Of a DNA stretch of 64,000 nucleotides, positions 1 through 64,000 are shown one piece after another (within the stretch, counting starts at the first letter, position 1; each line of letters begins with the position of its first letter). A program made the translations under genes and the position numbers. Origin of the DNA: Roseinatronobacter domitianus (lineage in GTDB: Bacteria > Pseudomonadota > Alphaproteobacteria > Rhodobacterales > Rhodobacteraceae); assembly GCF_023336755.1 (NCBI RefSeq), contig NZ_JALZWP010000003.1:124001-188000 (forward strand), read 5' to 3'. The notes below the pieces were generated by a model that was given only the letters and a program-made list of their open reading frames with translations, made no database searches and was not told where the DNA came from.

Positions 1-57
1 CGTGGCCGCAAATGAAAATTCGATTTTTTGCATATTCTTTTAGTTGAATAAGAAAAA

Positions 58-82
58 CCCGCCCGTGATGACCAAGGGCGGG
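58..82 (-). terminator. Rho-independent terminator of the soxW transcript
   Basis: Inverted repeat CCCGCCC (58-64) / GGGCGGG (76-82). On the minus strand it is followed by a run of five T, and it lies about 25 bases past the soxW stop codon. The stretch 1-57 to its left is A+T rich and holds no gene I can support. Confidence 0.8.
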
Positions 83-107
83 GATAAAACAGAACAGTTG
101 CAGTAGG

Positions 108-677
108 TTACTGTGCCGCGCGCATTTCATCCAATCGGCGCGCCACATATTTCTGGAAATGTTCGTCGCCCTCGTAACCTTTCTCCAACACCCATTCCAG
201 CATCAGTCGGGTACTGCCCTTCTCGAACGCGCCGGGCATGACAACTGCGGCCGATTCGCGCAGGCTGGCTGATTCGGGCGCCTCCTCGGAAGCGAAAATC
301 AGCGTGGGCGTGAACACCACGCCCCAACGCCGGGCCATGTCACGTTCTTCCATCACGGTGCCGTCGAAATCGGTCACTTCCAGGTTGCCGAACAGGTTCA
401 TCTGGATGACGTAGAATTTTTCGGACAGCAGACGCTCGATCTCTGGGTCGACATAGACGGTTTCATGCATCCGTGTGCAGTAGATACACCCGCGCTGTTC
501 AAACATCAAAAGCAGGCGTTTACCTTCGGCATTCGCATCCGCCAGATCATCGCGCATATCGCGGAAGGTTTCCACGAACCAGTCAGGTTTGTGCAGACCG
601 TCTTCTCCCAACGGCACGGCCGTGGCGGGGCCAGCCAGTATCAGGCCGGTTAGCAAGGCGTAAGCAAATCTCAGCAT
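108..677 (-). CDS. soxW: SoxW-like periplasmic thioredoxin
   Basis: A 189-residue exported thioredoxin-fold protein. Residues 1-20 form a signal peptide ending in an ATA-type cleavage site. A CxxC active site (CIYC, Cys64 and Cys67) follows a hydrophobic beta strand, and the cis-proline loop is visible as the FTPT segment near residue 124. In the Paracoccus sox system SoxW is a periplasmic thiol-disulfide reductant that receives electrons from SoxV. Here it lies 16 bases downstream of the soxV homologue on the same strand, which supports the assignment, and a terminator follows it. No soxXYZABCD genes are visible, so they may lie to the left or elsewhere. A generic DsbE-type or SoxW-like role cannot be separated from sequence alone. 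Confidence 0.75.
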   Translation of the reverse strand: MLRFAYALLTGLILAGPATAVPLGEDGLHKPDWFVETFRDMRDDLADANAEGKRLLLMFEQRGCIYCTRMHETVYVDPEIERLLSEKFYVIQMNLFGNLEVTDFDGTVMEERDMARRWGVVFTPTLIFASEEAPESASLRESAAVVMPGAFEKGSTRLMLEWVLEKGYEGDEHFQKYVARRLDEMRAAQ

Positions 678-693
678 GTTTTCCTCCCAGTTT

Positions 694-1431
694 TCAACCC
701 AAGGTAGCAGTCCATGGCATGTTCCGAAGCATCCATTCGGCGATCAGGCTGATCGAATCGGTCGCTATCAGAATCGCGAAGACCACAAGCATACCACCCA
801 TGACCTTTTCGACATGCGCCAGTTTCGACCGGTGCTTGCCGACCCAGTTCAGGAACGGGCGCGCGAACAGCGCTGCAATGACGAAAGGGAAGGTCATGGA
901 AATGCCATAGACCGCCAGCAAAAGCCCACCGCGCCAGACCTCTCCCATACCCGACGCAACCATCAGGATCGCAGCCAGCGCGGGGCCGACACAGGGTGTC
1001 CACCCGAACCCGAAGGCCAACCCCATGACATAGGATCCGACCACGGATTTCGGGGCGCCGACATTCTCGATCCGGGCCTGCCGATACAGGAAGCCAATCT
1101 TGATAACCCCCAGAAAGTGCAGGCCAAACGCCAGCAAAACGGCGGCCGCGACCCACTTCAAAATGTCGCGGTAAGCGATAAACGCCTGCCCAAGCGCGGT
1201 TGCCCCCATCCCCAGCAGCACAAAAATACTGGTCACGCCCAGCGCAAAGGCAACAGAGGACAGCACAAGCCGCTTCTGCGCGCCGGGCTCAAGGCCGCCC
1301 TCATCGCGCAACTCTCCCATCGAGAGCCCGGCCATGTAGCATAGGTAAAACGGCACAATGGGCAGAATGCAGGGCGTGAAGAACGATAACAGCCCCGCCA
1401 GCGCCGCCCCTGCAAAACTGATATCGAACAT
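694..1431 (-). CDS. soxV: CcdA/SoxV-family thiol-disulfide electron carrier, inner membrane
   Basis: A 245-residue polytopic membrane protein of the CcdA/DsbD-gamma family, which carries reducing equivalents from cytoplasmic thioredoxin to periplasmic thioredoxins. Two redox cysteines sit in the characteristic proline-flanked motifs FTPC (Cys21) and GWTPC (Cys147), one in each half of the six-helix bundle. It forms an operon with soxW, which it would reduce, and is divergent from the second thioredoxin gene (soxS). CcdA homologues also serve cytochrome c maturation. The SoxV label rests on the neighbours: SoxW-like, SoxS-like, an ArsR regulator and a YeeE transporter. Confidence 0.8.
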   Translation of the reverse strand: MFDISFAGAALAGLLSFFTPCILPIVPFYLCYMAGLSMGELRDEGGLEPGAQKRLVLSSVAFALGVTSIFVLLGMGATALGQAFIAYRDILKWVAAAVLLAFGLHFLGVIKIGFLYRQARIENVGAPKSVVGSYVMGLAFGFGWTPCVGPALAAILMVASGMGEVWRGGLLLAVYGISMTFPFVIAALFARPFLNWVGKHRSKLAHVEKVMGGMLVVFAILIATDSISLIAEWMLRNMPWTATLG

Positions 1432-1460
1432 GTGACCGGCTCCTTCGGGTTAGGGCCTGC

Positions 1461-1907
1461 ATGCTGGTTGCAGCAGCCACAACAACATATTACCTTATGC
1501 TTATGTTTAGATCGTTTCGTCAACTTGCGGTTTGGGCCGCGCTTGCTGTTTTTACGCAACTCCCACCCGCCATGGCAGACCCTGCCAGCGGGCTGCGTCT
1601 GCTGATGATCGAACAGCCGGGCTGCGCTTATTGCGTGGCGTTCAACCGCGACATCGCCCCGATCTATGAAAAGACAGAGCATGGTGCAGCGGCCCCGCTG
1701 TTTCATGCCGACCTGCGCAAAGACATGCCCGAGGGGATCACCTTGGAATCGAGGCCCTTTGTGACCCCGACTTTCATCCTCATCGGCCCCGATGGCCACG
1801 AGATGTCGCGCATGACCGGCTTTCCGGGAGAAGATTTCTTCTGGCCTTATATCGCGAAAATGATTGAGGAAGCTCAGACCGAGCTGGGCCAACCCGCTTT
1901 GAACTGA
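1461..1907 (+). CDS. soxS: SoxS-like exported thioredoxin
   Basis: A 148-residue thioredoxin-like protein with an active site CAYC (Cys55 and Cys58 from the first ATG). Alternative ATG codons lie at 1497 and 1503. The last gives a compact signal peptide (basic start, hydrophobic core, AMA cleavage site about residue 24) and is the best biological start, although no Shine-Dalgarno sequence precedes it. The first ATG has only a weak TTAGGG upstream. In Paracoccus, SoxS is a periplasmic thioredoxin that keeps SoxY reactivatable. The gene is divergent from soxV and is followed by the ArsR-family regulator gene on the same strand. Confidence 0.65.
   Translation: MLVAAATTTYYLMLMFRSFRQLAVWAALAVFTQLPPAMADPASGLRLLMIEQPGCAYCVAFNRDIAPIYEKTEHGAAAPLFHADLRKDMPEGITLESRPFVTPTFILIGPDGHEMSRMTGFPGEDFFWPYIAKMIEEAQTELGQPALN
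1484..1507. promoter_or_regulatory. Inverted repeat over the soxS start, candidate ArsR-type operator
   Basis: AACATA (1484-1489) and TATGTT (1502-1507) are exact inverted copies 12 bases apart, in an A+T-rich patch within the short soxV/soxS divergent region. ArsR-family repressors bind imperfect A+T-rich palindromes of this size. It overlaps the candidate starts at 1497 and 1503. Binding by the neighbouring ArsR protein is an inference. Confidence 0.35.
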
Positions 1908-2009
1908 CGGGTTTTGCCACAATCAACAGAATTTGACGCGCCGAACTCGCCACCTGCCTTCGCATCTGTTACAGTGTCTGGAACGATAGCGCGCTGATAT
2001 AGCGCAGGC

Positions 2010-2426
2010 ATGACAGTAACAGTCGGAACAAGCACCTTGCCAGACGGGCAACCAATGGAGCATGGCACCCAGACAGAATTCGGGCGCCAACCGGGGGAAG
2101 CATCGCTTCCGCCGACGTCTGACGTCAGCCATGACGCCTTGCAGGCAGAGGCGCGCGCGGCAGCCGATTTCCTAAAAGCAATGGGACATGAAGGCCGCCT
2201 GCTGATGCTGTATCATCTGTGCGAGCGCGATTGTTCGGTGACAGAACTGGAAAAGCTGATCTTGTCGCGCCAGGCCGCCGTCAGCCAGCAACTGGCCCGG
2301 TTGCGGCATGAAAAGCTGGTGACAACCCGGCGCGAGGGTAACCAGATTATCTATTCATTGGCAGATCAACGCGTGCGCGATGCGGTGCTTTTGATGCAAC
2401 ATATGTTCCGGAAACCCAAATTCTGA
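2010..2426 (+). CDS. ArsR/SmtB-family transcriptional regulator (SoxR/BigR-like)
   Basis: A 138-residue protein. The first 45 residues are low-complexity. Residues 50-135 are a winged helix with the recognition-helix segment SRQAAVSQQLARLR, typical of ArsR repressors of sulfur genes (SoxR, SqrR, BigR). The family normally senses persulfide through one Cys in helix 2 and a second near the C terminus. Here both cysteines lie together (Cys71 and Cys75, LCERDC) and the C-terminal region has none, so the sensing chemistry may differ. The start at 2010 gives a long N-terminal tail, and the ATG at 2055 is a shorter alternative. Its neighbours are soxS upstream and a YeeE transporter downstream. Confidence 0.75.
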   Translation: MTVTVGTSTLPDGQPMEHGTQTEFGRQPGEASLPPTSDVSHDALQAEARAAADFLKAMGHEGRLLMLYHLCERDCSVTELEKLILSRQAAVSQQLARLRHEKLVTTRREGNQIIYSLADQRVRDAVLLMQHMFRKPKF

Positions 2427-2436
2427 TCCAGATCAA
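2423..2436 (+). promoter_or_regulatory. FNR/CRP-type box upstream of the YeeE transporter
   Basis: CTGATCCAGATCAA matches the FNR-family consensus TTGAT-N4-ATCAA at nine of ten defined positions. It overlaps the stop codon of the ArsR gene and lies about 60 bases before the YeeE-family start codon. The part-palindromic GATC core makes chance plausible. Confidence 0.4.
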
Positions 2437-2496
2437 GGCGCCCCCTGTGTCGGGCGCTTAGCGTGCCCACACTCGAATTATCTGGGACGCGCGGAT

Positions 2497-3564
2497 ATGG
2501 ACCTGATTCCGGTTGTTGAATACCTTGGCGAAAGCAATGTCGAAGCCTTGATGGGCCTGATGGTCGGCATGGTTTTCGGCATCGCCGCGCAACGTTCGCG
2601 CTTTTGTCTGCGCGCGGCCACCGTCGAATTTGCCCGCGGCGAAATGGGGCCGCGCATGGCGATCTGGCTGCTGACCTTCTCGACCGCCGTGGTCTGGGTG
2701 CAGGGCGCGCAATCGCTGGGCCTGTTCCGGGCTGATGACGCGCGGCTTATGGCCGTGGCCGGGTCATGGTCCGGCGCGGTTATCGGCGGGTTGATGTTCG
2801 GCGCAGGCATGGTGCTGGCGCGCGGCTGTTCGGGCCGCTTGCTGGTCTTGGCGGCAACGGGCAACCTGCGATCCGTCATTGCCGGTATGGTCTTTGCACT
2901 GGTCGCCCAAATGGCACTTTACGGCTGGCTTGCGCCCTTGCGCACATGGTTGGCAAGCCTCTGGACCACCCCCGGCGGGCGCAATGTGCATTTGCTGGAC
3001 ATGGTCGGGCTGAACCAAAACCTTGGGCTGTGGCTGGGTGTGGCGACTGCCCTGCTGGCCCTGTTCCTTGCATTTCGCCACAAGCTGACATGGAGCTCGC
3101 TGGTCTTTGCGTCTGGCGTGGGCTTTGCCGTAGCACTTGGCTGGATTGCTACATGGACCCTTGCGCAGATCGCCTTTGACCCAATCAATGTGACATCGGC
3201 CACATTCACCGGCCCTTCGGCCAACACATTGATGTTCTTTCTGGAACCCGCGCCAAGATTGCGCTTCGATATCGGGTTGGTGCCGGGCGTGGTGCTGGGG
3301 GCGTTCCTGGCCGCACTTTTCGCCAAAGAACTGAAATGGCAGGGCTATGACGGGGCCGATGCCATGCGCCGTTCGCTTGTCGGGGCTGCGCTTATGGGCT
3401 TTGGCGGTATGCTGGCAGGGGGCTGCGCTATCGGCTCGCTCACCGGCGCTTCGGTCTTTGCCACGACCGCGTGGCTGGCACTTTTGTGCATGTGGATCGG
3501 CGCGGCGCTGACCGATTTCCTGATCGATCAACGAGACGGGCGCGGGCACGCTGTAGCGGTCTGA
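2497..3564 (+). CDS. YeeE/YedE (TsuA)-family sulfur-compound transporter
   Basis: A 355-residue polytopic membrane protein of the YeeE/YedE family, whose characterised members import thiosulfate. The conserved cysteine motifs are present: RSRFC (Cys37), LARGCSGR (Cys111) and a late AGGCAIG. In the family these line the substrate path and relay the thiosulfate sulfane sulfur. Two pseudo-repeats, each with a GC-containing re-entrant segment, can be seen. It follows the ArsR regulator by 70 bases, probably in one transcript, and is convergent with the SoxH-like gene across a terminator. A role in thiosulfate or related sulfur uptake fits the cluster; the exact substrate is inferred. Confidence 0.8.
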   Translation: MDLIPVVEYLGESNVEALMGLMVGMVFGIAAQRSRFCLRAATVEFARGEMGPRMAIWLLTFSTAVVWVQGAQSLGLFRADDARLMAVAGSWSGAVIGGLMFGAGMVLARGCSGRLLVLAATGNLRSVIAGMVFALVAQMALYGWLAPLRTWLASLWTTPGGRNVHLLDMVGLNQNLGLWLGVATALLALFLAFRHKLTWSSLVFASGVGFAVALGWIATWTLAQIAFDPINVTSATFTGPSANTLMFFLEPAPRLRFDIGLVPGVVLGAFLAALFAKELKWQGYDGADAMRRSLVGAALMGFGGMLAGGCAIGSLTGASVFATTAWLALLCMWIGAALTDFLIDQRDGRGHAVAV

Positions 3565-3577
3565 CCACAAGACAAAA

Positions 3578-3601
3578 CGGGCGCGGAATGACCCGCGCCC
3601 G
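3578..3601. terminator. Bidirectional terminator between the YeeE gene and the SoxH-like gene
   Basis: A 9-base perfect inverted repeat CGGGCGCGG (3578-3586) / CCGCGCCCG (3593-3601) lies in the short gap between two convergent genes. Confidence 0.7.
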
Positions 3602-3613
3602 CCTTATGCAAGC

Positions 3614-4567
3614 TTATTCCCACTCCATCTCGGAAAACACTACGCCCGCGTTGCGGGTCGCCAGTTCCTCAAACGTGTCCAGATGGGTGTAGGGGGATTG
3701 GTCGACATAATAAGACGAGGTCAGGTCGCCGCCTTCGTCGATATGTTCGCCGATCTTTTCGCGCAGATACACCAGATAATCACGCGTATAGCGCCGCACC
3801 TGCGCCAGGTTGGTCGGGTGCCCATGACCGGGGATCACATAGGTCGGGTTCAATGGCTCGAACGCGTTTTCCCAGGTTTCGATCCAGCAGCTTGTGCAGG
3901 TGCCCTCAAAAATTGGCGGCATGCGTTCCTGAAAGGCGATGTCACCCGCAATCATCAACGATTGCTCTGGCAGCCAGACCTGCGTATCGCCCGCGCTATG
4001 GGCCGGGCCAAGATGCAACACCTCTATGCGGAAATCACCCATCGACGCGTCATACCTGTCGGTGAATGTCAGCGTGGGGGCCATGGGCACAGTGCCTTCG
4101 GCATTCTCGCGAGCATAGTTCTGCAAGGCTTGCAGCCCCTGCCCCGCGTCTTTCTCATATTCATGCGCGGCATCGACATGGGCCAGAACCGGCACATCCT
4201 GCTCTATCCAGTAATTGTTGCCCAGCATTGCATGGCCTTGCCCGTTTTCGGCAATCACCAGCTTGACCGGTTGGTCTGTGCGTTCGCGGATTTCCGCATG
4301 TAGGGCTTCGGCCAGCTTGTAGGACGCTCCGGAATTTATGACGACCACGCCATCACCGGTGATGATAAAGCTCAGGTTGTTGTTGTGCCCCGCGTTCTCA
4401 TAGGTCGGCGGTGCCGTCGCGCCGATGGACGACCAGACATGCGGGATCACCTCTACCGGTTTGTTATACAGCACCGATTGCGGATATTTGTCTGCAATAT
4501 CCTCCGACGCAAAAGCGGCCCCGGCCCAGAGTGCGGCCGTCATGGTTAACAGAATAGGGCGTGTCAT
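3614..4567 (-). CDS. SoxH-like exported metallo-beta-lactamase-fold protein with degenerate metal motif
   Basis: A 317-residue protein with a signal peptide (residues 1-21) and a metallo-beta-lactamase fold. The second half keeps the usual ligands: His in LGPAHSAGDT, Asp in IAGD and His in IPGHGHP. The first metal motif HxHxDH is replaced by NGQGHA (residues 108-113), so most site-1 ligands are missing. SoxH of Paracoccus is a periplasmic protein of this fold of uncertain function, and the similarity with that group together with the sulfur cluster suggests the name. It directly follows the second such gene in one operon; a GTG at 4570 is an alternative start. Catalysis may be altered or lost. 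Confidence 0.7.
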   Translation of the reverse strand: MTRPILLTMTAALWAGAAFASEDIADKYPQSVLYNKPVEVIPHVWSSIGATAPPTYENAGHNNNLSFIITGDGVVVINSGASYKLAEALHAEIRERTDQPVKLVIAENGQGHAMLGNNYWIEQDVPVLAHVDAAHEYEKDAGQGLQALQNYARENAEGTVPMAPTLTFTDRYDASMGDFRIEVLHLGPAHSAGDTQVWLPEQSLMIAGDIAFQERMPPIFEGTCTSCWIETWENAFEPLNPTYVIPGHGHPTNLAQVRRYTRDYLVYLREKIGEHIDEGGDLTSSYYVDQSPYTHLDTFEELATRNAGVVFSEMEWE

Positions 4568-4570
4568 CAC

Positions 4571-5488
4571 TCAGATCTCCGGATTAAAACGATAGCCGCC
4601 ATCGGCCAGCTTTTCGGCGCGGCCCAAGCCGCCATCATGCACATGAAAGCCCGCAACAAGCAGGTTGTCAGCGGTAATCCGGTCTAACAGCGCGACGCGG
4701 CTGGCAGCGCCCAGTTGCGGGTCTTGGTCGGCGGCTGACGCGAATTCGGGGCGCTCGAATGCCACATGGCCGTTGCCGATTGCATCGCCTGTCACAAGCA
4801 CGCCTTGCCCGCCAAGCTGCACCTGGTAGGACATGTGGCCGGGCGTGTGTCCGGGGCTGGCCACAGCTTGAACGCCGGGCACGACCTCTGCGCCATCCTC
4901 GATGAGGATGACCTGATCGGCCACTATTTCCAGCCGCCGGGCAGCGCCCACGGCGAAGGACTGGCGCTCTGCCCCAATCGTGTCGATGGTGGCCGGGTCC
5001 ATCCAGTAGTCCCATTCCGCCCGGCCCATGATGATCTGGGCATTCGGCAGGAAAGGTTCGTCGAAATCATCCAGCAACCCCCAGATATGATCGGGGTGGG
5101 CATGGGTGATGACCAGATGCGTGATGTCCTCTGGCGCGACCCCCATCTCGTCCAGCGTGTCGGGCAGCATACCCGCGCTTGGCATGAAATCGAAGCCAGC
5201 CCCCACATCGAACAACACCGTCCGTTCACCGTCGCGCAACAGCGTATGGTTGCACGGTGGAGTCATCTGGTCAGACAGCCCATAGCGCGCGCGCAGCTCT
5301 GCCAGAAATTCGGCTGGAAGCTGCTCAAGCGTCGAATCAAACGGCAAGACAAGGTTACCATCCGACACCATGTCCAACCGCGCCGACCCCGCTTCAAACG
5401 AGTTTACGGCCAAGGCACGACGCGGCAACAGACCCTGGGCAACAAGTGCGGCGGCAATACCGGATTGCAGGAAAAGACGGCGATGCAT
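4571..5488 (-). CDS. Exported metallo-beta-lactamase-fold hydrolase with intact zinc motif
   Basis: A 305-residue protein. The N terminus (MHRRLFLQSG followed by a hydrophobic run) looks like a Tat or Sec signal. The full THAHPDH motif (His129, His131, Asp133, His134) is present, and later ligands are seen in SPGHTPGHM, TGDA and the final FHVH, as expected for a binuclear zinc hydrolase. This form resembles quorum-quenching lactonase-like and glyoxalase II-like enzymes, so the substrate is open. It is the promoter-proximal gene of a two-gene operon with the degenerate SoxH-like paralogue, which suggests a catalytic and a non-catalytic partner. A periplasmic location is inferred from the leader. 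Confidence 0.75.
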   Translation of the reverse strand: MHRRLFLQSGIAAALVAQGLLPRRALAVNSFEAGSARLDMVSDGNLVLPFDSTLEQLPAEFLAELRARYGLSDQMTPPCNHTLLRDGERTVLFDVGAGFDFMPSAGMLPDTLDEMGVAPEDITHLVITHAHPDHIWGLLDDFDEPFLPNAQIIMGRAEWDYWMDPATIDTIGAERQSFAVGAARRLEIVADQVILIEDGAEVVPGVQAVASPGHTPGHMSYQVQLGGQGVLVTGDAIGNGHVAFERPEFASAADQDPQLGAASRVALLDRITADNLLVAGFHVHDGGLGRAEKLADGGYRFNPEI

Positions 5489-5607
5489 GTGATTTCTCCC
5501 TCAAGAAATACCCCGCACAAGGCGGGCAACAACCGGAAAGGCGAGGGAGAGCGCAGTGTTTCCGTGTGTTAGGTGTAATATATGGCCGAAGCCGGATGCA
5601 AGCCCCG

Positions 5608-6267
5608 TTACAGATTGCGCATCTGTAATTCGCGCGCGACCTCGGCGCGGACCAGCTTGCGGATGTTACGGGTAATCCGCTCGCCCAACTCACCCTGCAA
5701 TTCTTGACGCACGATACGCGCCACCAGCTCTGCCAAGGCGTCTTCGTCGATCACAGTATCCGCCGTTTCCGCAGCCTCGGTAGCCCCGGCAGCCTCGGCA
5801 GCCTCGGCAGCCTCGGCAGGGGCGATTGCCAGTGCCTTTTCAAGTCGTGCAAGGGTTTCTTCCAGTTGAGTTTCGCCCTCAACATCCGGCTCGACCATGG
5901 GGCCAGAGGCAGTCGGCGCCGCGAATATCTGCGCTGCCCCCTGCCCGGCTTGGGCAATTCGGGTCAGTAATGGCGCACGCAGGGCGGCATCGGCAAAACT
6001 CGGATGCCTTGGCGACTCAACTGGATCAGGCTTGGACGCAATCACAGATTGCAGGGTTTCTGGGGCCGGATCAGATTTGGTTTCGACTTCCGGGAACTTG
6101 GGGTCTTGCGCCGTATCGGGTCCATCATCGACACGCAACGCCGAGGTCAGCACCAGTTTTCCGGGCGTTGCAGGCTTTGGGTGTGCCGGGTGTTCATCAT
6201 GCGATACAAGACGCCGGATGGATGACAACACATCCTCTATTTCGTGCCGCGACATCGCCTCGGTCAT
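5608..6267 (-). CDS. PopZ-like DUF2497 polar-organising family protein
   Basis: About 219 residues, starting at the ATG that gives MTEAMSRHEIEDVLSSIRR (an upstream ATG at 6294 is less likely). The N-terminal helix and the C-terminal helical block (EDALAELVARIVRQ to the final MRNL) are the two conserved ends of DUF2497/PopZ. The middle is acidic, proline-rich and disordered, with an Ala-Glu run encoded by 9-base tandem repeats. Caulobacter PopZ forms a polar matrix that anchors centromere and signalling proteins; a similar scaffold role is inferred. The order pcm-tolC-DUF2497 on one strand is common in Rhodobacteraceae, where valS usually follows. Here the two metallo-beta-lactamase-fold genes follow instead. 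Confidence 0.75.
   Translation of the reverse strand: MTEAMSRHEIEDVLSSIRRLVSHDEHPAHPKPATPGKLVLTSALRVDDGPDTAQDPKFPEVETKSDPAPETLQSVIASKPDPVESPRHPSFADAALRAPLLTRIAQAGQGAAQIFAAPTASGPMVEPDVEGETQLEETLARLEKALAIAPAEAAEAAEAAGATEAAETADTVIDEDALAELVARIVRQELQGELGERITRNIRKLVRAEVARELQMRNL
5768..5820. repeat. 9-bp tandem repeat inside the PopZ-like gene
   Basis: Four or more imperfect copies of CAGCCTCGG, read in frame as Ala-Glu-Ala repeats in the disordered middle of the DUF2497 protein. The unit length preserves the frame, so copy number could vary between strains. Confidence 0.75.
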
Positions 6268-6390
6268 GTCTTGCCCTTTCCCCACTGATAACACACACAG
6301 GGTGCGTGATCTGGCGCCACGCTCTCCACTGTTCCGCAGGCAGCCTAGCGCGTCCGGAACCGTCAGACAATCACCTATGCGCCGACAGGA

Positions 6391-7761
6391 TTAATCTGCC
6401 TTGTTGAGGGCGCGCAGAATGCGGTCCAGCGCCTCGCCCTGCGCCGAAATGGCCGGTGCGTCCTTGACGGCGTTGTAATAGGCTTCCGGGTCATAGGTTG
6501 TAATGCCCAGCCCAAGGTGCTCGACCGTCAACAAGCCCATGCTGGCAAGCAGGTTGTAAGTGGCCGTTTGCAAACCGGCTTCGGCCTGCAACAAGGTGGT
6601 GCGCGCGTTCAGCAGATCGTTTTCGGCGTTCAGCACATCCAACGTGGTGCGCGCGCCCAGTCGCGCCTCTTCGCGCGTGCCATCGAAGGCGTTTTGCGAG
6701 GCCGTGACCTGCTGGCGGCTGGCACTGATGCGCGCGCGGGTCACATCCAGATTGGCCCAGGCCAGCGCCACGTTCTGCAACACCTGCGCCGCTGTTTGAT
6801 GCAGCCCAGCGCGCGTCGCGTCGCGCCGAGCAATAGCTTGCCGTGACAAGGCCCGGAGTTGTCCACCCTGATAAATTGGACGGGCATATGTAATCCCCGC
6901 CGTCACGCTGCCCACGTCGCTGGCCGCTTGATTCGAGAAACTGCGCCCGACCCCGGCACTGCCAGTCACAGACCCGTGGCGCTGCGCCTCGACGCGCTCA
7001 GCGTTCAGATCGCCCGCCGTCACCTCGAACTGGGCTTGCAGGATGCTCGGATGCGTGCGGCGCGCAATGTCTTGTGCCGCCTGCAAGGAGGCTGCCGTGC
7101 GCGGCAACGCCGGCGCGGCCCTCAGGCTTGATGGATAGCTGCCGGTCACAAGTTTGTAGCCCTCGCGGGCGGCGGCAAGATCACCCTCAGACGCGGCAAG
7201 CTGCGAACGGGCGGCGGCCAGGCGCGCCTCTGCCAGCGATACGTCTGTGCGCGTCACCTCGCCCAGCTCGAACCGTTCGCGCGCGGCGCTCAACTCTCGG
7301 GTAATGACCCGCACCGTGGCCTGCTGCAACAGCACGGCTTCGGTTGCCGTCCGCACGTCCATGAAGGCAGAGACAGCATTGAGCAAAACCTGCTGCTCAG
7401 CGTTCAAAAGTGCCTGACGGGTGGCCAGAACTTGCGCTTTCGCCGCCTCCTTGGCCAATCGGCCCCGCCCAAAGTCCACGAGTGTGACCTCGGCATTCAG
7501 GTTGAACGACAACGTCAACGACTCAGAGCCACTTGATTGGGCCCGCCCCTGAAGCCCAGCCACGAAATTCACCACCGGGCGCAACTGCGCGACGGCGATG
7601 GCGACATCCTCATCTGCGGCCCGCAACACAGCGCGATTCTGCTCCAGAATGTTGGAATTCTGATAAGCTGCAACAAAGGTATCTGCCAATGATTGCGCCA
7701 TGGCAGGAATCGGTGAACACAGCGCAGCGGCAATGCAAAGAGCACTCAGACGTCGGATCAT
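6391..7761 (-). CDS. tolC: TolC-family outer-membrane efflux channel
   Basis: A 456-residue protein with a signal peptide (residues 1-22, cleavage after AMA). Two similar halves of long coiled-coil helices, each with the usual LxxAxxxLxxARxxLLQAE pattern, mark the outer-membrane factor family that forms trimeric export tunnels with RND, MFS or type I secretion pumps. Length agrees with type-I-secretion TolC proteins. It starts 24 bases downstream of the pcm gene on the same strand and is followed by the DUF2497 gene, a conserved arrangement in this family of bacteria. No inner-membrane pump genes are nearby, so it probably serves several systems. Confidence 0.88.
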   Translation of the reverse strand: MIRRLSALCIAAALCSPIPAMAQSLADTFVAAYQNSNILEQNRAVLRAADEDVAIAVAQLRPVVNFVAGLQGRAQSSGSESLTLSFNLNAEVTLVDFGRGRLAKEAAKAQVLATRQALLNAEQQVLLNAVSAFMDVRTATEAVLLQQATVRVITRELSAARERFELGEVTRTDVSLAEARLAAARSQLAASEGDLAAAREGYKLVTGSYPSSLRAAPALPRTAASLQAAQDIARRTHPSILQAQFEVTAGDLNAERVEAQRHGSVTGSAGVGRSFSNQAASDVGSVTAGITYARPIYQGGQLRALSRQAIARRDATRAGLHQTAAQVLQNVALAWANLDVTRARISASRQQVTASQNAFDGTREEARLGARTTLDVLNAENDLLNARTTLLQAEAGLQTATYNLLASMGLLTVEHLGLGITTYDPEAYYNAVKDAPAISAQGEALDRILRALNKAD

Positions 7762-7785
7762 TTCGCGGCCTTTTGTATGTCGGTT

Positions 7786-8439
7786 TTACAGGCTGAAAGC
7801 GTGATCGCGTTCGAAACCGGGAAGCACCGGCGCGCCTGCATTGAATTCGTCGCGCCATGCAATGCGGCCCTGCTGCTTCACACCAATACGCACCACACCC
7901 AGCGATCCTTCAACGAACAGGCAAGCCGCACGTCCGCCCTCGCGCAACTGGTCGGTCAGGGCATCGGGAAACTGCTCTACTCCGCCTTGCAAGATCATGG
8001 CGTCGTAAGGCGCATAGTCCGGCGCACCGTTCGTCAGCGGTCCGGTGTGCAGCACAACAGTGTCGCAGCCAGTGGCGCTCAGTGCGGCTTGGGCTTCCGC
8101 AGCAAGCACCGTGTCTTCCTCTACCGCGACGACACCTTGAGCGATCTGGGCCAGAACCGCCGCAGAATAGCCCGTCCCGCAGGCAATATCGAGCACAAGG
8201 TCGCGATTTCCGACTTCCAGCGCATCCAGCATCTTGGCGAATGTTCGGGGTTCCAGCAGCACACGGCCGCCGCCCAAATCAATATTATTGCCCATATAGG
8301 CAGCCTCGATCAGGCGCTCTGGCGTGAACACCTCGCGCGGGATACGCAGCATCGCGTCTATGATCGGGAACTTGGTCACATCCGAGGGGCGCACTTGCGT
8401 GTCCACCATCATGGTGCGACGGGCGGTGAAGTCCGGCAT
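7786..8439 (-). CDS. pcm: Protein-L-isoaspartate O-methyltransferase family protein
   Basis: A 217-residue class I SAM-dependent methyltransferase. The glycine-rich motif I (LDIACGTGYSAAVL) and the following acidic strand (VVAVEED) bind SAM. The N-terminal segment MVDTQVRPSDVT is typical of the alphaproteobacterial PCMT group found upstream of tolC. The start was set at the MPDF methionine, because the region further upstream shows no family similarity. The canonical enzyme repairs isoaspartyl residues in aged proteins. Members of this subgroup are more divergent, so the repair activity is likely but not certain. Confidence 0.8.
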   Translation of the reverse strand: MPDFTARRTMMVDTQVRPSDVTKFPIIDAMLRIPREVFTPERLIEAAYMGNNIDLGGGRVLLEPRTFAKMLDALEVGNRDLVLDIACGTGYSAAVLAQIAQGVVAVEEDTVLAAEAQAALSATGCDTVVLHTGPLTNGAPDYAPYDAMILQGGVEQFPDALTDQLREGGRAACLFVEGSLGVVRIGVKQQGRIAWRDEFNAGAPVLPGFERDHAFSL

Positions 8440-8585
8440 GATGTGAACTCTCCGGTTCAGTTTCTGTCCGCCTGTGCTTGCCACAGAATGCCCCTCATCG
8501 CAACATGGCATAGCATACCAAGCGCGGGTTTTGCGTTGGCCCGCGCTATGCTAGGGCAAGCAAAAAGCAGCAAAGGGGAAACACC

Positions 8586-9035
8586 ATGCATTATGCCATT
8601 TATCTTGCCGGCGAGATCCACAGTGATTGGCGCGATGCGCTGATTGCCGCTTCTGACGGGTTGCCGGTGTCTTTCAGCGCGCCCGTCACCGACCACGCAG
8701 CGTCGGATGATTGCGGTGTGGCCATTCTGGGCGCAGAGGACAACAAGTTCTGGCACGATCATAAAGGCGCGAAGTTAAACGCTATCCGAACCCGCAAGGC
8801 CATAGAAGAGGCCGATATCGTCGTGGTCCGCTTCGGCGATAAATACAAGCAATGGAACGCCGCCTTCGATGCAGGCTACGCTGCCGCACTTGGCAAATCG
8901 CTGATCGTGATGCACGGGGCCGACCACCAGCACGCCCTGAAAGAGGTCGATGCCGCCGCCCTTGCCGTGGTCGAAACGCCCGAACAGGTCGCCCAAATCC
9001 TGCGCTATGTGACTGAAGGCGCCTTGCCACGCTGA
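8586..9035 (+). CDS. YtoQ family protein
   Basis: A 149-residue soluble protein. It matches the YtoQ family, a small conserved family of unknown biochemical role related in fold to nucleoside 2-deoxyribosyltransferase-like proteins. Visible hallmarks are the opening [11 protein letters not shown], the SDDCG segment, and the later [25 protein letters not shown] block. A good ribosome-binding site (AAAGGGGAA) lies 7 bases upstream. It is divergent from the pcm operon and precedes mscL. No function should be assigned beyond a probable nucleotide- or sugar-binding fold. Confidence 0.8.
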
Positions 9036-9105
9036 TTCCAGCTTTACAGGTCTATCACATCGCAGCATTACCCTACACGCTATTATAAAGCATCAGGAGT
9101 ATAAC

Positions 9106-9492
9106 ATGCTTAACGAGTTCAAGGCCTTCATCATGCGCGGCAATGTCATGGACATGGCCGTGGGTATCATCATCGGCGCGGCCTTTACCGCCATCGTCAC
9201 CTCGCTGGTGGATGATCTGGTCAATCCGCTGATCGGACTGATCATCGGCGGGGTTGATTTCAGCAGCATCAGCTTCGGGCTGGGCGAAGCTCAATTCATG
9301 ATCGGCAATTTCATCAACGCGGTCATCAAGTTCGTGATTATTGCATGGGTGGTGTTCCTGCTGGTCAAGGGCGTGAACCGGGTAGCCAGTGTGGGCAAGA
9401 AGAAAGAAGAAGCGCCCGTGGAAGAAGCACCGAAAGGCCCGACGAGCGAAGAGTTGCTTGTCGAAATTCGCGATGCTTTGAAAGCGCGCTAG
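9106..9492 (+). CDS. mscL: Large-conductance mechanosensitive channel
   Basis: A 128-residue MscL. The conserved N-terminal amphipathic helix and pore helix ([20 protein letters not shown], residues 5-24) and a second membrane helix near residues 65-90 are followed by a charged cytoplasmic tail. In the family it forms a pentameric inner-membrane valve that opens under hypo-osmotic stress. Residue count is typical (E. coli 136). The Shine-Dalgarno AGGAG lies about 8 bases before the ATG. It is monocistronic, with a strong terminator 25 bases past the stop. Confidence 0.95.
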
Positions 9493-9516
9493 GGCAACGC
9501 CCCTCTTGCCAAAATC

Positions 9517-9546
9517 GGGCGCGCAGGTTATGCGCGCCCTGCCTTT
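9517..9546 (+). terminator. Rho-independent terminator of mscL
   Basis: Perfect 8-base stem GGGCGCGC (9517-9524) / GCGCGCCC (9532-9539) with a 7-base loop, followed by TGCCTTT. Confidence 0.8.
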
Positions 9547-9591
9547 CAGAAGGCACAAGTCTCCGCAACCTTGTCAAAACGGACCATATAC

Positions 9592-10227
9592 ATGACCCGC
9601 ACTTACCTGCCCGGCGTAATCGCCATGGCGGCCATTGTCGTCGCCTCGAATATTCTTGTTCAATTCCTGTTCGGAAACTGGCTGACATGGGGGGCGTTCA
9701 CCTACCCTCTGGCCTTCTTGGTCAATGACGTGATGAACCGCGTCTACGGCCCCCAAGCCGCGCGCCGCGTTGTGTGGGTCGGCTTCGCCGTCGGCGTTAT
9801 CTGTTCGTTGATCGGCACGCAGATCATGGGCGAATTCGGTCCATTGGTGACATTGCGCATCGCGCTGGGGTCGGGCACCGCGTTTCTGGTGGCCCAACTG
9901 GTCGATGTTGCGATTTTCGACCGCCTGCGCGAAGACAAGCATGGCGGAGCATGGTGGCGCGCGCCGTTGGCATCGACCTTGGTCGGGTCCACGCTGGATA
10001 CTGCCTTATTTTTCAGCATCGCGTTTTCTGCGTCGTTGATTTTCCTGGAACCCGCCAATGACGTGTCATGGGCCGGGGAAATCCTGCCACTGCTTGGTTT
10101 TGGGCCCGAAGCCCCGCTTTGGGTGTCGCTCGCAGTCGCAGATTGGGCGGTCAAACTGTCGCTCGCGCTGCTGGCACTAGTGCCTTTCCGCCTGATCGTT
10201 TCGAAAATGACGCAACCTGTCGCATAA
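9592..10227 (+). CDS. Queuosine precursor transporter, VUT/YhhQ family
   Basis: About 211 residues with six hydrophobic segments, belonging to the VUT/YhhQ family. E. coli YhhQ imports the 7-cyano- and 7-aminomethyl-7-deazaguanine precursors of queuosine. The family signature is seen in the first helices (ASNILVQF, then TYPLAFLVNDVMNRVYG). I chose the ATG at 9592; a TTG at 9571 would add seven residues but has no better ribosome site. It sits alone after mscL, and its stop is close to a TTGACA promoter element serving the following short transcript. Confidence 0.8.
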   Translation: MTRTYLPGVIAMAAIVVASNILVQFLFGNWLTWGAFTYPLAFLVNDVMNRVYGPQAARRVVWVGFAVGVICSLIGTQIMGEFGPLVTLRIALGSGTAFLVAQLVDVAIFDRLREDKHGGAWWRAPLASTLVGSTLDTALFFSIAFSASLIFLEPANDVSWAGEILPLLGFGPEAPLWVSLAVADWAVKLSLALLALVPFRLIVSKMTQPVA

Positions 10228-10233
10228 TTTCTT

Positions 10234-10262
10234 TTGACAAACACAAAATATGTGCCACCATT
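10234..10262 (+). promoter_or_regulatory. Promoter-like element ahead of the arfB leader
   Basis: A perfect TTGACA (10234-10239) lies seven bases past the YhhQ-family stop. The matching -10 is poor (ACCATT at 17-base spacing, CATTCT at 19-base spacing), which is common in alphaproteobacteria. Position and context support a start just before the mini-ORF. Confidence 0.5.
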
Positions 10263-10281
10263 CTCCTAACAGCAACGTAAT

Positions 10282-10297
10282 GAAAGGAGGTGGTCCA
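10282..10297 (+). promoter_or_regulatory. Extended Shine-Dalgarno sequence, 16 bases complementary to the 16S 3' end
   Basis: GAAAGGAGGTGGTCCA pairs with the expected alphaproteobacterial 16S tail (UGGAUCACCUCCUUUC) over all 16 positions with one G-U wobble, and ends directly at the GTG start codon of the mini-ORF. Ordinary sites in this window pair over 4-6 bases. The anti-Shine-Dalgarno sequence is established knowledge, not visible in the window. Confidence 0.8.
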
Positions 10298-10354
10298 GTG
10301 TCTAGAGTGATGTTGGAGAGAGGTGCGAAGACAGTCAGAGGGGGCAAAACCTGA
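10298..10354 (+). CDS. 18-residue basic leader peptide mini-ORF upstream of arfB
   Basis: A GTG-started reading frame of 18 codons plus TGA encodes MSRVMLERGAKTVRGGKT, which is strongly basic, with no cysteine or membrane segment. The start is fixed by the exceptional Shine-Dalgarno sequence with its AGGAGG core seven bases away. An in-frame ATG at 10280 would give 24 residues but has no ribosome site. The stop codon lies in the loop of a possible GGGGC/GCCCC hairpin (10341-10345/10360-10364), which excludes a second hairpin CCCC/GGGG (10361-10364/10368-10371). A long stem-loop follows before arfB. I do not recognise the peptide. It looks like a translation-sensing leader, or a very short gene in its own transcript. 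Confidence 0.55.
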   Translation: MSRVMLERGAKTVRGGKT

Positions 10355-10426
10355 CGGCAGCCCCGATGGGGAACCCTTTTTGATTGGGCCGTGCTCTAAT
10401 TCGGCTCCATCTCCTGAAGCTCGTTT

Positions 10427-10456
10427 AGGGCCGTCCATTATTTGGGCGGCCCTTTC
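10427..10456 (+). terminator. Stem-loop between the mini-ORF and arfB, terminator or attenuator
   Basis: AGGGCCGTCC (10427-10436) / GGGCGGCCCT (10444-10453), a 10-base stem with one G-U pair, then TTTC. The 3' arm could instead pair with GGGCCG at 10386-10391. A second 6-base stem CTTTCG (10452-10457) / CGAAAG (10466-10471) lies directly before the arfB start. The short T run makes termination efficiency uncertain. Confidence 0.6.
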
Positions 10457-10475
10457 GTTCACCGGCGAAAGCAAG

Positions 10476-10895
10476 ATGCGCATAACTGATGAAATCACCC
10501 TGCAAGACTGGGAATTGACCGAAACATTTACCCGATCGCAAGGACCGGGCGGGCAGAATGTGAACAAGGTGTCATCTGCGGTGGAATTGCGGTTCGAAGC
10601 CGCGCGCAGCCCAAACCTGACCGATCCCGTCAAGGCGCGCCTGCGACGGCTGGCCGGACGGCGCTGGACGCAGGATGGCGCGTTAATTTTGCGGGTGGAG
10701 GAGACGCGCAGCCAGACCCGTAATCGCGAAATTGCGCGCGCCCGGTTGGCAGAGCTGATCGTGCAGGCCACCAAACGGCCCAAACCGCGCATTGCCACGC
10801 GGCCAACGCTGGCCAGCAAGCGCAGACGGCTTGACGCGAAGTCGCATCGCGCTGGCATAAAAGCTGGCCGGGCCGAGCCTCGTGAAGACCCATGA
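10476..10895 (+). CDS. arfB: Alternative ribosome-rescue factor ArfB (peptidyl-tRNA hydrolase YaeJ)
   Basis: A 139-residue class-I release-factor-like protein. The catalytic GGQ loop is intact (RSQGPGGQNVNKV, residues 22-34), and the C-terminal tail is Lys/Arg-rich (from about residue 95), as needed to enter the empty mRNA channel of stalled ribosomes. It hydrolyses peptidyl-tRNA on ribosomes lacking a stop codon. I start at the ATG that gives MRITDEI; the frame is open further upstream, but that part encodes the leader stem-loop. The start codon lies 20 bases after that structure with no clear Shine-Dalgarno, so expression may depend on the leader. Confidence 0.92.
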   Translation: MRITDEITLQDWELTETFTRSQGPGGQNVNKVSSAVELRFEAARSPNLTDPVKARLRRLAGRRWTQDGALILRVEETRSQTRNREIARARLAELIVQATKRPKPRIATRPTLASKRRRLDAKSHRAGIKAGRAEPREDP

Positions 10896-10977
10896 AGATG
10901 TGATGCGCAAATGCGCTTAAGCGTCATAAAACTGATACATAACCATGGCACGCGGGCCGAAATGAAGGAACGAGCAG

Positions 10978-11433
10978 ATGAATACCGCAAGCAGGCCCAT
11001 AGACATCCTGAACAACGCGCTGGAATTCGTGCGGCCCGCGTTCGTGCAGGTCGCGGCGCTTTGCTTGCGCAACGGCGCACGCGGGACGGAGGTGTTGCTG
11101 ATCCAGACCCTGACGCGCAAATTGTGGATGATCCCCAAAGGCTGGCCGATGGACGGGATGACGTTGGCAGAGGCAGCCGCTCAGGAAGCGTGGGAAGAAG
11201 CCGGAGTGCGCGGGCGGATTACAACGGACCCGGTAGGCGCATTCACCTATACCAAGATCAAAAGCAGCGGGCTGCCCGTGCAATGCCGCGCGCAGGTATT
11301 CCGACTGGATGTGACCGAAACCTCCGATACGTTTCCCGAAGCGAACAAGCGCACCCGTCAATGGGCCAGCCCGCAAAAGGCCGCCTCGGCGGTCCAGAAC
11401 CCACACTTGGCGCGCTTACTGGCATCATTGTAA
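10978..11433 (+). CDS. Nudix hydrolase, DIPP-like
   Basis: A 151-residue Nudix-fold protein. The Nudix box is visible as PKGWPMDGM followed by AEAAAQEAWEEAGV. The usual REUxEE is QEAWEE here, so the first Arg is Gln, while the metal-binding glutamates are kept. The PKGWP opening resembles the diphosphoinositol-polyphosphate/diadenosine-polyphosphate hydrolase subgroup, so a dinucleoside polyphosphate or similar pyrophosphate is the likely substrate. It lies between arfB and a phosphate transporter gene on the same strand, with gaps of 82 and 111 bases, so co-transcription is uncertain. Confidence 0.8.
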   Translation: MNTASRPIDILNNALEFVRPAFVQVAALCLRNGARGTEVLLIQTLTRKLWMIPKGWPMDGMTLAEAAAQEAWEEAGVRGRITTDPVGAFTYTKIKSSGLPVQCRAQVFRLDVTETSDTFPEANKRTRQWASPQKAASAVQNPHLARLLASL

Positions 11434-11544
11434 AGATTTTGTAAAAATCGTACAGTTATCCACAGCCTTCGGGGACCGTTGCCGCCCCGCAGAAGCGGTG
11501 CTATCCCCCGTCGTCACAAAACCTTCACAAGGGAATCGACGGGC

Positions 11545-13011
11545 GTGGCAGAGCAGTTCGAGAAATCGTGGAAAACCCTGAACAAGGATCTTGGCAAGAT
11601 TTCCGCGATGGAACAGGCCATGGCCTATACATCGCGCCCGCTGGTCGCGTCTGGGGTTGCTCTGGCGTTCATGGCCCTGACCGGGATCATTGCGGCCGCG
11701 CTGATCGGTTTCGACCCATTGGGGCTGATCGTTGTCGCCGCCGCCATTATCGGCGCCTATATGGCGCTGAACATTGGCGCCAATGACGTTGCAAACAACA
11801 TGGGCCCGGCAGTGGGCGCACGCGCGCTGACCATCGGCACAGCACTGATTGTCGCGGCCATTTGCGAAACAGCAGGTGCCCTGATCGCCGGGGGCGATGT
11901 TGTCGGCACCGTGTCGCGCGGCATTATCTCGCCAGAGGCGGTGGCCGAAACCCAGACTTTCATCTGGGCGATGATGGCCGCCCTTCTGGCCGGCGCGCTT
12001 TGGGTCAATCTTGCAACATGGGTCGGCGCGCCCGTCTCCACCACGCATTCCATTGTGGGCGGCGTGATGGGCGCGGGCATTGCCGCCGCAGGGCTCAGCG
12101 CTGTCAACTGGGAGATGATGGGCCGGATCGCGGCCAGCTGGGTGATTTCGCCCCTGCTAGGGGGGCTGTTTGCCGCAGCATTTCTTGGAATCATCAAGTC
12201 GCGGATCATCTACCGCCCCAACATGATAGACGCCGCGCGCTTCTGGGTTCCGATACTGATCGGCATTATGGGCGGATGCTTTACAACATATCTGGCGCTG
12301 AAAGGGTTCAGCAAGATTTACAAGATCAGCTTCGAGAACGCGCTGCTGCTGGGGCTGGCGGTTGGAATCGTGTTGACCATCGCGATGCGCCCGGTGATCC
12401 GATACCAAAGCAAGGGTATGGAGAACCGCAAGAAATCGCTCAAGGTGTTGTTCAACATCCCGCTGATATTTTCGGCCGCGCTGCTCTCCTTCGCGCATGG
12501 CGCCAATGATGTCGCAAATGCCATCGGCCCGGTGGCCGCTATCGTTCATGCCGTGCAGGATGGGGGCGCGTCCGACAGCGTCGCCATCCCGCTTTGGGTC
12601 ATGCTGATTGGCGCTGTGGGCCTGTCTGTAGGGCTTTTGCTGTTTGGGCCGAAACTTATGAATATTGTCGGCAGCGAGATCACACGCTTGAACGCCATGC
12701 GCGCTTATTGCGTGGCACTGGCCGCCGCGATTACGGTGATCTTCGCGTCGGGACTCGGGCTACCAGTGAGTTCGACCCATATCGCCATCGGAGCAGTGTT
12801 CGGGGTCGGCTTCTTTCGCGAGTGGTATCACGAGCGTATTCTGAAAGAAAACAGGCTGGACACAACATCGCCCCCCGAAGTGCGGACCCGCAGAAAGGTC
12901 GTGCGGCGCGGGCATTTCGTAACAATACTTGCCGCTTGGGTTGTAACAGTGCCGGCAGCGGCCTTGCTGTCAGCGCTACTATTTTACGGGATGCGCTTGA
13001 TTACCCTGTAA
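11545..13011 (+). CDS. pit: PiT-family inorganic phosphate transporter
   Basis: About 488 residues from the GTG at 11545, which has AAGGGA 12 bases upstream; an ATG at 11479 would add 22 basic residues unlike the family. The two inverted PiT signature repeats are clear (GANDVANNMGPAVGA in the first half and HGANDVANAIGPVA in the second), separated by a cytoplasmic loop. About ten membrane segments can be counted. Pit proteins import metal-phosphate with protons at low affinity. This one carries an N-terminal cytoplasmic extension of about 40 residues, seen in many alphaproteobacterial members. Confidence 0.88.
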   Translation: MAEQFEKSWKTLNKDLGKISAMEQAMAYTSRPLVASGVALAFMALTGIIAAALIGFDPLGLIVVAAAIIGAYMALNIGANDVANNMGPAVGARALTIGTALIVAAICETAGALIAGGDVVGTVSRGIISPEAVAETQTFIWAMMAALLAGALWVNLATWVGAPVSTTHSIVGGVMGAGIAAAGLSAVNWEMMGRIAASWVISPLLGGLFAAAFLGIIKSRIIYRPNMIDAARFWVPILIGIMGGCFTTYLALKGFSKIYKISFENALLLGLAVGIVLTIAMRPVIRYQSKGMENRKKSLKVLFNIPLIFSAALLSFAHGANDVANAIGPVAAIVHAVQDGGASDSVAIPLWVMLIGAVGLSVGLLLFGPKLMNIVGSEITRLNAMRAYCVALAAAITVIFASGLGLPVSSTHIAIGAVFGVGFFREWYHERILKENRLDTTSPPEVRTRRKVVRRGHFVTILAAWVVTVPAAALLSALLFYGMRLITL

Positions 13012-13027
13012 ACTAGGCGCAGGCAGC

Positions 13028-13465
13028 TTAGCTGCGGCGGACACGGATAATCACATCAACGCGTGCGATCTCTGCGCCCGCTGGTGCCGCAGGCAATCGG
13101 CTGATTTCCAGCTCGGACGCCGGCGCATCGCTCAGCTCCTGAGTATCTTCCCAGAAGAAATGCGGGTGATCGTCGGTGCATGTATCGAAATACGATTTCT
13201 GTCCATCGACCGTGATCTCATTCATCAGCCCAGCGTCGCAAAACGCCCGAAGCGTGTTGTAAACGGTCGCGAGGGACACGCTTTCACCACGTTCTTTTGC
13301 GGCAATGAACAGCCCTTCGGCGGTCACATGACGATCGCAACCGTCCCCCACCAGCAGGCTGGCCAATGACAAACGCTGACGCGTTGGCCGCACTTGCGCG
13401 CCGGACAACCAGCTTGCGCCGGTCTGCATGGCGGCATCGGTGATATCTGCAAAATTCGTATCCAT
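13028..13465 (-). CDS. irr: Irr-type iron response regulator, Fur family
   Basis: A 145-residue Fur-superfamily protein with an N-terminal winged helix (VRPTRQRLSLASLL and the recognition helix SLATVYNTLRAF) and a C-terminal dimerisation domain. The Fur His cluster is shortened to DDHPHFFWED, typical of the Irr branch, which senses haem/iron status rather than Fe(II) directly. In Rhodobacteraceae an irr gene sits next to fabA, as here, where it is divergent from fabA across 126 bases. I see no clear iron-control-element palindrome in that gap. Confidence 0.78.
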   Translation of the reverse strand: MDTNFADITDAAMQTGASWLSGAQVRPTRQRLSLASLLVGDGCDRHVTAEGLFIAAKERGESVSLATVYNTLRAFCDAGLMNEITVDGQKSYFDTCTDDHPHFFWEDTQELSDAPASELEISRLPAAPAGAEIARVDVIIRVRRS

Positions 13466-13591
13466 GCCTATTAAATACGCGCGCGCGACGCAGAATTCAA
13501 ATGAAAACAGGTCGCAGGGGGCACCACGCGGTCTTGCGGCCCGTCAAATGAGGGTGATAAACCCGTGCAACGCCAAATAAGGAGTGCCGAT

Positions 13592-14101
13592 ATGTCCCAG
13601 TTCCCGACCTCGTTTGACAAAGAGGGCCTGCTGGCCTGCGCCCGCGGCGAATTGTTCGGCCCCGGCAATGCGCAACTGCCCGCGCCGCCGATGCTGATGA
13701 TGGACCGCATCACGGATGTATCCTCGGATGGTGGATTGCATGGCAAAGGGCATATCACAGCGGAATTCGACATCACGCCCGACCTGTGGTTTTTCGAATG
13801 TCATTTCCCCGGAAACCCCATCATGCCCGGCTGTCTGGGCCTTGATGGCCTGTGGCAGTTGACCGGCTTCAACCTTGGCTGGCGTGGCTGGCAGGGTCGC
13901 GGCTACGCGCTTGGCGTGGGCGAGGTGAAGTTGACCGGAATGGTGCGCCCCGACCGCAAGATGCTGACTTACAAGGTGGACTTTACCAAAGCGATCCAGA
14001 CCCGCCGCCTGACCATGGGCGTGGCCGATGGAACGGTCGAGGCCGATGGCGAAGTCATCTATCAGGTCAAGGACATGAAAGTCGCCCTGTCAGAGGGCTA
14101 A
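13592..14101 (+). CDS. fabA: 3-hydroxydecanoyl-ACP dehydratase/isomerase
   Basis: A 169-residue hot-dog-fold enzyme that dehydrates beta-hydroxydecanoyl-ACP and isomerises the trans-2 product to cis-3, the entry to anaerobic unsaturated fatty-acid synthesis. The catalytic His lies in [14 protein letters not shown] and the Asp in CLGLDGLWQ. The start is set by the Shine-Dalgarno AAGGAG seven bases before the ATG. It is separated from its usual partner fabB by an Rrf2 regulator gene. Confidence 0.95.
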
Positions 14102-14159
14102 CCCGGCAGGCACTCTGCCGCACAAAACAGGTGGGGTGGTGGCGGCAGACCAACCCAAT

Positions 14160-14173
14160 TTGATTCAGATCAG
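14160..14173 (+). promoter_or_regulatory. FNR-type box upstream of the Rrf2 gene
   Basis: TTGATTCAGATCAG matches TTGAT-N4-ATCAA at nine of ten defined positions and is centred about 58 bases before the Rrf2 start codon. FnrL, DnrD and NnrR of Rhodobacter and Paracoccus recognise this motif. It suggests oxygen- or nitric-oxide-responsive expression of the regulator. Confidence 0.55.
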
Positions 14174-14224
14174 GACATTTCACGCAAATCCGGTTACAAA
14201 AGCCCCAACCGAAAGCGGAGAGCC

Positions 14225-14692
14225 ATGCGCCTGACGACCAGAACAAACCTTGCCCTGCGGGTCTTGATGACCTGCGGGATCAACCACGGCGAAAAGCTGC
14301 GCACCGCCGATATTGCCGAGCGCTGCAATGCCTCGGTGCATCACCTGTTGCAGGTTGTCCACACGTTGCAAGAGCACGGGTTTGTCGAAACATTGCGCGG
14401 GCGCGGCGGCGGATTGAAGCTGTCACGCGACAGCGAAGACATCTCTATTGGGGAAGTGTTTCGCATCTTCGAATCCGGCACGCCTTTTGCCGAGTGCTTT
14501 TCGCCAGAGGGCAACACCTGCCCGCTTGTCAGCGCCTGCCGCTTGCGAAATTACATTACACGCGCGCTGGACGCCTTCTACCACGAATTGGACATGGTAA
14601 CGCTGCAAGACCTTGTGCGCGGAAATTGTGGGTTGCGGGAATTGCTTGCAATGGCGCCCCAAGCCCCCAAAAACTGTGCGCCCGCGCAATAA
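14225..14692 (+). CDS. nsrR: Rrf2-family Fe-S regulator, NsrR-like
   Basis: A 155-residue Rrf2 protein. The opening MRLTTRTNLALRVLM and the wing RGRGGGLKLSR are hallmarks of NsrR. Three cysteines that would bind the Fe-S cluster are in ECFSPEGNTCPLVSACRL, with spacing suited to NsrR-type clusters; further cysteines occur in the C-terminal tail. NsrR senses nitric oxide and represses detoxification genes. RirA and IscR relatives are possible alternatives, so the symbol is tentative. It lies in the same orientation between fabA and fabB, behind an FNR-type box. A link to fatty-acid genes is not established. Confidence 0.7.
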   Translation: MRLTTRTNLALRVLMTCGINHGEKLRTADIAERCNASVHHLLQVVHTLQEHGFVETLRGRGGGLKLSRDSEDISIGEVFRIFESGTPFAECFSPEGNTCPLVSACRLRNYITRALDAFYHELDMVTLQDLVRGNCGLRELLAMAPQAPKNCAPAQ

Positions 14693-14784
14693 CTCGCGCC
14701 AATCAAGTATCACGCTTGCGGCCTTGCCCTAACAGCGTGCCTGCCCTAGACAGGCTGGCGGCATGAATACAAGGGGGGACGCCA

Positions 14785-16014
14785 ATGCGTCGCGTGGTCA
14801 TTACAGGTCTGGGTGTCATTTCGCCCATTGGGAACAACGCCGAGGAAGTTTCGGACAGCCTGCGCAAAGGGCGGTCGGGCATTGTCTTTGCCCCGGAATA
14901 TGCTGAACACGGGTTCCGCAGCCAGGTCAAAGGCGAACCGAAAATTGTGCTTGAGGACCATATCGACAAGCGCAACCTCCGCTTCATGGGGCCGGGTGCT
15001 GCGTATAACTTTCTGTCCATGGAGCAAGCGATTTCGGATGCCGGGCTAGAGGAAGCGGATATTTCCAACCCGCGCACCGGGCTTGTGACCGGATCGGGCG
15101 GGCCGTCCACATCGAACCTGTTTCAGGCACACAAGATCGTGGTCGAAAAGGGCAGCCCCAAGCGCATGGGACCATTCATGGTCACGCGCTGCATGTCGTC
15201 CACGAACTCTGCCTGTCTGGCGACCCCCTTCAAAATCAAAGGCGTGAATTACTCGATCACATCGGCCTGTTCGACATCGGCGCATTGCATCGGCAACGGC
15301 GTGGAACTGATCCAGATGGGCAAGCAAGACATTGTCTTCGCGGGCGGAGGCGAGGAGCTGGACTGGACCCTGTCCTGCCTGTTTGACGCGATGGGCGCGA
15401 TGTCGTCCAAGTATAACGACACGCCCGAAGCCGCCGCGCGCGCGTTCGACGCCACCCGCGACGGCTTCGTCATCGCTGGCGGTGGCGGGATGCTGGTTCT
15501 GGAAGAACTGGAACACGCGAAAGCACGCGGTGCCAAAATCTATGCCGAAGTCACAGGCTATGGGGCCACATCCGACGGGCATGACATGGTCGCCCCCTCT
15601 GGTGAAGGCGGCGAGCGGTCGATGCGGCTGGCGCTTGGCACCCTGCCCGAAGACCGGAAGGTCAGCTACATCAACGCGCATGGCACCTCGACCCCCGCAG
15701 GTGACGTGACAGAGGTTGAAGCCATCCGCCGTATCTGGGGCGAGGGCAATGTGCCCCCCATCTCATCCACCAAGTCGCTGACCGGCCACAGCCTTGGTGC
15801 GACCGGCGTGCATGAGGCGATCTATTCGCTGCTGATGATGCAGGGCAATTTCATCACCGCCTCTGCTAATGTAAGCGAACTGGACCCGGCCATCCGCGAG
15901 GGCGAAATCGCCACATCGCTGGTCGAAAACGTGGAACTGGATTCGGTTCTCTCCAACAGCTTCGGCTTTGGCGGCACCAACGCGACACTGCTGTTCAGCG
16001 CCTGGCGCGACTAA
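14785..16014 (+). CDS. fabB: Beta-ketoacyl-ACP synthase I
   Basis: A 409-residue condensing enzyme that elongates the cis-3-decenoyl-ACP formed by FabA. The nucleophile Cys is in [10 protein letters not shown] (about residue 162), and the two active-site histidines are in [12 protein letters not shown] and GHSLGATG. Length matches FabB (406 in E. coli). A Shine-Dalgarno GGGGGA lies upstream. fabI begins 10 bases past its stop, so the two are certainly co-transcribed. Confidence 0.95.
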
Positions 16015-16024
16015 GGGGGCTGTC

Positions 16025-16813
16025 ATGACAGGTCTGATGCAAGGCAAACGCGGGCTGGTCATGGGCGTGGCCAATGAACGCTCTATCGCGTGGGGAATCG
16101 CGCAGGCACTGGCGGCCGAGGGCGCGGAACTTGCCTTCAGCTACCAGGGCGAAGCCTTCGGGAAGCGCGTGGAACCCTTGGCCGCGAGTGTCGGGTCCGA
16201 CCTGTTATTGGATGTCGATGTCAGCGACGATGCGTCCATGGATGCCGCCTTTGCCGCGCTGAAAGACCGCTGGGGCAGCATGGATTTTCTGGTCCATGCC
16301 ATCGCTTTTTCGGACAAGGCCGAACTGACGGGCCGTTTCCGCGACACCAGCCGCGCAAACTTTGCGCATTCGCTGGATATTAGCTGCTACAGCTTCATTG
16401 ATGCGGGTCGCCGCGCGGCAGAGTTGATGCCGAATGGCGGCTGCCTGCTGACCGTGACTTTCCAAGGGTCCAACAAGGTGACGCCGTTTTACAACGTGAT
16501 GGGCGTGGCCAAGGCCGCGCTGGAAAGCGCCACGCGCTACCTGGCCAATGATCTGGGCCCGGAGGGCATTCGCGTGAACGCGATAAGCCCCGGCCCGATG
16601 AAAACGCTCGCAGGCGCGGCCATCGGCGGCGCGCGCAAGACCTACCGCCATACCGAGGCAAACGCTCCCTTGCGGACAAACGCCACGCTCGGCAGCGTGG
16701 GCGGTGCGGCGGTGTTTCTGGCCAGCGACTACGGCGCGCATACCACGGGAGAAATTGTGCATGTCGATGGCGGCTATCACATCATGGGCTTGCCGCAGGT
16801 AGAGAACCTGTAA
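16025..16813 (+). CDS. fabI: Enoyl-ACP reductase (NADH)
   Basis: A 263-residue short-chain-dehydrogenase-family enzyme that reduces trans-2-enoyl-ACP in the last step of each elongation cycle. The FabI-specific nucleotide motif is GVANERSIAWGIA, and the catalytic Tyr and Lys are in FYNVMGVAKAALE. The start ATG follows AAGGGGG. It completes the fabA-(nsrR)-fabB-fabI block and ends at a double hairpin. FabI is the known target of triclosan-type inhibitors. Confidence 0.93.
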   Translation: MTGLMQGKRGLVMGVANERSIAWGIAQALAAEGAELAFSYQGEAFGKRVEPLAASVGSDLLLDVDVSDDASMDAAFAALKDRWGSMDFLVHAIAFSDKAELTGRFRDTSRANFAHSLDISCYSFIDAGRRAAELMPNGGCLLTVTFQGSNKVTPFYNVMGVAKAALESATRYLANDLGPEGIRVNAISPGPMKTLAGAAIGGARKTYRHTEANAPLRTNATLGSVGGAAVFLASDYGAHTTGEIVHVDGGYHIMGLPQVENL

Positions 16814-16850
16814 AGGGGGGCTGCGCGCCCCCCTCTGGGCCTTGCGGCCC
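16814..16850. terminator. Double hairpin between fabI and the fluoride channel genes
   Basis: Stem GGGGGG / CCCCCC (within 16815-16833), followed by a second stem GGGCC (16837-16841) / GGCCC (16846-16850), in the 39-base gap between convergent genes. Confidence 0.65.
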
Positions 16851-16852
16851 AT

Positions 16853-17212
16853 TCACCCCGGCGGAGTATTTCGGGCAAGATGAACGCGCTTTCCAAGCCT
16901 AAGGCCGAAGGCAACGCCACCAAGCGATAACGCAAGTGTTGCCGAGACGTAAAGCGCGGCGGCAGCGTAGTTGCCCGCTTGCAGGAAAAGCAGCGTTTCC
17001 AATCCGAACAGTGAAAAGGTGGTGAAGCCGCCGCAAAACCCCGTCATGCCAAAGGACCGTGCGCGTGGCGACAAGGGCAAAGCCGCCAATAGACCGATCA
17101 GAACCGAGCCCGCGACATTCGCAGCCAAGGTGCCGTAAATCGGCAAAAGCCACCACAGCCCCGCCCGTGCGCCTGCACCAATGCCGGCTCCAAGGGCGAC
17201 CCAGAGGCTCAT
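16853..17212 (-). CDS. crcB: CrcB/FluC fluoride channel, second subunit gene
   Basis: A 119-residue protein with four hydrophobic segments. The FluC motif GFCGGFTTFSLFGLE (residues 63-77) holds the Phe-box and polar track residues that conduct fluoride, and the first helix has GAGARAGLWW. The start ATG overlaps the stop of the upstream crcB by four bases. FluC channels are antiparallel dimers. Species with two adjacent genes usually build heterodimers from subunits of opposite membrane orientation, so this pair probably forms one channel. No crcB-type fluoride riboswitch is evident upstream. Confidence 0.85.
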   Translation of the reverse strand: MSLWVALGAGIGAGARAGLWWLLPIYGTLAANVAGSVLIGLLAALPLSPRARSFGMTGFCGGFTTFSLFGLETLLFLQAGNYAAAALYVSATLALSLGGVAFGLRLGKRVHLARNTPPG

Positions 17213-17562
17213 AGACCGCCCAGCCAAAAGCCGAGCGCCACAGCCGCAACCGACAGCATCACAGAGCCTGCGACATTTGCCACTGCACGCGCGTGCCCTC
17301 CTGCTTGCCACATCTGCACGGTGTTTAGCGCAAAGCTGGATACCGTGGTGTAGGCCCCCAGAACGCCAGTTGCCAGAAACAGCCAAACCAAGCTGCCGGG
17401 CGCGGCGTTCGCCGCCACCACCCCCAGCGCCAGGCTACCGGTCGTGTTGACGACTGCGATCCCGCGCGCTCCGGACAGGCGCGTGCATATCCAACTGCGG
17501 ACAAGACCGCCCAAGGCTCCACCCGCGATAATTGCCAGAACTGCCATGATTTCCGGTTTCAT
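17209..17562 (-). CDS. crcB: CrcB/FluC fluoride channel, first subunit gene
   Basis: A 117-residue four-helix protein with the first-helix motif GGALGGLVRSW, the asparagine helix VVNTTGSLALG and the channel motif GVLGAYTTVSSFALN. The last is the FluC GxxGGxTTFSTF motif with Ala, Val and Ser substitutions, so this copy is the more divergent of the two. It overlaps the next crcB gene by four bases and is translated first. The two copies differ in charge distribution, as expected for dual-topology partner subunits. Confidence 0.85.
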   Translation of the reverse strand: MKPEIMAVLAIIAGGALGGLVRSWICTRLSGARGIAVVNTTGSLALGVVAANAAPGSLVWLFLATGVLGAYTTVSSFALNTVQMWQAGGHARAVANVAGSVMLSVAAVALGFWLGGL

Positions 17563-17679
17563 TCTGCCTGCTTACCCGATTTAGAAGCCGCGCCCCAAGC
17601 CGAAACCCGCACCCCAAGATTGACTTGGCCTGACACCGCGCGGTAAGGCGCAAAGCAGCAACAACAAGAGGTCGCGCAA

Positions 17680-18645
17680 GTGTCGTCCCAAGTGATCGAA
17701 GATGCAATCACCGCAGGCCGCGACGTGCTGCATACAGAGGCGCGCGCCCTTGGCAGAATGGCCGATGAGCTTGGGGCCGAATTTGCGCAAGCCGTGGAAA
17801 TACTGACTGGCTTGAAAGGCAGGCTGATCGTCGTGGGCATCGGCAAATCAGGCCATGTCGGGCGCAAGATGGCGGCGACCTTCGCCTCTACCGGGACGCC
17901 TGCGCATTTCGTCCACGCATCGGAAGCCAGCCATGGCGACCTTGGTATGATAACGCAGGATGATTGCTGCATCTTGCTGTCCAATTCCGGCGAGTCGCGC
18001 GAATTGAGTGATGTCATCGGCTATACCCGGCGGTTCAACATTCCCATGATCGCGATCACGCGCGCACCAAACAGCACGCTTGGCAGCCGTGCCGATATCG
18101 TGCTCGCCCTGCCCGATGTGCCCGAAGCCTGCGCAATCGGCATGGCGCCCACCACCTCGACCACGGCCAGCATGGCCTTGGGCGATGCGCTGGCGGTCGC
18201 GGTCATGCGCCGCAAGGGCTTTAACCCGGAGCGGTTTCACGTCTTTCACCCCGGCGGCAAGCTAGGCGCGCAATTCCTGCGCGTGGCGGACCTGATGTAT
18301 ACCGGTGACATGTTGCCGCTGGTGGCAGAGGACACGCCGATGTCCGATGTTCTGATGCGGATGACCGGCACCGGCTACGGTGTGGCAATCATCATCGAGG
18401 GGCAGCGCCTGACCGGCATCATTACCGATGGCGACTTGCGCCGCAACATGGACGGGTTGATGACACGCCGCGCCGCAGATGTCGCGACCCGCAACCCCAA
18501 GACCATCCAGCCCGACGCACTGGTGTCCGAAGCTGTGGCGGTGATGAACGGAAAGAAGGTCAATGCGCTTTGCGTGGTGGACGCGGCAGGAAACGTGCAA
18601 GGCATGATCCGGCTGCATGATTGCTTGCGCGCAGGGGTGGTTTGA
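17680..18645 (+). CDS. kdsD: Arabinose-5-phosphate isomerase, KpsF/GutQ family
   Basis: A 321-residue enzyme converting ribulose-5-phosphate to arabinose-5-phosphate, the first step toward the lipopolysaccharide sugar Kdo. The N-terminal SIS domain (VVGIGKSGHVGRKMAATFASTG and SNSGESRE) holds the sugar-phosphate site. The catalytic His is in PTTSTTASMALGDALA-adjacent sequence and the FHPGG motif. Two CBS domains follow (about residues 205-321). A second, decayed copy of its last 26 codons lies 817 bases downstream, past the FkbM gene. The Kdo transferase waaA is 4 kb away. Confidence 0.92.
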   Translation: MSSQVIEDAITAGRDVLHTEARALGRMADELGAEFAQAVEILTGLKGRLIVVGIGKSGHVGRKMAATFASTGTPAHFVHASEASHGDLGMITQDDCCILLSNSGESRELSDVIGYTRRFNIPMIAITRAPNSTLGSRADIVLALPDVPEACAIGMAPTTSTTASMALGDALAVAVMRRKGFNPERFHVFHPGGKLGAQFLRVADLMYTGDMLPLVAEDTPMSDVLMRMTGTGYGVAIIIEGQRLTGIITDGDLRRNMDGLMTRRAADVATRNPKTIQPDALVSEAVAVMNGKKVNALCVVDAAGNVQGMIRLHDCLRAGVV

Positions 18646-18717
18646 AGATTTGTGCGGACCGAAAATTTCATAACATCGAGGGCGTCGATCACGCGCCTGA
18701 AACAAAGGTAAGGCAAC

Positions 18718-19422
18718 ATGAAGAAGGTCGGCGAATACTGGGTTCCGGATGTAGATACATTCTGGTTCAAGAACCTGCGCAAAACCAAGGCGAATTATGA
18801 AAACGGCGGCCATGGAACGCAGTTGCACCACCTGACAGACGCGATGTCCCATATCCGCGTGCAGGTCGGCGATGCACGCATGGCGGCCAGCGTGGCCATT
18901 GATGCGGGCGCAAATGTCGGGGCCTATGCGCGCCACATGGCCGGGCAATTCGGCCATGTTCATGCGTTCGAGCCTGCGCAAGACACCTTCGATTGTCTAA
19001 AGCGTAATGTCGCCGATTGGGGGCTGAAGGACCGGATTACCGTGCATCAAAAAGCAGTGTCAGACGCGCCCGGCGGCGTCAGCATGGGCACGCCGGGGCT
19101 TTTCAGACGCTCTATCTCACGCGAAGTAAGCGGCACGGGCGATATTCCGGCAGTCACGCTCGACAGCCTTGAGATGACAGAGGTTCTGTTCCTGAAATTG
19201 GATGTTGAAGGATATGAATTGAAAACCCTTCATGGAGCGTATGCTCTTCTGGATCGGTGCAAACCTTTTGTGATGATGGAAATGAAAGAGCGCAAAGTGG
19301 CCAAGGGGACAGCGGACATGGCCGCCCATGAGTTTTTGATAGAGCGTGGATATGCAGTAAGTGCGAAGCTGGGGACACCCTTCGTCGACTGGTTATATGC
19401 GCCCGCCCACATGTCGCCATGA
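18718..19422 (+). CDS. FkbM-family SAM-dependent methyltransferase
   Basis: A 234-residue methyltransferase with the SAM motif IDAGANVGAYARHM (about residues 60-73) and the family-defining LKLDVEGYELKTL (about residues 161-173). FkbM enzymes O-methylate sugars or other hydroxyls, often in surface polysaccharides. Base composition falls below that of the neighbours in its 3' third. The gene lies between intact kdsD and a remnant of a second kdsD 3' end, the structure expected if the gene arrived by recombination inside the kdsD tail. The Shine-Dalgarno GGTAAGG precedes the ATG. Confidence 0.8.
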   Translation: MKKVGEYWVPDVDTFWFKNLRKTKANYENGGHGTQLHHLTDAMSHIRVQVGDARMAASVAIDAGANVGAYARHMAGQFGHVHAFEPAQDTFDCLKRNVADWGLKDRITVHQKAVSDAPGGVSMGTPGLFRRSISREVSGTGDIPAVTLDSLEMTEVLFLKLDVEGYELKTLHGAYALLDRCKPFVMMEMKERKVAKGTADMAAHEFLIERGYAVSAKLGTPFVDWLYAPAHMSP

Positions 19423-19461
19423 TAAGATGAATAAAATCACCAAGGCTTTTAAACGGTTTAC

Positions 19462-19542
19462 GCGCTTTGCGTGGTCGATGACGCGCAAGCGGTGCAAAGC
19501 ATGATTCGCCTGCATGATCGCCTGAGCGCCGGCGTGGTCTGA
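19462..19542 (+). pseudogene. Remnant of a kdsD 3' end (last 26 codons)
   Basis: Read from 19462 the sequence gives ALCVVD, then VQ, then MIRLHD and AGVV before a stop. It matches the last 26 residues of the intact kdsD at 20 positions and 62 of 81 bases, including the position of the stop codon. No start codon or upstream homologous part is present. The divergence of about 23 percent is too high for a recent duplication and looks like two alleles, one native and one incoming. Confidence 0.85.
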
Positions 19543-19548
19543 GCCGGG

Positions 19549-21549
19549 CTACTCCGCCAGCAGAACCGGGGCCAAACGGGCGGCAAAGGCTTCGCGCCCG
19601 GCGGCGCTAAGGTGGTCTTCGTCGGTCCACAAACTGCGCTGGCAATTCAGAAAGTCATCCGGCATTTGCAGATCAATCACGGCCATCTGATCGACCACGG
19701 AAACCCGCGCCATGGCTTGCGCCCGACGGGCGATCTCTTGCGTCATGCGGTCGAATAGTTCCGACTGGCCCGGGCGCAGGGCGAAATCGTGGCGACATCC
19801 TTTCACCATGACATAGCTGTCGGGCAGGTGCATTTCGATGCGCGGTGTCAACCATATCACCGGCACATGGACCGACAAGGACTCAAGATAACGACCGATC
19901 GCGCCGATCAACTCTGTCTTGACCACTAGCTCCATGAAGGGGATCGGCATCTCTGGACCGAAAGTGCGGAACAGCCGCTCGGCGCTACGCCCGGCGGCAT
20001 CGGCCACCATATGCTGGCCTGCGCTTTCAAGGATCACATGGCGAAACAGCCCCGGGTCTTGCGCCACCAGTGCGCGGAACGGGTCCAGATTGCACGAATC
20101 CTCGGGCGTGCCGGGCCTGCACCCCGCGCGCGACAGGCCGAACAGGAATGGCGTGTCGCTGACCGCGAACAGACCTTCCACCAGGTCCAGCGCGTGGCTG
20201 TCGCCCAGCACAGCAACGCCGGGGCCATATTGGTCGCGGCATGCCGCCAAGCGGGCCGCCAAGGCTGTATCAAGCTCTGGGGCGCGGTAGACGAAACGGC
20301 ACTCGGTCGGGTCAGAATAGCGCGCGATCATATCGGCGTCTTGCAGCACTTCGAAGGTGCGGCGATCTTCGTCGCTTGCCTGCGCAAGCCACAGCGCCGC
20401 GCGCCCCTCGGTCTGCAACCCCCAGACCCCGAACGCGACAAAGCCCGCCATGCAAGATAGAACGGCGGCAAACAGGGCCTTGCGCTGCGGCAGGAACCGC
20501 GCCCGACCCTGTCCATGATGCCTGAAAGGGCGCTCGACAAGAAACCAGCTCAGCGCCGCCAGCACAAAGACCAAGGCGCATAGCAACAACATCACATGCA
20601 GCGCAGGCTCGGCTCCCAAATAGATCCGGGTGAAGGCAAAGAGCGGCTGGTGCCAGAGATACGCACTGTAACTGACAAGCCCGACCGCAACTAGCCCGTG
20701 CCAGCCCAAAACACGCCCCAGAACGGTGCCCTTGTCGCAGAACAAGATCAGCGCCACCACGCCGCAGACGGGCAGCAGCGTAGCATAGGACGGGAACAGC
20801 ACCGACTTGTCATACAAAAAGATCGCCGCCAAAATCGCGCCGAAACCAGCGATACCGACCGCCTCGCGCAGCATGCGCGGCAGGGCATGCAAACGGGTGC
20901 GTATGGCCGTTGATGACAGCGCAAAGGCGCATAGCGCGCCTGCCAACAGCTCCCATGCACGGGTCGGGAAGAAAAAGAAGCTTTGCGCCGGTTTGATCCG
21001 CCAGGCGGCCTCGCTCAGCGCGAAGCTGCACAGCAGCAAAACAAGGCTGGTCCAAAAGGCCGCGCGTTTGCCGCCCAATCGCCATGCCAGCAGCACTATG
21101 GGCGGAAAGATCAGATAGAACTGCTCTTCGACCGCAAGCGACCATGTGTGCAAAAGCGGGTTGAATTCTGCCGCCGGGGCGAAATAATCCAGCCGGTCAA
21201 TGAAGAGGATGTTGGACAGGAACAGCGCCACCGCCGCTGCGGTTTCCGCGAAATCCTTGAACGCGGGGGGCAGCAGTAGCCAATACGCGACCGGGATGCA
21301 CACCGCCATGACCAGAAACAGCGCGGGCAGAATGCGCCGCGCGCGCCGCTCGAAGAACTGCCGGAAGGTGAATTGCCCCTGTTCCAAATCGCGTAATATA
21401 ATAGAAGTGATGAGGTAGCCAGAAATGACGAAGAACACGTCTACGCCGACGAACCCACCCTGAAATAGGGTAAACCCGGCGTGGAAGAACACCACCGGCA
21501 AGATCGCAATCGCGCGCAGGCCGTCAATCTCTGGGCGATAAGCAATCAT
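19549..21549 (-). CDS. OafA/YrhL-type membrane O-acyltransferase with C-terminal SGNH domain
   Basis: A 666-residue protein. Residues 1-350 form an acyltransferase-3 domain with about ten membrane helices and the family opening YRPEIDGLRAIAILPVVFFHAG. The periplasmic C-terminal half (about 390-666) is an SGNH hydrolase-like domain with GDSHALD and the terminal catalytic pair DEDHLSAAG. Fused proteins of this kind O-acetylate lipopolysaccharide or other surface glycans. It is the third gene of a minus-strand set after waaA and a glycosyltransferase, which fits modification of the lipopolysaccharide. Confidence 0.85.
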   Translation of the reverse strand: MIAYRPEIDGLRAIAILPVVFFHAGFTLFQGGFVGVDVFFVISGYLITSIILRDLEQGQFTFRQFFERRARRILPALFLVMAVCIPVAYWLLLPPAFKDFAETAAAVALFLSNILFIDRLDYFAPAAEFNPLLHTWSLAVEEQFYLIFPPIVLLAWRLGGKRAAFWTSLVLLLCSFALSEAAWRIKPAQSFFFFPTRAWELLAGALCAFALSSTAIRTRLHALPRMLREAVGIAGFGAILAAIFLYDKSVLFPSYATLLPVCGVVALILFCDKGTVLGRVLGWHGLVAVGLVSYSAYLWHQPLFAFTRIYLGAEPALHVMLLLCALVFVLAALSWFLVERPFRHHGQGRARFLPQRKALFAAVLSCMAGFVAFGVWGLQTEGRAALWLAQASDEDRRTFEVLQDADMIARYSDPTECRFVYRAPELDTALAARLAACRDQYGPGVAVLGDSHALDLVEGLFAVSDTPFLFGLSRAGCRPGTPEDSCNLDPFRALVAQDPGLFRHVILESAGQHMVADAAGRSAERLFRTFGPEMPIPFMELVVKTELIGAIGRYLESLSVHVPVIWLTPRIEMHLPDSYVMVKGCRHDFALRPGQSELFDRMTQEIARRAQAMARVSVVDQMAVIDLQMPDDFLNCQRSLWTDEDHLSAAGREAFAARLAPVLLAE

Positions 21550-21621
21550 TCGAGAATGTGTTCCTGAAGTTCAAAAACCCCGCCAATCTAGACGAGAGCG
21601 GCAGGGCCTAGCTGACGTTTG

Positions 21622-22317
21622 TCAGTTCCCGTCCTTCGCCTCATACTCCGCAGCCTCTGCCAGCCATTCGGCGGCATAATCCACGTCTTGCCATTCCTTG
21701 AACCACGGGCCGCCGCGCGTGTGGTGCACGGCTTGCGGGTAGCCAGTGTCAGGCTTGTCATACCAGCCTTCTAGCCAGTTCCATCCGGTCGGCAGCGCGC
21801 CGATTTCGTCATCCTGCGCCCATTGCAGGCGGTGCAGAAAGGCGCCGCTTTCACGGTTCACCAGTTCCGGCGTCAGCTGCTGCGTGCTGGGATGGCCGCA
21901 ATTCATCAGCATGAAGGACGACCAGTTCTTGCGCGGATAAGCAGATTGCGGCACCCCATCCATCTTGGTGGTTTCCTTGGGAACGTAATCGTGCTGCACA
22001 ACCATCACGGCCTTGGACGGGTCCATGTAATCCTGCAATTCGGCCACATCGCCGAAGAACAGGAAGTCGCAATCCACGAAGATCGCCCAACCCTCATAGC
22101 CCGCCAAATGCGGCACGAGGAAACGCGAATAGGTGAACTCGGTCGAGGCCAGCGGGTCGATCTCTCGCGTATACAAGCCCTGATCCACGAGGTCTTGCAG
22201 CTTGATCGGCATCACCTCGACCGGGATAGTGGCGTGCTTTTCCAGCGACTGCTTGGCCACCTGATACGCGATATCCTCGCGCGAATCCCAGCCGATATAA
22301 ACCCGAAGCTTGTCCAT
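21622..22317 (-). CDS. Glycosyltransferase-like protein (GT8-type fold)
   Basis: A 231-residue soluble protein opening with LRVYIGWDSREDIAYQV, the pattern of a GT-A fold glycosyltransferase. A candidate DxD metal motif is in FVDCDFLFFGD (about residues 79-89). The later HHTRGGPWFKEW segment resembles the acceptor side of GT8-like enzymes. It lies 67 bases downstream of waaA on the same strand and precedes the O-acyltransferase, so a lipopolysaccharide or surface glycan role is likely. The donor and acceptor sugars cannot be deduced. Confidence 0.65.
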   Translation of the reverse strand: MDKLRVYIGWDSREDIAYQVAKQSLEKHATIPVEVMPIKLQDLVDQGLYTREIDPLASTEFTYSRFLVPHLAGYEGWAIFVDCDFLFFGDVAELQDYMDPSKAVMVVQHDYVPKETTKMDGVPQSAYPRKNWSSFMLMNCGHPSTQQLTPELVNRESGAFLHRLQWAQDDEIGALPTGWNWLEGWYDKPDTGYPQAVHHTRGGPWFKEWQDVDYAAEWLAEAAEYEAKDGN

Positions 22318-22383
22318 GTCTCAGACCTTTCCGTTGCTATGCCACGTCATTACCGCGCCTTGGCCACCGGGAAAACCGGTATT

Positions 22384-23694
22384 TCAACTACACCGATCGC
22401 TTGGCAGCATGGCGCTTATCGTCTCGAACGCCCGGTCCAGCGGGGCCATGACCTGCGCCTGCACGCGGGCGGCCTTTGCCAAATAACGCGCGCGAAAGTC
22501 AGGGTCTTGCGCATCGACCACTGCCTGCGCCATGGCGGCGGTATCTGGCACGCATAATGCAGCCCCGTGCGTGGCCAACAGGTCATACGCCGCGTGGAAA
22601 TTTCCGACATTCGGACCATGCACGACCAACACTCCCAGCCCCACGGCTTCAAACGGGTTCTTGCCGGTCATGACCCGCCCCTCCAGCGGCAAAGACTGGC
22701 CGGGATAAGCGACCGGCACCAGCCGCAACCAGACCCCCATCTCGCCCATGCTGTCAGCGATATAGACCTGTGTTTCAGGCGTAATCGGCTGGCCCTGGGA
22801 CCGGCGGGCAATTCGTGCGGAGTCAAATACGGCCCGCGCATCGGCCTCTGTGCGGTCGGCATCGCGCATCTGGCGCGGCGCGATTATCATCAGAAGATCC
22901 GGGCAAGCGTCCAACGCTTGTGCGTGCACCTGCATGACCTGCGACTCTTCCTCGGTCCGGGTGGACGCCGCCAGCCAGCGCGGGCGGTCGCCGATTTGTG
23001 CTTTAATTTCAGCGCGGGCCTGCGCGTGGTCGGGCGGCGGGGTCGACGCGGCTTTTAGCAACCCTGTGACCCTGATCTTGCCCATCGGCGCGCCGATCTG
23101 GGCGAATAGCTCTGCCGAGCGGTCGTCCTGCACATGGATTTCACCAAACAGGTCCATCAGCCAGCCATTGGCGCTGGCCGCGCGTTTGCGGTTGCGCAGG
23201 CGGCGCGGAGTGACATGGGCGTTGAGGATGACCATGGGGATGCCGCGTTTGTGGGTTTCCGCCAGCAGGCGCGGCCAGAGGTCCATTTCCGACAGCACAA
23301 ACGCATCGGGGCGCCAATGGTCTAGGAACCGCGCAACGGCACCGGGGTAATCTGCGGGCGCGTAATGGTGAATGACGCGCGGGGGCAGTTGGCGCTTGGC
23401 CATCGCATCGGCGGCGGCGCGGGTGATCGAGGTCAGCAGGAAATGCGTCTGCGGGCGGGTCTGCGACAGGCGGTCGAGCAGCGTCAGAAGCACCGTCACC
23501 TCGCCTACGCTGACACCGTGGAGCCACAGGAGTTCGCCATCGGGGCGGGCCTGCACGGGGTGGCCCCAGCGTTCGGATAAGCGCGCGGGGTCTTCCTTGC
23601 CCTTCTTCGCACGCCAGTTCAGCGCCGCGTGCCAGATCGGCGCGGACAGGCGCGAGAACGCCATATAGGCCAGGATCAGGGCAGGTGTCTGCAT
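22384..23694 (-). CDS. waaA: 3-deoxy-D-manno-octulosonic acid transferase
   Basis: A 436-residue membrane-anchored GT30 enzyme that attaches Kdo from CMP-Kdo to lipid A precursor. The N-terminal anchor helix is short. The domain pattern ARLSERWGHP, the catalytic glutamate in WLHGVSVGEVTVL (about residue 65), FVLSEMDLWPRLL, and the C-terminal donor-site motif GKNPFEAVGLGV identify WaaA/KdtA. In most species the motif reads HAASVGE; here it is HGVSVGE. It is the first gene of the minus-strand envelope set and complements kdsD on the other strand. Confidence 0.9.
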   Translation of the reverse strand: MQTPALILAYMAFSRLSAPIWHAALNWRAKKGKEDPARLSERWGHPVQARPDGELLWLHGVSVGEVTVLLTLLDRLSQTRPQTHFLLTSITRAAADAMAKRQLPPRVIHHYAPADYPGAVARFLDHWRPDAFVLSEMDLWPRLLAETHKRGIPMVILNAHVTPRRLRNRKRAASANGWLMDLFGEIHVQDDRSAELFAQIGAPMGKIRVTGLLKAASTPPPDHAQARAEIKAQIGDRPRWLAASTRTEEESQVMQVHAQALDACPDLLMIIAPRQMRDADRTEADARAVFDSARIARRSQGQPITPETQVYIADSMGEMGVWLRLVPVAYPGQSLPLEGRVMTGKNPFEAVGLGVLVVHGPNVGNFHAAYDLLATHGAALCVPDTAAMAQAVVDAQDPDFRARYLAKAARVQAQVMAPLDRAFETISAMLPSDRCS

Positions 23695-23760
23695 GGGTCA
23701 GGCCCCTTGGAACGGATCACAGGGCTTGTCGCCGATTGGCGGGGCGGGTGCAAGATGGGG

Positions 23761-23910
23761 TTAGGTCTGGGGCTGGGGCTTGGGCTTGGGTTTCGGTGTC
23801 TTGAACCACGCAGGCTTGAATTGCGCGAAATCGAGCGTCGAAAGGTCTTGATCCAGAAAGTCATCGGCTTGCGCGTCAGAGGTCAGGACGGGAACAACAG
23901 AAACTGACAT
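23761..23910 (-). CDS. Truncated CopG/COG5304-like antitoxin fragment, 49 residues
   Basis: A 49-codon frame whose residues 9-36 (TSDAQADDFLDQDLSTLDFAQFKPAWF) resemble the N terminus of CopG-type antitoxins of the COG5304 group. The ribbon-helix-helix that should follow is absent; instead the frame ends in a Lys-Pro/Gln-Pro repeat (KTPKPKPKPQPQT) encoded by GGGCTT-like hexamers. It is probably a decayed antitoxin gene, less likely a short functional protein. No toxin gene is adjacent. Confidence 0.4.
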   Translation of the reverse strand: MSVSVVPVLTSDAQADDFLDQDLSTLDFAQFKPAWFKTPKPKPKPQPQT

Positions 23911-23929
23911 CGGAGCATCCCAACACATC

Positions 23930-23965
23930 ATAAAAAAGAAGCCGTGCAGATCGGTTCTGCACGGC
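23930..23965 (-). terminator. Rho-independent terminator after the 48-residue hypothetical gene
   Basis: Perfect 9-base stem GCCGTGCAG (23941-23949) / CTGCACGGC (23957-23965). On the minus strand it is followed by TTCTTTTTT. It lies 25 bases past the stop of the small gene. Confidence 0.8.
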
Positions 23966-23990
23966 GCGAATTTCAAATAATAGAGCGATT

Positions 23991-24137
23991 TTAGGCGGCT
24001 TTGGCCGTATCGTCGCGCACCGTTGCCACAGATGCCTTGTTATTCGACATGAACATTGAAGTTCGTTTGAAAGCATCCAATCCAACAGCTTCGATCGCGT
24101 TCCTTACAGCAGCTTTCATTTCCAAATGCGTGAGCAT
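23991..24137 (-). CDS. Small hypothetical protein, 48 residues
   Basis: A 48-codon frame from ATG to TAA beginning MLTHLEMKAAVRNAIEAVG, predicted mostly helical and basic, without cysteines or membrane segment. It has a good Shine-Dalgarno (GGAGG, spacing six) and a strong terminator after the stop, both favouring a real gene. It follows the 172-residue hypothetical gene by 45 bases on the same strand and shares its lower G+C content. I do not recognise it. Confidence 0.55.
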   Translation of the reverse strand: MLTHLEMKAAVRNAIEAVGLDAFKRTSMFMSNNKASVATVRDDTAKAA

Positions 24138-24182
24138 CGCTTCCTCCACTCGGGGCTTCGTAGCAGCTTTACCCCATAAACG

Positions 24183-24701
24183 TTACACTTTTGATAAGTG
24201 TAGCCACATCCCTTTTGAATCAACCTTCCAAGATTGTCCAGCAAAACGAAGTTGCATCGCCAATGCGGCAAAAAATTGACGATCATTAGGGCTGCGATAG
24301 TGCAACTTTACGTGTGGGCTGGGTAGGGTTTCTTCGGAGCACTGCAGCAGAGCATTGAAAAAGTAAGCTTGCACTTCAGCGTAGTCGCCTTCCGTGAGTT
24401 CCTCAAAATCATAGTAGGGGGAAAGCACTAGATGTCGCACACGCAGGACTTTTCCTGCGTAGCCCTTGAGTAAGGTGGAGTTCAAAAAACATGCTGCATG
24501 GTGCTTTTTCGTTTCATCTTGTAGTGAGAAAACCCCTGTATCAGCATCAATCTCACCATCGTCACACTCTTCACGAAGCGTCGAAACCGAGGCTCCAGCA
24601 TACGACTCATAGTCTTCACCAAAACCATCACACTCGGCGGCCCACTGATCTTCCAAGCTTTTCCAAGTGCCATCAGACTTGTTTAAACGAATCAATTTCA
24701 T
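24183..24701 (-). CDS. Hypothetical protein, 172 residues, possibly GNAT-like
   Basis: I do not recognise this protein. It is acidic in its first 70 residues, with a stretch GVFSLQD followed by KHHAACFLN, and then KVLRVRHLVLSPYYDFEEL and a helical block. This beta-strand/helix alternation resembles N-acetyltransferases without a visible acetyl-CoA P-loop. G+C content and codon use (many AAA, TTT and CAA codons) differ from the flanking waaA and ettA genes, suggesting recent transfer. It starts six bases before the ettA stop and forms a two-gene unit with the 48-residue frame. Confidence 0.6.
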   Translation of the reverse strand: MKLIRLNKSDGTWKSLEDQWAAECDGFGEDYESYAGASVSTLREECDDGEIDADTGVFSLQDETKKHHAACFLNSTLLKGYAGKVLRVRHLVLSPYYDFEELTEGDYAEVQAYFFNALLQCSEETLPSPHVKLHYRSPNDRQFFAALAMQLRFAGQSWKVDSKGMWLHLSKV

Positions 24702-24707
24702 TTGTTT

Positions 24708-26363
24708 CTACCTCGTAAACTTCTTGTACTTCACCCGCTTCGGCTCCAGCGCGTCCGGGCCAAGCCTGCGCTTCTTGTCTTCCTCATAGGCCGCGAAGTT
24801 GCCTTCGAACCATTCGACATGCGCCTCGCCTTCAAAGGCCAGAATATGCGTGCAGAGCCGGTCAAGGAAGAAGCGGTCGTGCGAAATGATGACCGCGCAG
24901 CCCGCGAAATCTTCCAGCGCCGCTTCCAGCGCTTGCAGGGTTTCCACGTCCAGATCGTTGGTCGGCTCGTCGAGCAGAAGCACATTCCCGCCCGCGCGCA
25001 GCAGTTTCGCCATATGCACGCGGTTGCGTTCACCGCCCGACAGCAGGCCCACCTTCTTTTGCTGGTCGCCGCCCTTGAAATTGAAGGCAGAGCAATAGGC
25101 GCGGCTGTTCACTTCGGCGTCGCCCAGTTGGATAATGTCCAACCCGTCAGAGATTTCTTCCCACACGGTCTTGTTGTCATCCAGCGCGTCGCGCGACTGG
25201 TCGACGTAAGATAGCTGCACCGTATCGCCGAATTCGACTGTGCCTGCATCGGGCTGTTCTTGGCCCGTCAACATGCGGAACAGGGTCGATTTACCTGCGC
25301 CGTTCGGGCCGATCACGCCGACGATGCCGCCGGGCGGCAGTTGGAACGACAGGTTTTCGATCAACAGCTTATCCTCGAACCCTTTGCGCAGGTCGGTCAC
25401 GTCAATGACCTTGCCGCCCAAGCGCGGGCCGTTGGGGATGATGATCTGCGCGCGGCCAACCTTTTCGCGCTCGGACTGGTTGGCCTTTTCCTCATAGGCG
25501 GAAATGCGGGCCTTGGATTTGGTCTGGCGCGCTTTTGCCCCGGCCCTGATCCACTCCAATTCGCGCTCCAGCGATTTCTGGCGCGATTTGTCCTCTCGTG
25601 CTTCCTGCGCCAGCCGTTTGGCCTTTTGTTCCAGCCAAGCCGAGTAGTTGCCTTCGTAGGGAATGCCGCGTCCGCGATCCAATTCCAGAATCCAGCCGGT
25701 GATGTCATCCAGGAAGTAGCGGTCATGGGTGACGATCAGGATCGTGCCTTTGTAGTCGATCAGGTGCTGTTGCAGCCACGCGACCGTTTCCGCGTCCAGA
25801 TGGTTTGTCGGTTCGTCCAACAGCAGCATGTCGGGCGCTTCCAGCAGCAGCTTGCACAGCGCCACGCGGCGGCGCTCGCCCCCTGAGAGGGTTTCGACAT
25901 CGGCGTTGTCGGGCGGGCAGCGCAGCGCTTCCAACGCCACATCCACCTGGCTGTCCAGATCCCACAGGTTTTCCGCGTCGATCTGGTCTTGCAGCGCGGC
26001 CATCTCATCGGCGGTCTCATCGGAGTAGTTCATGGCCAGTTCGTTATAGCGGTCCAGCTTGGCCTGTTTCTCGGCCACGCCCAGCATGACATTGCCGCGC
26101 ACGTCCAGCTCCGGGTCCAGATGTGGTTCCTGCGGCAGGTAGCCAACCTTCGCGCCTTTGGCGGCCCAGGCCTCTCCGGTGAAATCCTTGTCGGCACCGG
26201 ACATGATGCGCAGCAGGGTCGATTTACCCGCGCCGTTCACACCCACAACGCCGATCTTCACACCGGGCAGGAATGACAGACGGATGTTTTCAAAACACTT
26301 CTTACCACCCGGATAGGTCTTGGACACGCCATCCATGTGGTAGACATATTGATACGACGCCAT
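24708..26363 (-). CDS. ettA: ABC-F translational regulator EttA
   Basis: A 551-residue soluble protein with two ABC ATPase domains and no membrane part. Walker A motifs are GVNGAGKST and GPNGAGKST, and signatures LSGGERRRV and LSGGERNRV are both intact. The interdomain linker and the opening [21 protein letters not shown] are specific to EttA, which binds the ribosomal E site and gates the first elongation step according to the ADP/ATP ratio. The C-terminal RVKYKKFTR tail is also family-typical. The start was placed at MASYQYVY; upstream codons lack family similarity. Length matches E. coli EttA (555). Confidence 0.93.
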
Positions 26364-26483
26364 GGCATTTGCTCCTGATCTGTTTGGCCAGACACCTACA
26401 GGCGCACAGGGTCTGTCGCAAGCCATTCACACAAGGGTGATGTTACGATCCAGGCTGAGGTTGCGTAGGGTGGAGTGATCGCC

Positions 26484-26921
26484 ATGGAGGATAGAATGAT
26501 CTCTCGACGCGCAATTCTGGCTGCCACGCTCTTGGGCCTTCCCGCTTCGTCGCTATTCGCGCAAGCGGCCCCGATGCTTGATGGCTATGACCCGGTTGCC
26601 TATTTCATCGACGGCGCGCCGCGCTTGGGTAACACCGCCCACAGTTTGGATTGGAACGGCAGGCGCTGGCATTTTGCATCGTCCGCCAATCGTGATGCCT
26701 TTGCCGCTGACCCCACGCGCTATGCCCCACAATATGACGGCAATTGCGCTTGGGCCGTCGCAGAGGGATATCTGGCCCCGGTCGACCCGCATGCATGGGC
26801 CATTGTTGACGGAAAGCTCTATCTCAACGCAAATCGCCGCATCCAGCGACGCTGGGAGCGCGATATTCCCGGTTTCATTGCGCGTGCCGAAACCACCTGG
26901 CCGGGCTTGCGCAACAACTAG
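26484..26921 (+). CDS. Exported YHS-domain protein
   Basis: About 145 residues (alternative ATG at 26496). A signal peptide with RR (ISRRAILAATLLGLPASSLFAQA) may be Tat-type. The mature part is a YHS domain: GYDPVAYFIDG, then WHFASSANRDAFAADPTRYAPQYDG and a cysteine in GNCAWAVAEG. YHS proteins of this sort occur near copper, iron and other metal-handling genes, but no metal gene is adjacent here. The function is unknown. Confidence 0.75.
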   Translation: MEDRMISRRAILAATLLGLPASSLFAQAAPMLDGYDPVAYFIDGAPRLGNTAHSLDWNGRRWHFASSANRDAFAADPTRYAPQYDGNCAWAVAEGYLAPVDPHAWAIVDGKLYLNANRRIQRRWERDIPGFIARAETTWPGLRNN

Positions 26922-27028
26922 GCATCAGAGGGCGACGCTGCGTCAACGCAGGCGATCGGGTGCGTGCACCCTTGCCAATGCGCTTTTTTTAGGCAGAAAT
27001 GACGGGCACGTTATGCCAGCAAGGTCAC

Positions 27029-27802
27029 ATGTCCGACACGCCCGTTATTGAGATTCGCGACCTGCATAAGGCCTATGGGCCGTTGGAAGTGTTGAAAGGC
27101 GTTAACTTGAGCGCGCAAAAGGGGGACGTGATCTCTTTGATCGGGTCATCCGGTTCCGGGAAATCCACGCTGTTGCGCTGCTGCAACTTGCTGGAAGACA
27201 GCCAGCAGGGCGAGATTCTGTTCGAAGGGGAACCCGTGCGTTGGCGTGGCACAGGGGGCAACCGCCAACCTGCCGACCGTGGACAGGTCACGCGCATTCG
27301 CACCAACCTGTCGATGGTCTTCCAAAGCTTCAACCTGTGGTCGCATCTAAGCGTGTTGCAGAACGTGATGGAAGCGCCGGTCCATGTTCTGAAACAGGAC
27401 CGTTCAGAAGTCGAGCCCCGCGCCCGCGCTATCCTCGAGAAGGTCGGGATTGGCGACAAGGCCGATGTTTTCCCCGCGCAAATGTCGGGCGGCCAACAAC
27501 AGCGTGCCGCGATTGCGCGCGCGTTGTGCATGGAGCCGCGCGCGCTGCTGTTTGACGAACCAACCTCGGCGCTGGACCCTGAACTGGAACAGGAAGTGGT
27601 GCGCGTTATCAAGGCGCTGGCGCAAGAAGGGCGCACCATGCTGATCGTCACCCATGACATGCGACTGGCCGCCGATGTGTCCAGCCATGTGATTTTCCTG
27701 CATGATGGCCGGATAGAGGAAGAGGGGCCACCAGACACCCTGTTCGGCAATCCGCAATCCGCGCGGCTGAAACAGTTTCTCAGCCATAGCCAGCCGCATT
27801 AA
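27029..27802 (+). CDS. Polar amino-acid ABC transporter ATPase
   Basis: A 257-residue ATPase of the HisP/GlnQ type. Walker A GSSGSGKST, Q-loop MVFQSFNLW, signature MSGGQQQRAAIARAL, Walker B LLFDEPTSALD and switch His (VTHDM) are all intact. The insertion in RWRGTGGNRQPADRGQ before the Q-loop is characteristic of octopine/histidine/lysine-type systems. I use the ATG that gives MSDTPVIEIRDL; an upstream ATG lacks support. It is the first gene of an operon that continues with the binding protein, two permeases, two ligases, an amidotransferase and an oxidase. Confidence 0.9.
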   Translation: MSDTPVIEIRDLHKAYGPLEVLKGVNLSAQKGDVISLIGSSGSGKSTLLRCCNLLEDSQQGEILFEGEPVRWRGTGGNRQPADRGQVTRIRTNLSMVFQSFNLWSHLSVLQNVMEAPVHVLKQDRSEVEPRARAILEKVGIGDKADVFPAQMSGGQQQRAAIARALCMEPRALLFDEPTSALDPELEQEVVRVIKALAQEGRTMLIVTHDMRLAADVSSHVIFLHDGRIEEEGPPDTLFGNPQSARLKQFLSHSQPH

Positions 27803-27826
27803 CCATAACCAACCGGGAGTAATGAC

Positions 27827-28564
27827 ATGAAAAAACTGATCCTTGGCCTGGCACTGACCGCCTTCGGAACTGGCACGGCACTGGCCCAAGACGTGGTGCG
27901 CATGGGGTCCGAAGGGGCCTACCCTCCGTATAACTTCATCAACGACGCCACAGGCGAGTTGGACGGGTTCGAGCGTGAATTGGGCGACGCGATCTGCGAA
28001 CGCGCGGGCCTGACCTGCGAGTGGGTCATCAATGATTGGGACACGATCATCCCCAATCTGGTCTCTGGCAACTATGACACCATCATGGCCGGTATGAGCA
28101 TTACCGACGCGCGCCGTGAGGTCATTGCGTTCAGCCAGAACTATCTGCAACCTGAACCCTCGGCCTTTATCGCGCTTGCCGGGACGGATGCGGATGTGAC
28201 TATGTCCGGGGTTGTCGCGGCGCAGTCGAACACCATACAGGCAGGCCATATCGCCGAATCAGACGCTGACCTTCTGGAATTCCCCACCCCGGATGAAACC
28301 ATCGCCGCCCTGCGCAATGGAGAGGTTGACGCGGTTCTGGCGGACAAGGCCTTTCTGGAGCCCTATGTCGGCGACTCGGGCGGTGAACTGGTCTTCCTTG
28401 GCGACGACGTGCTGCTGGGTGACGGCATCGGTGTTGGCACCCGTCAGAGCGATAATGACCTTCGCGCCACCTTTGATGGTGTAATCTCTGAGATGAAGGC
28501 CGACGGGTCGCTGAATACCATGATTACCAAGTGGTTCGGCGAAGACCAGCCGCTGTTCGAGTAA
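27827..28564 (+). CDS. Periplasmic solute-binding protein, family 3
   Basis: A 245-residue binding protein with a signal peptide (residues 1-21, ALAQ cleavage) and the bilobed SBP_bac_3 fold (GSEGAYPPYNFIN, then GFERELGDAICERAGL and the hinge-proximal ITDARREVIAFSQNY). This family binds basic and polar amino acids or opines. It is about 25 bases after the ATPase and is followed by a strong hairpin that would raise its expression above that of the permeases, a common arrangement for binding proteins. The ligase neighbours suggest amine-bearing substrates such as polyamines or amino acids. Confidence 0.88.
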   Translation: MKKLILGLALTAFGTGTALAQDVVRMGSEGAYPPYNFINDATGELDGFERELGDAICERAGLTCEWVINDWDTIIPNLVSGNYDTIMAGMSITDARREVIAFSQNYLQPEPSAFIALAGTDADVTMSGVVAAQSNTIQAGHIAESDADLLEFPTPDETIAALRNGEVDAVLADKAFLEPYVGDSGGELVFLGDDVLLGDGIGVGTRQSDNDLRATFDGVISEMKADGSLNTMITKWFGEDQPLFE

Positions 28565-28572
28565 GGCACGCG

Positions 28573-28597
28573 TGCGGGGCCGCCCTTTGGCCCCGCA
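28573..28597 (+). terminator. Intercistronic stem-loop between binding protein and permease
   Basis: Perfect 9-base inverted repeat TGCGGGGCC (28573-28581) / GGCCCCGCA (28589-28597) with no T run, so more likely an mRNA-stabilising or partial-termination element than a full terminator. Confidence 0.65.
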
Positions 28598-28612
28598 CCA
28601 CCGCCCGCGCGC

Positions 28613-29494
28613 ATGTTCGGCTTTTGCTCTGACCCCTCCATCCTCGACGGCTTCAACTGGTTCGCCTGCTACCTGACATCGGCGACCCATCTGGATTTTT
28701 ACGGGGCGTTCCTGTTGGTGATGGTGCTGTTGGCCGTCACCGCGCCGGCTGCGCTTGGCATGGGCATGCTGGGCGCACTGGCGCTGCGTTCGCGGTTCTG
28801 GCCGTTTCAGGGATTTGGCAAAATTTATGTCAATATCGTGCGCGGTGTGCCCGATATCGTGTTTTTCCTGTTCGTGCCTATTGCGCTGGGGCAAGGCATT
28901 GAATGGCTTTTGCATCAAGCACGTTGTCCCGACTGGACAGAGCCCATCCGTCAGGGCACCGATTTCCTTGTCTGCCCAGAGGCGAAACTGCCGCCCAACG
29001 GGTCGCCGCAATGGATGTATACCACCTATTCCTTCGGCATGGCAGTTCTGGCCTTCGCGCTGGTCTTTGGGGCTTTCGTCGCCAACACACTGCACGGCGC
29101 AATGCAGGCTGTGCCGCACGCGCAGGTCGAAACCGCAGAGGCCTATGGGATGACGCGCGCCCAAGCCTTTCGGCGGGTGGTGCTGCCACAAATGTGGGTC
29201 TATGCGCTGCCGGGCCTGTCGAATATCTGGCAAATCCTGATAAAAGCCACGCCGTTGCTGTTCCTGCTGGGCCTGCAAGATATTGTTTATTGGGCGCGGG
29301 AACTGGGCGGACAGAAAACCTCTATCTTCAGCTATCCGCACCCGGATTGGCGCATGTGGTATTTCTTGGCTCTACTGGTGTTTTACCTGTTCCTGACATG
29401 GGCATCGGAGCGTGTTTTCGCGTGGCTGGGCCGACGCCTGTCGCATGGTCAGGCCACCGCGGCGGGTGAACGCCAGCGAAGGGCTGCGGCATGA
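28613..29494 (+). CDS. Amino-acid ABC transporter permease, HisQ/HisM type
   Basis: A 293-residue inner-membrane protein with at least five hydrophobic segments and the permease EAA loop (ETAEAYGMTRAQAFRRVVLPQM). It has a roughly 60-residue periplasmic insertion after the second helix (about residues 95-140, rich in Pro and charged residues), unlike classic HisQ. No Shine-Dalgarno is evident just past the preceding hairpin. Its ATGA overlap with the next permease shows translational coupling. Confidence 0.85.
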   Translation: MFGFCSDPSILDGFNWFACYLTSATHLDFYGAFLLVMVLLAVTAPAALGMGMLGALALRSRFWPFQGFGKIYVNIVRGVPDIVFFLFVPIALGQGIEWLLHQARCPDWTEPIRQGTDFLVCPEAKLPPNGSPQWMYTTYSFGMAVLAFALVFGAFVANTLHGAMQAVPHAQVETAEAYGMTRAQAFRRVVLPQMWVYALPGLSNIWQILIKATPLLFLLGLQDIVYWARELGGQKTSIFSYPHPDWRMWYFLALLVFYLFLTWASERVFAWLGRRLSHGQATAAGERQRRAAA

Positions 29495-30342
29495 GAACCT
29501 GTTGGGAAAGCTTCGAGGCTTATGCCTTTCGTGCCTTGGGCCGCGAGTTTGGTGAGCGGCTTTTGCCGCGCGGGCTGGATATTACTTTTTGCGATCAGGT
29601 CTTCCTGATCGGGTCTGGCCTGATCTGGAATGTCTATTTCGCCGCAGTCGCGATTGCCATCGGCTTTGGCCTTGCCGTCGCGGTGGCCATGGCGCGTTTC
29701 AGCGAAAACCCATGGCTGTCGCGCGCCGCTGCAATGTTCATTTTCGTCTTTCGCGGCTCGCCCCTTTTTATACAGTTTTTCTTCTTCTACTCCGCCTTTG
29801 TCCTGTTGCCCCGCAGCGGCATTGATATTCCCTTGGGCTTTATCACGCTGACGGTCGACACCTCGGCGTCGACGACAGCACAAGTGGGCGGCGTTCTGGT
29901 GCTGGTGCTGAACACCACGGCCTATTCGGCAGAGCTGTTTTACGGTGCGCTACAATCCATCCCGAAGGGCGATCTTGAAGCGGCGGATGCTTACGGGATG
30001 CGCGGCTGGACCAAGTTTCGCCGCGTGATTTTTCCGAACATGCTGCGCCTTTCATGGCCAAGCTACACGAACGAGGCGATCTTTCTGACGCATTCGACGA
30101 CCCTGGTGTTCCTGTCTGCCTTTCCCGCACGACAACAGGTGGGCGAGGCGTTTTATTACGCGCGCTATTTCGTGGATCAGACCTTCAATCCGTTCGTCGC
30201 CTATCCGCTTGTGGCCGCCTATTTCGTGGCCCTGACGCTGTTGATCGTAGGGGGGTACGGTTTGGTCGGGCGGCATTTGAACCGGCATTTGCCGCAACGC
30301 AGCCGCGCGCGGTTCCGGTTCCGCCCTCAATATATACGCTAA
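29491..30342 (+). CDS. Amino-acid ABC transporter permease, second subunit
   Basis: A 283-residue polytopic permease that overlaps the first by four bases. The EAA loop reads DLEAADAYGMRGWTKFRRVIFPNM. Five membrane segments can be counted, with the ABC-permease fold of the HisM type. It is followed after three bases by the first glutamine-synthetase-like gene, so the transporter and catabolic genes form one transcript. Confidence 0.85.
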   Translation: MRTCWESFEAYAFRALGREFGERLLPRGLDITFCDQVFLIGSGLIWNVYFAAVAIAIGFGLAVAVAMARFSENPWLSRAAAMFIFVFRGSPLFIQFFFFYSAFVLLPRSGIDIPLGFITLTVDTSASTTAQVGGVLVLVLNTTAYSAELFYGALQSIPKGDLEAADAYGMRGWTKFRRVIFPNMLRLSWPSYTNEAIFLTHSTTLVFLSAFPARQQVGEAFYYARYFVDQTFNPFVAYPLVAAYFVALTLLIVGGYGLVGRHLNRHLPQRSRARFRFRPQYIR

Positions 30343-30345
30343 GCT

Positions 30346-31668
30346 ATGGTAGACCCAGATACCCTGCGTCAGATCCGCGTGGTCATTCCGGACCTGAACG
30401 GGGTTGCGCGCGCCAAGCGCATGCCGGCCAGTGCGTTGCCCAAGCTGATGGCGGGGCAGACAAAGATGCCGCTTTCGGCCCTGAACCTGGATATTCTGGG
30501 AAATGACATTGAAGGCAGTCCGCTGCTGTTCGACACCGGCGATGCCGATGGCTTTCTGCGCCCGACCCCGCGCGGTTTGCTGCCTATGCCATGGATCGGG
30601 CCGGAAGCGGCAATGCTGCCAATGGCCATGCATCTGGAGGACGGCACACCCTTTGCGGGCGACGGCAGAAATGCGCTGGCCGCAGTGGTCGACCGGCTTG
30701 CCGCGCGCGGCCTGACCGCAGTGACCGCAACCGAGCTGGAATTCTACCTGATCGACGACAGCGGCGACCAGTTCGCGCCCCCTGCAAACCCGGCAACGGG
30801 GCGGCGCAACTGGGGGGCCGCAACGCTTTCCATGCAGGTCATGGACATGTTCAACCCGTTCTTCGACGCGCTTTACGCAGGCTGCGAGGCACTTGGCATA
30901 GACGCCGACACCGCCACATCCGAAGCCGGACCGGGCCAGTTCGAGGTCAACCTTGCGCATGGCCCGGACCCAATGCGCATGGCCGATGATACCTGGTTGT
31001 TCAAACTGCTGGTGCGACGGCTTGCGAGGATGCACGGCTTTGCCGCCAGCTTCATGGCCAAGCCCTATCCCGACAGTTCTGGCAGCGGGCTGCATGTCCA
31101 CGCCTCGCTGCTGGATCGCGACGGGCGCAATATTTTCGACGACGGCACGCGCAACGGGTCGGAAGCGTTGCGCAAGGCGACCGGCGGCGTGTTGGCCAGC
31201 ATGGTCGATGCCACGCTGATTTTCGCGCCACATGCGGGCAGCTATGACCGGCTGGTTCCAAACGCTCATGCACCAACCGGCGTCGGCTGGGCTTATGAAA
31301 ACCGCACCGCGTCGGTCCGGGTTCCGAATGGCCCGCCTGCCGCGCGGCGGCTGGAGCACCGTGTGCCCGGCGGTGACACCAACCCTTATCTTGTGCTGGC
31401 CGTTATCCTTGGCGGGATGGAGCTGGGTCTGGCGGACGGCATGATCCCGCCTGCCCCGCTGACCGGCAATGCCTATGAACAGGATTTGCCGCAAATCCCG
31501 ACGACATGGGACGCCGCAATCGCGCGCTTTGCGACATCCGACCTGATGGAACGGCTGCTCCCGGCACGCCTGATCGACAATTTTACACGCACGAAGCGAC
31601 AGGAAATCAAGACCCTTGCACAGCTTGAACACCAAGCTTTGTTGGCGCTCTACCTTGACAGTGTCTAG
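30346..31668 (+). CDS. Glutamine synthetase-like ligase (gamma-glutamylamine synthetase type), copy 1
   Basis: A 440-residue GS-fold protein related to gamma-glutamylpolyamine ligases (PuuA) and GlnA-like proteins. ATP/glutamate-site motifs are visible: TATELEFYLID, SEAGPGQFEVNLAHG, GSGLHVHASLLD and the C-terminal NRTASVRVP. The Tyr adenylylation loop of true GlnA is absent. In the Puu-type pathway such enzymes ligate glutamate to an amine in order to tag it for oxidation. It lies directly behind the permease genes. The two copies in this operon share less than full identity and may act on different amines or form mixed oligomers. Confidence 0.78.
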   Translation: MVDPDTLRQIRVVIPDLNGVARAKRMPASALPKLMAGQTKMPLSALNLDILGNDIEGSPLLFDTGDADGFLRPTPRGLLPMPWIGPEAAMLPMAMHLEDGTPFAGDGRNALAAVVDRLAARGLTAVTATELEFYLIDDSGDQFAPPANPATGRRNWGAATLSMQVMDMFNPFFDALYAGCEALGIDADTATSEAGPGQFEVNLAHGPDPMRMADDTWLFKLLVRRLARMHGFAASFMAKPYPDSSGSGLHVHASLLDRDGRNIFDDGTRNGSEALRKATGGVLASMVDATLIFAPHAGSYDRLVPNAHAPTGVGWAYENRTASVRVPNGPPAARRLEHRVPGGDTNPYLVLAVILGGMELGLADGMIPPAPLTGNAYEQDLPQIPTTWDAAIARFATSDLMERLLPARLIDNFTRTKRQEIKTLAQLEHQALLALYLDSV

Positions 31669-31682
31669 GCCCGTCAGCGGGC
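31669..31682 (+). other. Short hairpin in the GS-1 / amidotransferase gap
   Basis: GCCCG (31669-31673) / CGGGC (31678-31682). A 5-base stem without T run, probably not a terminator; the gap to the next gene is 75 bases. Confidence 0.35.
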
Positions 31683-31743
31683 TTGCACCCAACGCAGACG
31701 CGCGATAGCGTCGGGCTTTCCTGACCCCGAAAGACTCAACACG

Positions 31744-32430
31744 ATGAAAATCGGTATCCTCGAATGCGGGCGTTTGCCCGATGACATGAGCGCGAAAACC
31801 GGCCAATATCCCCCCATGTTCATGCGGCTTCTGGACGGGCATGGTTTTTCGTTCAAGACATGGCATGTCGAAGCGATGACGTTTCCAGCAAGCGTGACCG
31901 AGGCAGATGGCTGGCTTATCACCGGCTCGCGCCATGGTGTCTACGAGGATCACGCGTTCATCCCCGTTCTGGAACAGTTCATCCGCGATGCCTTTGCCGC
32001 GCATGTGCCAGTGGTCGGCATCTGTTTCGGCCACCAGATCATGGCGCAGGCGCTTGGCGGTCGCGTCGAAAAATACGCCGAAGGTTGGGTCGTCGGCGCG
32101 CAGGACTATGACTTCGACAGTGGGCCTGTGCGGTTGAACGCATGGCATCAGGATCAGGTTATCACGCCGCCCAAGGGCGCGCAGACCGTGGCCCGCAACG
32201 CGGCCTGCGCCCATGCGGCGCTGCACTATCCGGGGCACGGGTTCTCGGTTCAGGCCCACCCAGAGTTCGAAGACCGCGTCATTCAGGGCTTGATCGACCA
32301 TCGCGGCCCCGGTGTGGTGCCTGACGCCCAGTTGCACGACGCACAAGCCGGATTAGGCCACGCCAATAGCGCTCGCGTGGCGGACCGTATTGCGGTATTC
32401 TACAAGCAACACGCCGGTTTGCGGATATGA
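31744..32430 (+). CDS. Class I glutamine amidotransferase-like protein
   Basis: A 228-residue type 1 amidotransferase-fold protein. The nucleophile Cys lies in VVGICFGHQIMAQAL and the His-x-Glu pair in VQAHPEFED, so the catalytic triad is complete. No synthetase domain is fused. In polyamine operons the analogous step is hydrolysis of gamma-glutamyl-GABA (PuuD), although PuuD is a different (C26) subgroup; a gamma-glutamyl hydrolase role is inferred from context. Its stop overlaps the ATG of the second ligase by four bases. Confidence 0.8.
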   Translation: MKIGILECGRLPDDMSAKTGQYPPMFMRLLDGHGFSFKTWHVEAMTFPASVTEADGWLITGSRHGVYEDHAFIPVLEQFIRDAFAAHVPVVGICFGHQIMAQALGGRVEKYAEGWVVGAQDYDFDSGPVRLNAWHQDQVITPPKGAQTVARNAACAHAALHYPGHGFSVQAHPEFEDRVIQGLIDHRGPGVVPDAQLHDAQAGLGHANSARVADRIAVFYKQHAGLRI

Positions 32431-33782
32431 GCTCCTGGCGCGACCATATCCCACAAGCAGCCCGCGACTATCTGGAAGGCCGCAGGCTGGACGAGGTGGA
32501 ATGCATCATCGCCGATATGGCCGGAGTGGCGCGCGGCAAGGCCATGCCCGCTTTCAAATTCGATGACAGCACGAAATACTATCTTCCGACCTCGATTTTT
32601 CTGCAAACCATCACCGGTGGCTGGGCCGATTTCCGGGACGGGGCCGATCTGGAACCGGATATGATCATGCGGCCCGATTTCACGACCGCGACGGCCGCCC
32701 CCTGGACGGCTGACTGGACCTTGCAGATCATTCACGATGCAGAGGACGCAGACGGCGCGCCCATCCCAACCGCGCCGCGCAACGTGTTGAAGCGGGTGTT
32801 GGACCTGTATCGCGCCAAGGGCTGGCAGCCAGTCGTCGCCCCAGAGATGGAGTTCTTCTTCGTCGCCCGCAACCTTGACCCGAACATGCCGATCATTCCG
32901 CCCATGGGGCGCACCGGGCGGCGCGCGGCGGCACGGCAGGCCTATTCCATGTCGGCGGTCGACGAATACGGCAAGGTCATAGATGATATCTACGATTTTG
33001 CCGAAGCTATGGGGTTAGAGATAGACGGCATCCTGCAAGAAGGCGGCGCGGGGCAGGTCGAGATCAACCTTGCACATGGCGACCCTCTGGTGCTGGCCGA
33101 TCAGGTCTTCTACTTCAAGCGGATGATCCGCGAGGCCGCATTGCGCCATGACATGTTCGCGACCTTCATGGCCAAACCCATCGAGGGTGAACCGGGTTCG
33201 GCCATGCACATACACCATTCCGTGTTGGATGTGGCCAGCGGTGCGAACCTGTTTTCCACGCCATCAGGTGAAAGCACCGATGCGTTTTTGCACTTTATCG
33301 GCGGATTGCAGCGCCATCTGCCGCGCGCCGTTGCTTTAATCGCGCCCTATGTAAACAGCTACCGCCGTTACGTTCCCGACTTCTCTGCCCCTATCAACCT
33401 GGAATGGGGCCATGACAATCGCACCACAGGGCTGCGGGTGCCGATTTCGACGCCCGCAGCGCGGCGCGTGGAAAACCGGCTGGCGGGGATGGATTGCAAT
33501 CCTTACCTTGGAATCGCGGCCTCGCTTGCATGTGGTTATTTGGGCCTGATAGAGCAGACCGGCCCGCGCGAAGAATGCCGCACCAACGCCTATATGGACG
33601 AAGACGAATTGCCCCGCACGCTGGGCGATGCCGTCACCTTGTTTGAAGAAGCAACGGCCCTGCACGACATTCTGGGCGCCGAATTCTGCAAGACCTATGC
33701 CGCTGTGAAACGGGACGAATATATCGAATTTCTTCAGGTCATCAGCCCGTGGGAACGCGAACACCTGCTGCTGAACGTATGA
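32427..33782 (+). CDS. Glutamine synthetase-like ligase (gamma-glutamylamine synthetase type), copy 2
   Basis: A 451-residue GS-fold protein with the motifs VVAPEMEFFFVA, LQEGGAGQVEINLAHGD, SAMHIHHSVLD and the C-terminal NRTTGLRVP. It is closer to PuuA-type gamma-glutamylputrescine synthetases than copy 1, which carries a shorter N-terminal domain. The gene is translationally coupled on both sides (overlaps of four bases with the amidotransferase and with the oxidase). Confidence 0.8.
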   Translation: MSSWRDHIPQAARDYLEGRRLDEVECIIADMAGVARGKAMPAFKFDDSTKYYLPTSIFLQTITGGWADFRDGADLEPDMIMRPDFTTATAAPWTADWTLQIIHDAEDADGAPIPTAPRNVLKRVLDLYRAKGWQPVVAPEMEFFFVARNLDPNMPIIPPMGRTGRRAAARQAYSMSAVDEYGKVIDDIYDFAEAMGLEIDGILQEGGAGQVEINLAHGDPLVLADQVFYFKRMIREAALRHDMFATFMAKPIEGEPGSAMHIHHSVLDVASGANLFSTPSGESTDAFLHFIGGLQRHLPRAVALIAPYVNSYRRYVPDFSAPINLEWGHDNRTTGLRVPISTPAARRVENRLAGMDCNPYLGIAASLACGYLGLIEQTGPREECRTNAYMDEDELPRTLGDAVTLFEEATALHDILGAEFCKTYAAVKRDEYIEFLQVISPWEREHLLLNV

Positions 33783-35074
33783 ACCTGCTGTTCGCCAATG
33801 ATCGCGCCGGGCAGTATCCGCCCAGTTACTATGCCGACACCGCAACGCCACTTGCTCTGCAACCGCCGCTGAAGGGTGCGACAAAGGCAGATGTCTGCAT
33901 TGTTGGCGCGGGTTATACAGGGCTGTCTGCCGCGCTGCATCTGGCCGAACGCGGCTATTCGGTGCGCGTATTGGAAGCGCATCGGGTGGGATTCGGCGCA
34001 TCGGGGCGCAATGGCGGGCAGATCGGGCCGGGCCAGCGCATAGAGCAAGACGCGATCGAACGCATGGTCGGGCGCGATGACGCGCACAGGCTGTGGCAGA
34101 TGGGGCTGGATGCGCGAGATCTGGTGCAGCATCTGATTACGCGGCACGCGATGGACTGCCCCATCGCGCCCGGCGTCATCCATGCCGATTGGCAGCAGAG
34201 CGGCGCACGCCACAGCCATGCTTATGCCGAGAAGCTGGCCCGCGAGTATGGATACACCGAGATCGAACCACTGGACCGCGCCGGGGTTCAGGAGATCGTC
34301 AATTCGCCCCGGTATAAAGGCGGCATCCTTGACCATGGCGCGGGGCATTTGCACCCGTTGCGCTATGCGCTTGGCCTTGCGCGCGCGGCCCTGAAAGCTG
34401 GCGCGGTGATCCATGAAAACGCGCTTGTGGTGGCGATAGAGCCGGGGGCGCGCCCCATTATCCGCACCCAGACAGGGCATGTGCAGGCCGATCACGTTAT
34501 CTTGGCCGCGAATGGCTATTTGGGCGGGCTGGCGCCACAGGTCGCGGCGCGCGTCATGCCGATCAATAATTTCATCATTGCCACCGAACCACTGCCCGAA
34601 GGCATGGTTCTAAGGCGCAATCATGCCGTGGCAGACAGCAAGTTCGTTATCAATTACTTCCGCCTGTCCGGGGATAACCGGCTGTTATTCGGCGGCGGCG
34701 AAAGCTATGGCTACCGCTTTCCCGACATTCCGCGCACCGTGCGCAAACCCATGCTGCAAGTGTTTCCGCAACTGGCCAATACCCGCATTACCCATGCATG
34801 GGGCGGCACATTGGCGATCACCATGACGCGCCTGCCCGCCTTTATGCGAGTGGCCCCAAATATCCTGTCGGCCTCGGGCTATTCGGGCCATGGCGTGGCG
34901 CTGGCCACGCTCGCGGGCCGGATTATGGCCGAAACCGTTGCAGGCAAATCGGAACGCTTTGACCTGATGGCGCGACTTCCCCTGCCCCGTTTTCCCGGCG
35001 GGCGCGCATTACGCAGCCCGCTTCTGGCTTTGGCCATGACATGGTTCGGGCTGCGCGACAAATTAGGGCTGTGA
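33779..35074 (+). CDS. FAD-dependent oxidase, PuuB/DAO-like
   Basis: A 431-residue flavoprotein of the DAO family. The dinucleotide-binding motif is VCIVGAGYTGLSAALHLAERG (about residues 38-58), and the C-terminal FAD contact GYSGHGVALATLAGR is present. PuuB oxidises gamma-glutamylputrescine, so this enzyme probably oxidises a gamma-glutamylated amine produced by the two ligases. The start ATG overlaps the ligase stop by four bases. With no aldehyde dehydrogenase in the window the pathway is incomplete here. Confidence 0.8.
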   Translation: MNLLFANDRAGQYPPSYYADTATPLALQPPLKGATKADVCIVGAGYTGLSAALHLAERGYSVRVLEAHRVGFGASGRNGGQIGPGQRIEQDAIERMVGRDDAHRLWQMGLDARDLVQHLITRHAMDCPIAPGVIHADWQQSGARHSHAYAEKLAREYGYTEIEPLDRAGVQEIVNSPRYKGGILDHGAGHLHPLRYALGLARAALKAGAVIHENALVVAIEPGARPIIRTQTGHVQADHVILAANGYLGGLAPQVAARVMPINNFIIATEPLPEGMVLRRNHAVADSKFVINYFRLSGDNRLLFGGGESYGYRFPDIPRTVRKPMLQVFPQLANTRITHAWGGTLAITMTRLPAFMRVAPNILSASGYSGHGVALATLAGRIMAETVAGKSERFDLMARLPLPRFPGGRALRSPLLALAMTWFGLRDKLGL

Positions 35075-35077
35075 GCG

Positions 35078-35617
35078 CTACTTGTTCATCTTCGACAGCT
35101 TGTCCTGCAATTCCGAAAGCTGTTTCTTAATGTCGTCCAGATCGTCGCCGCTGGAGCCGCCCTCGGACTCCTGAATACCCGGCCAACCTGCCATCATGGT
35201 TTTCATGAAAGCCTGCTGCTGGCGCTGCATTTCTTCGAAGCCGGGCATGGCCGCCATCGGGTTCGCACGAGCCATGTTGTCCACAATCTGCGACTGGCCG
35301 TCGCGCAGCATCTCAAAAGACATGGCCAAGAATTGCGGCACCACGCTTTGCGCTTGCGTCGTATAGCTGCGCACAAGGTCAGTCAGCACGTCGATCGGCA
35401 AGACACTTTCGCCCCGGCTTTCGTGCTCTGCCACGATCTGAAGCAGGTATTGCCGCGTCAGATCATCGCCGGATTTCAGGTCGACGATCTGCACTTCGCG
35501 CCCATCGCGGATGAAACCCGCGATATCCTCAAGCGTCACATAATCGCTGGTTTCCGTGTTATATAGCCTGCGACTGGCATAGCGCTTTATCAGCAGCGGT
35601 TTTGCGTCTTGTGACAC
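35078..35617 (-). CDS. phaR: Polyhydroxyalkanoate synthesis repressor
   Basis: A 179-residue PhaR. The N-terminal PHB accumulation regulatory domain is unmistakable (LLIKRYASRRLYNTETSDYVTLEDIAGFIRDG), followed by the DNA-binding/oligomerisation part and a Met/Gln-rich C terminus. PhaR binds PHA granules and its DNA sites; the free form represses phaP and itself. I start at the GTG (35617), which has GGAGG seven bases upstream; an ATG at 35632 is possible. A near-perfect operator lies just upstream, pointing to autoregulation. Confidence 0.9.
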   Translation of the reverse strand: MSQDAKPLLIKRYASRRLYNTETSDYVTLEDIAGFIRDGREVQIVDLKSGDDLTRQYLLQIVAEHESRGESVLPIDVLTDLVRSYTTQAQSVVPQFLAMSFEMLRDGQSQIVDNMARANPMAAMPGFEEMQRQQQAFMKTMMAGWPGIQESEGGSSGDDLDDIKKQLSELQDKLSKMNK

Positions 35618-35637
35618 GAGGCCCCCTCCCATGGGTT

Positions 35638-35648
35638 TTGCGGTGCAG
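35638..35648. promoter_or_regulatory. Near-consensus PhaR operator upstream of phaR
   Basis: TTGC-GGT-GCAG differs from the reported PhaR site CTGC-N3-GCAG at one of eight bases and lies 21 bases upstream of the phaR start, as expected for autorepression. Confidence 0.6.
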
Positions 35649-35672
35649 CAGAGCCTAGGGGAGGTTACGACA

Positions 35673-35706
35673 AAAGAAAAGGGCGCGCATTGCATGCGCA
35701 CCCTTT
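35673..35706 (-). terminator. Terminator of phaP
   Basis: Stem GGGcGCGCA (35681-35689) / TGCGCaCCC (35695-35703) with one mismatch. On the minus strand it is followed by TTTTCTTTT, between phaP and phaR. Confidence 0.7.
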
Positions 35707-35760
35707 CATCGCGGTCAACTGTCGGGAGGAACAGGTCCGCGGGTAGAGAACCGAAGCGCC

Positions 35761-36204
35761 TTACTTGGCGGTTGCGGCTTTCGTTGCTTTGGTCGCCGTG
35801 TCGGTGGCTTTCTTGACTGCAGCAGTGGTTTCTTCCTGCATGTCCTTGCCAGCAGCCATCAGCAACTCAACGGTGTCCATCTGCACTTTTTTCGCGATTT
35901 CAGCGAAAGCAGCGACATGCTCTGCGGCGGTTTCAGCCGAAGCGGATGCGAAATCGGTCATGGCTTTGCTGTAGTCAGCCGGATCTTCCTTGGCGGTCGA
36001 CAGCTCACCGGCTTTTGCCAGCGTTGCCTTGGTCCATTTGGTCGAAACTTCGGTCGACTTTTCGGCAGCTTCAAGAGCAACTTTGCTCATCTTTTCTGCA
36101 ACAGCAGCCTGGGTTTTGAACATATCGGTGAACGCGGTGGTGTCCATCGGCATGGTGCCCATCATGTCTTTCATCATTTTGGTGTAATCAGCAGCGTTGG
36201 TCAT
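35761..36204 (-). CDS. phaP: Phasin, PHA granule surface protein
   Basis: A 147-residue helical protein rich in Ala, Lys, Thr and Met without a signal peptide. The phasin domain runs through residues 15-115 (AFTDMFKTQAAVAEKMSKVALEAAEKS and similar amphipathic heptads), and the tail is an Ala-Thr-Lys repeat. Phasins coat PHB granules, control their size and are usually very abundant; the AGGAGA ribosome site and the strong flanking operator and terminator fit high, regulated expression. It lies between phaR and phaC on the minus strand. Confidence 0.88.
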   Translation of the reverse strand: MTNAADYTKMMKDMMGTMPMDTTAFTDMFKTQAAVAEKMSKVALEAAEKSTEVSTKWTKATLAKAGELSTAKEDPADYSKAMTDFASASAETAAEHVAAFAEIAKKVQMDTVELLMAAGKDMQEETTAAVKKATDTATKATKAATAK

Positions 36205-36273
36205 TGTGCTTCTCCTAGCTAAAACTTCCGGCAGGTCGCGTCGTGTTCCCTGCGTCTGAACACAATATGCATG

Positions 36274-36284
36274 CTGCGGTGCAG
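36274..36284. promoter_or_regulatory. PhaR operator, site 1 (phaP-proximal)
   Basis: CTGC-GGT-GCAG is an exact match to the PhaR consensus CTGC-N3-GCAG. It is embedded in a 13-base perfect inverted repeat with site 2 (36302-36312), with an 18-base T-rich spacer. It lies 70 bases upstream of the phaP start. Confidence 0.8.
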
Positions 36285-36301
36285 CATTTCAATCTTTTTT
36301 T

Positions 36302-36312
36302 CTGCACCGCAG
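36302..36312. promoter_or_regulatory. PhaR operator, site 2
   Basis: CTGC-ACC-GCAG is an exact match to CTGC-N3-GCAG and the inverted partner of site 1. The two T-rich runs around it are consistent with the A+T-rich, TGC-flanked targets described for PhaR. Confidence 0.8.
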
Positions 36313-36340
36313 CATTTTTTTTGCTAGGCTAAATCCAACC

Positions 36341-38143
36341 TTATGACATCGCATCGTTTTTCGTGCTCTTCACATAGGTGCCGGGTGCGTCCGCCAACAC
36401 CTCATACCCCGAATCACCGGGGATCCGCGCCGGAATTTTTGCCCCAGAGCGCTTGCGAAGCCACTCTTCCCAGCGATGCCACCACGATCCTTCGTGGAAT
36501 TCTGCGACCTCCATCCAGTCTTCCGGCGTGCCCTTCACCTCTGGCCCCGCATGGTGGCCGTATTTCTTCTTGGCAGGGGGATTGATGATCCCGGCAATAT
36601 GCCCCGATTGCGACCGGATGAAGGTCTTGTCCCGACTGCCCATTTTAGCAATGCCACGGAAGCTGGATTTCCATGCGGCGATGTGGTCGGTCTCGCAGGC
36701 CACAGCAAATAGCGGGTGCTTCACATCCGACAGCGACACATCCTCGCCGCAGATCCGGAAAGTATCAGACGCGAAGCGATCCTGCTGGCACAGCCCGCGC
36801 AGATATTCCACGCACATCTTGCCCGGCAGGTTGGTGCCATCACCGTTCCAATACAGAAGGTCGAACGCCGGCGGCGCCTCACCCATCATGTAGCTGCGGA
36901 TGGCCGGACCATAGATAAGGTCGTTTGACCGCAGGTAGGAAAAGGTCCGCGACATGAAGAAACTGTCCAGATACCCGTTCTCGTTGCACTCGGCTTCTAT
37001 CCCGTCGACGAAATCATCTTCCAGAAAAACTCCGACCTCGCCCCGGTTCGAAAAATCCGTAAGCGTGGTGAAGAAGGTCGCCGCGCGCACCGATTTGTCT
37101 TTGCGCTTGCTCATCAGCGCCAAGGTCAGCGCCAGTGTCGTCCCGGCAATGCAATAGCCGATCGCGTTGACCTGTGGTTCACCGGTGATCTCGCGGGTGA
37201 CGCGAATCGCTTCCAGATACCCTTCAGCAACATAGTCATCCATGCCCGTATCGGCATAGCTCGCATCGGGGTTCACCCATGACACCACGAACAGCGTATA
37301 GCCCTGATCCACGATCCACTTAATCAGGCTGTTCTGCGGCTTCAGGTCCATCACATAGTATTTGTTGATCCATGGCGGAAAGATCAAAAGCGGCGTGCGG
37401 TGGACCTGCTCGGTCGTGGGACTGAACTGGATCAGTTCGAACAAACGGTTGCGAAATACCACTTTGCCCGGGGTCGTCGCCAAGTTCTGACCCAGCTTGA
37501 ACGCTTCCTTGTCGGCCAGCGTGACCTGCAACTCGCCTTTGTTCGCCTCCACGTCGCGCACAAGGTTCTCCAGCCCGCGCACAAGGCTCTCCCCCTCGGT
37601 CTCGACCGCCTTCATCAGCGCGTCAGGGTTGGTGGCTAAAAAATTGGTCGGCGCCATCATGTCGACCAACTGTGACGTGAAATACCGCAACCGGCGCTTT
37701 TCGCGATCGTCGATCGACTCCAGACCCTCGATCGCATCCTGCATTGTCCCGGACGCGATCATGTATTGCTGCTTGATGTAGTTGAAATAGGGGTGGGTCT
37801 TCCACAACGGGTTCGAAAAACGGCGGTCGTCGGGGGTCATATCCGCCGGTGCCTTTAACTTCCCGCTTTGCAAAACTTTTTGCGCTTCCAAATGATGCTT
37901 CAGCGATTTGCCCCAGAATTCAAGCTGTTGCTCCAAAGCCTTGGACGGGTTCTTGGCCATTTCGGTCCAATAAGCCGTCACGCCATGCAAGAACAGGTCC
38001 GAATCGGGCGCTTGCAGGCTGGGCCGCGGTGGCTCGCGGTGCGCCAAGGCGTTTGTAAGGCGTGCGGTCAACGCCTCTATCCGGGCCATGTTTTCTTTCA
38101 AACGTTCAGCTTTTTTTTCATCATCATATTCAGAAGTTGTCAT
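36341..38143 (-). CDS. phaC: Class I poly(3-hydroxyalkanoate) synthase
   Basis: A 600-residue PHA polymerase acting on 3-hydroxybutyryl-CoA at granules. The lipase-box-like motif GYCIAGTTLAL carries the catalytic Cys331, with Asp in ACETDHIAAW and His in QSGHIAGIINPP completing the triad. The N-terminal domain (about residues 40-250) is the class I type and length fits (589 in Ralstonia). phaC is divergent from the depolymerase gene phaZ, a Rhodobacteraceae arrangement. Confidence 0.94.
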   Translation of the reverse strand: MTTSEYDDEKKAERLKENMARIEALTARLTNALAHREPPRPSLQAPDSDLFLHGVTAYWTEMAKNPSKALEQQLEFWGKSLKHHLEAQKVLQSGKLKAPADMTPDDRRFSNPLWKTHPYFNYIKQQYMIASGTMQDAIEGLESIDDREKRRLRYFTSQLVDMMAPTNFLATNPDALMKAVETEGESLVRGLENLVRDVEANKGELQVTLADKEAFKLGQNLATTPGKVVFRNRLFELIQFSPTTEQVHRTPLLIFPPWINKYYVMDLKPQNSLIKWIVDQGYTLFVVSWVNPDASYADTGMDDYVAEGYLEAIRVTREITGEPQVNAIGYCIAGTTLALTLALMSKRKDKSVRAATFFTTLTDFSNRGEVGVFLEDDFVDGIEAECNENGYLDSFFMSRTFSYLRSNDLIYGPAIRSYMMGEAPPAFDLLYWNGDGTNLPGKMCVEYLRGLCQQDRFASDTFRICGEDVSLSDVKHPLFAVACETDHIAAWKSSFRGIAKMGSRDKTFIRSQSGHIAGIINPPAKKKYGHHAGPEVKGTPEDWMEVAEFHEGSWWHRWEEWLRKRSGAKIPARIPGDSGYEVLADAPGTYVKSTKNDAMS

Positions 38144-38197
38144 AAAGCGAATTTCCCCCTACCCTTCGCATGCGCAGCATATTGTCGTTTAGGATAG

Positions 38198-38208
38198 CTG
38201 CCGCGCAA
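38198..38208. promoter_or_regulatory. Near-consensus PhaR site in the phaC/phaZ divergent region
   Basis: CTGC-CGC-GCAA matches CTGC-N3-GCAG at seven of eight bases. It sits in the 121-base gap that must contain both promoters. One mismatch and no second copy keep the confidence low. Confidence 0.35.
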
Positions 38209-38264
38209 CTTGAGTTAAAGGGACGATTGGCGTTACCTGTTCGAGCGCTGAAAAGGATGACTGC

Positions 38265-39542
38265 ATGAAGGGCATGGCCACCTACGACCTGATGGAAGCC
38301 ATTCGCAACACAAACGAATGGATGGGCGCTTCTGCGCGGGCATTCGCCTCTTACCCGGTCTGGGGAATGGTGCCGCACCCGATGTTCAAGGTAATGTCGG
38401 CTTGGGGCCGCGTGACAGAGCGCAGTTTCGCCCGGATGGTCATCAAGCCAGACTGGAATATAACATCCGTCGTCGCAGAAGACGGGCGTGACCACATCGT
38501 TGAAGAAGTGGTTGAATTAGCACGACCTTTTGGCGATCTGCTGCGCTTTAAAGTGCATGGCCGTCCAGAAAAGCCGCGCCGTGTTCTTCTCTGCGCGCCG
38601 ATGTCGGGGCATTATGCGACGCTTCTTCGCTCGACAGTGGCCAGCCTGCTGCCGGATTGTGAGATCTGGGTTACGGACTGGCACAACGCCCGCGACATTC
38701 CCGTGTCGGAAGGCAAATTCGACATCGAAGATTACACGCTCTACCTCACCGACTTTATTCGCCATCTTGGGCCAGATACAAATGTGATCGCCGTGTGCCA
38801 ACCGGTGCCGCTGGCGCTGGCCGCCACCGCCTACCTCGCAGAGCTGGAACCCGAATCGCAGCCCCGCACACTGACGCTGATCGGAGGCCCGGTGGACCCG
38901 GATGCCGCGCCTACGGAAGTTACAGATTTCGGCGAACGTGTGACTATGGGGCAACTGGAACATCTTGCGATCCAGCGTGTCGGCTTCAAATACAGCGGCG
39001 TTGGGCGGTTGGTCTATCCGGGTCTGTTGCAGCTTGGCGGCTTCATCTCGATGAACCTTGAACGTCACTCACAGGCCTTTGCAGACAAAATTTCTGCCGA
39101 AGCTCATGGCCAAGGCGGCGAGCGCGACAAGCATAACCGCTTCTATGACGAATATCTGTCCGTCATGGACATGACAGCAGAATTCTACCTGTCCACGGTG
39201 GAACGTATCTTCAAAGACCGTGAAATCGCGCGCAACGAATTCATGGTCGATGGGCACAAGGTCGATATCGGTAAGATCACGCGCGTTGCCGTCAAGATCG
39301 TCGAGGGCGAGAAAGACGATATCAGCGCGCCCGGTCAATGCCTTGCCGCGCTGGACCTGTTGACAGGACTGTCGGATGCGCAAAAGGCCAGCCATGTCGA
39401 ACCCGGAGCGGGGCATTACGGTATTTTCGCCGGCAAGTCGTGGCGCAACAATATCCGCCCGCTGGTAATGGAATTCATGGACACGCATTCCGACGATGGT
39501 GGTGGCGCGCGCCGCCTGAAAGTCGCAGCATCAAACGGATAA
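38265..39542 (+). CDS. phaZ: Intracellular poly(3-hydroxybutyrate) depolymerase
   Basis: A 425-residue PhaZ without a signal peptide. The active-site Cys lies in AVCQPVPLALAA (Cys178), replacing the Ser of lipase boxes, as in Ralstonia PhaZ1. The opening ATYDLMEAIRNTNEWMGASARAFA and the region APMSGHYATLLR are family hallmarks, and the C-terminal catalytic His is in PGAGHYGIFAG. It mobilises stored polymer from granules and is divergent from the synthase gene, so synthesis and breakdown share one control region. Confidence 0.9.
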   Translation: MKGMATYDLMEAIRNTNEWMGASARAFASYPVWGMVPHPMFKVMSAWGRVTERSFARMVIKPDWNITSVVAEDGRDHIVEEVVELARPFGDLLRFKVHGRPEKPRRVLLCAPMSGHYATLLRSTVASLLPDCEIWVTDWHNARDIPVSEGKFDIEDYTLYLTDFIRHLGPDTNVIAVCQPVPLALAATAYLAELEPESQPRTLTLIGGPVDPDAAPTEVTDFGERVTMGQLEHLAIQRVGFKYSGVGRLVYPGLLQLGGFISMNLERHSQAFADKISAEAHGQGGERDKHNRFYDEYLSVMDMTAEFYLSTVERIFKDREIARNEFMVDGHKVDIGKITRVAVKIVEGEKDDISAPGQCLAALDLLTGLSDAQKASHVEPGAGHYGIFAGKSWRNNIRPLVMEFMDTHSDDGGGARRLKVAASNG

Positions 39543-39546
39543 ACCG

Positions 39547-39573
39547 AAAACCCCCGCCAATGGCGGGGGTTTC
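39547..39573 (+). terminator. Rho-independent terminator of phaZ
   Basis: Perfect stem CCCCCGCC (39551-39558) / GGCGGGGG (39562-39569), 3-base loop, followed by TTTC and preceded by AAAA, so it can work for both convergent units. Confidence 0.85.
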
Positions 39574-39600
39574 GCGTTTCACGGGTCCGGGTCTTTGCGC

Positions 39601-41007
39601 TTAATTCCCAAGTGCTGCGTTCAGTCCCTGCCGGGTTTCGGCGGTTGCAAGCTGGGCATGCAAGCGTTCAAATTCGGATTTGGCCTGCACTCTTTGACCG
39701 GAATTAAGTAACGCATAGGCGCGCAAGATAGACAGGTCGCGGCGCAGCCCACCTTTCAACTGCTCTAGCGCGTTGAAATAGGCGATGGACTGGCGATAAT
39801 CGCCATTGCGATACGCTTTCACGCCACGCTGGTCCAGCACGATGCTTTCGACCTCTGCGCGCTGCGTGTCGGTCAGCCGGGCGCGTGTGGCAATCTGCGC
39901 CCCCTGCTCGGTCATGTTCAGGTTAAGGTAAGACAACGCCAGCCCATAATGCGCGTCACGCCCGACATTGGGACCAATCGCATCCCCAGCCGCTGCCGAA
40001 GCTTGGAACCCGACAAGCGACTCTGTCGGGCGATCATGGCTGTAAAGGCACCATGACCGTTCATAAAGAACATCCAGCGAGCGCGGGTTCTGCGATGCCG
40101 CGATGCAGCGTGCATATTGTTCGCGTTCTTTCAGGGCACGCACCTCTGCAAGGCGCCCATCCCCGCGCACGGGCAGTCCCGATGAGTTTGTCGCCGGTGC
40201 CGAAGGCGGCGCCGCCACGGCTTGCGGGCGCGGCGCAGGAGCCGCGCGTGGTGCTGGCGCAGCCGCCGTTTGTGGTGCCGGGGCACCTCCCCCCAGCAAA
40301 CGCTGTTGCAACGCATTCAATCGCGGGGTTTCCGCCCGGTTCGCAGTGCGGGCAACGTCGAACATGCTGGCCAGATCGGCCTGGCTTGCCACGGCAGAGG
40401 CCTTTTCCAACGTGGGTTCCATCTGGCTGTAGCCAGTGCAGGATTGCACGGTGTTGCGATATGTCGTGACAGCGGCGGCCGTCTGCCCGGCCAGCACATA
40501 CATGTCCGACAACAGCCATGCGTTGTTGATCCGCTCGCAGCTCATAATCTGGGGCGAGCGTCGTGCTATCGCGATTGCGTCGGCCGCGTTTCGCGCAGCG
40601 GTAGCGGATGTGAACGCGTCCTGCGCCTCGTTTGTTTCCAGCACCCGCAACATGTCGGCAGGCGGTGTCCAGCCCGAGACGGCCTGACGGTTGGTGTCGA
40701 TCTCACGACGCGCGGCGGCATAATCCTTGCGTTCAATAAGGCGCCAGATCGCGCCTTCGTCGACATTGGCGGTTGTCGCCTGTGGCACCAGCAAGTCGTT
40801 CATATCGGACGGCGGACGCCAATCGGGATAGGCCGCGCGCAAACGGCGCAACTCTGCGCGAGTCGCCTCGTCATCGCCTTGTTGCAGATAATAGCGCAAA
40901 GCGCGCAAATCATCGTAGCTGGCGGTTTGCGCATAGGCCGACCCGCCGGCCAGGCAGGCCAGAACAGCGGCGATCAGGGCTGGATGACGAACACGGGATC
41001 GGATCAT
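39601..41007 (-). CDS. Cellulose-operon TPR-like periplasmic protein (BcsC-position gene)
   Basis: A 468-residue secreted protein (signal peptide 1-27, SAYAQ). Helical repeats with TPR-like spacing are seen in residues 30-200 and 310-460 (for example ALRYYLQQGDDEATRAELRRLR), separated by an Ala-Pro-rich disordered linker (about 235-280). It occupies the place of bcsC but is much shorter than the roughly 1150-residue BcsC and has no outer-membrane barrel. It may form the periplasmic scaffold, with export through another porin. The start overlaps the bcsZ stop by four bases. Confidence 0.65.
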   Translation of the reverse strand: MIRSRVRHPALIAAVLACLAGGSAYAQTASYDDLRALRYYLQQGDDEATRAELRRLRAAYPDWRPPSDMNDLLVPQATTANVDEGAIWRLIERKDYAAARREIDTNRQAVSGWTPPADMLRVLETNEAQDAFTSATAARNAADAIAIARRSPQIMSCERINNAWLLSDMYVLAGQTAAAVTTYRNTVQSCTGYSQMEPTLEKASAVASQADLASMFDVARTANRAETPRLNALQQRLLGGGAPAPQTAAAPAPRAAPAPRPQAVAAPPSAPATNSSGLPVRGDGRLAEVRALKEREQYARCIAASQNPRSLDVLYERSWCLYSHDRPTESLVGFQASAAAGDAIGPNVGRDAHYGLALSYLNLNMTEQGAQIATRARLTDTQRAEVESIVLDQRGVKAYRNGDYRQSIAYFNALEQLKGGLRRDLSILRAYALLNSGQRVQAKSEFERLHAQLATAETRQGLNAALGN

Positions 41008-42074
41008 AACGGCACACATTCCGGCAAGGTTTCATGGGCGGCGATCATTGCAAACAGGTGCAAAGTCGCCGGATAATAAGGTTGGTCAGGCGTGAATGGC
41101 GGGATGAGCGCGCCGGGTCCCGCACCTTCCGCGCAGGTGACAAGCCCAGCAATCGCTTGATATCCGGCATCGCCCGAGCTTTCGAGAACGCTGCCAGAGA
41201 TTGGTTCCAACACAGTCGGCACGCCAACACCGGGCTGCACCGTTCTTGCATAAACAGCCGCCATGCGTCGCACTGCAAGATGACGCGGGATGCGCGACCA
41301 GATCAAAAATAGCGGCACGCGCAGCGCCTCATAGCCGGTATTCTCGGACAGGGTTTTCGATGCCGTAACCCCATCCGGCGACGCATCAATCCAATCCGGC
41401 ACCAGACCGCCCTGAGCAAGCTGATCCAGCAGCGCCTCGCCATGCTGCGCGCAAATCGCAAGCGCGCTGACCCCGGTCACGGCGGCAACCTCGCGCATGG
41501 CGCGCGGCATGTAATAGGAGGGGTTTATCGTGACATGTGTTTCTTTGTTGAACCCAAATTGCGCGGGCAACAAAAGCGTGCGCCCCTCTGCACCCGGCAT
41601 GGGCACGATACAGGTCGCCGCCAAGGCCTCGGCGATCTCTCTGGCGCGCGTCATATAGGCCCGATTGTCAAATCGCGCCGCCGCCCGCACCAGCGCCCAT
41701 GCATAGAACAGATCACCATCCGACGCATTGTTGCGGTCCGGCACGGCATTGACCGTATCCGGCAACCAGCGCCAAGCCAGAAGCGGATCAGAGCGCACGG
41801 CAAGATTGCGCTCGGTCCATTGGAACATCCGGGCAAATGCCTCGGCATCGTCAAAATACGACGCCAGCACCATCCCATAGCCCTGCCCTTCGGAATGGCT
41901 GGCCTGACCTTGCAATGTATCGACCACACGGCCATCGGGCATGACAAAGCGGTCCCGCCAAGCCTGCCACAGAGGACGCGCGGTCTGGCCGAACTCTGCC
42001 ATCATGGTTTGGGCCATGCTGGAACCCGCAAACATGGTTGCGGCGGTGCCAGACAAGAAATCACGTCTTTTCAT
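41004..42074 (-). CDS. bcsZ: Periplasmic cellulase (glycosyl hydrolase family 8)
   Basis: A 356-residue GH8 endoglucanase. A Tat/Sec leader opens the protein (MKRRDFLSGTAATMFAGSSMAQ), followed by the catalytic glutamate in SEGQGYGMVLASYFDD and the Asp region NASDGDLFYAWAL. BcsZ trims nascent cellulose and is required for normal output in many species. The start MKRRDF was chosen over an upstream ATG because it gives the leader. It is coupled to bcsB (four-base overlap) and to the TPR gene. Confidence 0.88.
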   Translation of the reverse strand: MKRRDFLSGTAATMFAGSSMAQTMMAEFGQTARPLWQAWRDRFVMPDGRVVDTLQGQASHSEGQGYGMVLASYFDDAEAFARMFQWTERNLAVRSDPLLAWRWLPDTVNAVPDRNNASDGDLFYAWALVRAAARFDNRAYMTRAREIAEALAATCIVPMPGAEGRTLLLPAQFGFNKETHVTINPSYYMPRAMREVAAVTGVSALAICAQHGEALLDQLAQGGLVPDWIDASPDGVTASKTLSENTGYEALRVPLFLIWSRIPRHLAVRRMAAVYARTVQPGVGVPTVLEPISGSVLESSGDAGYQAIAGLVTCAEGAGPGALIPPFTPDQPYYPATLHLFAMIAAHETLPECVPL

Positions 42075-44287
42075 GGTTTCTCTCGGGTTGAGATGACAAG
42101 CCGCAAAGCGACCAGGGCTGACGCCATGGCAAGGAATAACATCAAGAATGTGTAGAAAATCGGGCGCGCAGAGACGAAATTGCCCATTGCGGTGCGGAAA
42201 TTCTGAAAGGACCATGGCTCCAGCATGATCGGACGACGATCCGGCGCGATCCAGTTGTCCCAGCGCCCGTCATAGCCAAGGATGGACACTTGCCCGCGCG
42301 GACCACGCCCATAGGCGCGCGCCCCCGCGATAGAGTTCGCGATTTGCGTAATGTCGCTATCCGGGCTGCGTAGCATCCAGATTTCGTCAGGGCGATCGGG
42401 GTCCAGATGAAACAGAACCGCTTGCCCGCGCCGTTCGGACAGCCACGCATTCAGCTGGTCGCCATTTGACGGGAAAATCCTGTCGCGCACCCAATAGACC
42501 TTGTCGAGCACAAGCGCCCAGATATTGCTCAGGGCTGCCGTAAACCCACGCTCTTGCTGCCGGCGCACGGCGAAAGGGTCATCAACCGTGCGTTGTTCGG
42601 CAAGAAGCGCCTCGTATTCCGGGGTTATCAACACCGTGTCTTCAAGCAATTTCCGATCAGCCCGATGATGCGCCATCGGAACTGCGCCCAGATCGTCGAT
42701 GGAGACAAGATGCAGCGTGGACGACCGAATATCGCCACGTGCGCGGGCCAGCACAGCCGACAAGGTCAGAATGTCATTTTCGGAATAGGCGCGACCGCTC
42801 AGCTCGTTCTGGCGCAGGCTGTCCGGCGTTAGCGCGCTAAAGGCAAGGTCCATGTCCGGGATCGACATGGGCGGGCTATAGGGCACGAAGAGGCTGGACG
42901 TTTCGCCGATCTGAAGGAAGGGCTGGTCGTAGGCGGGGCATGGCAGATCAGCGGGATCGCCCGGCACCATCATTTCGAATGTCAGGGTGTTGGTGCCCGG
43001 CTGCATGATCCGTGCCTCGAAATCAATCGGGAAACGGACAATCGGTGCCCCGCCGTCGCCGCGCAACGGCAACAGGCGGACGGATTGGCCATTGACCCGG
43101 ATCAGCAACAGCGAGCCCTGCGGCAACCCTTCGACATAGGCGTAATCCAGATAGATGCGGGCCTTCTCAGCCGTCAGGATCAGCCAGTCATCCGGCAGGC
43201 GAAACGGATGATTGCGGATCGCATAGCGTTGCGAAAAACTTTCGGTGTGAATGCCGAAATTGGCAAAGGTATTCTCTGCATCCGCGACAAGCAAAGAGGC
43301 GCGGTCAGCCTGCTCCTGCGGTTCCAGTTGTGGGATCTGCCCCAGCAGATCAGCCGGACGGGTGCCTTGCGCCACTTCCAGCACCATGACGCGCGCTCCG
43401 TCGCCACCAACCTGAAAACTGACGCGCGACTGCGCCGCGGGAAGGATGGTAATGCGGGCCTGTGCTGGTGTCTCGCGTTCCAGCGTCCAGTAGTCGGTGA
43501 AGGCAAAGACAACCGGCGCACCGACCAGCGACTGGTTCAACCGGCGCACAAGGGCGCGGCGCCAGTTTTCGGCCTCGGCGCCAAGGCTGTCGATACCCCG
43601 AATTTCAACCGGCGCAAGCGCTGCCGATTGCGCTGCCAGTCCCATCATGAAATCGTCAGGCCCGATTGCGCCGTTATCTGCATCTTGCACCAACCCGCTG
43701 TGGGTTAGATCAATATCGCTCCACAGGTCGAAAGACGCTTCGGGGCCACAAAATATGCGGTGCCCCTGACGGAACTCGATCTGCACCGCGTTGCGGCCTG
43801 CGCGCAATGTGCCGGGGGCAAGGATGAACTCGTCGCTGTCCTCGGACTCGAAATTGTCAAGAGACGTGCGCCCCAGATCGACCCCATTCACCAGCACCCG
43901 CATGAAGGAGCGTTCCGGCAATAGATTGATGCTGGACACGGTGACAAGTTGCAGCCGTTGGGTGCGGCCGGGATCCGCAACATAAAGGTCGAAACTGACC
44001 AATTCGCGTTCACCTGTGACCCGCGCAAGCGGTCCGTTCCGCTGCACCTGCAGATCGGTCAGGCGCAGGGGTGAAACCCATTTGCGCTGCTCCGGCGCGG
44101 TCTGATCCCCGTCCGCAGGGCCGTATTGACGCAAACGGTCGCTTGGGTCGATTCCGTCGGCCAGTTGACTGCTAAGCGGCATATCCTGCTCGGGCAGAAG
44201 GATCATCCCGCCCTGGGAAAGCGCCACGGTTGGTGCAAGCGAACATGCGAGGGCGATGGCCGACAGTATAACGGGAATCCGGATCAT
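42071..44287 (-). CDS. bcsB: Cyclic-di-GMP-linked cellulose synthase regulatory subunit
   Basis: A 738-residue periplasmic protein with signal peptide (residues 1-25) and a single C-terminal membrane anchor (about residues 707-730). Two carbohydrate-binding/flavodoxin-like repeats (for example FESEDSDEFILAPGTLRAG and the later repeat) typify BcsB, which guides the nascent glucan across the periplasm and is essential for BcsA catalysis. The stop overlaps the bcsZ start, and its start overlaps bcsA by four bases. Confidence 0.88.
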   Translation of the reverse strand: MIRIPVILSAIALACSLAPTVALSQGGMILLPEQDMPLSSQLADGIDPSDRLRQYGPADGDQTAPEQRKWVSPLRLTDLQVQRNGPLARVTGERELVSFDLYVADPGRTQRLQLVTVSSINLLPERSFMRVLVNGVDLGRTSLDNFESEDSDEFILAPGTLRAGRNAVQIEFRQGHRIFCGPEASFDLWSDIDLTHSGLVQDADNGAIGPDDFMMGLAAQSAALAPVEIRGIDSLGAEAENWRRALVRRLNQSLVGAPVVFAFTDYWTLERETPAQARITILPAAQSRVSFQVGGDGARVMVLEVAQGTRPADLLGQIPQLEPQEQADRASLLVADAENTFANFGIHTESFSQRYAIRNHPFRLPDDWLILTAEKARIYLDYAYVEGLPQGSLLLIRVNGQSVRLLPLRGDGGAPIVRFPIDFEARIMQPGTNTLTFEMMVPGDPADLPCPAYDQPFLQIGETSSLFVPYSPPMSIPDMDLAFSALTPDSLRQNELSGRAYSENDILTLSAVLARARGDIRSSTLHLVSIDDLGAVPMAHHRADRKLLEDTVLITPEYEALLAEQRTVDDPFAVRRQQERGFTAALSNIWALVLDKVYWVRDRIFPSNGDQLNAWLSERRGQAVLFHLDPDRPDEIWMLRSPDSDITQIANSIAGARAYGRGPRGQVSILGYDGRWDNWIAPDRRPIMLEPWSFQNFRTAMGNFVSARPIFYTFLMLFLAMASALVALRLVISTREKP

Positions 44288-46713
44288 GCGTTCGTCCCCC
44301 GGTCAATGGGCGTGCCATAGGTTCCAGGCCGGGCAGCCCCGCGCGCCGCGCTCTCTGATCGCGTCAGCATCTGTTTCATCGGATGGACGGGCTCGCTCAA
44401 CACCGGGTCGAAGGTCTCGCCAAACGCAAGGATATGCGCCGGATGATCCTCGACGATCGCCACCTCACGCTCGCGCTCTTCGGCGCGCTTGCGCCGGGCG
44501 GGTTCGTTGACGATCATGCGCATGACATGCGCCACAGAGGTAAAGGCCAAAGAGACAACATACCCCATGCCCTTCAACAGCGGCATAGGTTTGTTCCGGC
44601 TTTCGCGGACCCGTTCCCATACGGCGGAATCGCCGAAGATAAGATGCGCGATGGTTTCCCGCACGATCAGCGATTGCTCCGGGTCGTAGCGCACGCCCAA
44701 AACAACCCCGGAAGGGTCACGGCTGATATTGACCACCTGCACCCGCACCGCGTTTTCCAGATGCGGCGATTTCGGAAATTCCGGGGTAAAGTAGAACACT
44801 GTACCCTTTTCCAGCCGGGTAAGTTCGGTAAGATCGGTGTCTGGGCCGGGTATCAGCTTCAGCTTGCAGCCACTGGTCGAGGAATCGAGCACGGTTGCCG
44901 CCGTAAACGTATATTGCTCGCCCGCGCCAATCGCGGCAACGGCTGGCACATTCATCTCTACCCTTGGCACGGCACGGCGCTGGCGGCGCTCACCGATGGC
45001 CCCCAGAGCGGCAGACAGGATGATGAAATTGAAAATCGCCCATCCACCCACGATCATCAGGATGTTGTGGTCGCCAGGAAAAAGAACCCAGCGAATGGCA
45101 CCTGCAAGAACGCCCAGAAGCGTGATGCCCCACAGCACAAGAAGCGGGCGGTAGATCGGCGACAGGAAGTCCTCTTCCAGCACCTCGTCCTTGGCGGTCA
45201 CGTTAAACTTGGCGCCGCGCGGCCTGAAAATGGTGCGCAGCACAACGCCCGACAAATAGGGCGCCTGTGCCGTTTCATACAATTCCGAGATCAAAGGCCA
45301 GCGCACCCGCGCATAAAGCCCGTTCTGCACCATGAAGCTGATCGCCATGTAGCTTGACATGTAGACCGCGACTTCCTGAATGGTTGCGACGAAAATCTGC
45401 AACTCGAAGAACAGGTAGGCCAAGGGCGCAAGGATGAAGGTCATACGCACCAACGGGAATAACCAGAAGGTCATCGAATTCAGGTAGCACAGCCGCTGGC
45501 TTAGGCTCATCCCCTTGCGGCGCAACGGGTTTTTCAGGCGCAGAAGCTGCATCATGCCCGTGGCCCAGCGCCCGCGCTGTTCGATGAAAGAGGTAAAGGT
45601 TTCCGGCTGAAGCCCCGCGATCATGGCATGATCGACATATAGACTTTTCCACCCTTGGCTGTGAATTTCCAACGCGGTTTCGGCATCTTCGGTGATCGTC
45701 TCACCGGCGAAACCGCCCACAGAGTCGAGGGCAGCGCGGCGCAGAACAGACGCAGAGCCACAAAAGAAAGCACCGCCCCAGCGGTCAAGACCCTTATGGC
45801 CCTGATGGTAGAACATCTCGTTTTCCGGCGGGCAATCCGCGCGCAAACCGATATTGCGGTCCACGGGGTCCGGGTTCAGGAAGAAATGGGGCGTTTGAAC
45901 AAGAAACAGCTTTGGGTCGACGACAAAATACCCAACCGTGCGCGCAAGGAAATCCCGCGCCGGGACGTGGTCGGCATCGAACACCACGACCAAATCGCCA
46001 TCCAGCCGCTCCAGTGCCGCAGACATGTTCCCGGCCTTGGCGTTGATGTTGCGCTCACGGGTAGAATAAACGATGCCCAGCTCTGCGCACAGTGCCTGCA
46101 AATCGGCCCGGCGCTTGCGTGCAGCCTGCGCCTTTACCGGATCATCACTGTTACAACGTTCATCGGTGCCGCCATCATCGCACAAGACAACCGTGCGCTT
46201 GTTCTGCGGGTAGTGCATGTTCTTGGCCGCCGACAACGTAACCGAAAGCATCTCGATCGGCTCGTTATAGCTGGGCACCAGAATATCGACCGTTGGCAAA
46301 CTGGATGCGGCCACCTTGGGCGGCAACTTCCGCTCTACTGGATCGGCGGTGATGAACGAACTGACAAAGAACACGCAGATCGCATAGGTCTCGACAATGA
46401 ACAACGCCACTGCGATGGCAAAAGACAAGGGTTCATCAATCGGCGGCAGGGTCGAGGTGACGCGCCAGAACCAATAGCGCATCACGATTGCTGACGCGAT
46501 CGCCAGCAATGCGAAGCGCGCAACGATGGATTTCATGGTAAAGGGTTTGAGAACCGCAACGCCCAGCACTGCGAAAAGGCCTAAGGCCCCCTGCACCGCG
46601 TTCGAAGTCGGAATACTGGACAAAAATGCGAGCGGAATGACAATCGCAAACCACAGAAATGCGAGGAAAATCTCGCCCGGCTTCAGCCGCCTGTTGGCAA
46701 TAAGCAAACTCAT
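44284..46713 (-). CDS. bcsA: Cellulose synthase catalytic subunit with PilZ domain
   Basis: An 809-residue inner-membrane GT2 synthase that polymerises UDP-glucose into beta-1,4-glucan and threads it through its own channel. Catalytic motifs are complete: DDGG, FDADH (about residue 246-250), TEDAETALE (about 341) and QRGRW (about 381). The C-terminal PilZ domain carries the cyclic-di-GMP ligands RRQRRAVPR (about 579) and DSSTSG (about 611-616), so activity should require cyclic-di-GMP. Eight membrane segments can be placed. It is the second gene of the operon. Confidence 0.95.
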   Translation of the reverse strand: MSLLIANRRLKPGEIFLAFLWFAIVIPLAFLSSIPTSNAVQGALGLFAVLGVAVLKPFTMKSIVARFALLAIASAIVMRYWFWRVTSTLPPIDEPLSFAIAVALFIVETYAICVFFVSSFITADPVERKLPPKVAASSLPTVDILVPSYNEPIEMLSVTLSAAKNMHYPQNKRTVVLCDDGGTDERCNSDDPVKAQAARKRRADLQALCAELGIVYSTRERNINAKAGNMSAALERLDGDLVVVFDADHVPARDFLARTVGYFVVDPKLFLVQTPHFFLNPDPVDRNIGLRADCPPENEMFYHQGHKGLDRWGGAFFCGSASVLRRAALDSVGGFAGETITEDAETALEIHSQGWKSLYVDHAMIAGLQPETFTSFIEQRGRWATGMMQLLRLKNPLRRKGMSLSQRLCYLNSMTFWLFPLVRMTFILAPLAYLFFELQIFVATIQEVAVYMSSYMAISFMVQNGLYARVRWPLISELYETAQAPYLSGVVLRTIFRPRGAKFNVTAKDEVLEEDFLSPIYRPLLVLWGITLLGVLAGAIRWVLFPGDHNILMIVGGWAIFNFIILSAALGAIGERRQRRAVPRVEMNVPAVAAIGAGEQYTFTAATVLDSSTSGCKLKLIPGPDTDLTELTRLEKGTVFYFTPEFPKSPHLENAVRVQVVNISRDPSGVVLGVRYDPEQSLIVRETIAHLIFGDSAVWERVRESRNKPMPLLKGMGYVVSLAFTSVAHVMRMIVNEPARRKRAEEREREVAIVEDHPAHILAFGETFDPVLSEPVHPMKQMLTRSESAARGAARPGTYGTPIDRGTNA

Positions 46714-46734
46714 AAACTAGGCTCCAAAATAAGG

Positions 46735-47322
46735 TTAACCCGGCAATCCAAGGCCGAACGCACTCGTACCAATCGGGGCTAGGGCACGTTCGACCGTCCC
46801 CGATACACAGTTTCTCATCATGATATCCAAAGCACCGGTGCCGCGCGGCAAGGCGCGGCTCGCGGTTTGGGTCCGGCGAAATGCCAGAACGCAGACCACA
46901 TCGCCACCAGGGCGGATGGTCGAATAGGTAATGTCGCCAAAGCTGTCAGTTGTCGCGGTCAACGCGCCTTCGGAAATACCCGCAAACGGGCTGGGGGCGC
47001 CGCCGAACTGCATAAGTTGCTCGCTCAGAACAAACCTTGTGCCACGCGCAAGGCTACCCTGCTGGGCGCGCAGCATGATGACGTTTTCACCGGCAAGCGA
47101 TGTCGGGTTCGGCAAGGTGATACGTTGCTCTATCGCACCGCCAAGGTCACGCTCCATGACCAACATGGCCGACGGGACACTGACAAAGGCGCGCGATGCA
47201 GGAACAACGCGAAACTCTGTCACGGCCTCTGCCAGTTCGGTCGGGCTGTCGGTATTTCCCGGCAGACGGATACCGCAAGCCGACAGCGCGACAAGCCCGG
47301 TCAACAGCATAACAAGGCGCAT
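46735..47322 (-). CDS. BcsN-like cellulose biosynthesis lipoprotein
   Basis: About 195 residues from the methionine of MRLVMLLTGLVALSACG, a lipoprotein signal with the lipobox LSAC. The mature part has a repeated beta-strand character (FVSVPSAMLVMERDLGGAIEQRITLPN), resembling the BcsN family found at the head of alphaproteobacterial cellulose operons. It is the promoter-proximal gene, 21 bases upstream of bcsA. A role in cellulose output is inferred. Confidence 0.6.
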   Translation of the reverse strand: MRLVMLLTGLVALSACGIRLPGNTDSPTELAEAVTEFRVVPASRAFVSVPSAMLVMERDLGGAIEQRITLPNPTSLAGENVIMLRAQQGSLARGTRFVLSEQLMQFGGAPSPFAGISEGALTATTDSFGDITYSTIRPGGDVVCVLAFRRTQTASRALPRGTGALDIMMRNCVSGTVERALAPIGTSAFGLGLPG

Positions 47323-47549
47323 TGCGCTGAAAGAAAACTTTGCCCCTGCGGAGGCTACTGGAAAATAAAGCTGCATTGTTCTGCCCGATCACGGAACAGG
47401 GCACCTAGCCGAGCACCGCCACCAGGGACGGTCTGCGCACACACGCAATTGCTCTGGTCAAGTGACCTGCACATAGGTTGCCTCTGTCTCTGCCTCTGTG
47501 GGTATCCTTCTTTCGGGATACGCCATCGCCCTTTTGATAGGGTTTTGTC

Positions 47550-47578
47550 TAATTAGAGTGATATTACCGAATTGTCAG
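47550..47578 (-). promoter_or_regulatory. Candidate promoter of the cellulose operon
   Basis: On the minus strand CTGACA (47573-47578) and TAATTA (47550-47555) are separated by exactly 17 bases. Initiation would be near 47543, giving a leader of about 220 bases before the BcsN-like start. The stretch 47323-47793 holds no other gene I can support; a G+C-poor segment and a weak GGTGG/CCACC hairpin near 47715 are all I see. Confidence 0.5.
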
Positions 47579-47793
47579 GGTTGTGGCAACATTCCATCGA
47601 ATTGAGGGCAACTGGCACCATCCCGGCGCGTCGACTCAGCTTGAGCGGGAATAAATCCTGTGGCGGATACATTAATAAGAGAACCGCGAAGCCTAGATTA
47701 TCGCATATTTGGTGGCGGGCTCCACCCAACCGCAACATGCGGTGTGCTTGTCCATTTGACACGCCTGTTGCCCATTGGACACAAGCAGCAGGG

Positions 47794-48273
47794 TCACGCG
47801 CGCAGATACTCTTGCAGGCGGCAACCAGGGTCGGCGCTACGCAATTGAAACTCCGCGTTTTTACGCCATGCGTCAAGGGCTACGGGCGGGAAGAACGTAT
47901 CGGCATCAGGGATGTCGAGCGCAACCTCCGTTATCAGCAACCTATCCGCCAAAGGCAGGAACGCGCTATATATTCCCGCCCCCCCAATCGCATAGACCCG
48001 CGCATAGCCCGCATTGGTGGCTATGTCTTGCGCTGTCGCCAAGGTTGCGGTGCGCACACCCTCTTGCGTCAGCGGGCGCGAAGTGACGACAATGTTCAAC
48101 CGCCTTGGCAAAGGCCGTTTCGGCAGGCTCTCCCAAGTATTGCGCCCCATGATAAGCGCGCCACCCAAAGTTTCGCGCTGGAAAAAGGCCAGATCTTCGG
48201 GGGCAGTCCATGGAATTGTATTGCCACGCCCGATGGCCCCATTGCGCGCCCGTGCCACAATCAAGGTCAACAT
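47794..48273 (-). CDS. folA: Dihydrofolate reductase
   Basis: A 159-residue enzyme reducing dihydrofolate to tetrahydrofolate. The opening LIVARARNGAIGRGNTIPW (with Trp and the active-site region), IMGRNTWESLP, and the second glycine motif YAIGGAGIYSAFLPLADRLLITEV identify DHFR. Its ATG overlaps the thyA stop by one base (TGATG), the usual thyA-folA coupling for thymidylate synthesis. Confidence 0.95.
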   Translation of the reverse strand: MLTLIVARARNGAIGRGNTIPWTAPEDLAFFQRETLGGALIMGRNTWESLPKRPLPRRLNIVVTSRPLTQEGVRTATLATAQDIATNAGYARVYAIGGAGIYSAFLPLADRLLITEVALDIPDADTFFPPVALDAWRKNAEFQLRSADPGCRLQEYLRA

Positions 48274-49052
48274 CAGACTGCCACCGGAGCCTTGATCGCC
48301 GGGTGCGGATCATAGCCCTCGATCCGAAAATCATCGAAGGTGAAATCGAAAATACTATCGGGTGTGCGCAGTATTTCCATGCGCGGCAAGGGGCGCAAGG
48401 TCCGCGACAACTGAGTTTGCACCTGCTCCATATGGTTGGAATAGATATGCGCGTCGCCCATCGTATGCACGAAGGTTCCCGGCTCCAGATCACAGACCCG
48501 TGCCAACATCATCTGCAACAACGCATAAGAGGCAATGTTGAACGGCACACCAAGGAACATATCGGCCGATCGCTGATAAAGCTGCAAATGCAACTTGCCG
48601 GCCAAAACCCGCACCTGCCACAGCGTATGGCAAGGCGGAAGCGCCATGTCGGGCACATCTGCCGGGTTCCAAGCCGACACGATCAAGCGGCGGCTGTCGG
48701 GAGAGGTCTTGATCTGCTGCACCAATGTCGCGATCTGATCCACACCGCCGAAATTGCGCCATTGCTGGCCATAGACCGGCCCAAGATCGCCGGTTTCATC
48801 GGCCCATTCATCCCAGATCGAGACGCCATTGGCTTTCAAATACCCGATATTCGTGTCACCAGACAGAAACCAAAGCAGTTCGTGAATGACAGATTTAAGA
48901 TGCACGCGCTTGGTCGTGACAAGCGGGAACCCATCGGCCAGATCATAGCGCATGCTCAACCCAAAGACTGACAGAGTGCCAGTGCCAGTGCGGTCATCGC
49001 TGGGCGTGCCATGCTCCAGAATATAGCGCAAACCGTCCAGATATTGCTGCAT
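48273..49052 (-). CDS. thyA: Thymidylate synthase
   Basis: A 259-residue ThyA that methylates dUMP using methylenetetrahydrofolate. The catalytic Cys is in [10 protein letters not shown], with the dUMP-binding arginines in [14 protein letters not shown] and the C-terminal folate contacts. Two upstream ATG codons (49070 and 49061) give an N-terminal extension that lacks support. Length matches E. coli ThyA (264). It is co-transcribed with folA. Confidence 0.95.
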
Positions 49053-49184
49053 AGCTCTGCCCATCCACATTATACTGTGATTTTTTTAACAATGCCCGGA
49101 TTCGGCGCGCTTGAAAAGCCCCTGTCACGGGGTTGAACGCAACGCGAAAGGTCATACCTGCCTCGCAGAACAAGGAGAGATGAT

Positions 49185-49607
49185 ATGCGCTATCTGCACA
49201 CAATGGTTCGGGTCAAGGATCTTGACGCCTCCATGGCGTTTTACAAACTGCTCGGGCTAGAGGAAATCCGCCGCCACGACAGCGAAGGTGGCCGGTTTTC
49301 ACTGATCTTCATGGCACCGCCCGGACAGCCCGAATGCCCGGTTGAACTGACATGGAACTGGGACGGAGATGAGGCGCTGCCTTCGGACAGCCGTCATTTC
49401 GGACATTTAGCCTATGAGGTCGAAGACATTCACGCAACCTGCCAGCATCTGATGGACAATGGCGTCACGATAAACCGTCCGCCACGCGACGGGCACATGG
49501 CTTTCGTCCGCTCACCCGACAATATTTCGATCGAACTTCTGCAAAAGGGGGAATCCCTCGCGCCAGCAGAGCCTTGGGCCAGCATGGGCAATACCGGCCA
49601 TTGGTAA
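49185..49607 (+). CDS. Glyoxalase/VOC-family protein, GloA-like
   Basis: A 140-residue vicinal-oxygen-chelate protein with two beta-alpha-beta-beta-beta modules. The opening RYLHTMVRVKDLDASMAFYKLLGL and the later HLAYEVEDIHATCQHLMDNG with PDNISIELLQK match lactoylglutathione lyases (His and Glu metal ligands at the expected strand positions). GloA detoxifies methylglyoxal with glutathione; a different VOC activity is possible. A strong AAGGAGAG ribosome site precedes the start. Confidence 0.75.
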   Translation: MRYLHTMVRVKDLDASMAFYKLLGLEEIRRHDSEGGRFSLIFMAPPGQPECPVELTWNWDGDEALPSDSRHFGHLAYEVEDIHATCQHLMDNGVTINRPPRDGHMAFVRSPDNISIELLQKGESLAPAEPWASMGNTGHW

Positions 49608-49611
49608 GGTG

Positions 49612-50448
49612 TCAGTCCCGCACAGGGGCAAAGAAAATGCCATCGTCCAGCACCGCTTGGACGGTGGCACGCTTCACCACCTGATCGCCTTGGGCGAACG
49701 CATAGGTCAGTGACATGTCACACAGCTGGTTTATCAGGCGCGGCACGCCTCCCGTCACTTCATGAATGACCATGACCGCCTGCTTGCTGAAGATATTGGG
49801 CTTGCCACCCGCCACTTTAAGGCGGTGCGAAACATAGTGCAGCACGGTTTCAGGCTGCATATACGGAAGATGGTAATTTGCTGCGACACGCTGGGCAAAC
49901 TGCACCAATTCGCGGCGACGGACATGATCGCGCAATTCTGGCTGACCGATCAGGAAAAGCTGCAAGACCTCTTCCTTGCCAAGGTTGATATTGGTCAACA
50001 TGCGCAACTCTTCCAGCGCCTCTAGCGACAGGTTCTGCGCCTCGTCAATGACCAGCAGCACCCGCCGCCCTTCGTTGAATTCCTGGATCAAGAATTCCTG
50101 CACCTTCAGGAACTTGGATTCGTCGCTTAGATCGCTCTGCGTCAGCTCCGGCAGCAGCCATTGCAAAATCTCGCGGGTGTTGGGACGCGTATTCGTGACC
50201 AGCGCGATGGACAGACTGTCATCGTCATCAGCCTCTTCAATGAAATGCTGCAAAAGCACGGTCTTGCCCGCACCGATCTCGCCGGTCAGCAGGGTGATGG
50301 GCGCGCGTGTCGACAGGCCATATTGCAGCATGGCATAGGCACCGCGCGCGGTATCGGACCAGAACAGGAATTCGGGATCGGGCGTCAGGGAAAACGGCCG
50401 TTGCTTGAACGAGAAATGCTCCAGATACGACGAAAATCCATGTGCCAT
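49612..50448 (-). CDS. ExeA/GspA-like AAA ATPase
   Basis: A 278-residue ATPase. Walker A is TGEIGAGKTVLLQHF, Walker B LLVIDEAQNLSLEALEELR, and the C-terminal part lists a sensor region (GGVPRLINQLCD). This family includes ExeA of type II secretion and the ATPases found beside exopolysaccharide or exosortase clusters. The opening HFSFKQRPFSLTPDPEFLFWS is family-typical. It is divergent from the ExoY-like gene with a 447-base gap, suggesting a surface-polymer role. No secretion genes are nearby. Confidence 0.75.
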   Translation of the reverse strand: MAHGFSSYLEHFSFKQRPFSLTPDPEFLFWSDTARGAYAMLQYGLSTRAPITLLTGEIGAGKTVLLQHFIEEADDDDSLSIALVTNTRPNTREILQWLLPELTQSDLSDESKFLKVQEFLIQEFNEGRRVLLVIDEAQNLSLEALEELRMLTNINLGKEEVLQLFLIGQPELRDHVRRRELVQFAQRVAANYHLPYMQPETVLHYVSHRLKVAGGKPNIFSKQAVMVIHEVTGGVPRLINQLCDMSLTYAFAQGDQVVKRATVQAVLDDGIFFAPVRD

Positions 50449-50835
50449 AATGCTTCTGCCCCTTGCGACGATACCCGCAGATCATGCGATACTGTTTCGA
50501 CATGACGAAATTTAAGCGTAAACGCGGCAAACGCGTGGCATCGTTTTCGCAGCTTTCGGCGCTGACGCTGTGCAAGTCAATCCCATTGCAATCGAATCGT
50601 TTCCAGATGGGCACCGTGACATGCCGATGGCCAAACTGCGCGACCGGGCCTCTTGGAAACAAATTGTAAACACGCGTAGCTTTGTCCACCAAAGAATAAC
50701 AATCGAACACGATTCATGTGTCAGCCCCCCGCAGTTCACTCTTTTTTAATGAAAAAACGCAAGGTTAAGGGTAAGTTAAAGTTGTGTCCGACCAAGACCA
50801 TAATCATGCCACGAAAACTTGGCTTGATGCGAGGA

Positions 50836-50850
50836 CCGCAAGTGTTGCGG
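50836..50850 (+). other. Hairpin in the 447-base region upstream of the sugar transferase
   Basis: Perfect 6-base stem CCGCAA (50836-50841) / TTGCGG (50845-50850) with a 3-base loop, 46 bases before the sugar-transferase start. The rest of 50449-50895 holds no gene I can support. It is A+T-richer than its flanks, with a run TCTTTTTTAATGAAAAAACG at about 50739-50759. Confidence 0.4.
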
Positions 50851-50895
50851 CCCAAGTTGAAAGTAGCATGAGTACGATGGGTAAGGGTAAAAAGC

Positions 50896-51591
50896 ATGAC
50901 AATGACGTTTCAACATAACAAGATGGAGGCCACGCAAGTGGTGGCCAAAGACAACTACGACCAGACGATCAATGCGGACGGGTTCTACGTCCGCTATGGA
51001 AAGCGGGTCTTGGACCTTGCCATCGTCCTCGCGTCCTTGCCGATTGTTATTCCTGTGCTGCTGGTCTGCGCCCTTGCAAACCTCCTGACGCGCAATCCGA
51101 TTTTCTATACCCAATTGCGCCTTGGCCAACATGGCCAAATCTTCCGCATCTGGAAACTGTCGACGATGCATCCGAACGCTGACAAACTTCTGGAAGATCT
51201 GCTGGCGAACGACCCGGAGCGCGCGCGCGAATGGCAAAGCACGCAAAAACTGAAGGATGACCCTAGGATTACACGGGTCGGGGCGTTTCTACGCCGTACC
51301 TCTATCGACGAAATTCCGCAGCTTTTCAACGTTTTGAAAGGCGATATGAGCTTGCTCGGCCCGCGCCCGATGATGCTGGATCAGATCGAACTTTACGGCC
51401 CGACACTCGATGTTTATCTTTCCATGAAGCCGGGGATCTCGGGCAAATGGCAGGTGTCCGAGCGCAATGACGCCCATTTCCGGCGCCGTGCCCAGATCGA
51501 CGTGGAATATGCGTCTGACCTAACCCTTGGCACCGATCTGAAACTTGTCTTGGAAACCATTCGGACCCTAATTCGCAGCACGGGTTACTAA
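50896..51591 (+). CDS. Undecaprenyl-phosphate sugar phosphotransferase, ExoY-like
   Basis: A 231-residue initiating glycosyl-1-phosphate transferase that starts polysaccharide repeat units on undecaprenyl phosphate. A single N-terminal membrane helix (LDLAIVLASLPIVIPVLLVCAL, about residues 40-61) is followed by the catalytic domain with FYTQLRLGQHG, FLRRTSIDEIPQLFNVLKGDMSLLGPRP and the C-terminal PGISGKWQVS. The pattern matches ExoY and short WbaP-type enzymes. No polymer cluster surrounds it, so the pathway partners are elsewhere. The start was taken at 50896. Confidence 0.82.
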   Translation: MTMTFQHNKMEATQVVAKDNYDQTINADGFYVRYGKRVLDLAIVLASLPIVIPVLLVCALANLLTRNPIFYTQLRLGQHGQIFRIWKLSTMHPNADKLLEDLLANDPERAREWQSTQKLKDDPRITRVGAFLRRTSIDEIPQLFNVLKGDMSLLGPRPMMLDQIELYGPTLDVYLSMKPGISGKWQVSERNDAHFRRRAQIDVEYASDLTLGTDLKLVLETIRTLIRSTGY

Positions 51592-51597
51592 CACCAG

Positions 51598-52356
51598 ATG
51601 CGCCCTGACATTCGGTCCTCTACGACGGTGAGTCGGTCTGTGCGGGTGGTCCGGCCCACGCAGGATGACTTGCAAATTGTGGAAGAGAGTGTCAAAGCCG
51701 CGCTTATGGCTCCGCGCAACATTGTTTTCCCGACAGTCACGAACACGCCAGCAGTGCTCTGGCTGGTTGCTCTGACATGCGCGCCCGAAATCCTGCTCAC
51801 TTTGGGTGAATCCGGGTTGTTGGGATTTGAACGCTTGCGTGGCGTATTTCTGATGTATGGTGCCTTTTGGGATGGCTTGCTGCGCGGATGGGAACCTGTT
51901 TACCCCGGCCAGCAAATTGCGATGTTTTTCACATATGCCGCCTTGCATGGCAGCTTTATCCACCTGCTCGGCAACATGGTTGCGGTGCTGGCACTTGGTG
52001 GCATCGTGGTTGCACGGGTCGGCGGAGGCGGTTTCTTGCTGCTTTACGCAGTCAGCGTCTTCACCGGCGGCATGGGCTATGCCCTGCTGTCGAATGCCGA
52101 TGCACCCATGGTCGGCGCGTCCGGCGCGGTCTTTGGCCTGATTGGCGCGTGGAAGTTCTGGGAATGGCAGTTGCGCCACCATCTGGGCAGCCCAATGCGA
52201 CCGCTGTGGCGGTCCTTGCTTGGGCTTGCGGTTTTGAATGTGGTGCTGTGGTTAATGCTGTCGGGCATGCTGGCATGGGAAGCGCATCTTGGTGGCTTCG
52301 TGGGTGGCGTGCTGTTTGCCGCTATCGCCACCCCCACACTTCGTTACCGCATCTAG
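51598..52356 (+). CDS. Rhomboid-family intramembrane serine protease
   Basis: A 252-residue protein with six hydrophobic segments after a 50-residue cytoplasmic N terminus. The catalytic Ser is in [13 protein letters not shown], the His in the last helix ([12 protein letters not shown]), and the oxyanion helix [11 protein letters not shown] is present. Rhomboids cleave transmembrane substrates within the bilayer. It begins seven bases after the sugar transferase stop with no clear ribosome site; an inner ATG at 51703 is an alternative. Its stop codon shares CTAG with the convergent tpiA. Confidence 0.82.
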
Positions 52357-53081
52357 GCCGCGTCCAAGGCCGCGATGATCGCGCCGAAATCGCTGGCTTT
52401 CAAAGACGCGCCACCGACAAGTGCGCCATCAACATTCGCCAGCGCAAAAATATCTGCTGCATTGCCGGGCTTCACAGACCCACCATATAGCAGCGACATC
52501 TCGGCGTCGGGGACCGCCGCGCGCAATGCGTCATGCACTTCGGCAATCTGCTCCAACGTGGGCGTGCGGCCCGTGCCAATGGCCCAGACTGGCTCATAAG
52601 CGATAACAGTGTTGCCTGCATTCGCGCCATCCGGGACAGACTCGAGCAACTGGCCCAGCACCACTTCCAACGTGGTGCCCGCGTCGCGCTGTGCCTCGGT
52701 CTCTCCCACACAAATGATCGCTGTCAGACCCGCCTCCTGCGCGGCGCGTGCCTTGGCGGCAACCAGATCAGAGCCTTCACCATGGTCAGCACGCCGCTCG
52801 GAATGCCCCAGAATAACATGGCGCGCGCCAGCGTCAGCCAACATGTCTGCCGACAGATCGCCGGTATGCGCGCCGCTCTTGGCCGTATGGCAATCCTGCC
52901 CGCCCACGAGCAGGCGGCTGCCTTGTGCAAGATCAGCCATCGGCGCAAGCAGCGTGGCCGGCGGACAGATCAGCATTCCGCAGTCCGGGTCCGGGTGGGC
53001 CGCGATCAACGCGCGCATCTCGTCCAGATCGGCGCGCAGACCGTTCATCTTCCAGTTACCGGCGACGAGTTTGCAAGGCAT
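52353..53081 (-). CDS. tpiA: Triose-phosphate isomerase
   Basis: A 242-residue TIM barrel with Lys in VAGNWKMNG, His in ILGHSERR, catalytic Glu in [13 protein letters not shown] and the phosphate loop YGGSVKPGN. Length is slightly below E. coli (255), as in other alphaproteobacteria. The gene is monocistronic; its stop codon interlocks with that of the convergent rhomboid gene. Confidence 0.95.
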
Positions 53082-53137
53082 TGGCGTTCCTCCTGTTGGT
53101 CTTGCACAGGGATACGCCCCACCGCGCGGCGATGCAA

Positions 53138-53530
53138 TCAGCCTTGCGCGCGGGCGGCGTTCATACGCTCTGTCAGGGTATCCACGTCATCGAATTTGAT
53201 GGACTCACCACAGCCGCAAGCATCGGTCACATTCGGGTTGCGAAACTTGAATGCACTTTCCAAAAGCCCCGTCTCGTAGTCGATTTCGGTGCCAAACAGG
53301 AACATCTGCGCCATGGGTGCAATCAGCACGCGCGCACCATCCTGCTCGATCACTTCTTCATGTTCGCCCACGTCCTGTGCGGTCTCCATGGTGTATTCCA
53401 TGCCCGCGCAGCCGCCCTTCTTCACGCCCACGCGCAGCCCCTTGGCGCCCTCGCGTTCCATCAGACGTGTGATCTGCCGCACAGCGGCGGGTGTCATCGT
53501 TACCGGGGATTTTCCGGGAATGCCAAACAT
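53138..53530 (-). CDS. sufA: Iron-sulfur assembly scaffold, SufA/IscA family
   Basis: A 130-residue A-type carrier with the three conserved cysteines in [13 protein letters not shown] and the C-terminal ACGCGESI. It binds and transfers Fe-S clusters to target apoproteins. It is separated by one base from the acetyltransferase gene and follows the SufT-like gene on the minus strand; the SUF core (sufBCDS) is not in the window. Confidence 0.88.
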
Positions 53531-53531
53531 G

Positions 53532-54095
53532 TCAGCTCTCTTTCCGTTTCTGTTGCCGCGCGGGATTGCCCATCACGGTCGCGCCCGCAGGCACATCGCG
53601 CGTGACCACCGCGCCGGCGGCAATAATTGCCCCATCTCCCACCGTAACGCCGGGTAGGATAATCGCGCCACCACCGATCCAGACATCAGCCCCGATGGTG
53701 ATGGGACGGCCCCATTCGACAGCCTTGGCACGCGATGCCGCATCGCGCGGGTGGTCTGCCGTCAGGATCTGCACATTCGGCCCGATCTGGGTGCGCGCGC
53801 CGATATGCACGGGGCACACATCCAGCACGACAAGGTTGAAATTCGCGAAACAGCCCGGCCCGAAATGGATATTCATGCCATAATCGACATGGAACGGTGC
53901 GCGAATGACCGCCCCATTCCAGCTGCCCAGAAGCGATTGCAAAATCTCTGCGCGCTGCGGGTCGCCCATGATGGTTTGGTTATAATCCCGCATCAAACCT
54001 TGCGCGCGCTTGCGGATGGCCACCAATTCCGGGCAGCCCGGGTCATAAGGCGCGCCCGATTGCATCTTGTCACGTTCGGACAAGACAATTTCCAT
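53532..54095 (-). CDS. Maltose O-acetyltransferase-like hexapeptide protein
   Basis: A 187-residue left-handed beta-helix acetyltransferase (Maa/NodL/LacA group). The N-terminal helical cap with DPRAEILQSLLGS-like spacing, the catalytic His in ILTADHPRDAASR, and hexapeptide repeats (IGPNVQI, IGADVWIGGGAIILPGVTVG) are visible. It transfers acetyl groups to sugars, though the physiological substrate of Maa is unclear. The start was placed at MEIVLSERDK, where ATG overlaps the SufT stop by one base. It is lodged between two Fe-S assembly genes. Confidence 0.82.
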   Translation of the reverse strand: MEIVLSERDKMQSGAPYDPGCPELVAIRKRAQGLMRDYNQTIMGDPQRAEILQSLLGSWNGAVIRAPFHVDYGMNIHFGPGCFANFNLVVLDVCPVHIGARTQIGPNVQILTADHPRDAASRAKAVEWGRPITIGADVWIGGGAIILPGVTVGDGAIIAAGAVVTRDVPAGATVMGNPARQQKRKES

Positions 54096-54445
54096 CACAT
54101 GAACCCCAGTTCCAGCCGCGCTTCGTCCGACATCATATCCATGCCCCATTGTGGGTCGAAGGTCATTTCCACATTCACCGATTGCACGCCAGGCACGGGT
54201 TCCATGGCGTTCGCAACCCAGCCGGGCATTTCACCCGCCACCGGGCAGCCGGGCGCCGTCAGGGTCATGATGACCTCAACTTCGCCAGCGTCTGAAATCG
54301 TGATGGTGTAGATCAGCCCCAGATCAAAGATATTGACCGGAATTTCCGGGTCGTAGACCGTTTTACACGCCTCGACCAATGGCTCATACAGCGGGTGTTC
54401 GGTGCTGGAGGGCTTTATCAGCAGATCGCCTTCATCTTGTGGCAT
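54095..54445 (-). CDS. sufT: SufT-like DUF59 iron-sulfur assembly factor
   Basis: A 116-residue MIP18/DUF59 protein (EACKTVYDPEIPVNIFDLGLIYTITI and TLTAPGCPVAGEMPG), the group that includes SufT, PaaD and YitW. SufT helps load Fe-S clusters under iron limitation. The single Cys of the TAPGCP motif is kept. It heads a three-gene unit with the acetyltransferase and sufA. Confidence 0.85.
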   Translation of the reverse strand: MPQDEGDLLIKPSSTEHPLYEPLVEACKTVYDPEIPVNIFDLGLIYTITISDAGEVEVIMTLTAPGCPVAGEMPGWVANAMEPVPGVQSVNVEMTFDPQWGMDMMSDEARLELGFM

Positions 54446-54517
54446 GGCACGGCCTTTCCTTTGGCTGCCTCTATTTCCTGACCGATTATATAGGAAAATC
54501 CCCCAACCCGTCCAGTG

Positions 54518-55819
54518 CTACAAAACATAACGGCTCAGATCGGCCGAGCGCGACAGATCGCCGATATTCTGCTCCACGAAAGCGGCATCCACCACAACGG
54601 CTTGGCCCGAGCGGTCGGGCGCATGGAACGACAATTCCTCGAACACGCGCTCCATCACCGTATACAAGCGCCGCGCGCCGATATTCTCGACCGATTGGTT
54701 GACCTCGGCGGCTATGCGCGCAAGTGCTGCGATCCCGTCCTCGGCAAAGCTCACTTCGACCTCCTCTGTGCCCATCAAAGCCTTGTATTGCCGCGTCAGA
54801 GCATTGTCGGTTTCGGTCAGAATTCGCACGAAATCGGCTTCTGTCAAAGGCCGCAACTCTACCCGGATCGGCAGGCGCCCTTGCAGTTCCGGCAGCAGGT
54901 CGGACGGCTTTGCAACGTGGAAAGCACCCGATGCGATGAACAGAATATGATCGGTCTTTACCGGCCCGTGCTTGGTGGTGACGGTCGTGCCCTCGATCAG
55001 CGGCAGCAGGTCGCGCTGCACGCCTTCGCGGCTCACATCGCCGCCGCGCGCATCGGCCCGCGCACAGACCTTGTCAATCTCATCCAGAAAAACAATGCCG
55101 TTTTCCTGCACCGACTCTAGTGCGGCCAGCTTCACCGCCTCGTCATCGAGCAGCTTGTCGGCCTCCTCCGCGATCAGCAGATCATGGCTTTCCCGAACTG
55201 TGACTTTCTTGCGCGTGGTGCGCCCGCCCAGCGCCTTGCCGAACAATTCACCGATATTCATCATCTGAGGCGGCTGGCCCGGCATGTCGAACATCCCCCC
55301 CATCGGGTTGGATGTGTCGGCAATCTCGATGTCGATTTCCGTATCGTCAAGCTCGCCCGCCAGCAGCTTGCGGCGGAACATCTCACGCGTGGCCTCACGG
55401 GCATCTTTACCGGCAATCGCCTCGATCACGCGGTCCTCGGCGGCCTTGTGCGCGCGCGCCTTCACGGCCTCGCGCATTTGCTCGCGGGTCTGGGCAATCG
55501 CGGCGTCGGCCAGATCACGGATGATCTGCTCCACATCGCGGCCAACATAGCCCACTTCGGTAAATTTCGTCGCCTCGACCTTGATAAAAGGCGCTTTCGC
55601 AAGCTTCGCCAAGCGGCGGCTGATCTCGGTCTTGCCCACCCCGGTCGGGCCGATCATCAGGATGTTCTTGGGGTAGACCTCATCGCGCAGTTCCGGCGCC
55701 AGTTGCTTGCGCCGCCAGCGGCTCCGCAATGCCACAGCCACAGCACGCTTGGCGTCCTTCTGGCCAATGATGAAGCGGTCCAATTCAGACACAATCTCGC
55801 GCGGGGTCAGGTCGGTCAT
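54518..55819 (-). CDS. hslU: ATP-dependent protease ATPase subunit HslU
   Basis: A 433-residue AAA+ unfoldase, partner of the HslV peptidase. Walker [10 protein letters not shown], Walker [10 protein letters not shown], the I-domain between about residues 105 and 235, and the C-terminal end (DLSRYVL) that docks into HslV are present. In most bacteria hslV and hslU are adjacent; here a toxin-antitoxin pair of opposite orientation separates them by about 700 bases, so hslU needs its own promoter. Confidence 0.95.
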
Positions 55820-55899
55820 GGTGCGTCCCTTCTGGTGTTCCTGCTCAGATAGAGGCTTGAAGGGTGAAATTGAAGGGGTTGCGGAATGTGTGGGCGATG

Positions 55900-55909
55900 T
55901 GTATATACA
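55900..55909. promoter_or_regulatory. Perfect palindrome upstream of brnT, candidate BrnA operator
   Basis: TGTATATACA is an exact 10-base palindrome, 85 bases before the brnT start and 81 bases upstream of hslU. BrnA antitoxins autorepress from palindromes near the promoter, so this is a plausible site. It might also affect hslU transcription. Confidence 0.4.
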
Positions 55910-55994
55910 ATTTGGGCCTCAAAAGAAGGCAAATGACTTGGATAGGGGAAGCCCATGCGACAAAACATCAGTTTCATGCAGTTAAGGAAAACGA

Positions 55995-56297
55995 ATGACA
56001 CCCCCATTCGAATGGGACGAAAGCAAACGTCTCAAAACCATCGAAAAACACGGCATCGACTTCCTTGACGTCATCAGCATTTTTGACAGCCCGCACCTGA
56101 TTATCCCCGCCCGAAGCGATACCGAAGACCGCTTCGCCGCAATCGCGGATTGGAACGGGATTATGGTTGCAGTGTTCTTTACGATCCGCGGAGAGACGAT
56201 CCGCATCATCACCGCCCGGAGGGCACGGAGACATGAGCGAGACCTCTATCAAAACCTACACACTGGACGAGATTCGCCAGATCAAAGGCCGCACTGA
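55995..56297 (+). CDS. brnT: BrnT-family ribonuclease toxin
   Basis: A 100-residue RelE-fold toxin. The family pattern is clear: [61 protein letters not shown]. BrnT cleaves mRNA and slows growth until bound by BrnA. The residues used for catalysis in Brucella BrnT (Lys, Glu, Arg in these motifs) are present. It overlaps the brnA start by 65 bases in a different frame, far more than the usual few bases, and its last 18 residues lie entirely in the overlap. Confidence 0.88.
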   Translation: MTPPFEWDESKRLKTIEKHGIDFLDVISIFDSPHLIIPARSDTEDRFAAIADWNGIMVAVFFTIRGETIRIITARRARRHERDLYQNLHTGRDSPDQRPH

Positions 56298-56529
56298 TTG
56301 GGACGCGCTTCGGCGCGCGGAAGAGCTTGGGCTGGAACCCGAGCGCAACGAAGATGAATTCGAAGTCGACTGGACACGCGCCAAGCTGGTTACGCCAGAG
56401 CCGAAAAAGGCGATTTCGCTGCGTGTCGACCCGGACGTGCTGGAGTTCTTCAAATCGCAAGGCGCAGGCTATCAAACCCGCATGAACGCGGTTCTGCGCG
56501 CGTGGATGGATGCGCAGCTTAAGCGCTAA
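56233..56529 (+). CDS. brnA: BrnA-family antitoxin
   Basis: A 98-residue antitoxin with an acidic, toxin-binding middle ([20 protein letters not shown]) and a C-terminal ribbon-helix-helix ([35 protein letters not shown]) that binds DNA and represses the operon. The ATG was chosen because it has GGAG upstream and matches the family start. Its 3' end overlaps the convergent hslV stop region by 11 bases. Confidence 0.88.
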
Positions 56530-57070
56530 TCTTCTCCACCGTCAGATTTCCGTTGGTATAGACGCAAATATCCGCCGCAATCGCCATGGCGCGGCGCGCG
56601 ACGTCTTCGGCACCCATCTCGGTCGCCATCAACCCGCGCGCGGCGGCCAGGGCAAAATTCCCCCCCGACCCGATCGCAGCAATGTCATGCTCCGGTTCCA
56701 ACACGTCGCCCGCGCCGGTAATCACGAACAGGTCGCGCCCATCGGTTACGATCAGCATGGCTTCCAGTTTTTGCAAATATTTGTCGGTGCGCCAGTCTTT
56801 CGCCAAATCCACAGACGCGCGTGCCAATTGCCCCGGCGTCGCTTCCAGTTTGGCTTCAAGCCGTTCCAGCAAGGTAAACGCATCGGCGGTGGACCCGGCA
56901 AACCCCGCCACCACGTCATAGCCGCCGGGTGACAGGCGGCGCACCTTGCGCGCGCTGCCCTTTATCACGGTCTGGCCAAGCGACACTTGCCCATCCCCTG
57001 CGACAACGACCTCGCCGCCCCTGCGAACTGCCACAATGGTCGTGCCATGCCAGCCGGGAAACTCGGTCAT
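56519..57070 (-). CDS. hslV: ATP-dependent protease peptidase subunit HslV
   Basis: A 183-residue proteasome-like Ntn-hydrolase. A short propeptide (MTEFPGWHG) precedes the catalytic threonines in [10 protein letters not shown], which become N-terminal after processing. It forms a double hexamer capped by HslU hexamers. The start ATG was placed at MTEFPG; the frame continues open upstream through trxA without family similarity. Its 3' end overlaps brnA by 11 bases. Confidence 0.95.
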
Positions 57071-57144
57071 CGCGCCCTCTTCATCTTGCAAAAAATACTC
57101 CCGCCGGAGGCATCCGCCGTGTGGCCGGATGCGACCGGCAGGGT

Positions 57145-57169
57145 TTGGGGACCAAACAGCCCCCAAAAA
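57145..57169 (-). terminator. Stem-loop after trxA
   Basis: On the minus strand TTTGGGG and CCCCAAA form a 7-base stem directly past the trxA stop, and a second stem GCATCCG / CGGATGC lies nearer hslV. Neither has a clear T run. Confidence 0.45.
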
Positions 57170-57171
57170 GT

Positions 57172-57492
57172 TCAGATTGCGCCGTCGATCCAGGATTGCA
57201 ACGCCGATTTCGGGGCTGCACCGACCTTGTTCGACACCGGCTGGCCGTCCTTGAACAGGAACAACGCGGGGATACCGCGAATGCCCATGGACGCTGCAGT
57301 GTTCGGGTTTTCGTCCACGTTCACTTTGGCAATCTTGATCTTGTCGCCATATTCGGCGGCCAGCTCTTCCAAAGCCGGGCCGATCTGCTTGCACGGGCCG
57401 CACCACTCGGCCCAAAAATCAACCACGACAGGAATATCGGACTGGCGCACTTCCGCGTCGAAGGTGGCATCGGTAACTGCAACTGTGGGCAT
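57172..57492 (-). CDS. trxA: Thioredoxin 1
   Basis: A 106-residue cytoplasmic thioredoxin with WCGPC (residues 30-34), the cis-Pro in RGIPALFLF and conserved Asp and Lys of the fold. The start follows GGAGGGG. It lies downstream of addA on the same strand, the usual place in Rhodobacteraceae, and supplies reducing power to ribonucleotide reductase, methionine sulfoxide reductases and CcdA-type carriers such as the SoxV homologue at the left of the window. Confidence 0.95.
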
Positions 57493-57549
57493 TGGCCCCT
57501 CCATAGGTTTGCTTCTCTGAACCTCAATTATGCCTCTGCGCGCGCGGAT

Positions 57550-60500
57550 TCAAGCACTCGCGCGGGCAACCGCGGCACGCAGGGGCGCGTCGGGCAGTCG
57601 CATCAGCTCGGCCGTTGCGGTCCAGAGCAGCGCCATCTCGACCGTATGACCGGGAAAGACCTGTTCCAACGCCTGCAGATAAGCCCCCATCTGGCGCAGC
57701 AACCCTTCCGGCACATCTGCGACATCGCGCGGCACAACCCGGTTCGATTTGTAATCAACCGCCAATACATGCCCGTCTTGCACCACCAACCGGTCAATTA
57801 CGCCAAACAGCGGGCGCGCGCCAAGCTGGCCCGCGATTTCGACCTCTGCCAATGTGCCGCGGGCGAAAAGCGGGGCAAGCGCAGGCGTGTCCAGAACCGA
57901 GACCGCTTCTGGCAATAGCTGCGAGGCATCGGACGGGCTACCAAGAAGTGCTGCGGCGCGGGCGCCCCATGTCTCTCGCGGCCAAAGCGGCAGATGCTCC
58001 AGCAGCATGTGCAACCCGGTGCCCAAACGCAGTGCTGTGTCCTCGTCAAGGCCTGCCTCGCCCGGCAATGCCTTTGCTCCCCCCAAGGTCGAGGGGGTCA
58101 AAGGTTTGGGCCGATCCGGTGGCGGCGGCGCGGGGTACCAAAGCGCATCGGGCAGCGGCATGGGCGCAATCGCGGCCGTTTGCGGCTCTGTGCCTTGCTC
58201 TGGCCAGACGCCATGCGCGTGGCGCATCCCCGGCCCGGTCGGCGTGTCCAGATGGTCCGCGCCCGCCAGACGCAGGCCGTCCGCCACACGATTATACCAA
58301 TTTTCGGGCTGTTTCATGTCGCCCGCGCCCGCAACGATCAGCCAGCTTTCGGCGCGCGTCATTGCAACATACAGCAACCTTGCATCTTCCTGCGCGCGCT
58401 GTGCTGCGCGATCATCCAGTGCGGATTGCACCGGCGCGGGGTTCAGCCCGGCATTTGCCTTCCAGACCGCACGGCCTTCGACCCCGACAATTTCTGTCTT
58501 GTCATTCGCCCTTTGATCGGCGGTATCGGGCAGGATAACGATGGGCGATTCCAGCCCCTTGGCGCCGTGCACGGTCATCACCCGCAGCATCGGGCTGGCG
58601 CTGTCCAATTCGCGTTTCAACTCGACCTCGTCGCGCTCCAGCCAGGACAGGAACCCGGTCAGCGACGGTATTTCCGCTTGTTCATAGCTTAGGGCCTGCG
58701 CAAGGAACGCGTCGATCCCGTCCTCGGCCTCTGTTCCCAGCCGCGCGATCAGGCGGCGGCGACCGTCATGGCGTGACAGCACCCGTTCGACCAAATCATA
58801 AGGGCGCAAAAAGTCCGTCTGCAAGCGCAGGTCGCGCAACACGGCCAGCGTCGGGCTGTCGTCTTGGGCGCGCAGCCGCGACCACAGGTATTCGCCCTTG
58901 GTGCGGCCCTGCGCCAAGCGGTAAAGCGCATCTTCAGACCAGCCAAACAGCGGCGAGCGCAGGCAGGCGGCCAGCGACAAATCGTCCTCGGGTGTGGCCA
59001 GAAAGGCCAGAAGCGCCGTCAGGTCGCGCACCGCCATTTCCCCGCCCAAGCGCAACCGATCAGCCCCGGCAATTGCCAGCCTTTGAGCCTTGCAGGCCGA
59101 AATAATCTCGTGAAACAAAGGGCCACGCCTGCGCACCAGGATCAGGACATCACCTTCGGTCATGAGACGAGCAGAGCCCTTGTGCGGCACAAGCGTGCGC
59201 GCATCGATCATGCGGCGCAATTCGGAGGCAATTTCGCGGGCAAGCTTGCGCGCGTGATGCTCGTCCGAGCGCAGATCGACCGGGTCATACCAAGCGCGGT
59301 CGTGCTCGGCTTTCTCGGGCAGAATCGGTGTCCACAGGTCCACCCGGCCCGGCAGCGCATGGAAAAAGGCGATATGCGTGGGCGGCCCGCCAAGCCCCTC
59401 ATCCTGCGGCGGCTGGAATGTCATGTCGACCGTGCGCAGCACCCCGGCGGACGAACGGAACGAATGTTCCAAAGCCGCATCTTCCAGCCGCAGCCCGACA
59501 TCGGACAGGCGTTCGCGGAACATCGCCTGCATGTCATCGAAGACTCTCAGATCGGCCCCTTGGAACGAATAGATCGACTGTTTCTTGTCGCCCACCACGA
59601 ACAGGCTGCGCTCCACGTCGCGCGCCCCGATGCCCGCAGTAAATTCCTGCGTCAGCAATTCAATGACCCGCCATTGCGCGGGGCTGGTGTCCTGCGCTTC
59701 ATCGACAAGGATGTGGTCAACCCCGCCATCCAGCTTGAACAGAACCCATTGCGCGACTGAGGGATCGGTCAGCAATTGTCCGGTGCGCAGGATCAGGTCG
59801 TCGAAATCCAACCAGGCGCGCGCGTCTTTCTGTGCGCGGTAAGCCACCAGAAACGGCTGGGCGAACGTATGCAGCACCCGCGCCCGGTGCAGCGCGGCAA
59901 GGCCAAGCCGCAAGGGGCGAGCCTGCTCGACCCGCGCCATAAACTGATTGAGCGGGTCAATCAGCGCATCCATGGCAATGCGTGTGTCCTTGGTGGGAAA
60001 GCTGCCAATCTTGGCCGCGAAGGGTTCCTTTGCCGTGGCGCCCGTCAGAAATATTCCTTCCAAATGGGGCAAGAGCGACAGATCAGCGCGGTCCATGTCC
60101 AAGGCGCGCAGCTTGTCGGCGGCCTTGCCATCATTCTTGCCGCCCGCGTCCAGAAACGGAAGCATGTCCGCAATCAGCGCGGCCTCGCTGCCAAGGAACA
60201 CCTCTGACAACAGCTTGTCCTCGGTCATACCTGCGGGCAGGCCAAAGGTCGCCTCTTCCGGGGCGGGGGCGTCGAACAGGGCAGATTTGCCACATATCTC
60301 GGCCAGCAGCGTCTCGATCTCTGCTCCGGTGAAAACCTGCGCCAAACGGGCCACAGCATCGGAATTTTCCGACAGTTCCTCCAGCACATCGGCGCGCAAG
60401 GCACGCGCGGCGCGGGCGTCCATCTCCGTAAAGGCCGGGGACAGGTGCGCCTCCAGCGGGAAGCGGCGCAACAACGACGCGCAAAACGAATGGATCGTCT

Positions 60501-60855
60501 GGATCTTCAATCCGCCCGGGGCTTCGATCGCACGGGCAAAAAGCCGCCGCGCCTGTGCCAGTTGCTCTGACGATCCGCCTGCCTCGCCGATCTTGGACAG
60601 TTCGGCGCGCAACTCTTCATCGGGCAGCATGGCCCATTTTCCCAACAGGGCAAAGAGCCGGTTCTGCATCTCGCTCGCGGCAGCCTTGGTGTAGGTCAGA
60701 CACAGAATATGCTGCGGCGCGACATCATTCAGCAGCAACCGTGCCACGCGGTCGGTGAGCACCTTGGTCTTACCAGACCCGGCATTGGCGGACAGCCAGG
60801 TCGAGGACAAGGGCTCTGACGCGCGGTTCTGCGCTTCGGTCGCGGCATCAACCAT
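57550..60855 (-). CDS. addA: Double-strand break repair helicase-nuclease subunit AddA
   Basis: A 1101-residue UvrD-type helicase with C-terminal nuclease. Walker A is in SANAGSGKTKVL (about residue 20-31), Walker B is LVDEAQDTSPAQW, and the RecB-type nuclease motif is AVDYKSNRV near the end. With AddB it resects DNA ends for RecA loading and recognises regulatory Chi sequences. The start at MVDAATEAQNR overlaps the addB stop by eight bases, so the two subunits are translationally coupled. Confidence 0.95.
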   Translation of the reverse strand: MVDAATEAQNRASEPLSSTWLSANAGSGKTKVLTDRVARLLLNDVAPQHILCLTYTKAAASEMQNRLFALLGKWAMLPDEELRAELSKIGEAGGSSEQLAQARRLFARAIEAPGGLKIQTIHSFCASLLRRFPLEAHLSPAFTEMDARAARALRADVLEELSENSDAVARLAQVFTGAEIETLLAEICGKSALFDAPAPEEATFGLPAGMTEDKLLSEVFLGSEAALIADMLPFLDAGGKNDGKAADKLRALDMDRADLSLLPHLEGIFLTGATAKEPFAAKIGSFPTKDTRIAMDALIDPLNQFMARVEQARPLRLGLAALHRARVLHTFAQPFLVAYRAQKDARAWLDFDDLILRTGQLLTDPSVAQWVLFKLDGGVDHILVDEAQDTSPAQWRVIELLTQEFTAGIGARDVERSLFVVGDKKQSIYSFQGADLRVFDDMQAMFRERLSDVGLRLEDAALEHSFRSSAGVLRTVDMTFQPPQDEGLGGPPTHIAFFHALPGRVDLWTPILPEKAEHDRAWYDPVDLRSDEHHARKLAREIASELRRMIDARTLVPHKGSARLMTEGDVLILVRRRGPLFHEIISACKAQRLAIAGADRLRLGGEMAVRDLTALLAFLATPEDDLSLAACLRSPLFGWSEDALYRLAQGRTKGEYLWSRLRAQDDSPTLAVLRDLRLQTDFLRPYDLVERVLSRHDGRRRLIARLGTEAEDGIDAFLAQALSYEQAEIPSLTGFLSWLERDEVELKRELDSASPMLRVMTVHGAKGLESPIVILPDTADQRANDKTEIVGVEGRAVWKANAGLNPAPVQSALDDRAAQRAQEDARLLYVAMTRAESWLIVAGAGDMKQPENWYNRVADGLRLAGADHLDTPTGPGMRHAHGVWPEQGTEPQTAAIAPMPLPDALWYPAPPPPDRPKPLTPSTLGGAKALPGEAGLDEDTALRLGTGLHMLLEHLPLWPRETWGARAAALLGSPSDASQLLPEAVSVLDTPALAPLFARGTLAEVEIAGQLGARPLFGVIDRLVVQDGHVLAVDYKSNRVVPRDVADVPEGLLRQMGAYLQALEQVFPGHTVEMALLWTATAELMRLPDAPLRAAVARASA

Positions 60856-63760
60856 CGTTGCGCCCCACAGGGATCGTGACCGACTGGTCTTGCATCGTCC
60901 ACTCCCCGAACCGCGCCAGATGGTCGTAATCGCCACTCAGGCCACCTTTCTCGACAGCGCGGCGAGCGGAAAAACCCTGATCCTTGTCCTGATAAGTGCG
61001 GATCAACGCGAAAAAACCATCGCGGACCGTGTCCAGCAAGGCTTCGTCAATCTCTGTCGTTGCCGCTTTCAGCGCCCCGCCCCCAAGGCCCAGATAAGTG
61101 ATGCGCGCCACATCGCGCGGGCCAAGCGCCTCGAACGCGCCCTCATGCGCCATGAGCGCCTGCAACAAAAGCTGCTTTGCAAAGCGCTCTTGCTGCGGCT
61201 TACTTGGCGGCATCCCGGTCTTGTAATCAATGATATGCAACCGTCCATCTGGCCATTCGTCAATCCGGTCGGGCTTGGCCGTCAGGGTAAAGGGCAAATC
61301 GGGAAGCGCCCAGCCAGCCCTGTCTTCACGCAGCACGATCTTGCCGGGTTGCGCGTCAAGATAAGCTGTCAGGTCCGGCGCAACGCGCGACAGGCGCGCG
61401 GCCCAAAACGCGCGCACGGCCTGCCATGGCACAGCGTCGCGCAAGACGTCTTCGGCCACATCCATCAACGCGCCGGGATGCTCCGGATCGGTCGCGCGTT
61501 CCAACACCTTGTGCAGCACCGTGCCCCGCAACAAAGCGTCCGGCTGTGGCAGCAGCGGCTTGAGCTTCTCCAGCCCCAGAACATGGCGCGCATAGATCGC
61601 ATAGGGGTCACGAATTAGGGTTTCGATCTGTGTTACCGACAGCCGCTGTGGGCGCACTGGCGGGGCGGGCGCGGGGCGCGGGGCAAGCGGGTCAGGCGAA
61701 ACACGGCGCATATCAGCCTCGAAGGCAGCGGCCTCATCCAGCCAGTGCTGGCCACGCTCACGCATCGCGTTCAACGCCGCGCCCCCCCCTTGCGCGGGCA
61801 AACCGTCCAGAAGGTTGGTCAAGCGGTTCAACCAGCGCGAGGGAACGGTCTGCGCTTCTGCTGTGCGCTTCGCGCGCGACAGCACCACGCGGGGCGCGCA
61901 CACAGCCTGTTGATAATCATGCGCCGACAGCCCGATCTGCCGGTCCGGCAGCAAGAGCCCGACCTGCGCACGCATGGCCCGGTTCAGCCACGGGTCCGGG
62001 TCAGGGGCTTTCGGCCAAACACCCTCATTCAGCCCTGCGGCGATTACAAGGTCGGCCCCCTGCACCCGCGCTTCCAGCGTGCCCCAGATCATGATGTCAG
62101 GATGTGCGGTGACGGGGTCACGCACCTCGCGCCCAGCAAAAAGGGTGCCAAGCAAAGCGACATAGTCGAAGGCGGTCAACTCGCCGCCGGCCTCTGCCTC
62201 TGTCGCAAGCGCCTCCATGGCGCCGCGTGCTTCTTGCCCCGCCGCTTCATCCCACAACACCCCGGCGCCTGCGGCACCGGCACCGGCAGCGATCGCCTCT
62301 GCAAGCGACAGATGATCGGCCACACGCAGCGCCAAAGGGCGCGGGTCCGGGTCTGGCGATGCGGGGAGCGTTGCGCCCAACCACTTCGCCCAATCCTGCC
62401 GAGGACCGGGATCGGGCGCGAACCCAGCCAGAATTTGCGCATCGGGGAACGGTAGCGACCGGCGCCGCAGATACAGTTCCAGATCGCGCGTATGCCGCAG
62501 ATGGTCGCCGCGCCCTTCGCCGCTATGCGTAAGCGGGTGCTTCAACAAGGCCAGCAGCCGAGGCACATCCAGCCGGTTCAGGAACAACTCTGCGACCTGC
62601 CGCAAGAACCGCCCCGGCGCCGACAACCCAAGCGGGCGGCCCGCGCTGTCATCCGGGATAATGCCCCAGACCTGAAGCGCCGCCGCCACCCGGCGTGTCA
62701 AGTCGCGGTCAGGGGTCACAAGTGCAGCGCGCTGTCCCTTGCAAGCGGCATCAAACAGACAATGCGCAATTGCTGTCGCTTCGGCGCGGGGTGACGGTGC
62801 CTCGATCAGGCTCAGACCCTCTGTCGCGCGAGCAAGGTCGCCCAGATCCGGCCCCTCGCGCAGCCATTGATCGGTCTGCGGCGCAGGGCGCAATGACAGC
62901 GAAATCAGCTTTCCGCGCGGCAATTCGGGGCTCTCATGCCACGGCATGACGGCGTTGGAACCAAGGCCCAAGTCATCCAGCATAACACGGAACCGAAACT
63001 GCGGATGATCTTCCGACACGGTCGCTCTGTCCAGCAGCGCCCATGCAGCGGGCGGCATGTCAAAATCGAAACCGGGAAGGACCACGGCACCTTGCGGCAA
63101 GCGTGCCACGGCTTGCATGAGCATGGCCGTCGTTCCGCGCGACCCGGTCGAGCCGACAACCAGAATCGGGTCCGGCGGCGGGGACACTGACCACGCCTCG
63201 GTCAGGTCAAGGACTTGGACGCGCAACCGGCCCTCTGCATCGGGTGCATCCTGCGCGATGACGGTTTCCGCCAAACGCAGGAATTTCTGAGCCTGCGCCC
63301 AATGTTCGGCATGTTCGGTCAGGTCCAAATGGTCAAGCGCCTGAAATGGCACGCCTTCGGCCTGCATTTCAGCGAACAGGCGTGCAAGGCTGTCTGCCAA
63401 ATCGAACACCGCTGCCCGCGGGGCCAGTTTTGGCTGGGCCGCCTGAAGCATCCCGACAAGCCGCGCCAGTTCCAATCGCCGCCGCAATGGGGGGACCGGG
63501 GGCGCATGTTGCGGCGCACCGTCGAACAGTAACGGGTCGGTCACCAACCGGATACGCGGCAGCAGCCCCGGCCCCTGCGCCACAAGGCAGTCGCGTATGC
63601 GCCGCCGCATCCGGGCAGAGTTCACCAGAATGGTCACACGCGCCCGCGCCTCCGGCGGCATGTCCGCCAACCTTGCGCGCAGACCCGCCGCAAAAAGCTG
63701 CGGGAAATCCGCACCCGGCGGCAAGGCAAACACACGCGGTATGTCGGACCGGGCGAACAT
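60848..63760 (-). CDS. addB: Double-strand break repair subunit AddB
   Basis: A 970-residue AddB. The N-terminal helicase-like half lacks a recognisable Walker A, as is usual in the alphaproteobacterial group, while the C-terminal nuclease motif HIIDYKTGMPPSK is intact. I see no four-cysteine Fe-S staple at the C terminus, in contrast to Bacillus AddB. The ATG overlaps the tsaE stop by one base; a TTG three bases earlier is not needed. Confidence 0.92.
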   Translation of the reverse strand: MFARSDIPRVFALPPGADFPQLFAAGLRARLADMPPEARARVTILVNSARMRRRIRDCLVAQGPGLLPRIRLVTDPLLFDGAPQHAPPVPPLRRRLELARLVGMLQAAQPKLAPRAAVFDLADSLARLFAEMQAEGVPFQALDHLDLTEHAEHWAQAQKFLRLAETVIAQDAPDAEGRLRVQVLDLTEAWSVSPPPDPILVVGSTGSRGTTAMLMQAVARLPQGAVVLPGFDFDMPPAAWALLDRATVSEDHPQFRFRVMLDDLGLGSNAVMPWHESPELPRGKLISLSLRPAPQTDQWLREGPDLGDLARATEGLSLIEAPSPRAEATAIAHCLFDAACKGQRAALVTPDRDLTRRVAAALQVWGIIPDDSAGRPLGLSAPGRFLRQVAELFLNRLDVPRLLALLKHPLTHSGEGRGDHLRHTRDLELYLRRRSLPFPDAQILAGFAPDPGPRQDWAKWLGATLPASPDPDPRPLALRVADHLSLAEAIAAGAGAAGAGVLWDEAAGQEARGAMEALATEAEAGGELTAFDYVALLGTLFAGREVRDPVTAHPDIMIWGTLEARVQGADLVIAAGLNEGVWPKAPDPDPWLNRAMRAQVGLLLPDRQIGLSAHDYQQAVCAPRVVLSRAKRTAEAQTVPSRWLNRLTNLLDGLPAQGGGAALNAMRERGQHWLDEAAAFEADMRRVSPDPLAPRPAPAPPVRPQRLSVTQIETLIRDPYAIYARHVLGLEKLKPLLPQPDALLRGTVLHKVLERATDPEHPGALMDVAEDVLRDAVPWQAVRAFWAARLSRVAPDLTAYLDAQPGKIVLREDRAGWALPDLPFTLTAKPDRIDEWPDGRLHIIDYKTGMPPSKPQQERFAKQLLLQALMAHEGAFEALGPRDVARITYLGLGGGALKAATTEIDEALLDTVRDGFFALIRTYQDKDQGFSARRAVEKGGLSGDYDHLARFGEWTMQDQSVTIPVGRNDG

Positions 63761-64000
63761 CAAGCAGCACCCAACCGCATAAGCCGATCACGCCAGCGCG
63801 GTGCTTCACTCTGAAAATGCAGGTGCCGGTCATCCCCCTCGGGCCGGATATCCAGCAGCAAAGCGCCTTGCGGGGTCAAATCGCCCAGTCGGTCGGGCCA
63901 TTCAACAAGGCAAATCGCGCTCTCAAACGCATCCACCAACCCCAGTTCGTCACATTCCGACGGGCTGGTCAGCCGATACAGATCGGCGTGCCACAGTTCG
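63760..64000 (-). CDS. tsaE: tRNA threonylcarbamoyladenosine biosynthesis protein TsaE (C-terminal part)
   Basis: The last 79 codons of a gene running off the right edge. The readable part gives LWHADLYRL, ELGLVDAFE and ICLVEWPDRLGDL, the C-terminal half of the TsaE ATPase, which with TsaB and TsaD makes the t6A37 modification of tRNA. The N-terminal Walker A lies outside the window. Its TGA overlaps the addB ATG by one base. Confidence 0.9.
   Translation of the reverse strand, partial: ELWHADLYRLTSPSECDELGLVDAFESAICLVEWPDRLGDLTPQGALLLDIRPEGDDRHLHFQSEAPRWRDRLMRLGAA

Follow-up and report, generated by a model that had tools for sequence, protein, structure and literature searches.

In homology-facilitated illegitimate recombination (HFIR) of linear DNA, a homology anchor at one end of the molecule is combined with a non-homologous join at the other, and the outcome is an insertion together with a deletion (PMC3240628). 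HFIR has been proposed for the T6SS loci of Vibrio cholerae, where a module that is anchored in conserved sequence upstream takes the place of the old gene and shifts it downstream as a leftover (PMC5361080). At Rhs and CdiA (CDI) loci, orphan gene ends are found downstream of the intact gene (PMC3150448). Homologous recombination involving DprA and RecA integrates the DNA that gene transfer agents (GTA) deliver (PMC10883770).

The window, here the whole 64,000-nucleotide stretch of Roseinatronobacter domitianus DNA that was analysed, holds a related layout in which an intact kdsD, an fkbM family methyltransferase gene and a second, stray kdsD tail follow one another. Its single non-homologous junction, with the other end presumed homologous, is as in the HFIR described; it differs in being deduced from an old natural event. 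Leftovers at the T6SS loci are mainly immunity genes, whereas the leftover in the window is an 88-base, apparently dead tail and the anchor would be a sugar-pathway gene. In the Rhs/CdiA description the swapped end changes the toxin, whereas in the window both tails code for one and the same end of the enzyme, with a methyltransferase as cargo.

The intact kdsD and its second tail

The intact kdsD (17680-18645, + strand) encoded a 321 aa sugar-phosphate isomerase of the KpsF/GutQ family, assigned from the open reading frame, SIS plus CBS domains and a score above the cut-off of TIGR00393 (KpsF/GutQ), the score against the KdsD equivalog NF008141 being under its cut-off (305.7 vs 505 bits). The end of this gene (18565-18645) recurred beyond fkbM at 19462-19542 with 62/81 bases and 20/26 translated residues identical; both tails ended in TGA and the second began 817 bases after 18645. 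A recount thus confirmed the repeat exactly as the first-pass annotation had described it, down to the common stop codon and the position past FkbM. The next best 81-base place in the window reached 41/81 on the + strand and 40 on the - strand. With a + strand background for the 81-base tail of mean 21.1 and sd 4.1, the repeat stands about 10 sd over background. Pairwise comparison extended it 7 bases further upstream, to 66/88 between the reference copy at 18558-18645 and the second tail at 19455-19542, both on the + strand. When the organism's own genome was searched with kdsD, the window gene was the sole strong match; the tail piece followed at 72% identity over 29 residues, and three further matches reached 26-32%.

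Decay of the second tail (hereafter the scar) was evident from its reading frame and its residues. A stop codon lay in frame 29 codons before the scar's own stop, so that 29 codons stay open; these held short internal GTG/ATG starts only and left no room for a CBS domain. Of 15 residues without variation across 21 aligned kdsD proteins, three were altered in the scar, each to a residue seen in none of the 21. The scar looks dead and decaying and, from the repeat, its placement (below), the stop codon and the residues, 19455-19542 was annotated as a putative pseudogene fragment of a G034-like kdsD lineage.

A conserved separate small gene, or a functional element resembling the kdsD end, is scarcely credible as an explanation of the scar. 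No positive support for it was found apart from the 29 open codons and their short starts, and the stop directly upstream and the altered invariant residues count against it. So does distribution: among the 24 genomes in which the tail query found a real kdsD end, a second copy was present in the window only, in the DNA searched. These 24 comprised 23 loci, with flanks of up to 1.5 kb, and G452; 7 further loci were too diverged for the tail query. Two findings that the first-pass annotation had named as fatal to its own reading were accordingly absent, the tails being both kdsD and not ends of unrelated genes, and the second tail being no conserved small gene.

Placement of the two tails and the kdsD-oafA junction of a relative

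Six close species were compared, namely the window's own, G452, G034, G028, G015 and G024. The kdsD alignment comprised 21 of 31 kdsD loci (window, G452 and 19 others) and did not take in G026, G008, G002 or the seven loci of greatest divergence (L028-L034); a one-residue gap near the tail was present in 3 of the 21 (G022, G003, G031). The scar was placed in this alignment by maximum likelihood as a partial row.

Over its 88 bases the scar was identical to the kdsD tail of G034 at 79 positions, to those of G028 and G015 at 75 each, to the window's own intact tail at 66, to G024 at 64 and to G452 at 62. Maximum likelihood joined scar and G034 at 87% ultrafast support. Grouping the scar with G452 gave AU p 0.012 and SH p 0.09, and grouping it with G014 gave AU p 0.0009; G028, G015 and G024 as nearest kin were none of them rejected (AU p 0.19, 0.19 and 0.45), the scar being only 88 bases long. 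At sites where G034, G028 and G015 agree, the scar matched them at 12 and the intact tail at 5 (p 0.14). The scar probably derives from another kdsD lineage rather than from duplication of the tail in the window.

An oafA-type acyltransferase gene (19549-21549, - strand; assigned from its open reading frame and AT3 and SGNH domains) is convergent with kdsD and fkbM. The stretch 19460-19601 aligned without gaps, at 88.0% of 142 bases, with a stretch of G034 that runs from the end of that species' intact kdsD through the stop codon into the end of the oafA convergent with it. This gap-free alignment identifies the scar as the last part of a kdsD that used to lie next to this oafA. G034 carried no fkbM at its kdsD-oafA junction, and its whole draft genome gave no FkbM match at E 0.001. 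The oafA of G034 itself lacked its middle (L051 4299-4307), the two ends being joined with no counterpart to window positions 19602-21285.

Collinearity with another species' junction also counts against a tandem copy of the kdsD end in the window that was separated by fkbM and later diverged, an origin that would account for the same stop codon and orientation of the two tails. The grouping of scar and window kdsD that such a duplication predicts was disfavoured by the AU test (p 0.013; SH p 0.09), and we consider this origin very improbable.

The intact kdsD fell elsewhere. It grouped with G452 at 99% for the whole gene, 97% for nt 511-963 and only 44% for nt 1-420. A topology joining the window to G034 gave AU p 0.016 for nt 511-963 and 0.0495 for the whole gene, while over nt 1-510 the two pairings were tied. 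The last 88 bases of the intact gene were no closer to G452 (69 shared) than to G034 (71 shared).

In a set of 60 genomes that lacked G452, kdsD looked like a probable mosaic with its crossover around nt 420-510, and the topology tests at that stage were not significant. Most of the signal disappeared when G452 was added, and the mosaic is dropped as a main argument.

With the scar placed beside G034 and the 3' half of the intact gene beside G452, two kdsD lineages most likely meet in the window, at what we read as a recombination seam. That the second tail is the scar of such a seam, with fkbM between the two lineages and whichever the direction, is in our judgement highly probable. It would be a clear case of an event of known kind, well supported by the collinear G034 junction and moderately by the trees.

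fkbM and the variable glycan region behind kdsD

The fkbM gene (18718-19422, + strand; 234 aa) was identified from its open reading frame and from matches to PF05050 (Methyltransf_21; E 8.1e-17, 62.3 bits, cut-off 22.7) and TIGR01444 (fkbM_fam; E 4e-25, 89 bits, cut-off 37.7); the single PDB match, 2py6, was weak (E 0.0054). GC3 of fkbM was 63.0%, vs 74.1-77.3% in fabB, fabI, kdsD (75.8), oafA, GT8 and kdtA, a difference that suits a foreign fkbM under either order of events. All three relatives found at 57% identity or more adjoined Kdo-pathway genes, fkbM lying behind kdsD in G024 (a 76% match), behind kdsA in G023 and convergent with kdtA in L048. G023 (L053 5380-8663) had kdsD-kdsB-kdsA-fkbM in a row, and fkbM may therefore be part of a Kdo gene cluster. 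Around five relatives at 40-45% identity, kdsD, kdsB, kdsA and kdtA queries found no match within about 1.5 kb. Matches to fkbM were present in 56 records of the plasmid collection, each under 60% identity. The putative role of the cargo is methylation of an LPS-core or Kdo-linked sugar. The change of surface glycan chemistry that the first-pass annotation had expected may follow, judging from gene families. Our literature search found no report joining kdsD with FkbM.

Between the tails fkbM was the sole gene with a family match; three antisense open reading frames and a 25-codon frame had no Pfam match. Scans for promoters and terminators scored no higher than shuffled sequence. The earlier statement that no integrase is visible stands, none lying between the tails. 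The order of restored gene end, cargo and displaced end is what would be expected had an integrase-type element brought a replacement end for kdsD and pushed the old end past its far side. Such gene-end integration is most improbable here, with no integrase between the tails and no long perfect att core common to them (they differ throughout, 66/88), even granting that an old core could have decayed.

Directly behind fkbM lay an AT-rich spacer of 32 bases (19423-19454, + strand; 28% GC). An ATG at 19427 opens the 25-codon frame (MNKITKAFKRF...), and the spacer is possibly the cut start of a further gene. A degenerate pattern for this gene, allowing up to 2 mismatches, was found among 37 genus genomes (own included) at the window place only; none of the other 36 held the proposed gene, and no donor was found among them. 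The non-homologous junction falls within 19423-19459, in the stretch from the fkbM stop to the scar; the match with G034 sets in at 19455-19460, and a few bases of microhomology are possible.

The region from the kdsD stop to the end of ettA (18646-24709) differed between species in alignments of 400 bases or more. In 20 of 30 kdsD loci (L001, L006-L034) kdsD was followed by kdsB and kdsA, which was not so in the six close species. There, kdsD was followed by fkbM, the scar and oafA in the window; by fkbM and then a 55% identical oafA in G024, where the contig ends; by the oafA with its middle missing in G034; by a family 2 glycosyltransferase gene in G028 and G015; and by a Kdo-transferase-domain gene, a capsule-type gene and, further on, an AT3 acyltransferase gene in G452. 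The Kdo-transferase-domain gene of G452 (L136 8317-9525) was 30% identical to the window kdtA, and the 18 kb of L136 held no better kdtA match.

Long alignments broke off at the kdsD stop codon, at 18645 with G452, 18646 with G034 and 18649 with both G028 and G015; G024, which carries fkbM, aligned on to 19410. The stop codon was thus the left border of the variable glycan genes in 4 of the 4 compared relatives without fkbM there. The G452 alignment resumed at 24710, at the end of ettA, and everything between differed. Those with G034, G028 and G015 resumed at GT8-kdtA (from 21286, 21628 and 21629, respectively, to 23756-23764) and again at 24707-24715. GT8-kdtA was common to the window and these three species and was not found in the 18 kb G452 locus. 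From the shared stop at the end of kdsD and the scattered resumption, the left border is sharp and common to the species and the right border is not one point. Within the region, which otherwise differs from G452, 108 bases after kdtA (23669-23776) matched L136 17382-17487 at 92.6%; part of them also matched L136 12313-12390 at 79%, and they are possibly an intergenic repeat.

Direction and mechanism of the probable exchange

Flanking DNA was also compared. The left flank 3391-11384 grouped the window with G452 (91%) and the flank 13028-17600 grouped it with G024 (93%); the latter includes two CrcB-type fluoride channel genes back to back at 16853-17562 on the - strand, both below curated cut-offs. 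On the right flank G452 was nearer to G028 (85.4%) than to the window (84.7%), and ileS placed G452 with G034 (74%). In gyrB (G452 not included) and kdsA the order among the others was not settled, and the order stayed unsettled in the species tree from gyrB, kdsA, fabB, fabI, kdtA, GT8 and ileS. A concatenated tree was not used because several window open reading frames were only 27-39% identical to some genomes, being either misaligned or a different gene. rpoB (found in 6 of 9 genomes, G034 not among them) and valS (missing or split in some) were left out of the trees. The comparison of tails in relatives that the first-pass annotation had called for separated the two, the scar going best with G034 and the intact 3' half with G452.

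Since the intact kdsD, its 3' half and the left flank 3391-11384 all go with G452, nothing marks the intact gene as foreign, and it is the scar that groups with the other kdsD lineage. The remaining flanks are discordant (G024; ileS), so either direction is possible. We regard it as about an even chance that the scar entered with an oafA arm, as its left margin, and that the intact kdsD is the chromosome's own. This direction reverses the order first given for the locus and, with the local phylogeny mixed, the preference leans only mildly. A recombination scar at the end of kdsD was correctly recognised in the first-pass annotation, as the two kdsD lineages, the fkbM between them and the G034 junction without fkbM bear out; its claim that kdsD-fkbM was the foreign segment fared less well, the intact kdsD going with G452.

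In that original order, a foreign kdsD 3' half with fkbM would have entered a resident kdsD, and an illegitimate join on its right, some 84 bases short of the resident stop, would have left the resident tail behind as the scar. Nt 1-510 slightly favoured G034 and nt 511-963 favoured G452, a pattern expected of a crossover within kdsD, and at the pre-G452 stage the switch in site likelihoods along the gene was uneven (92 of 5000 codon shuffles gave one as large; separate Fisher tests gave p 0.016-0.10). The low GC3 of fkbM and its position directly behind kdsD in G024 too are also in keeping with this order. Against it, the 5' preference for G034 over G452 amounts to only 0.7 log units, identity between the window and G452 is about even along kdsD (78-88% per 120 nt), no fkbM lies in the 18 kb around kdsD in G452, whose gene is the closest kin to the intact kdsD, and the left flank 3391-11384 goes with G452 as well. 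We hold the original order to be possible but rather less likely.

Whichever the direction, the seam would have set a kdsD-fkbM arm, with a kdsD like that of G452, beside an arm of kdsD tail and oafA like that of G034. We infer a one-sided mechanism, in which DNA of a relative may have recombined into the variable glycan stretch by homology at one end and end-joining at the other, as in HFIR. The last ~88 bases of a G034-like kdsD would have been joined without homology behind fkbM and would then have decayed, and the homologous crossover would sit either in kdsD or upstream of it, or in oafA or downstream of it; trees and identity along kdsD showed no clear breakpoint. The vehicle may have been transformation or a gene transfer agent. 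TIGR02217, which we take to be a gene transfer agent gene family and which the search result labels a conserved hypothetical family, was over its cut-off in the organism's own genome (2 matches), in all 4 near relatives searched and, of 14 control genomes, in Caulobacter vibrioides alone. Presence of this family makes such a vehicle plausible and is no evidence for the event itself.

A broader reading of the locus is offered more tentatively still. The 3' end of kdsD could serve, in this branch of the genus, as an integrase-free docking point, with conserved kdsD on one side and GT8-kdtA/ettA on the other serving as homology anchors. Glycan genes (fkbM, oafA, the family 2 glycosyltransferase gene and the Kdo-transferase-like gene) would be swapped between them, the surface polysaccharide would thereby be changed, and stray kdsD ends would be the fossils of exchanges with homology on one side. 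A decayed gene end of another lineage, lying beside an intact copy, directly documents recombination across species, and this one suggests that the DNA following kdsD is a site of exchange of surface-sugar genes.
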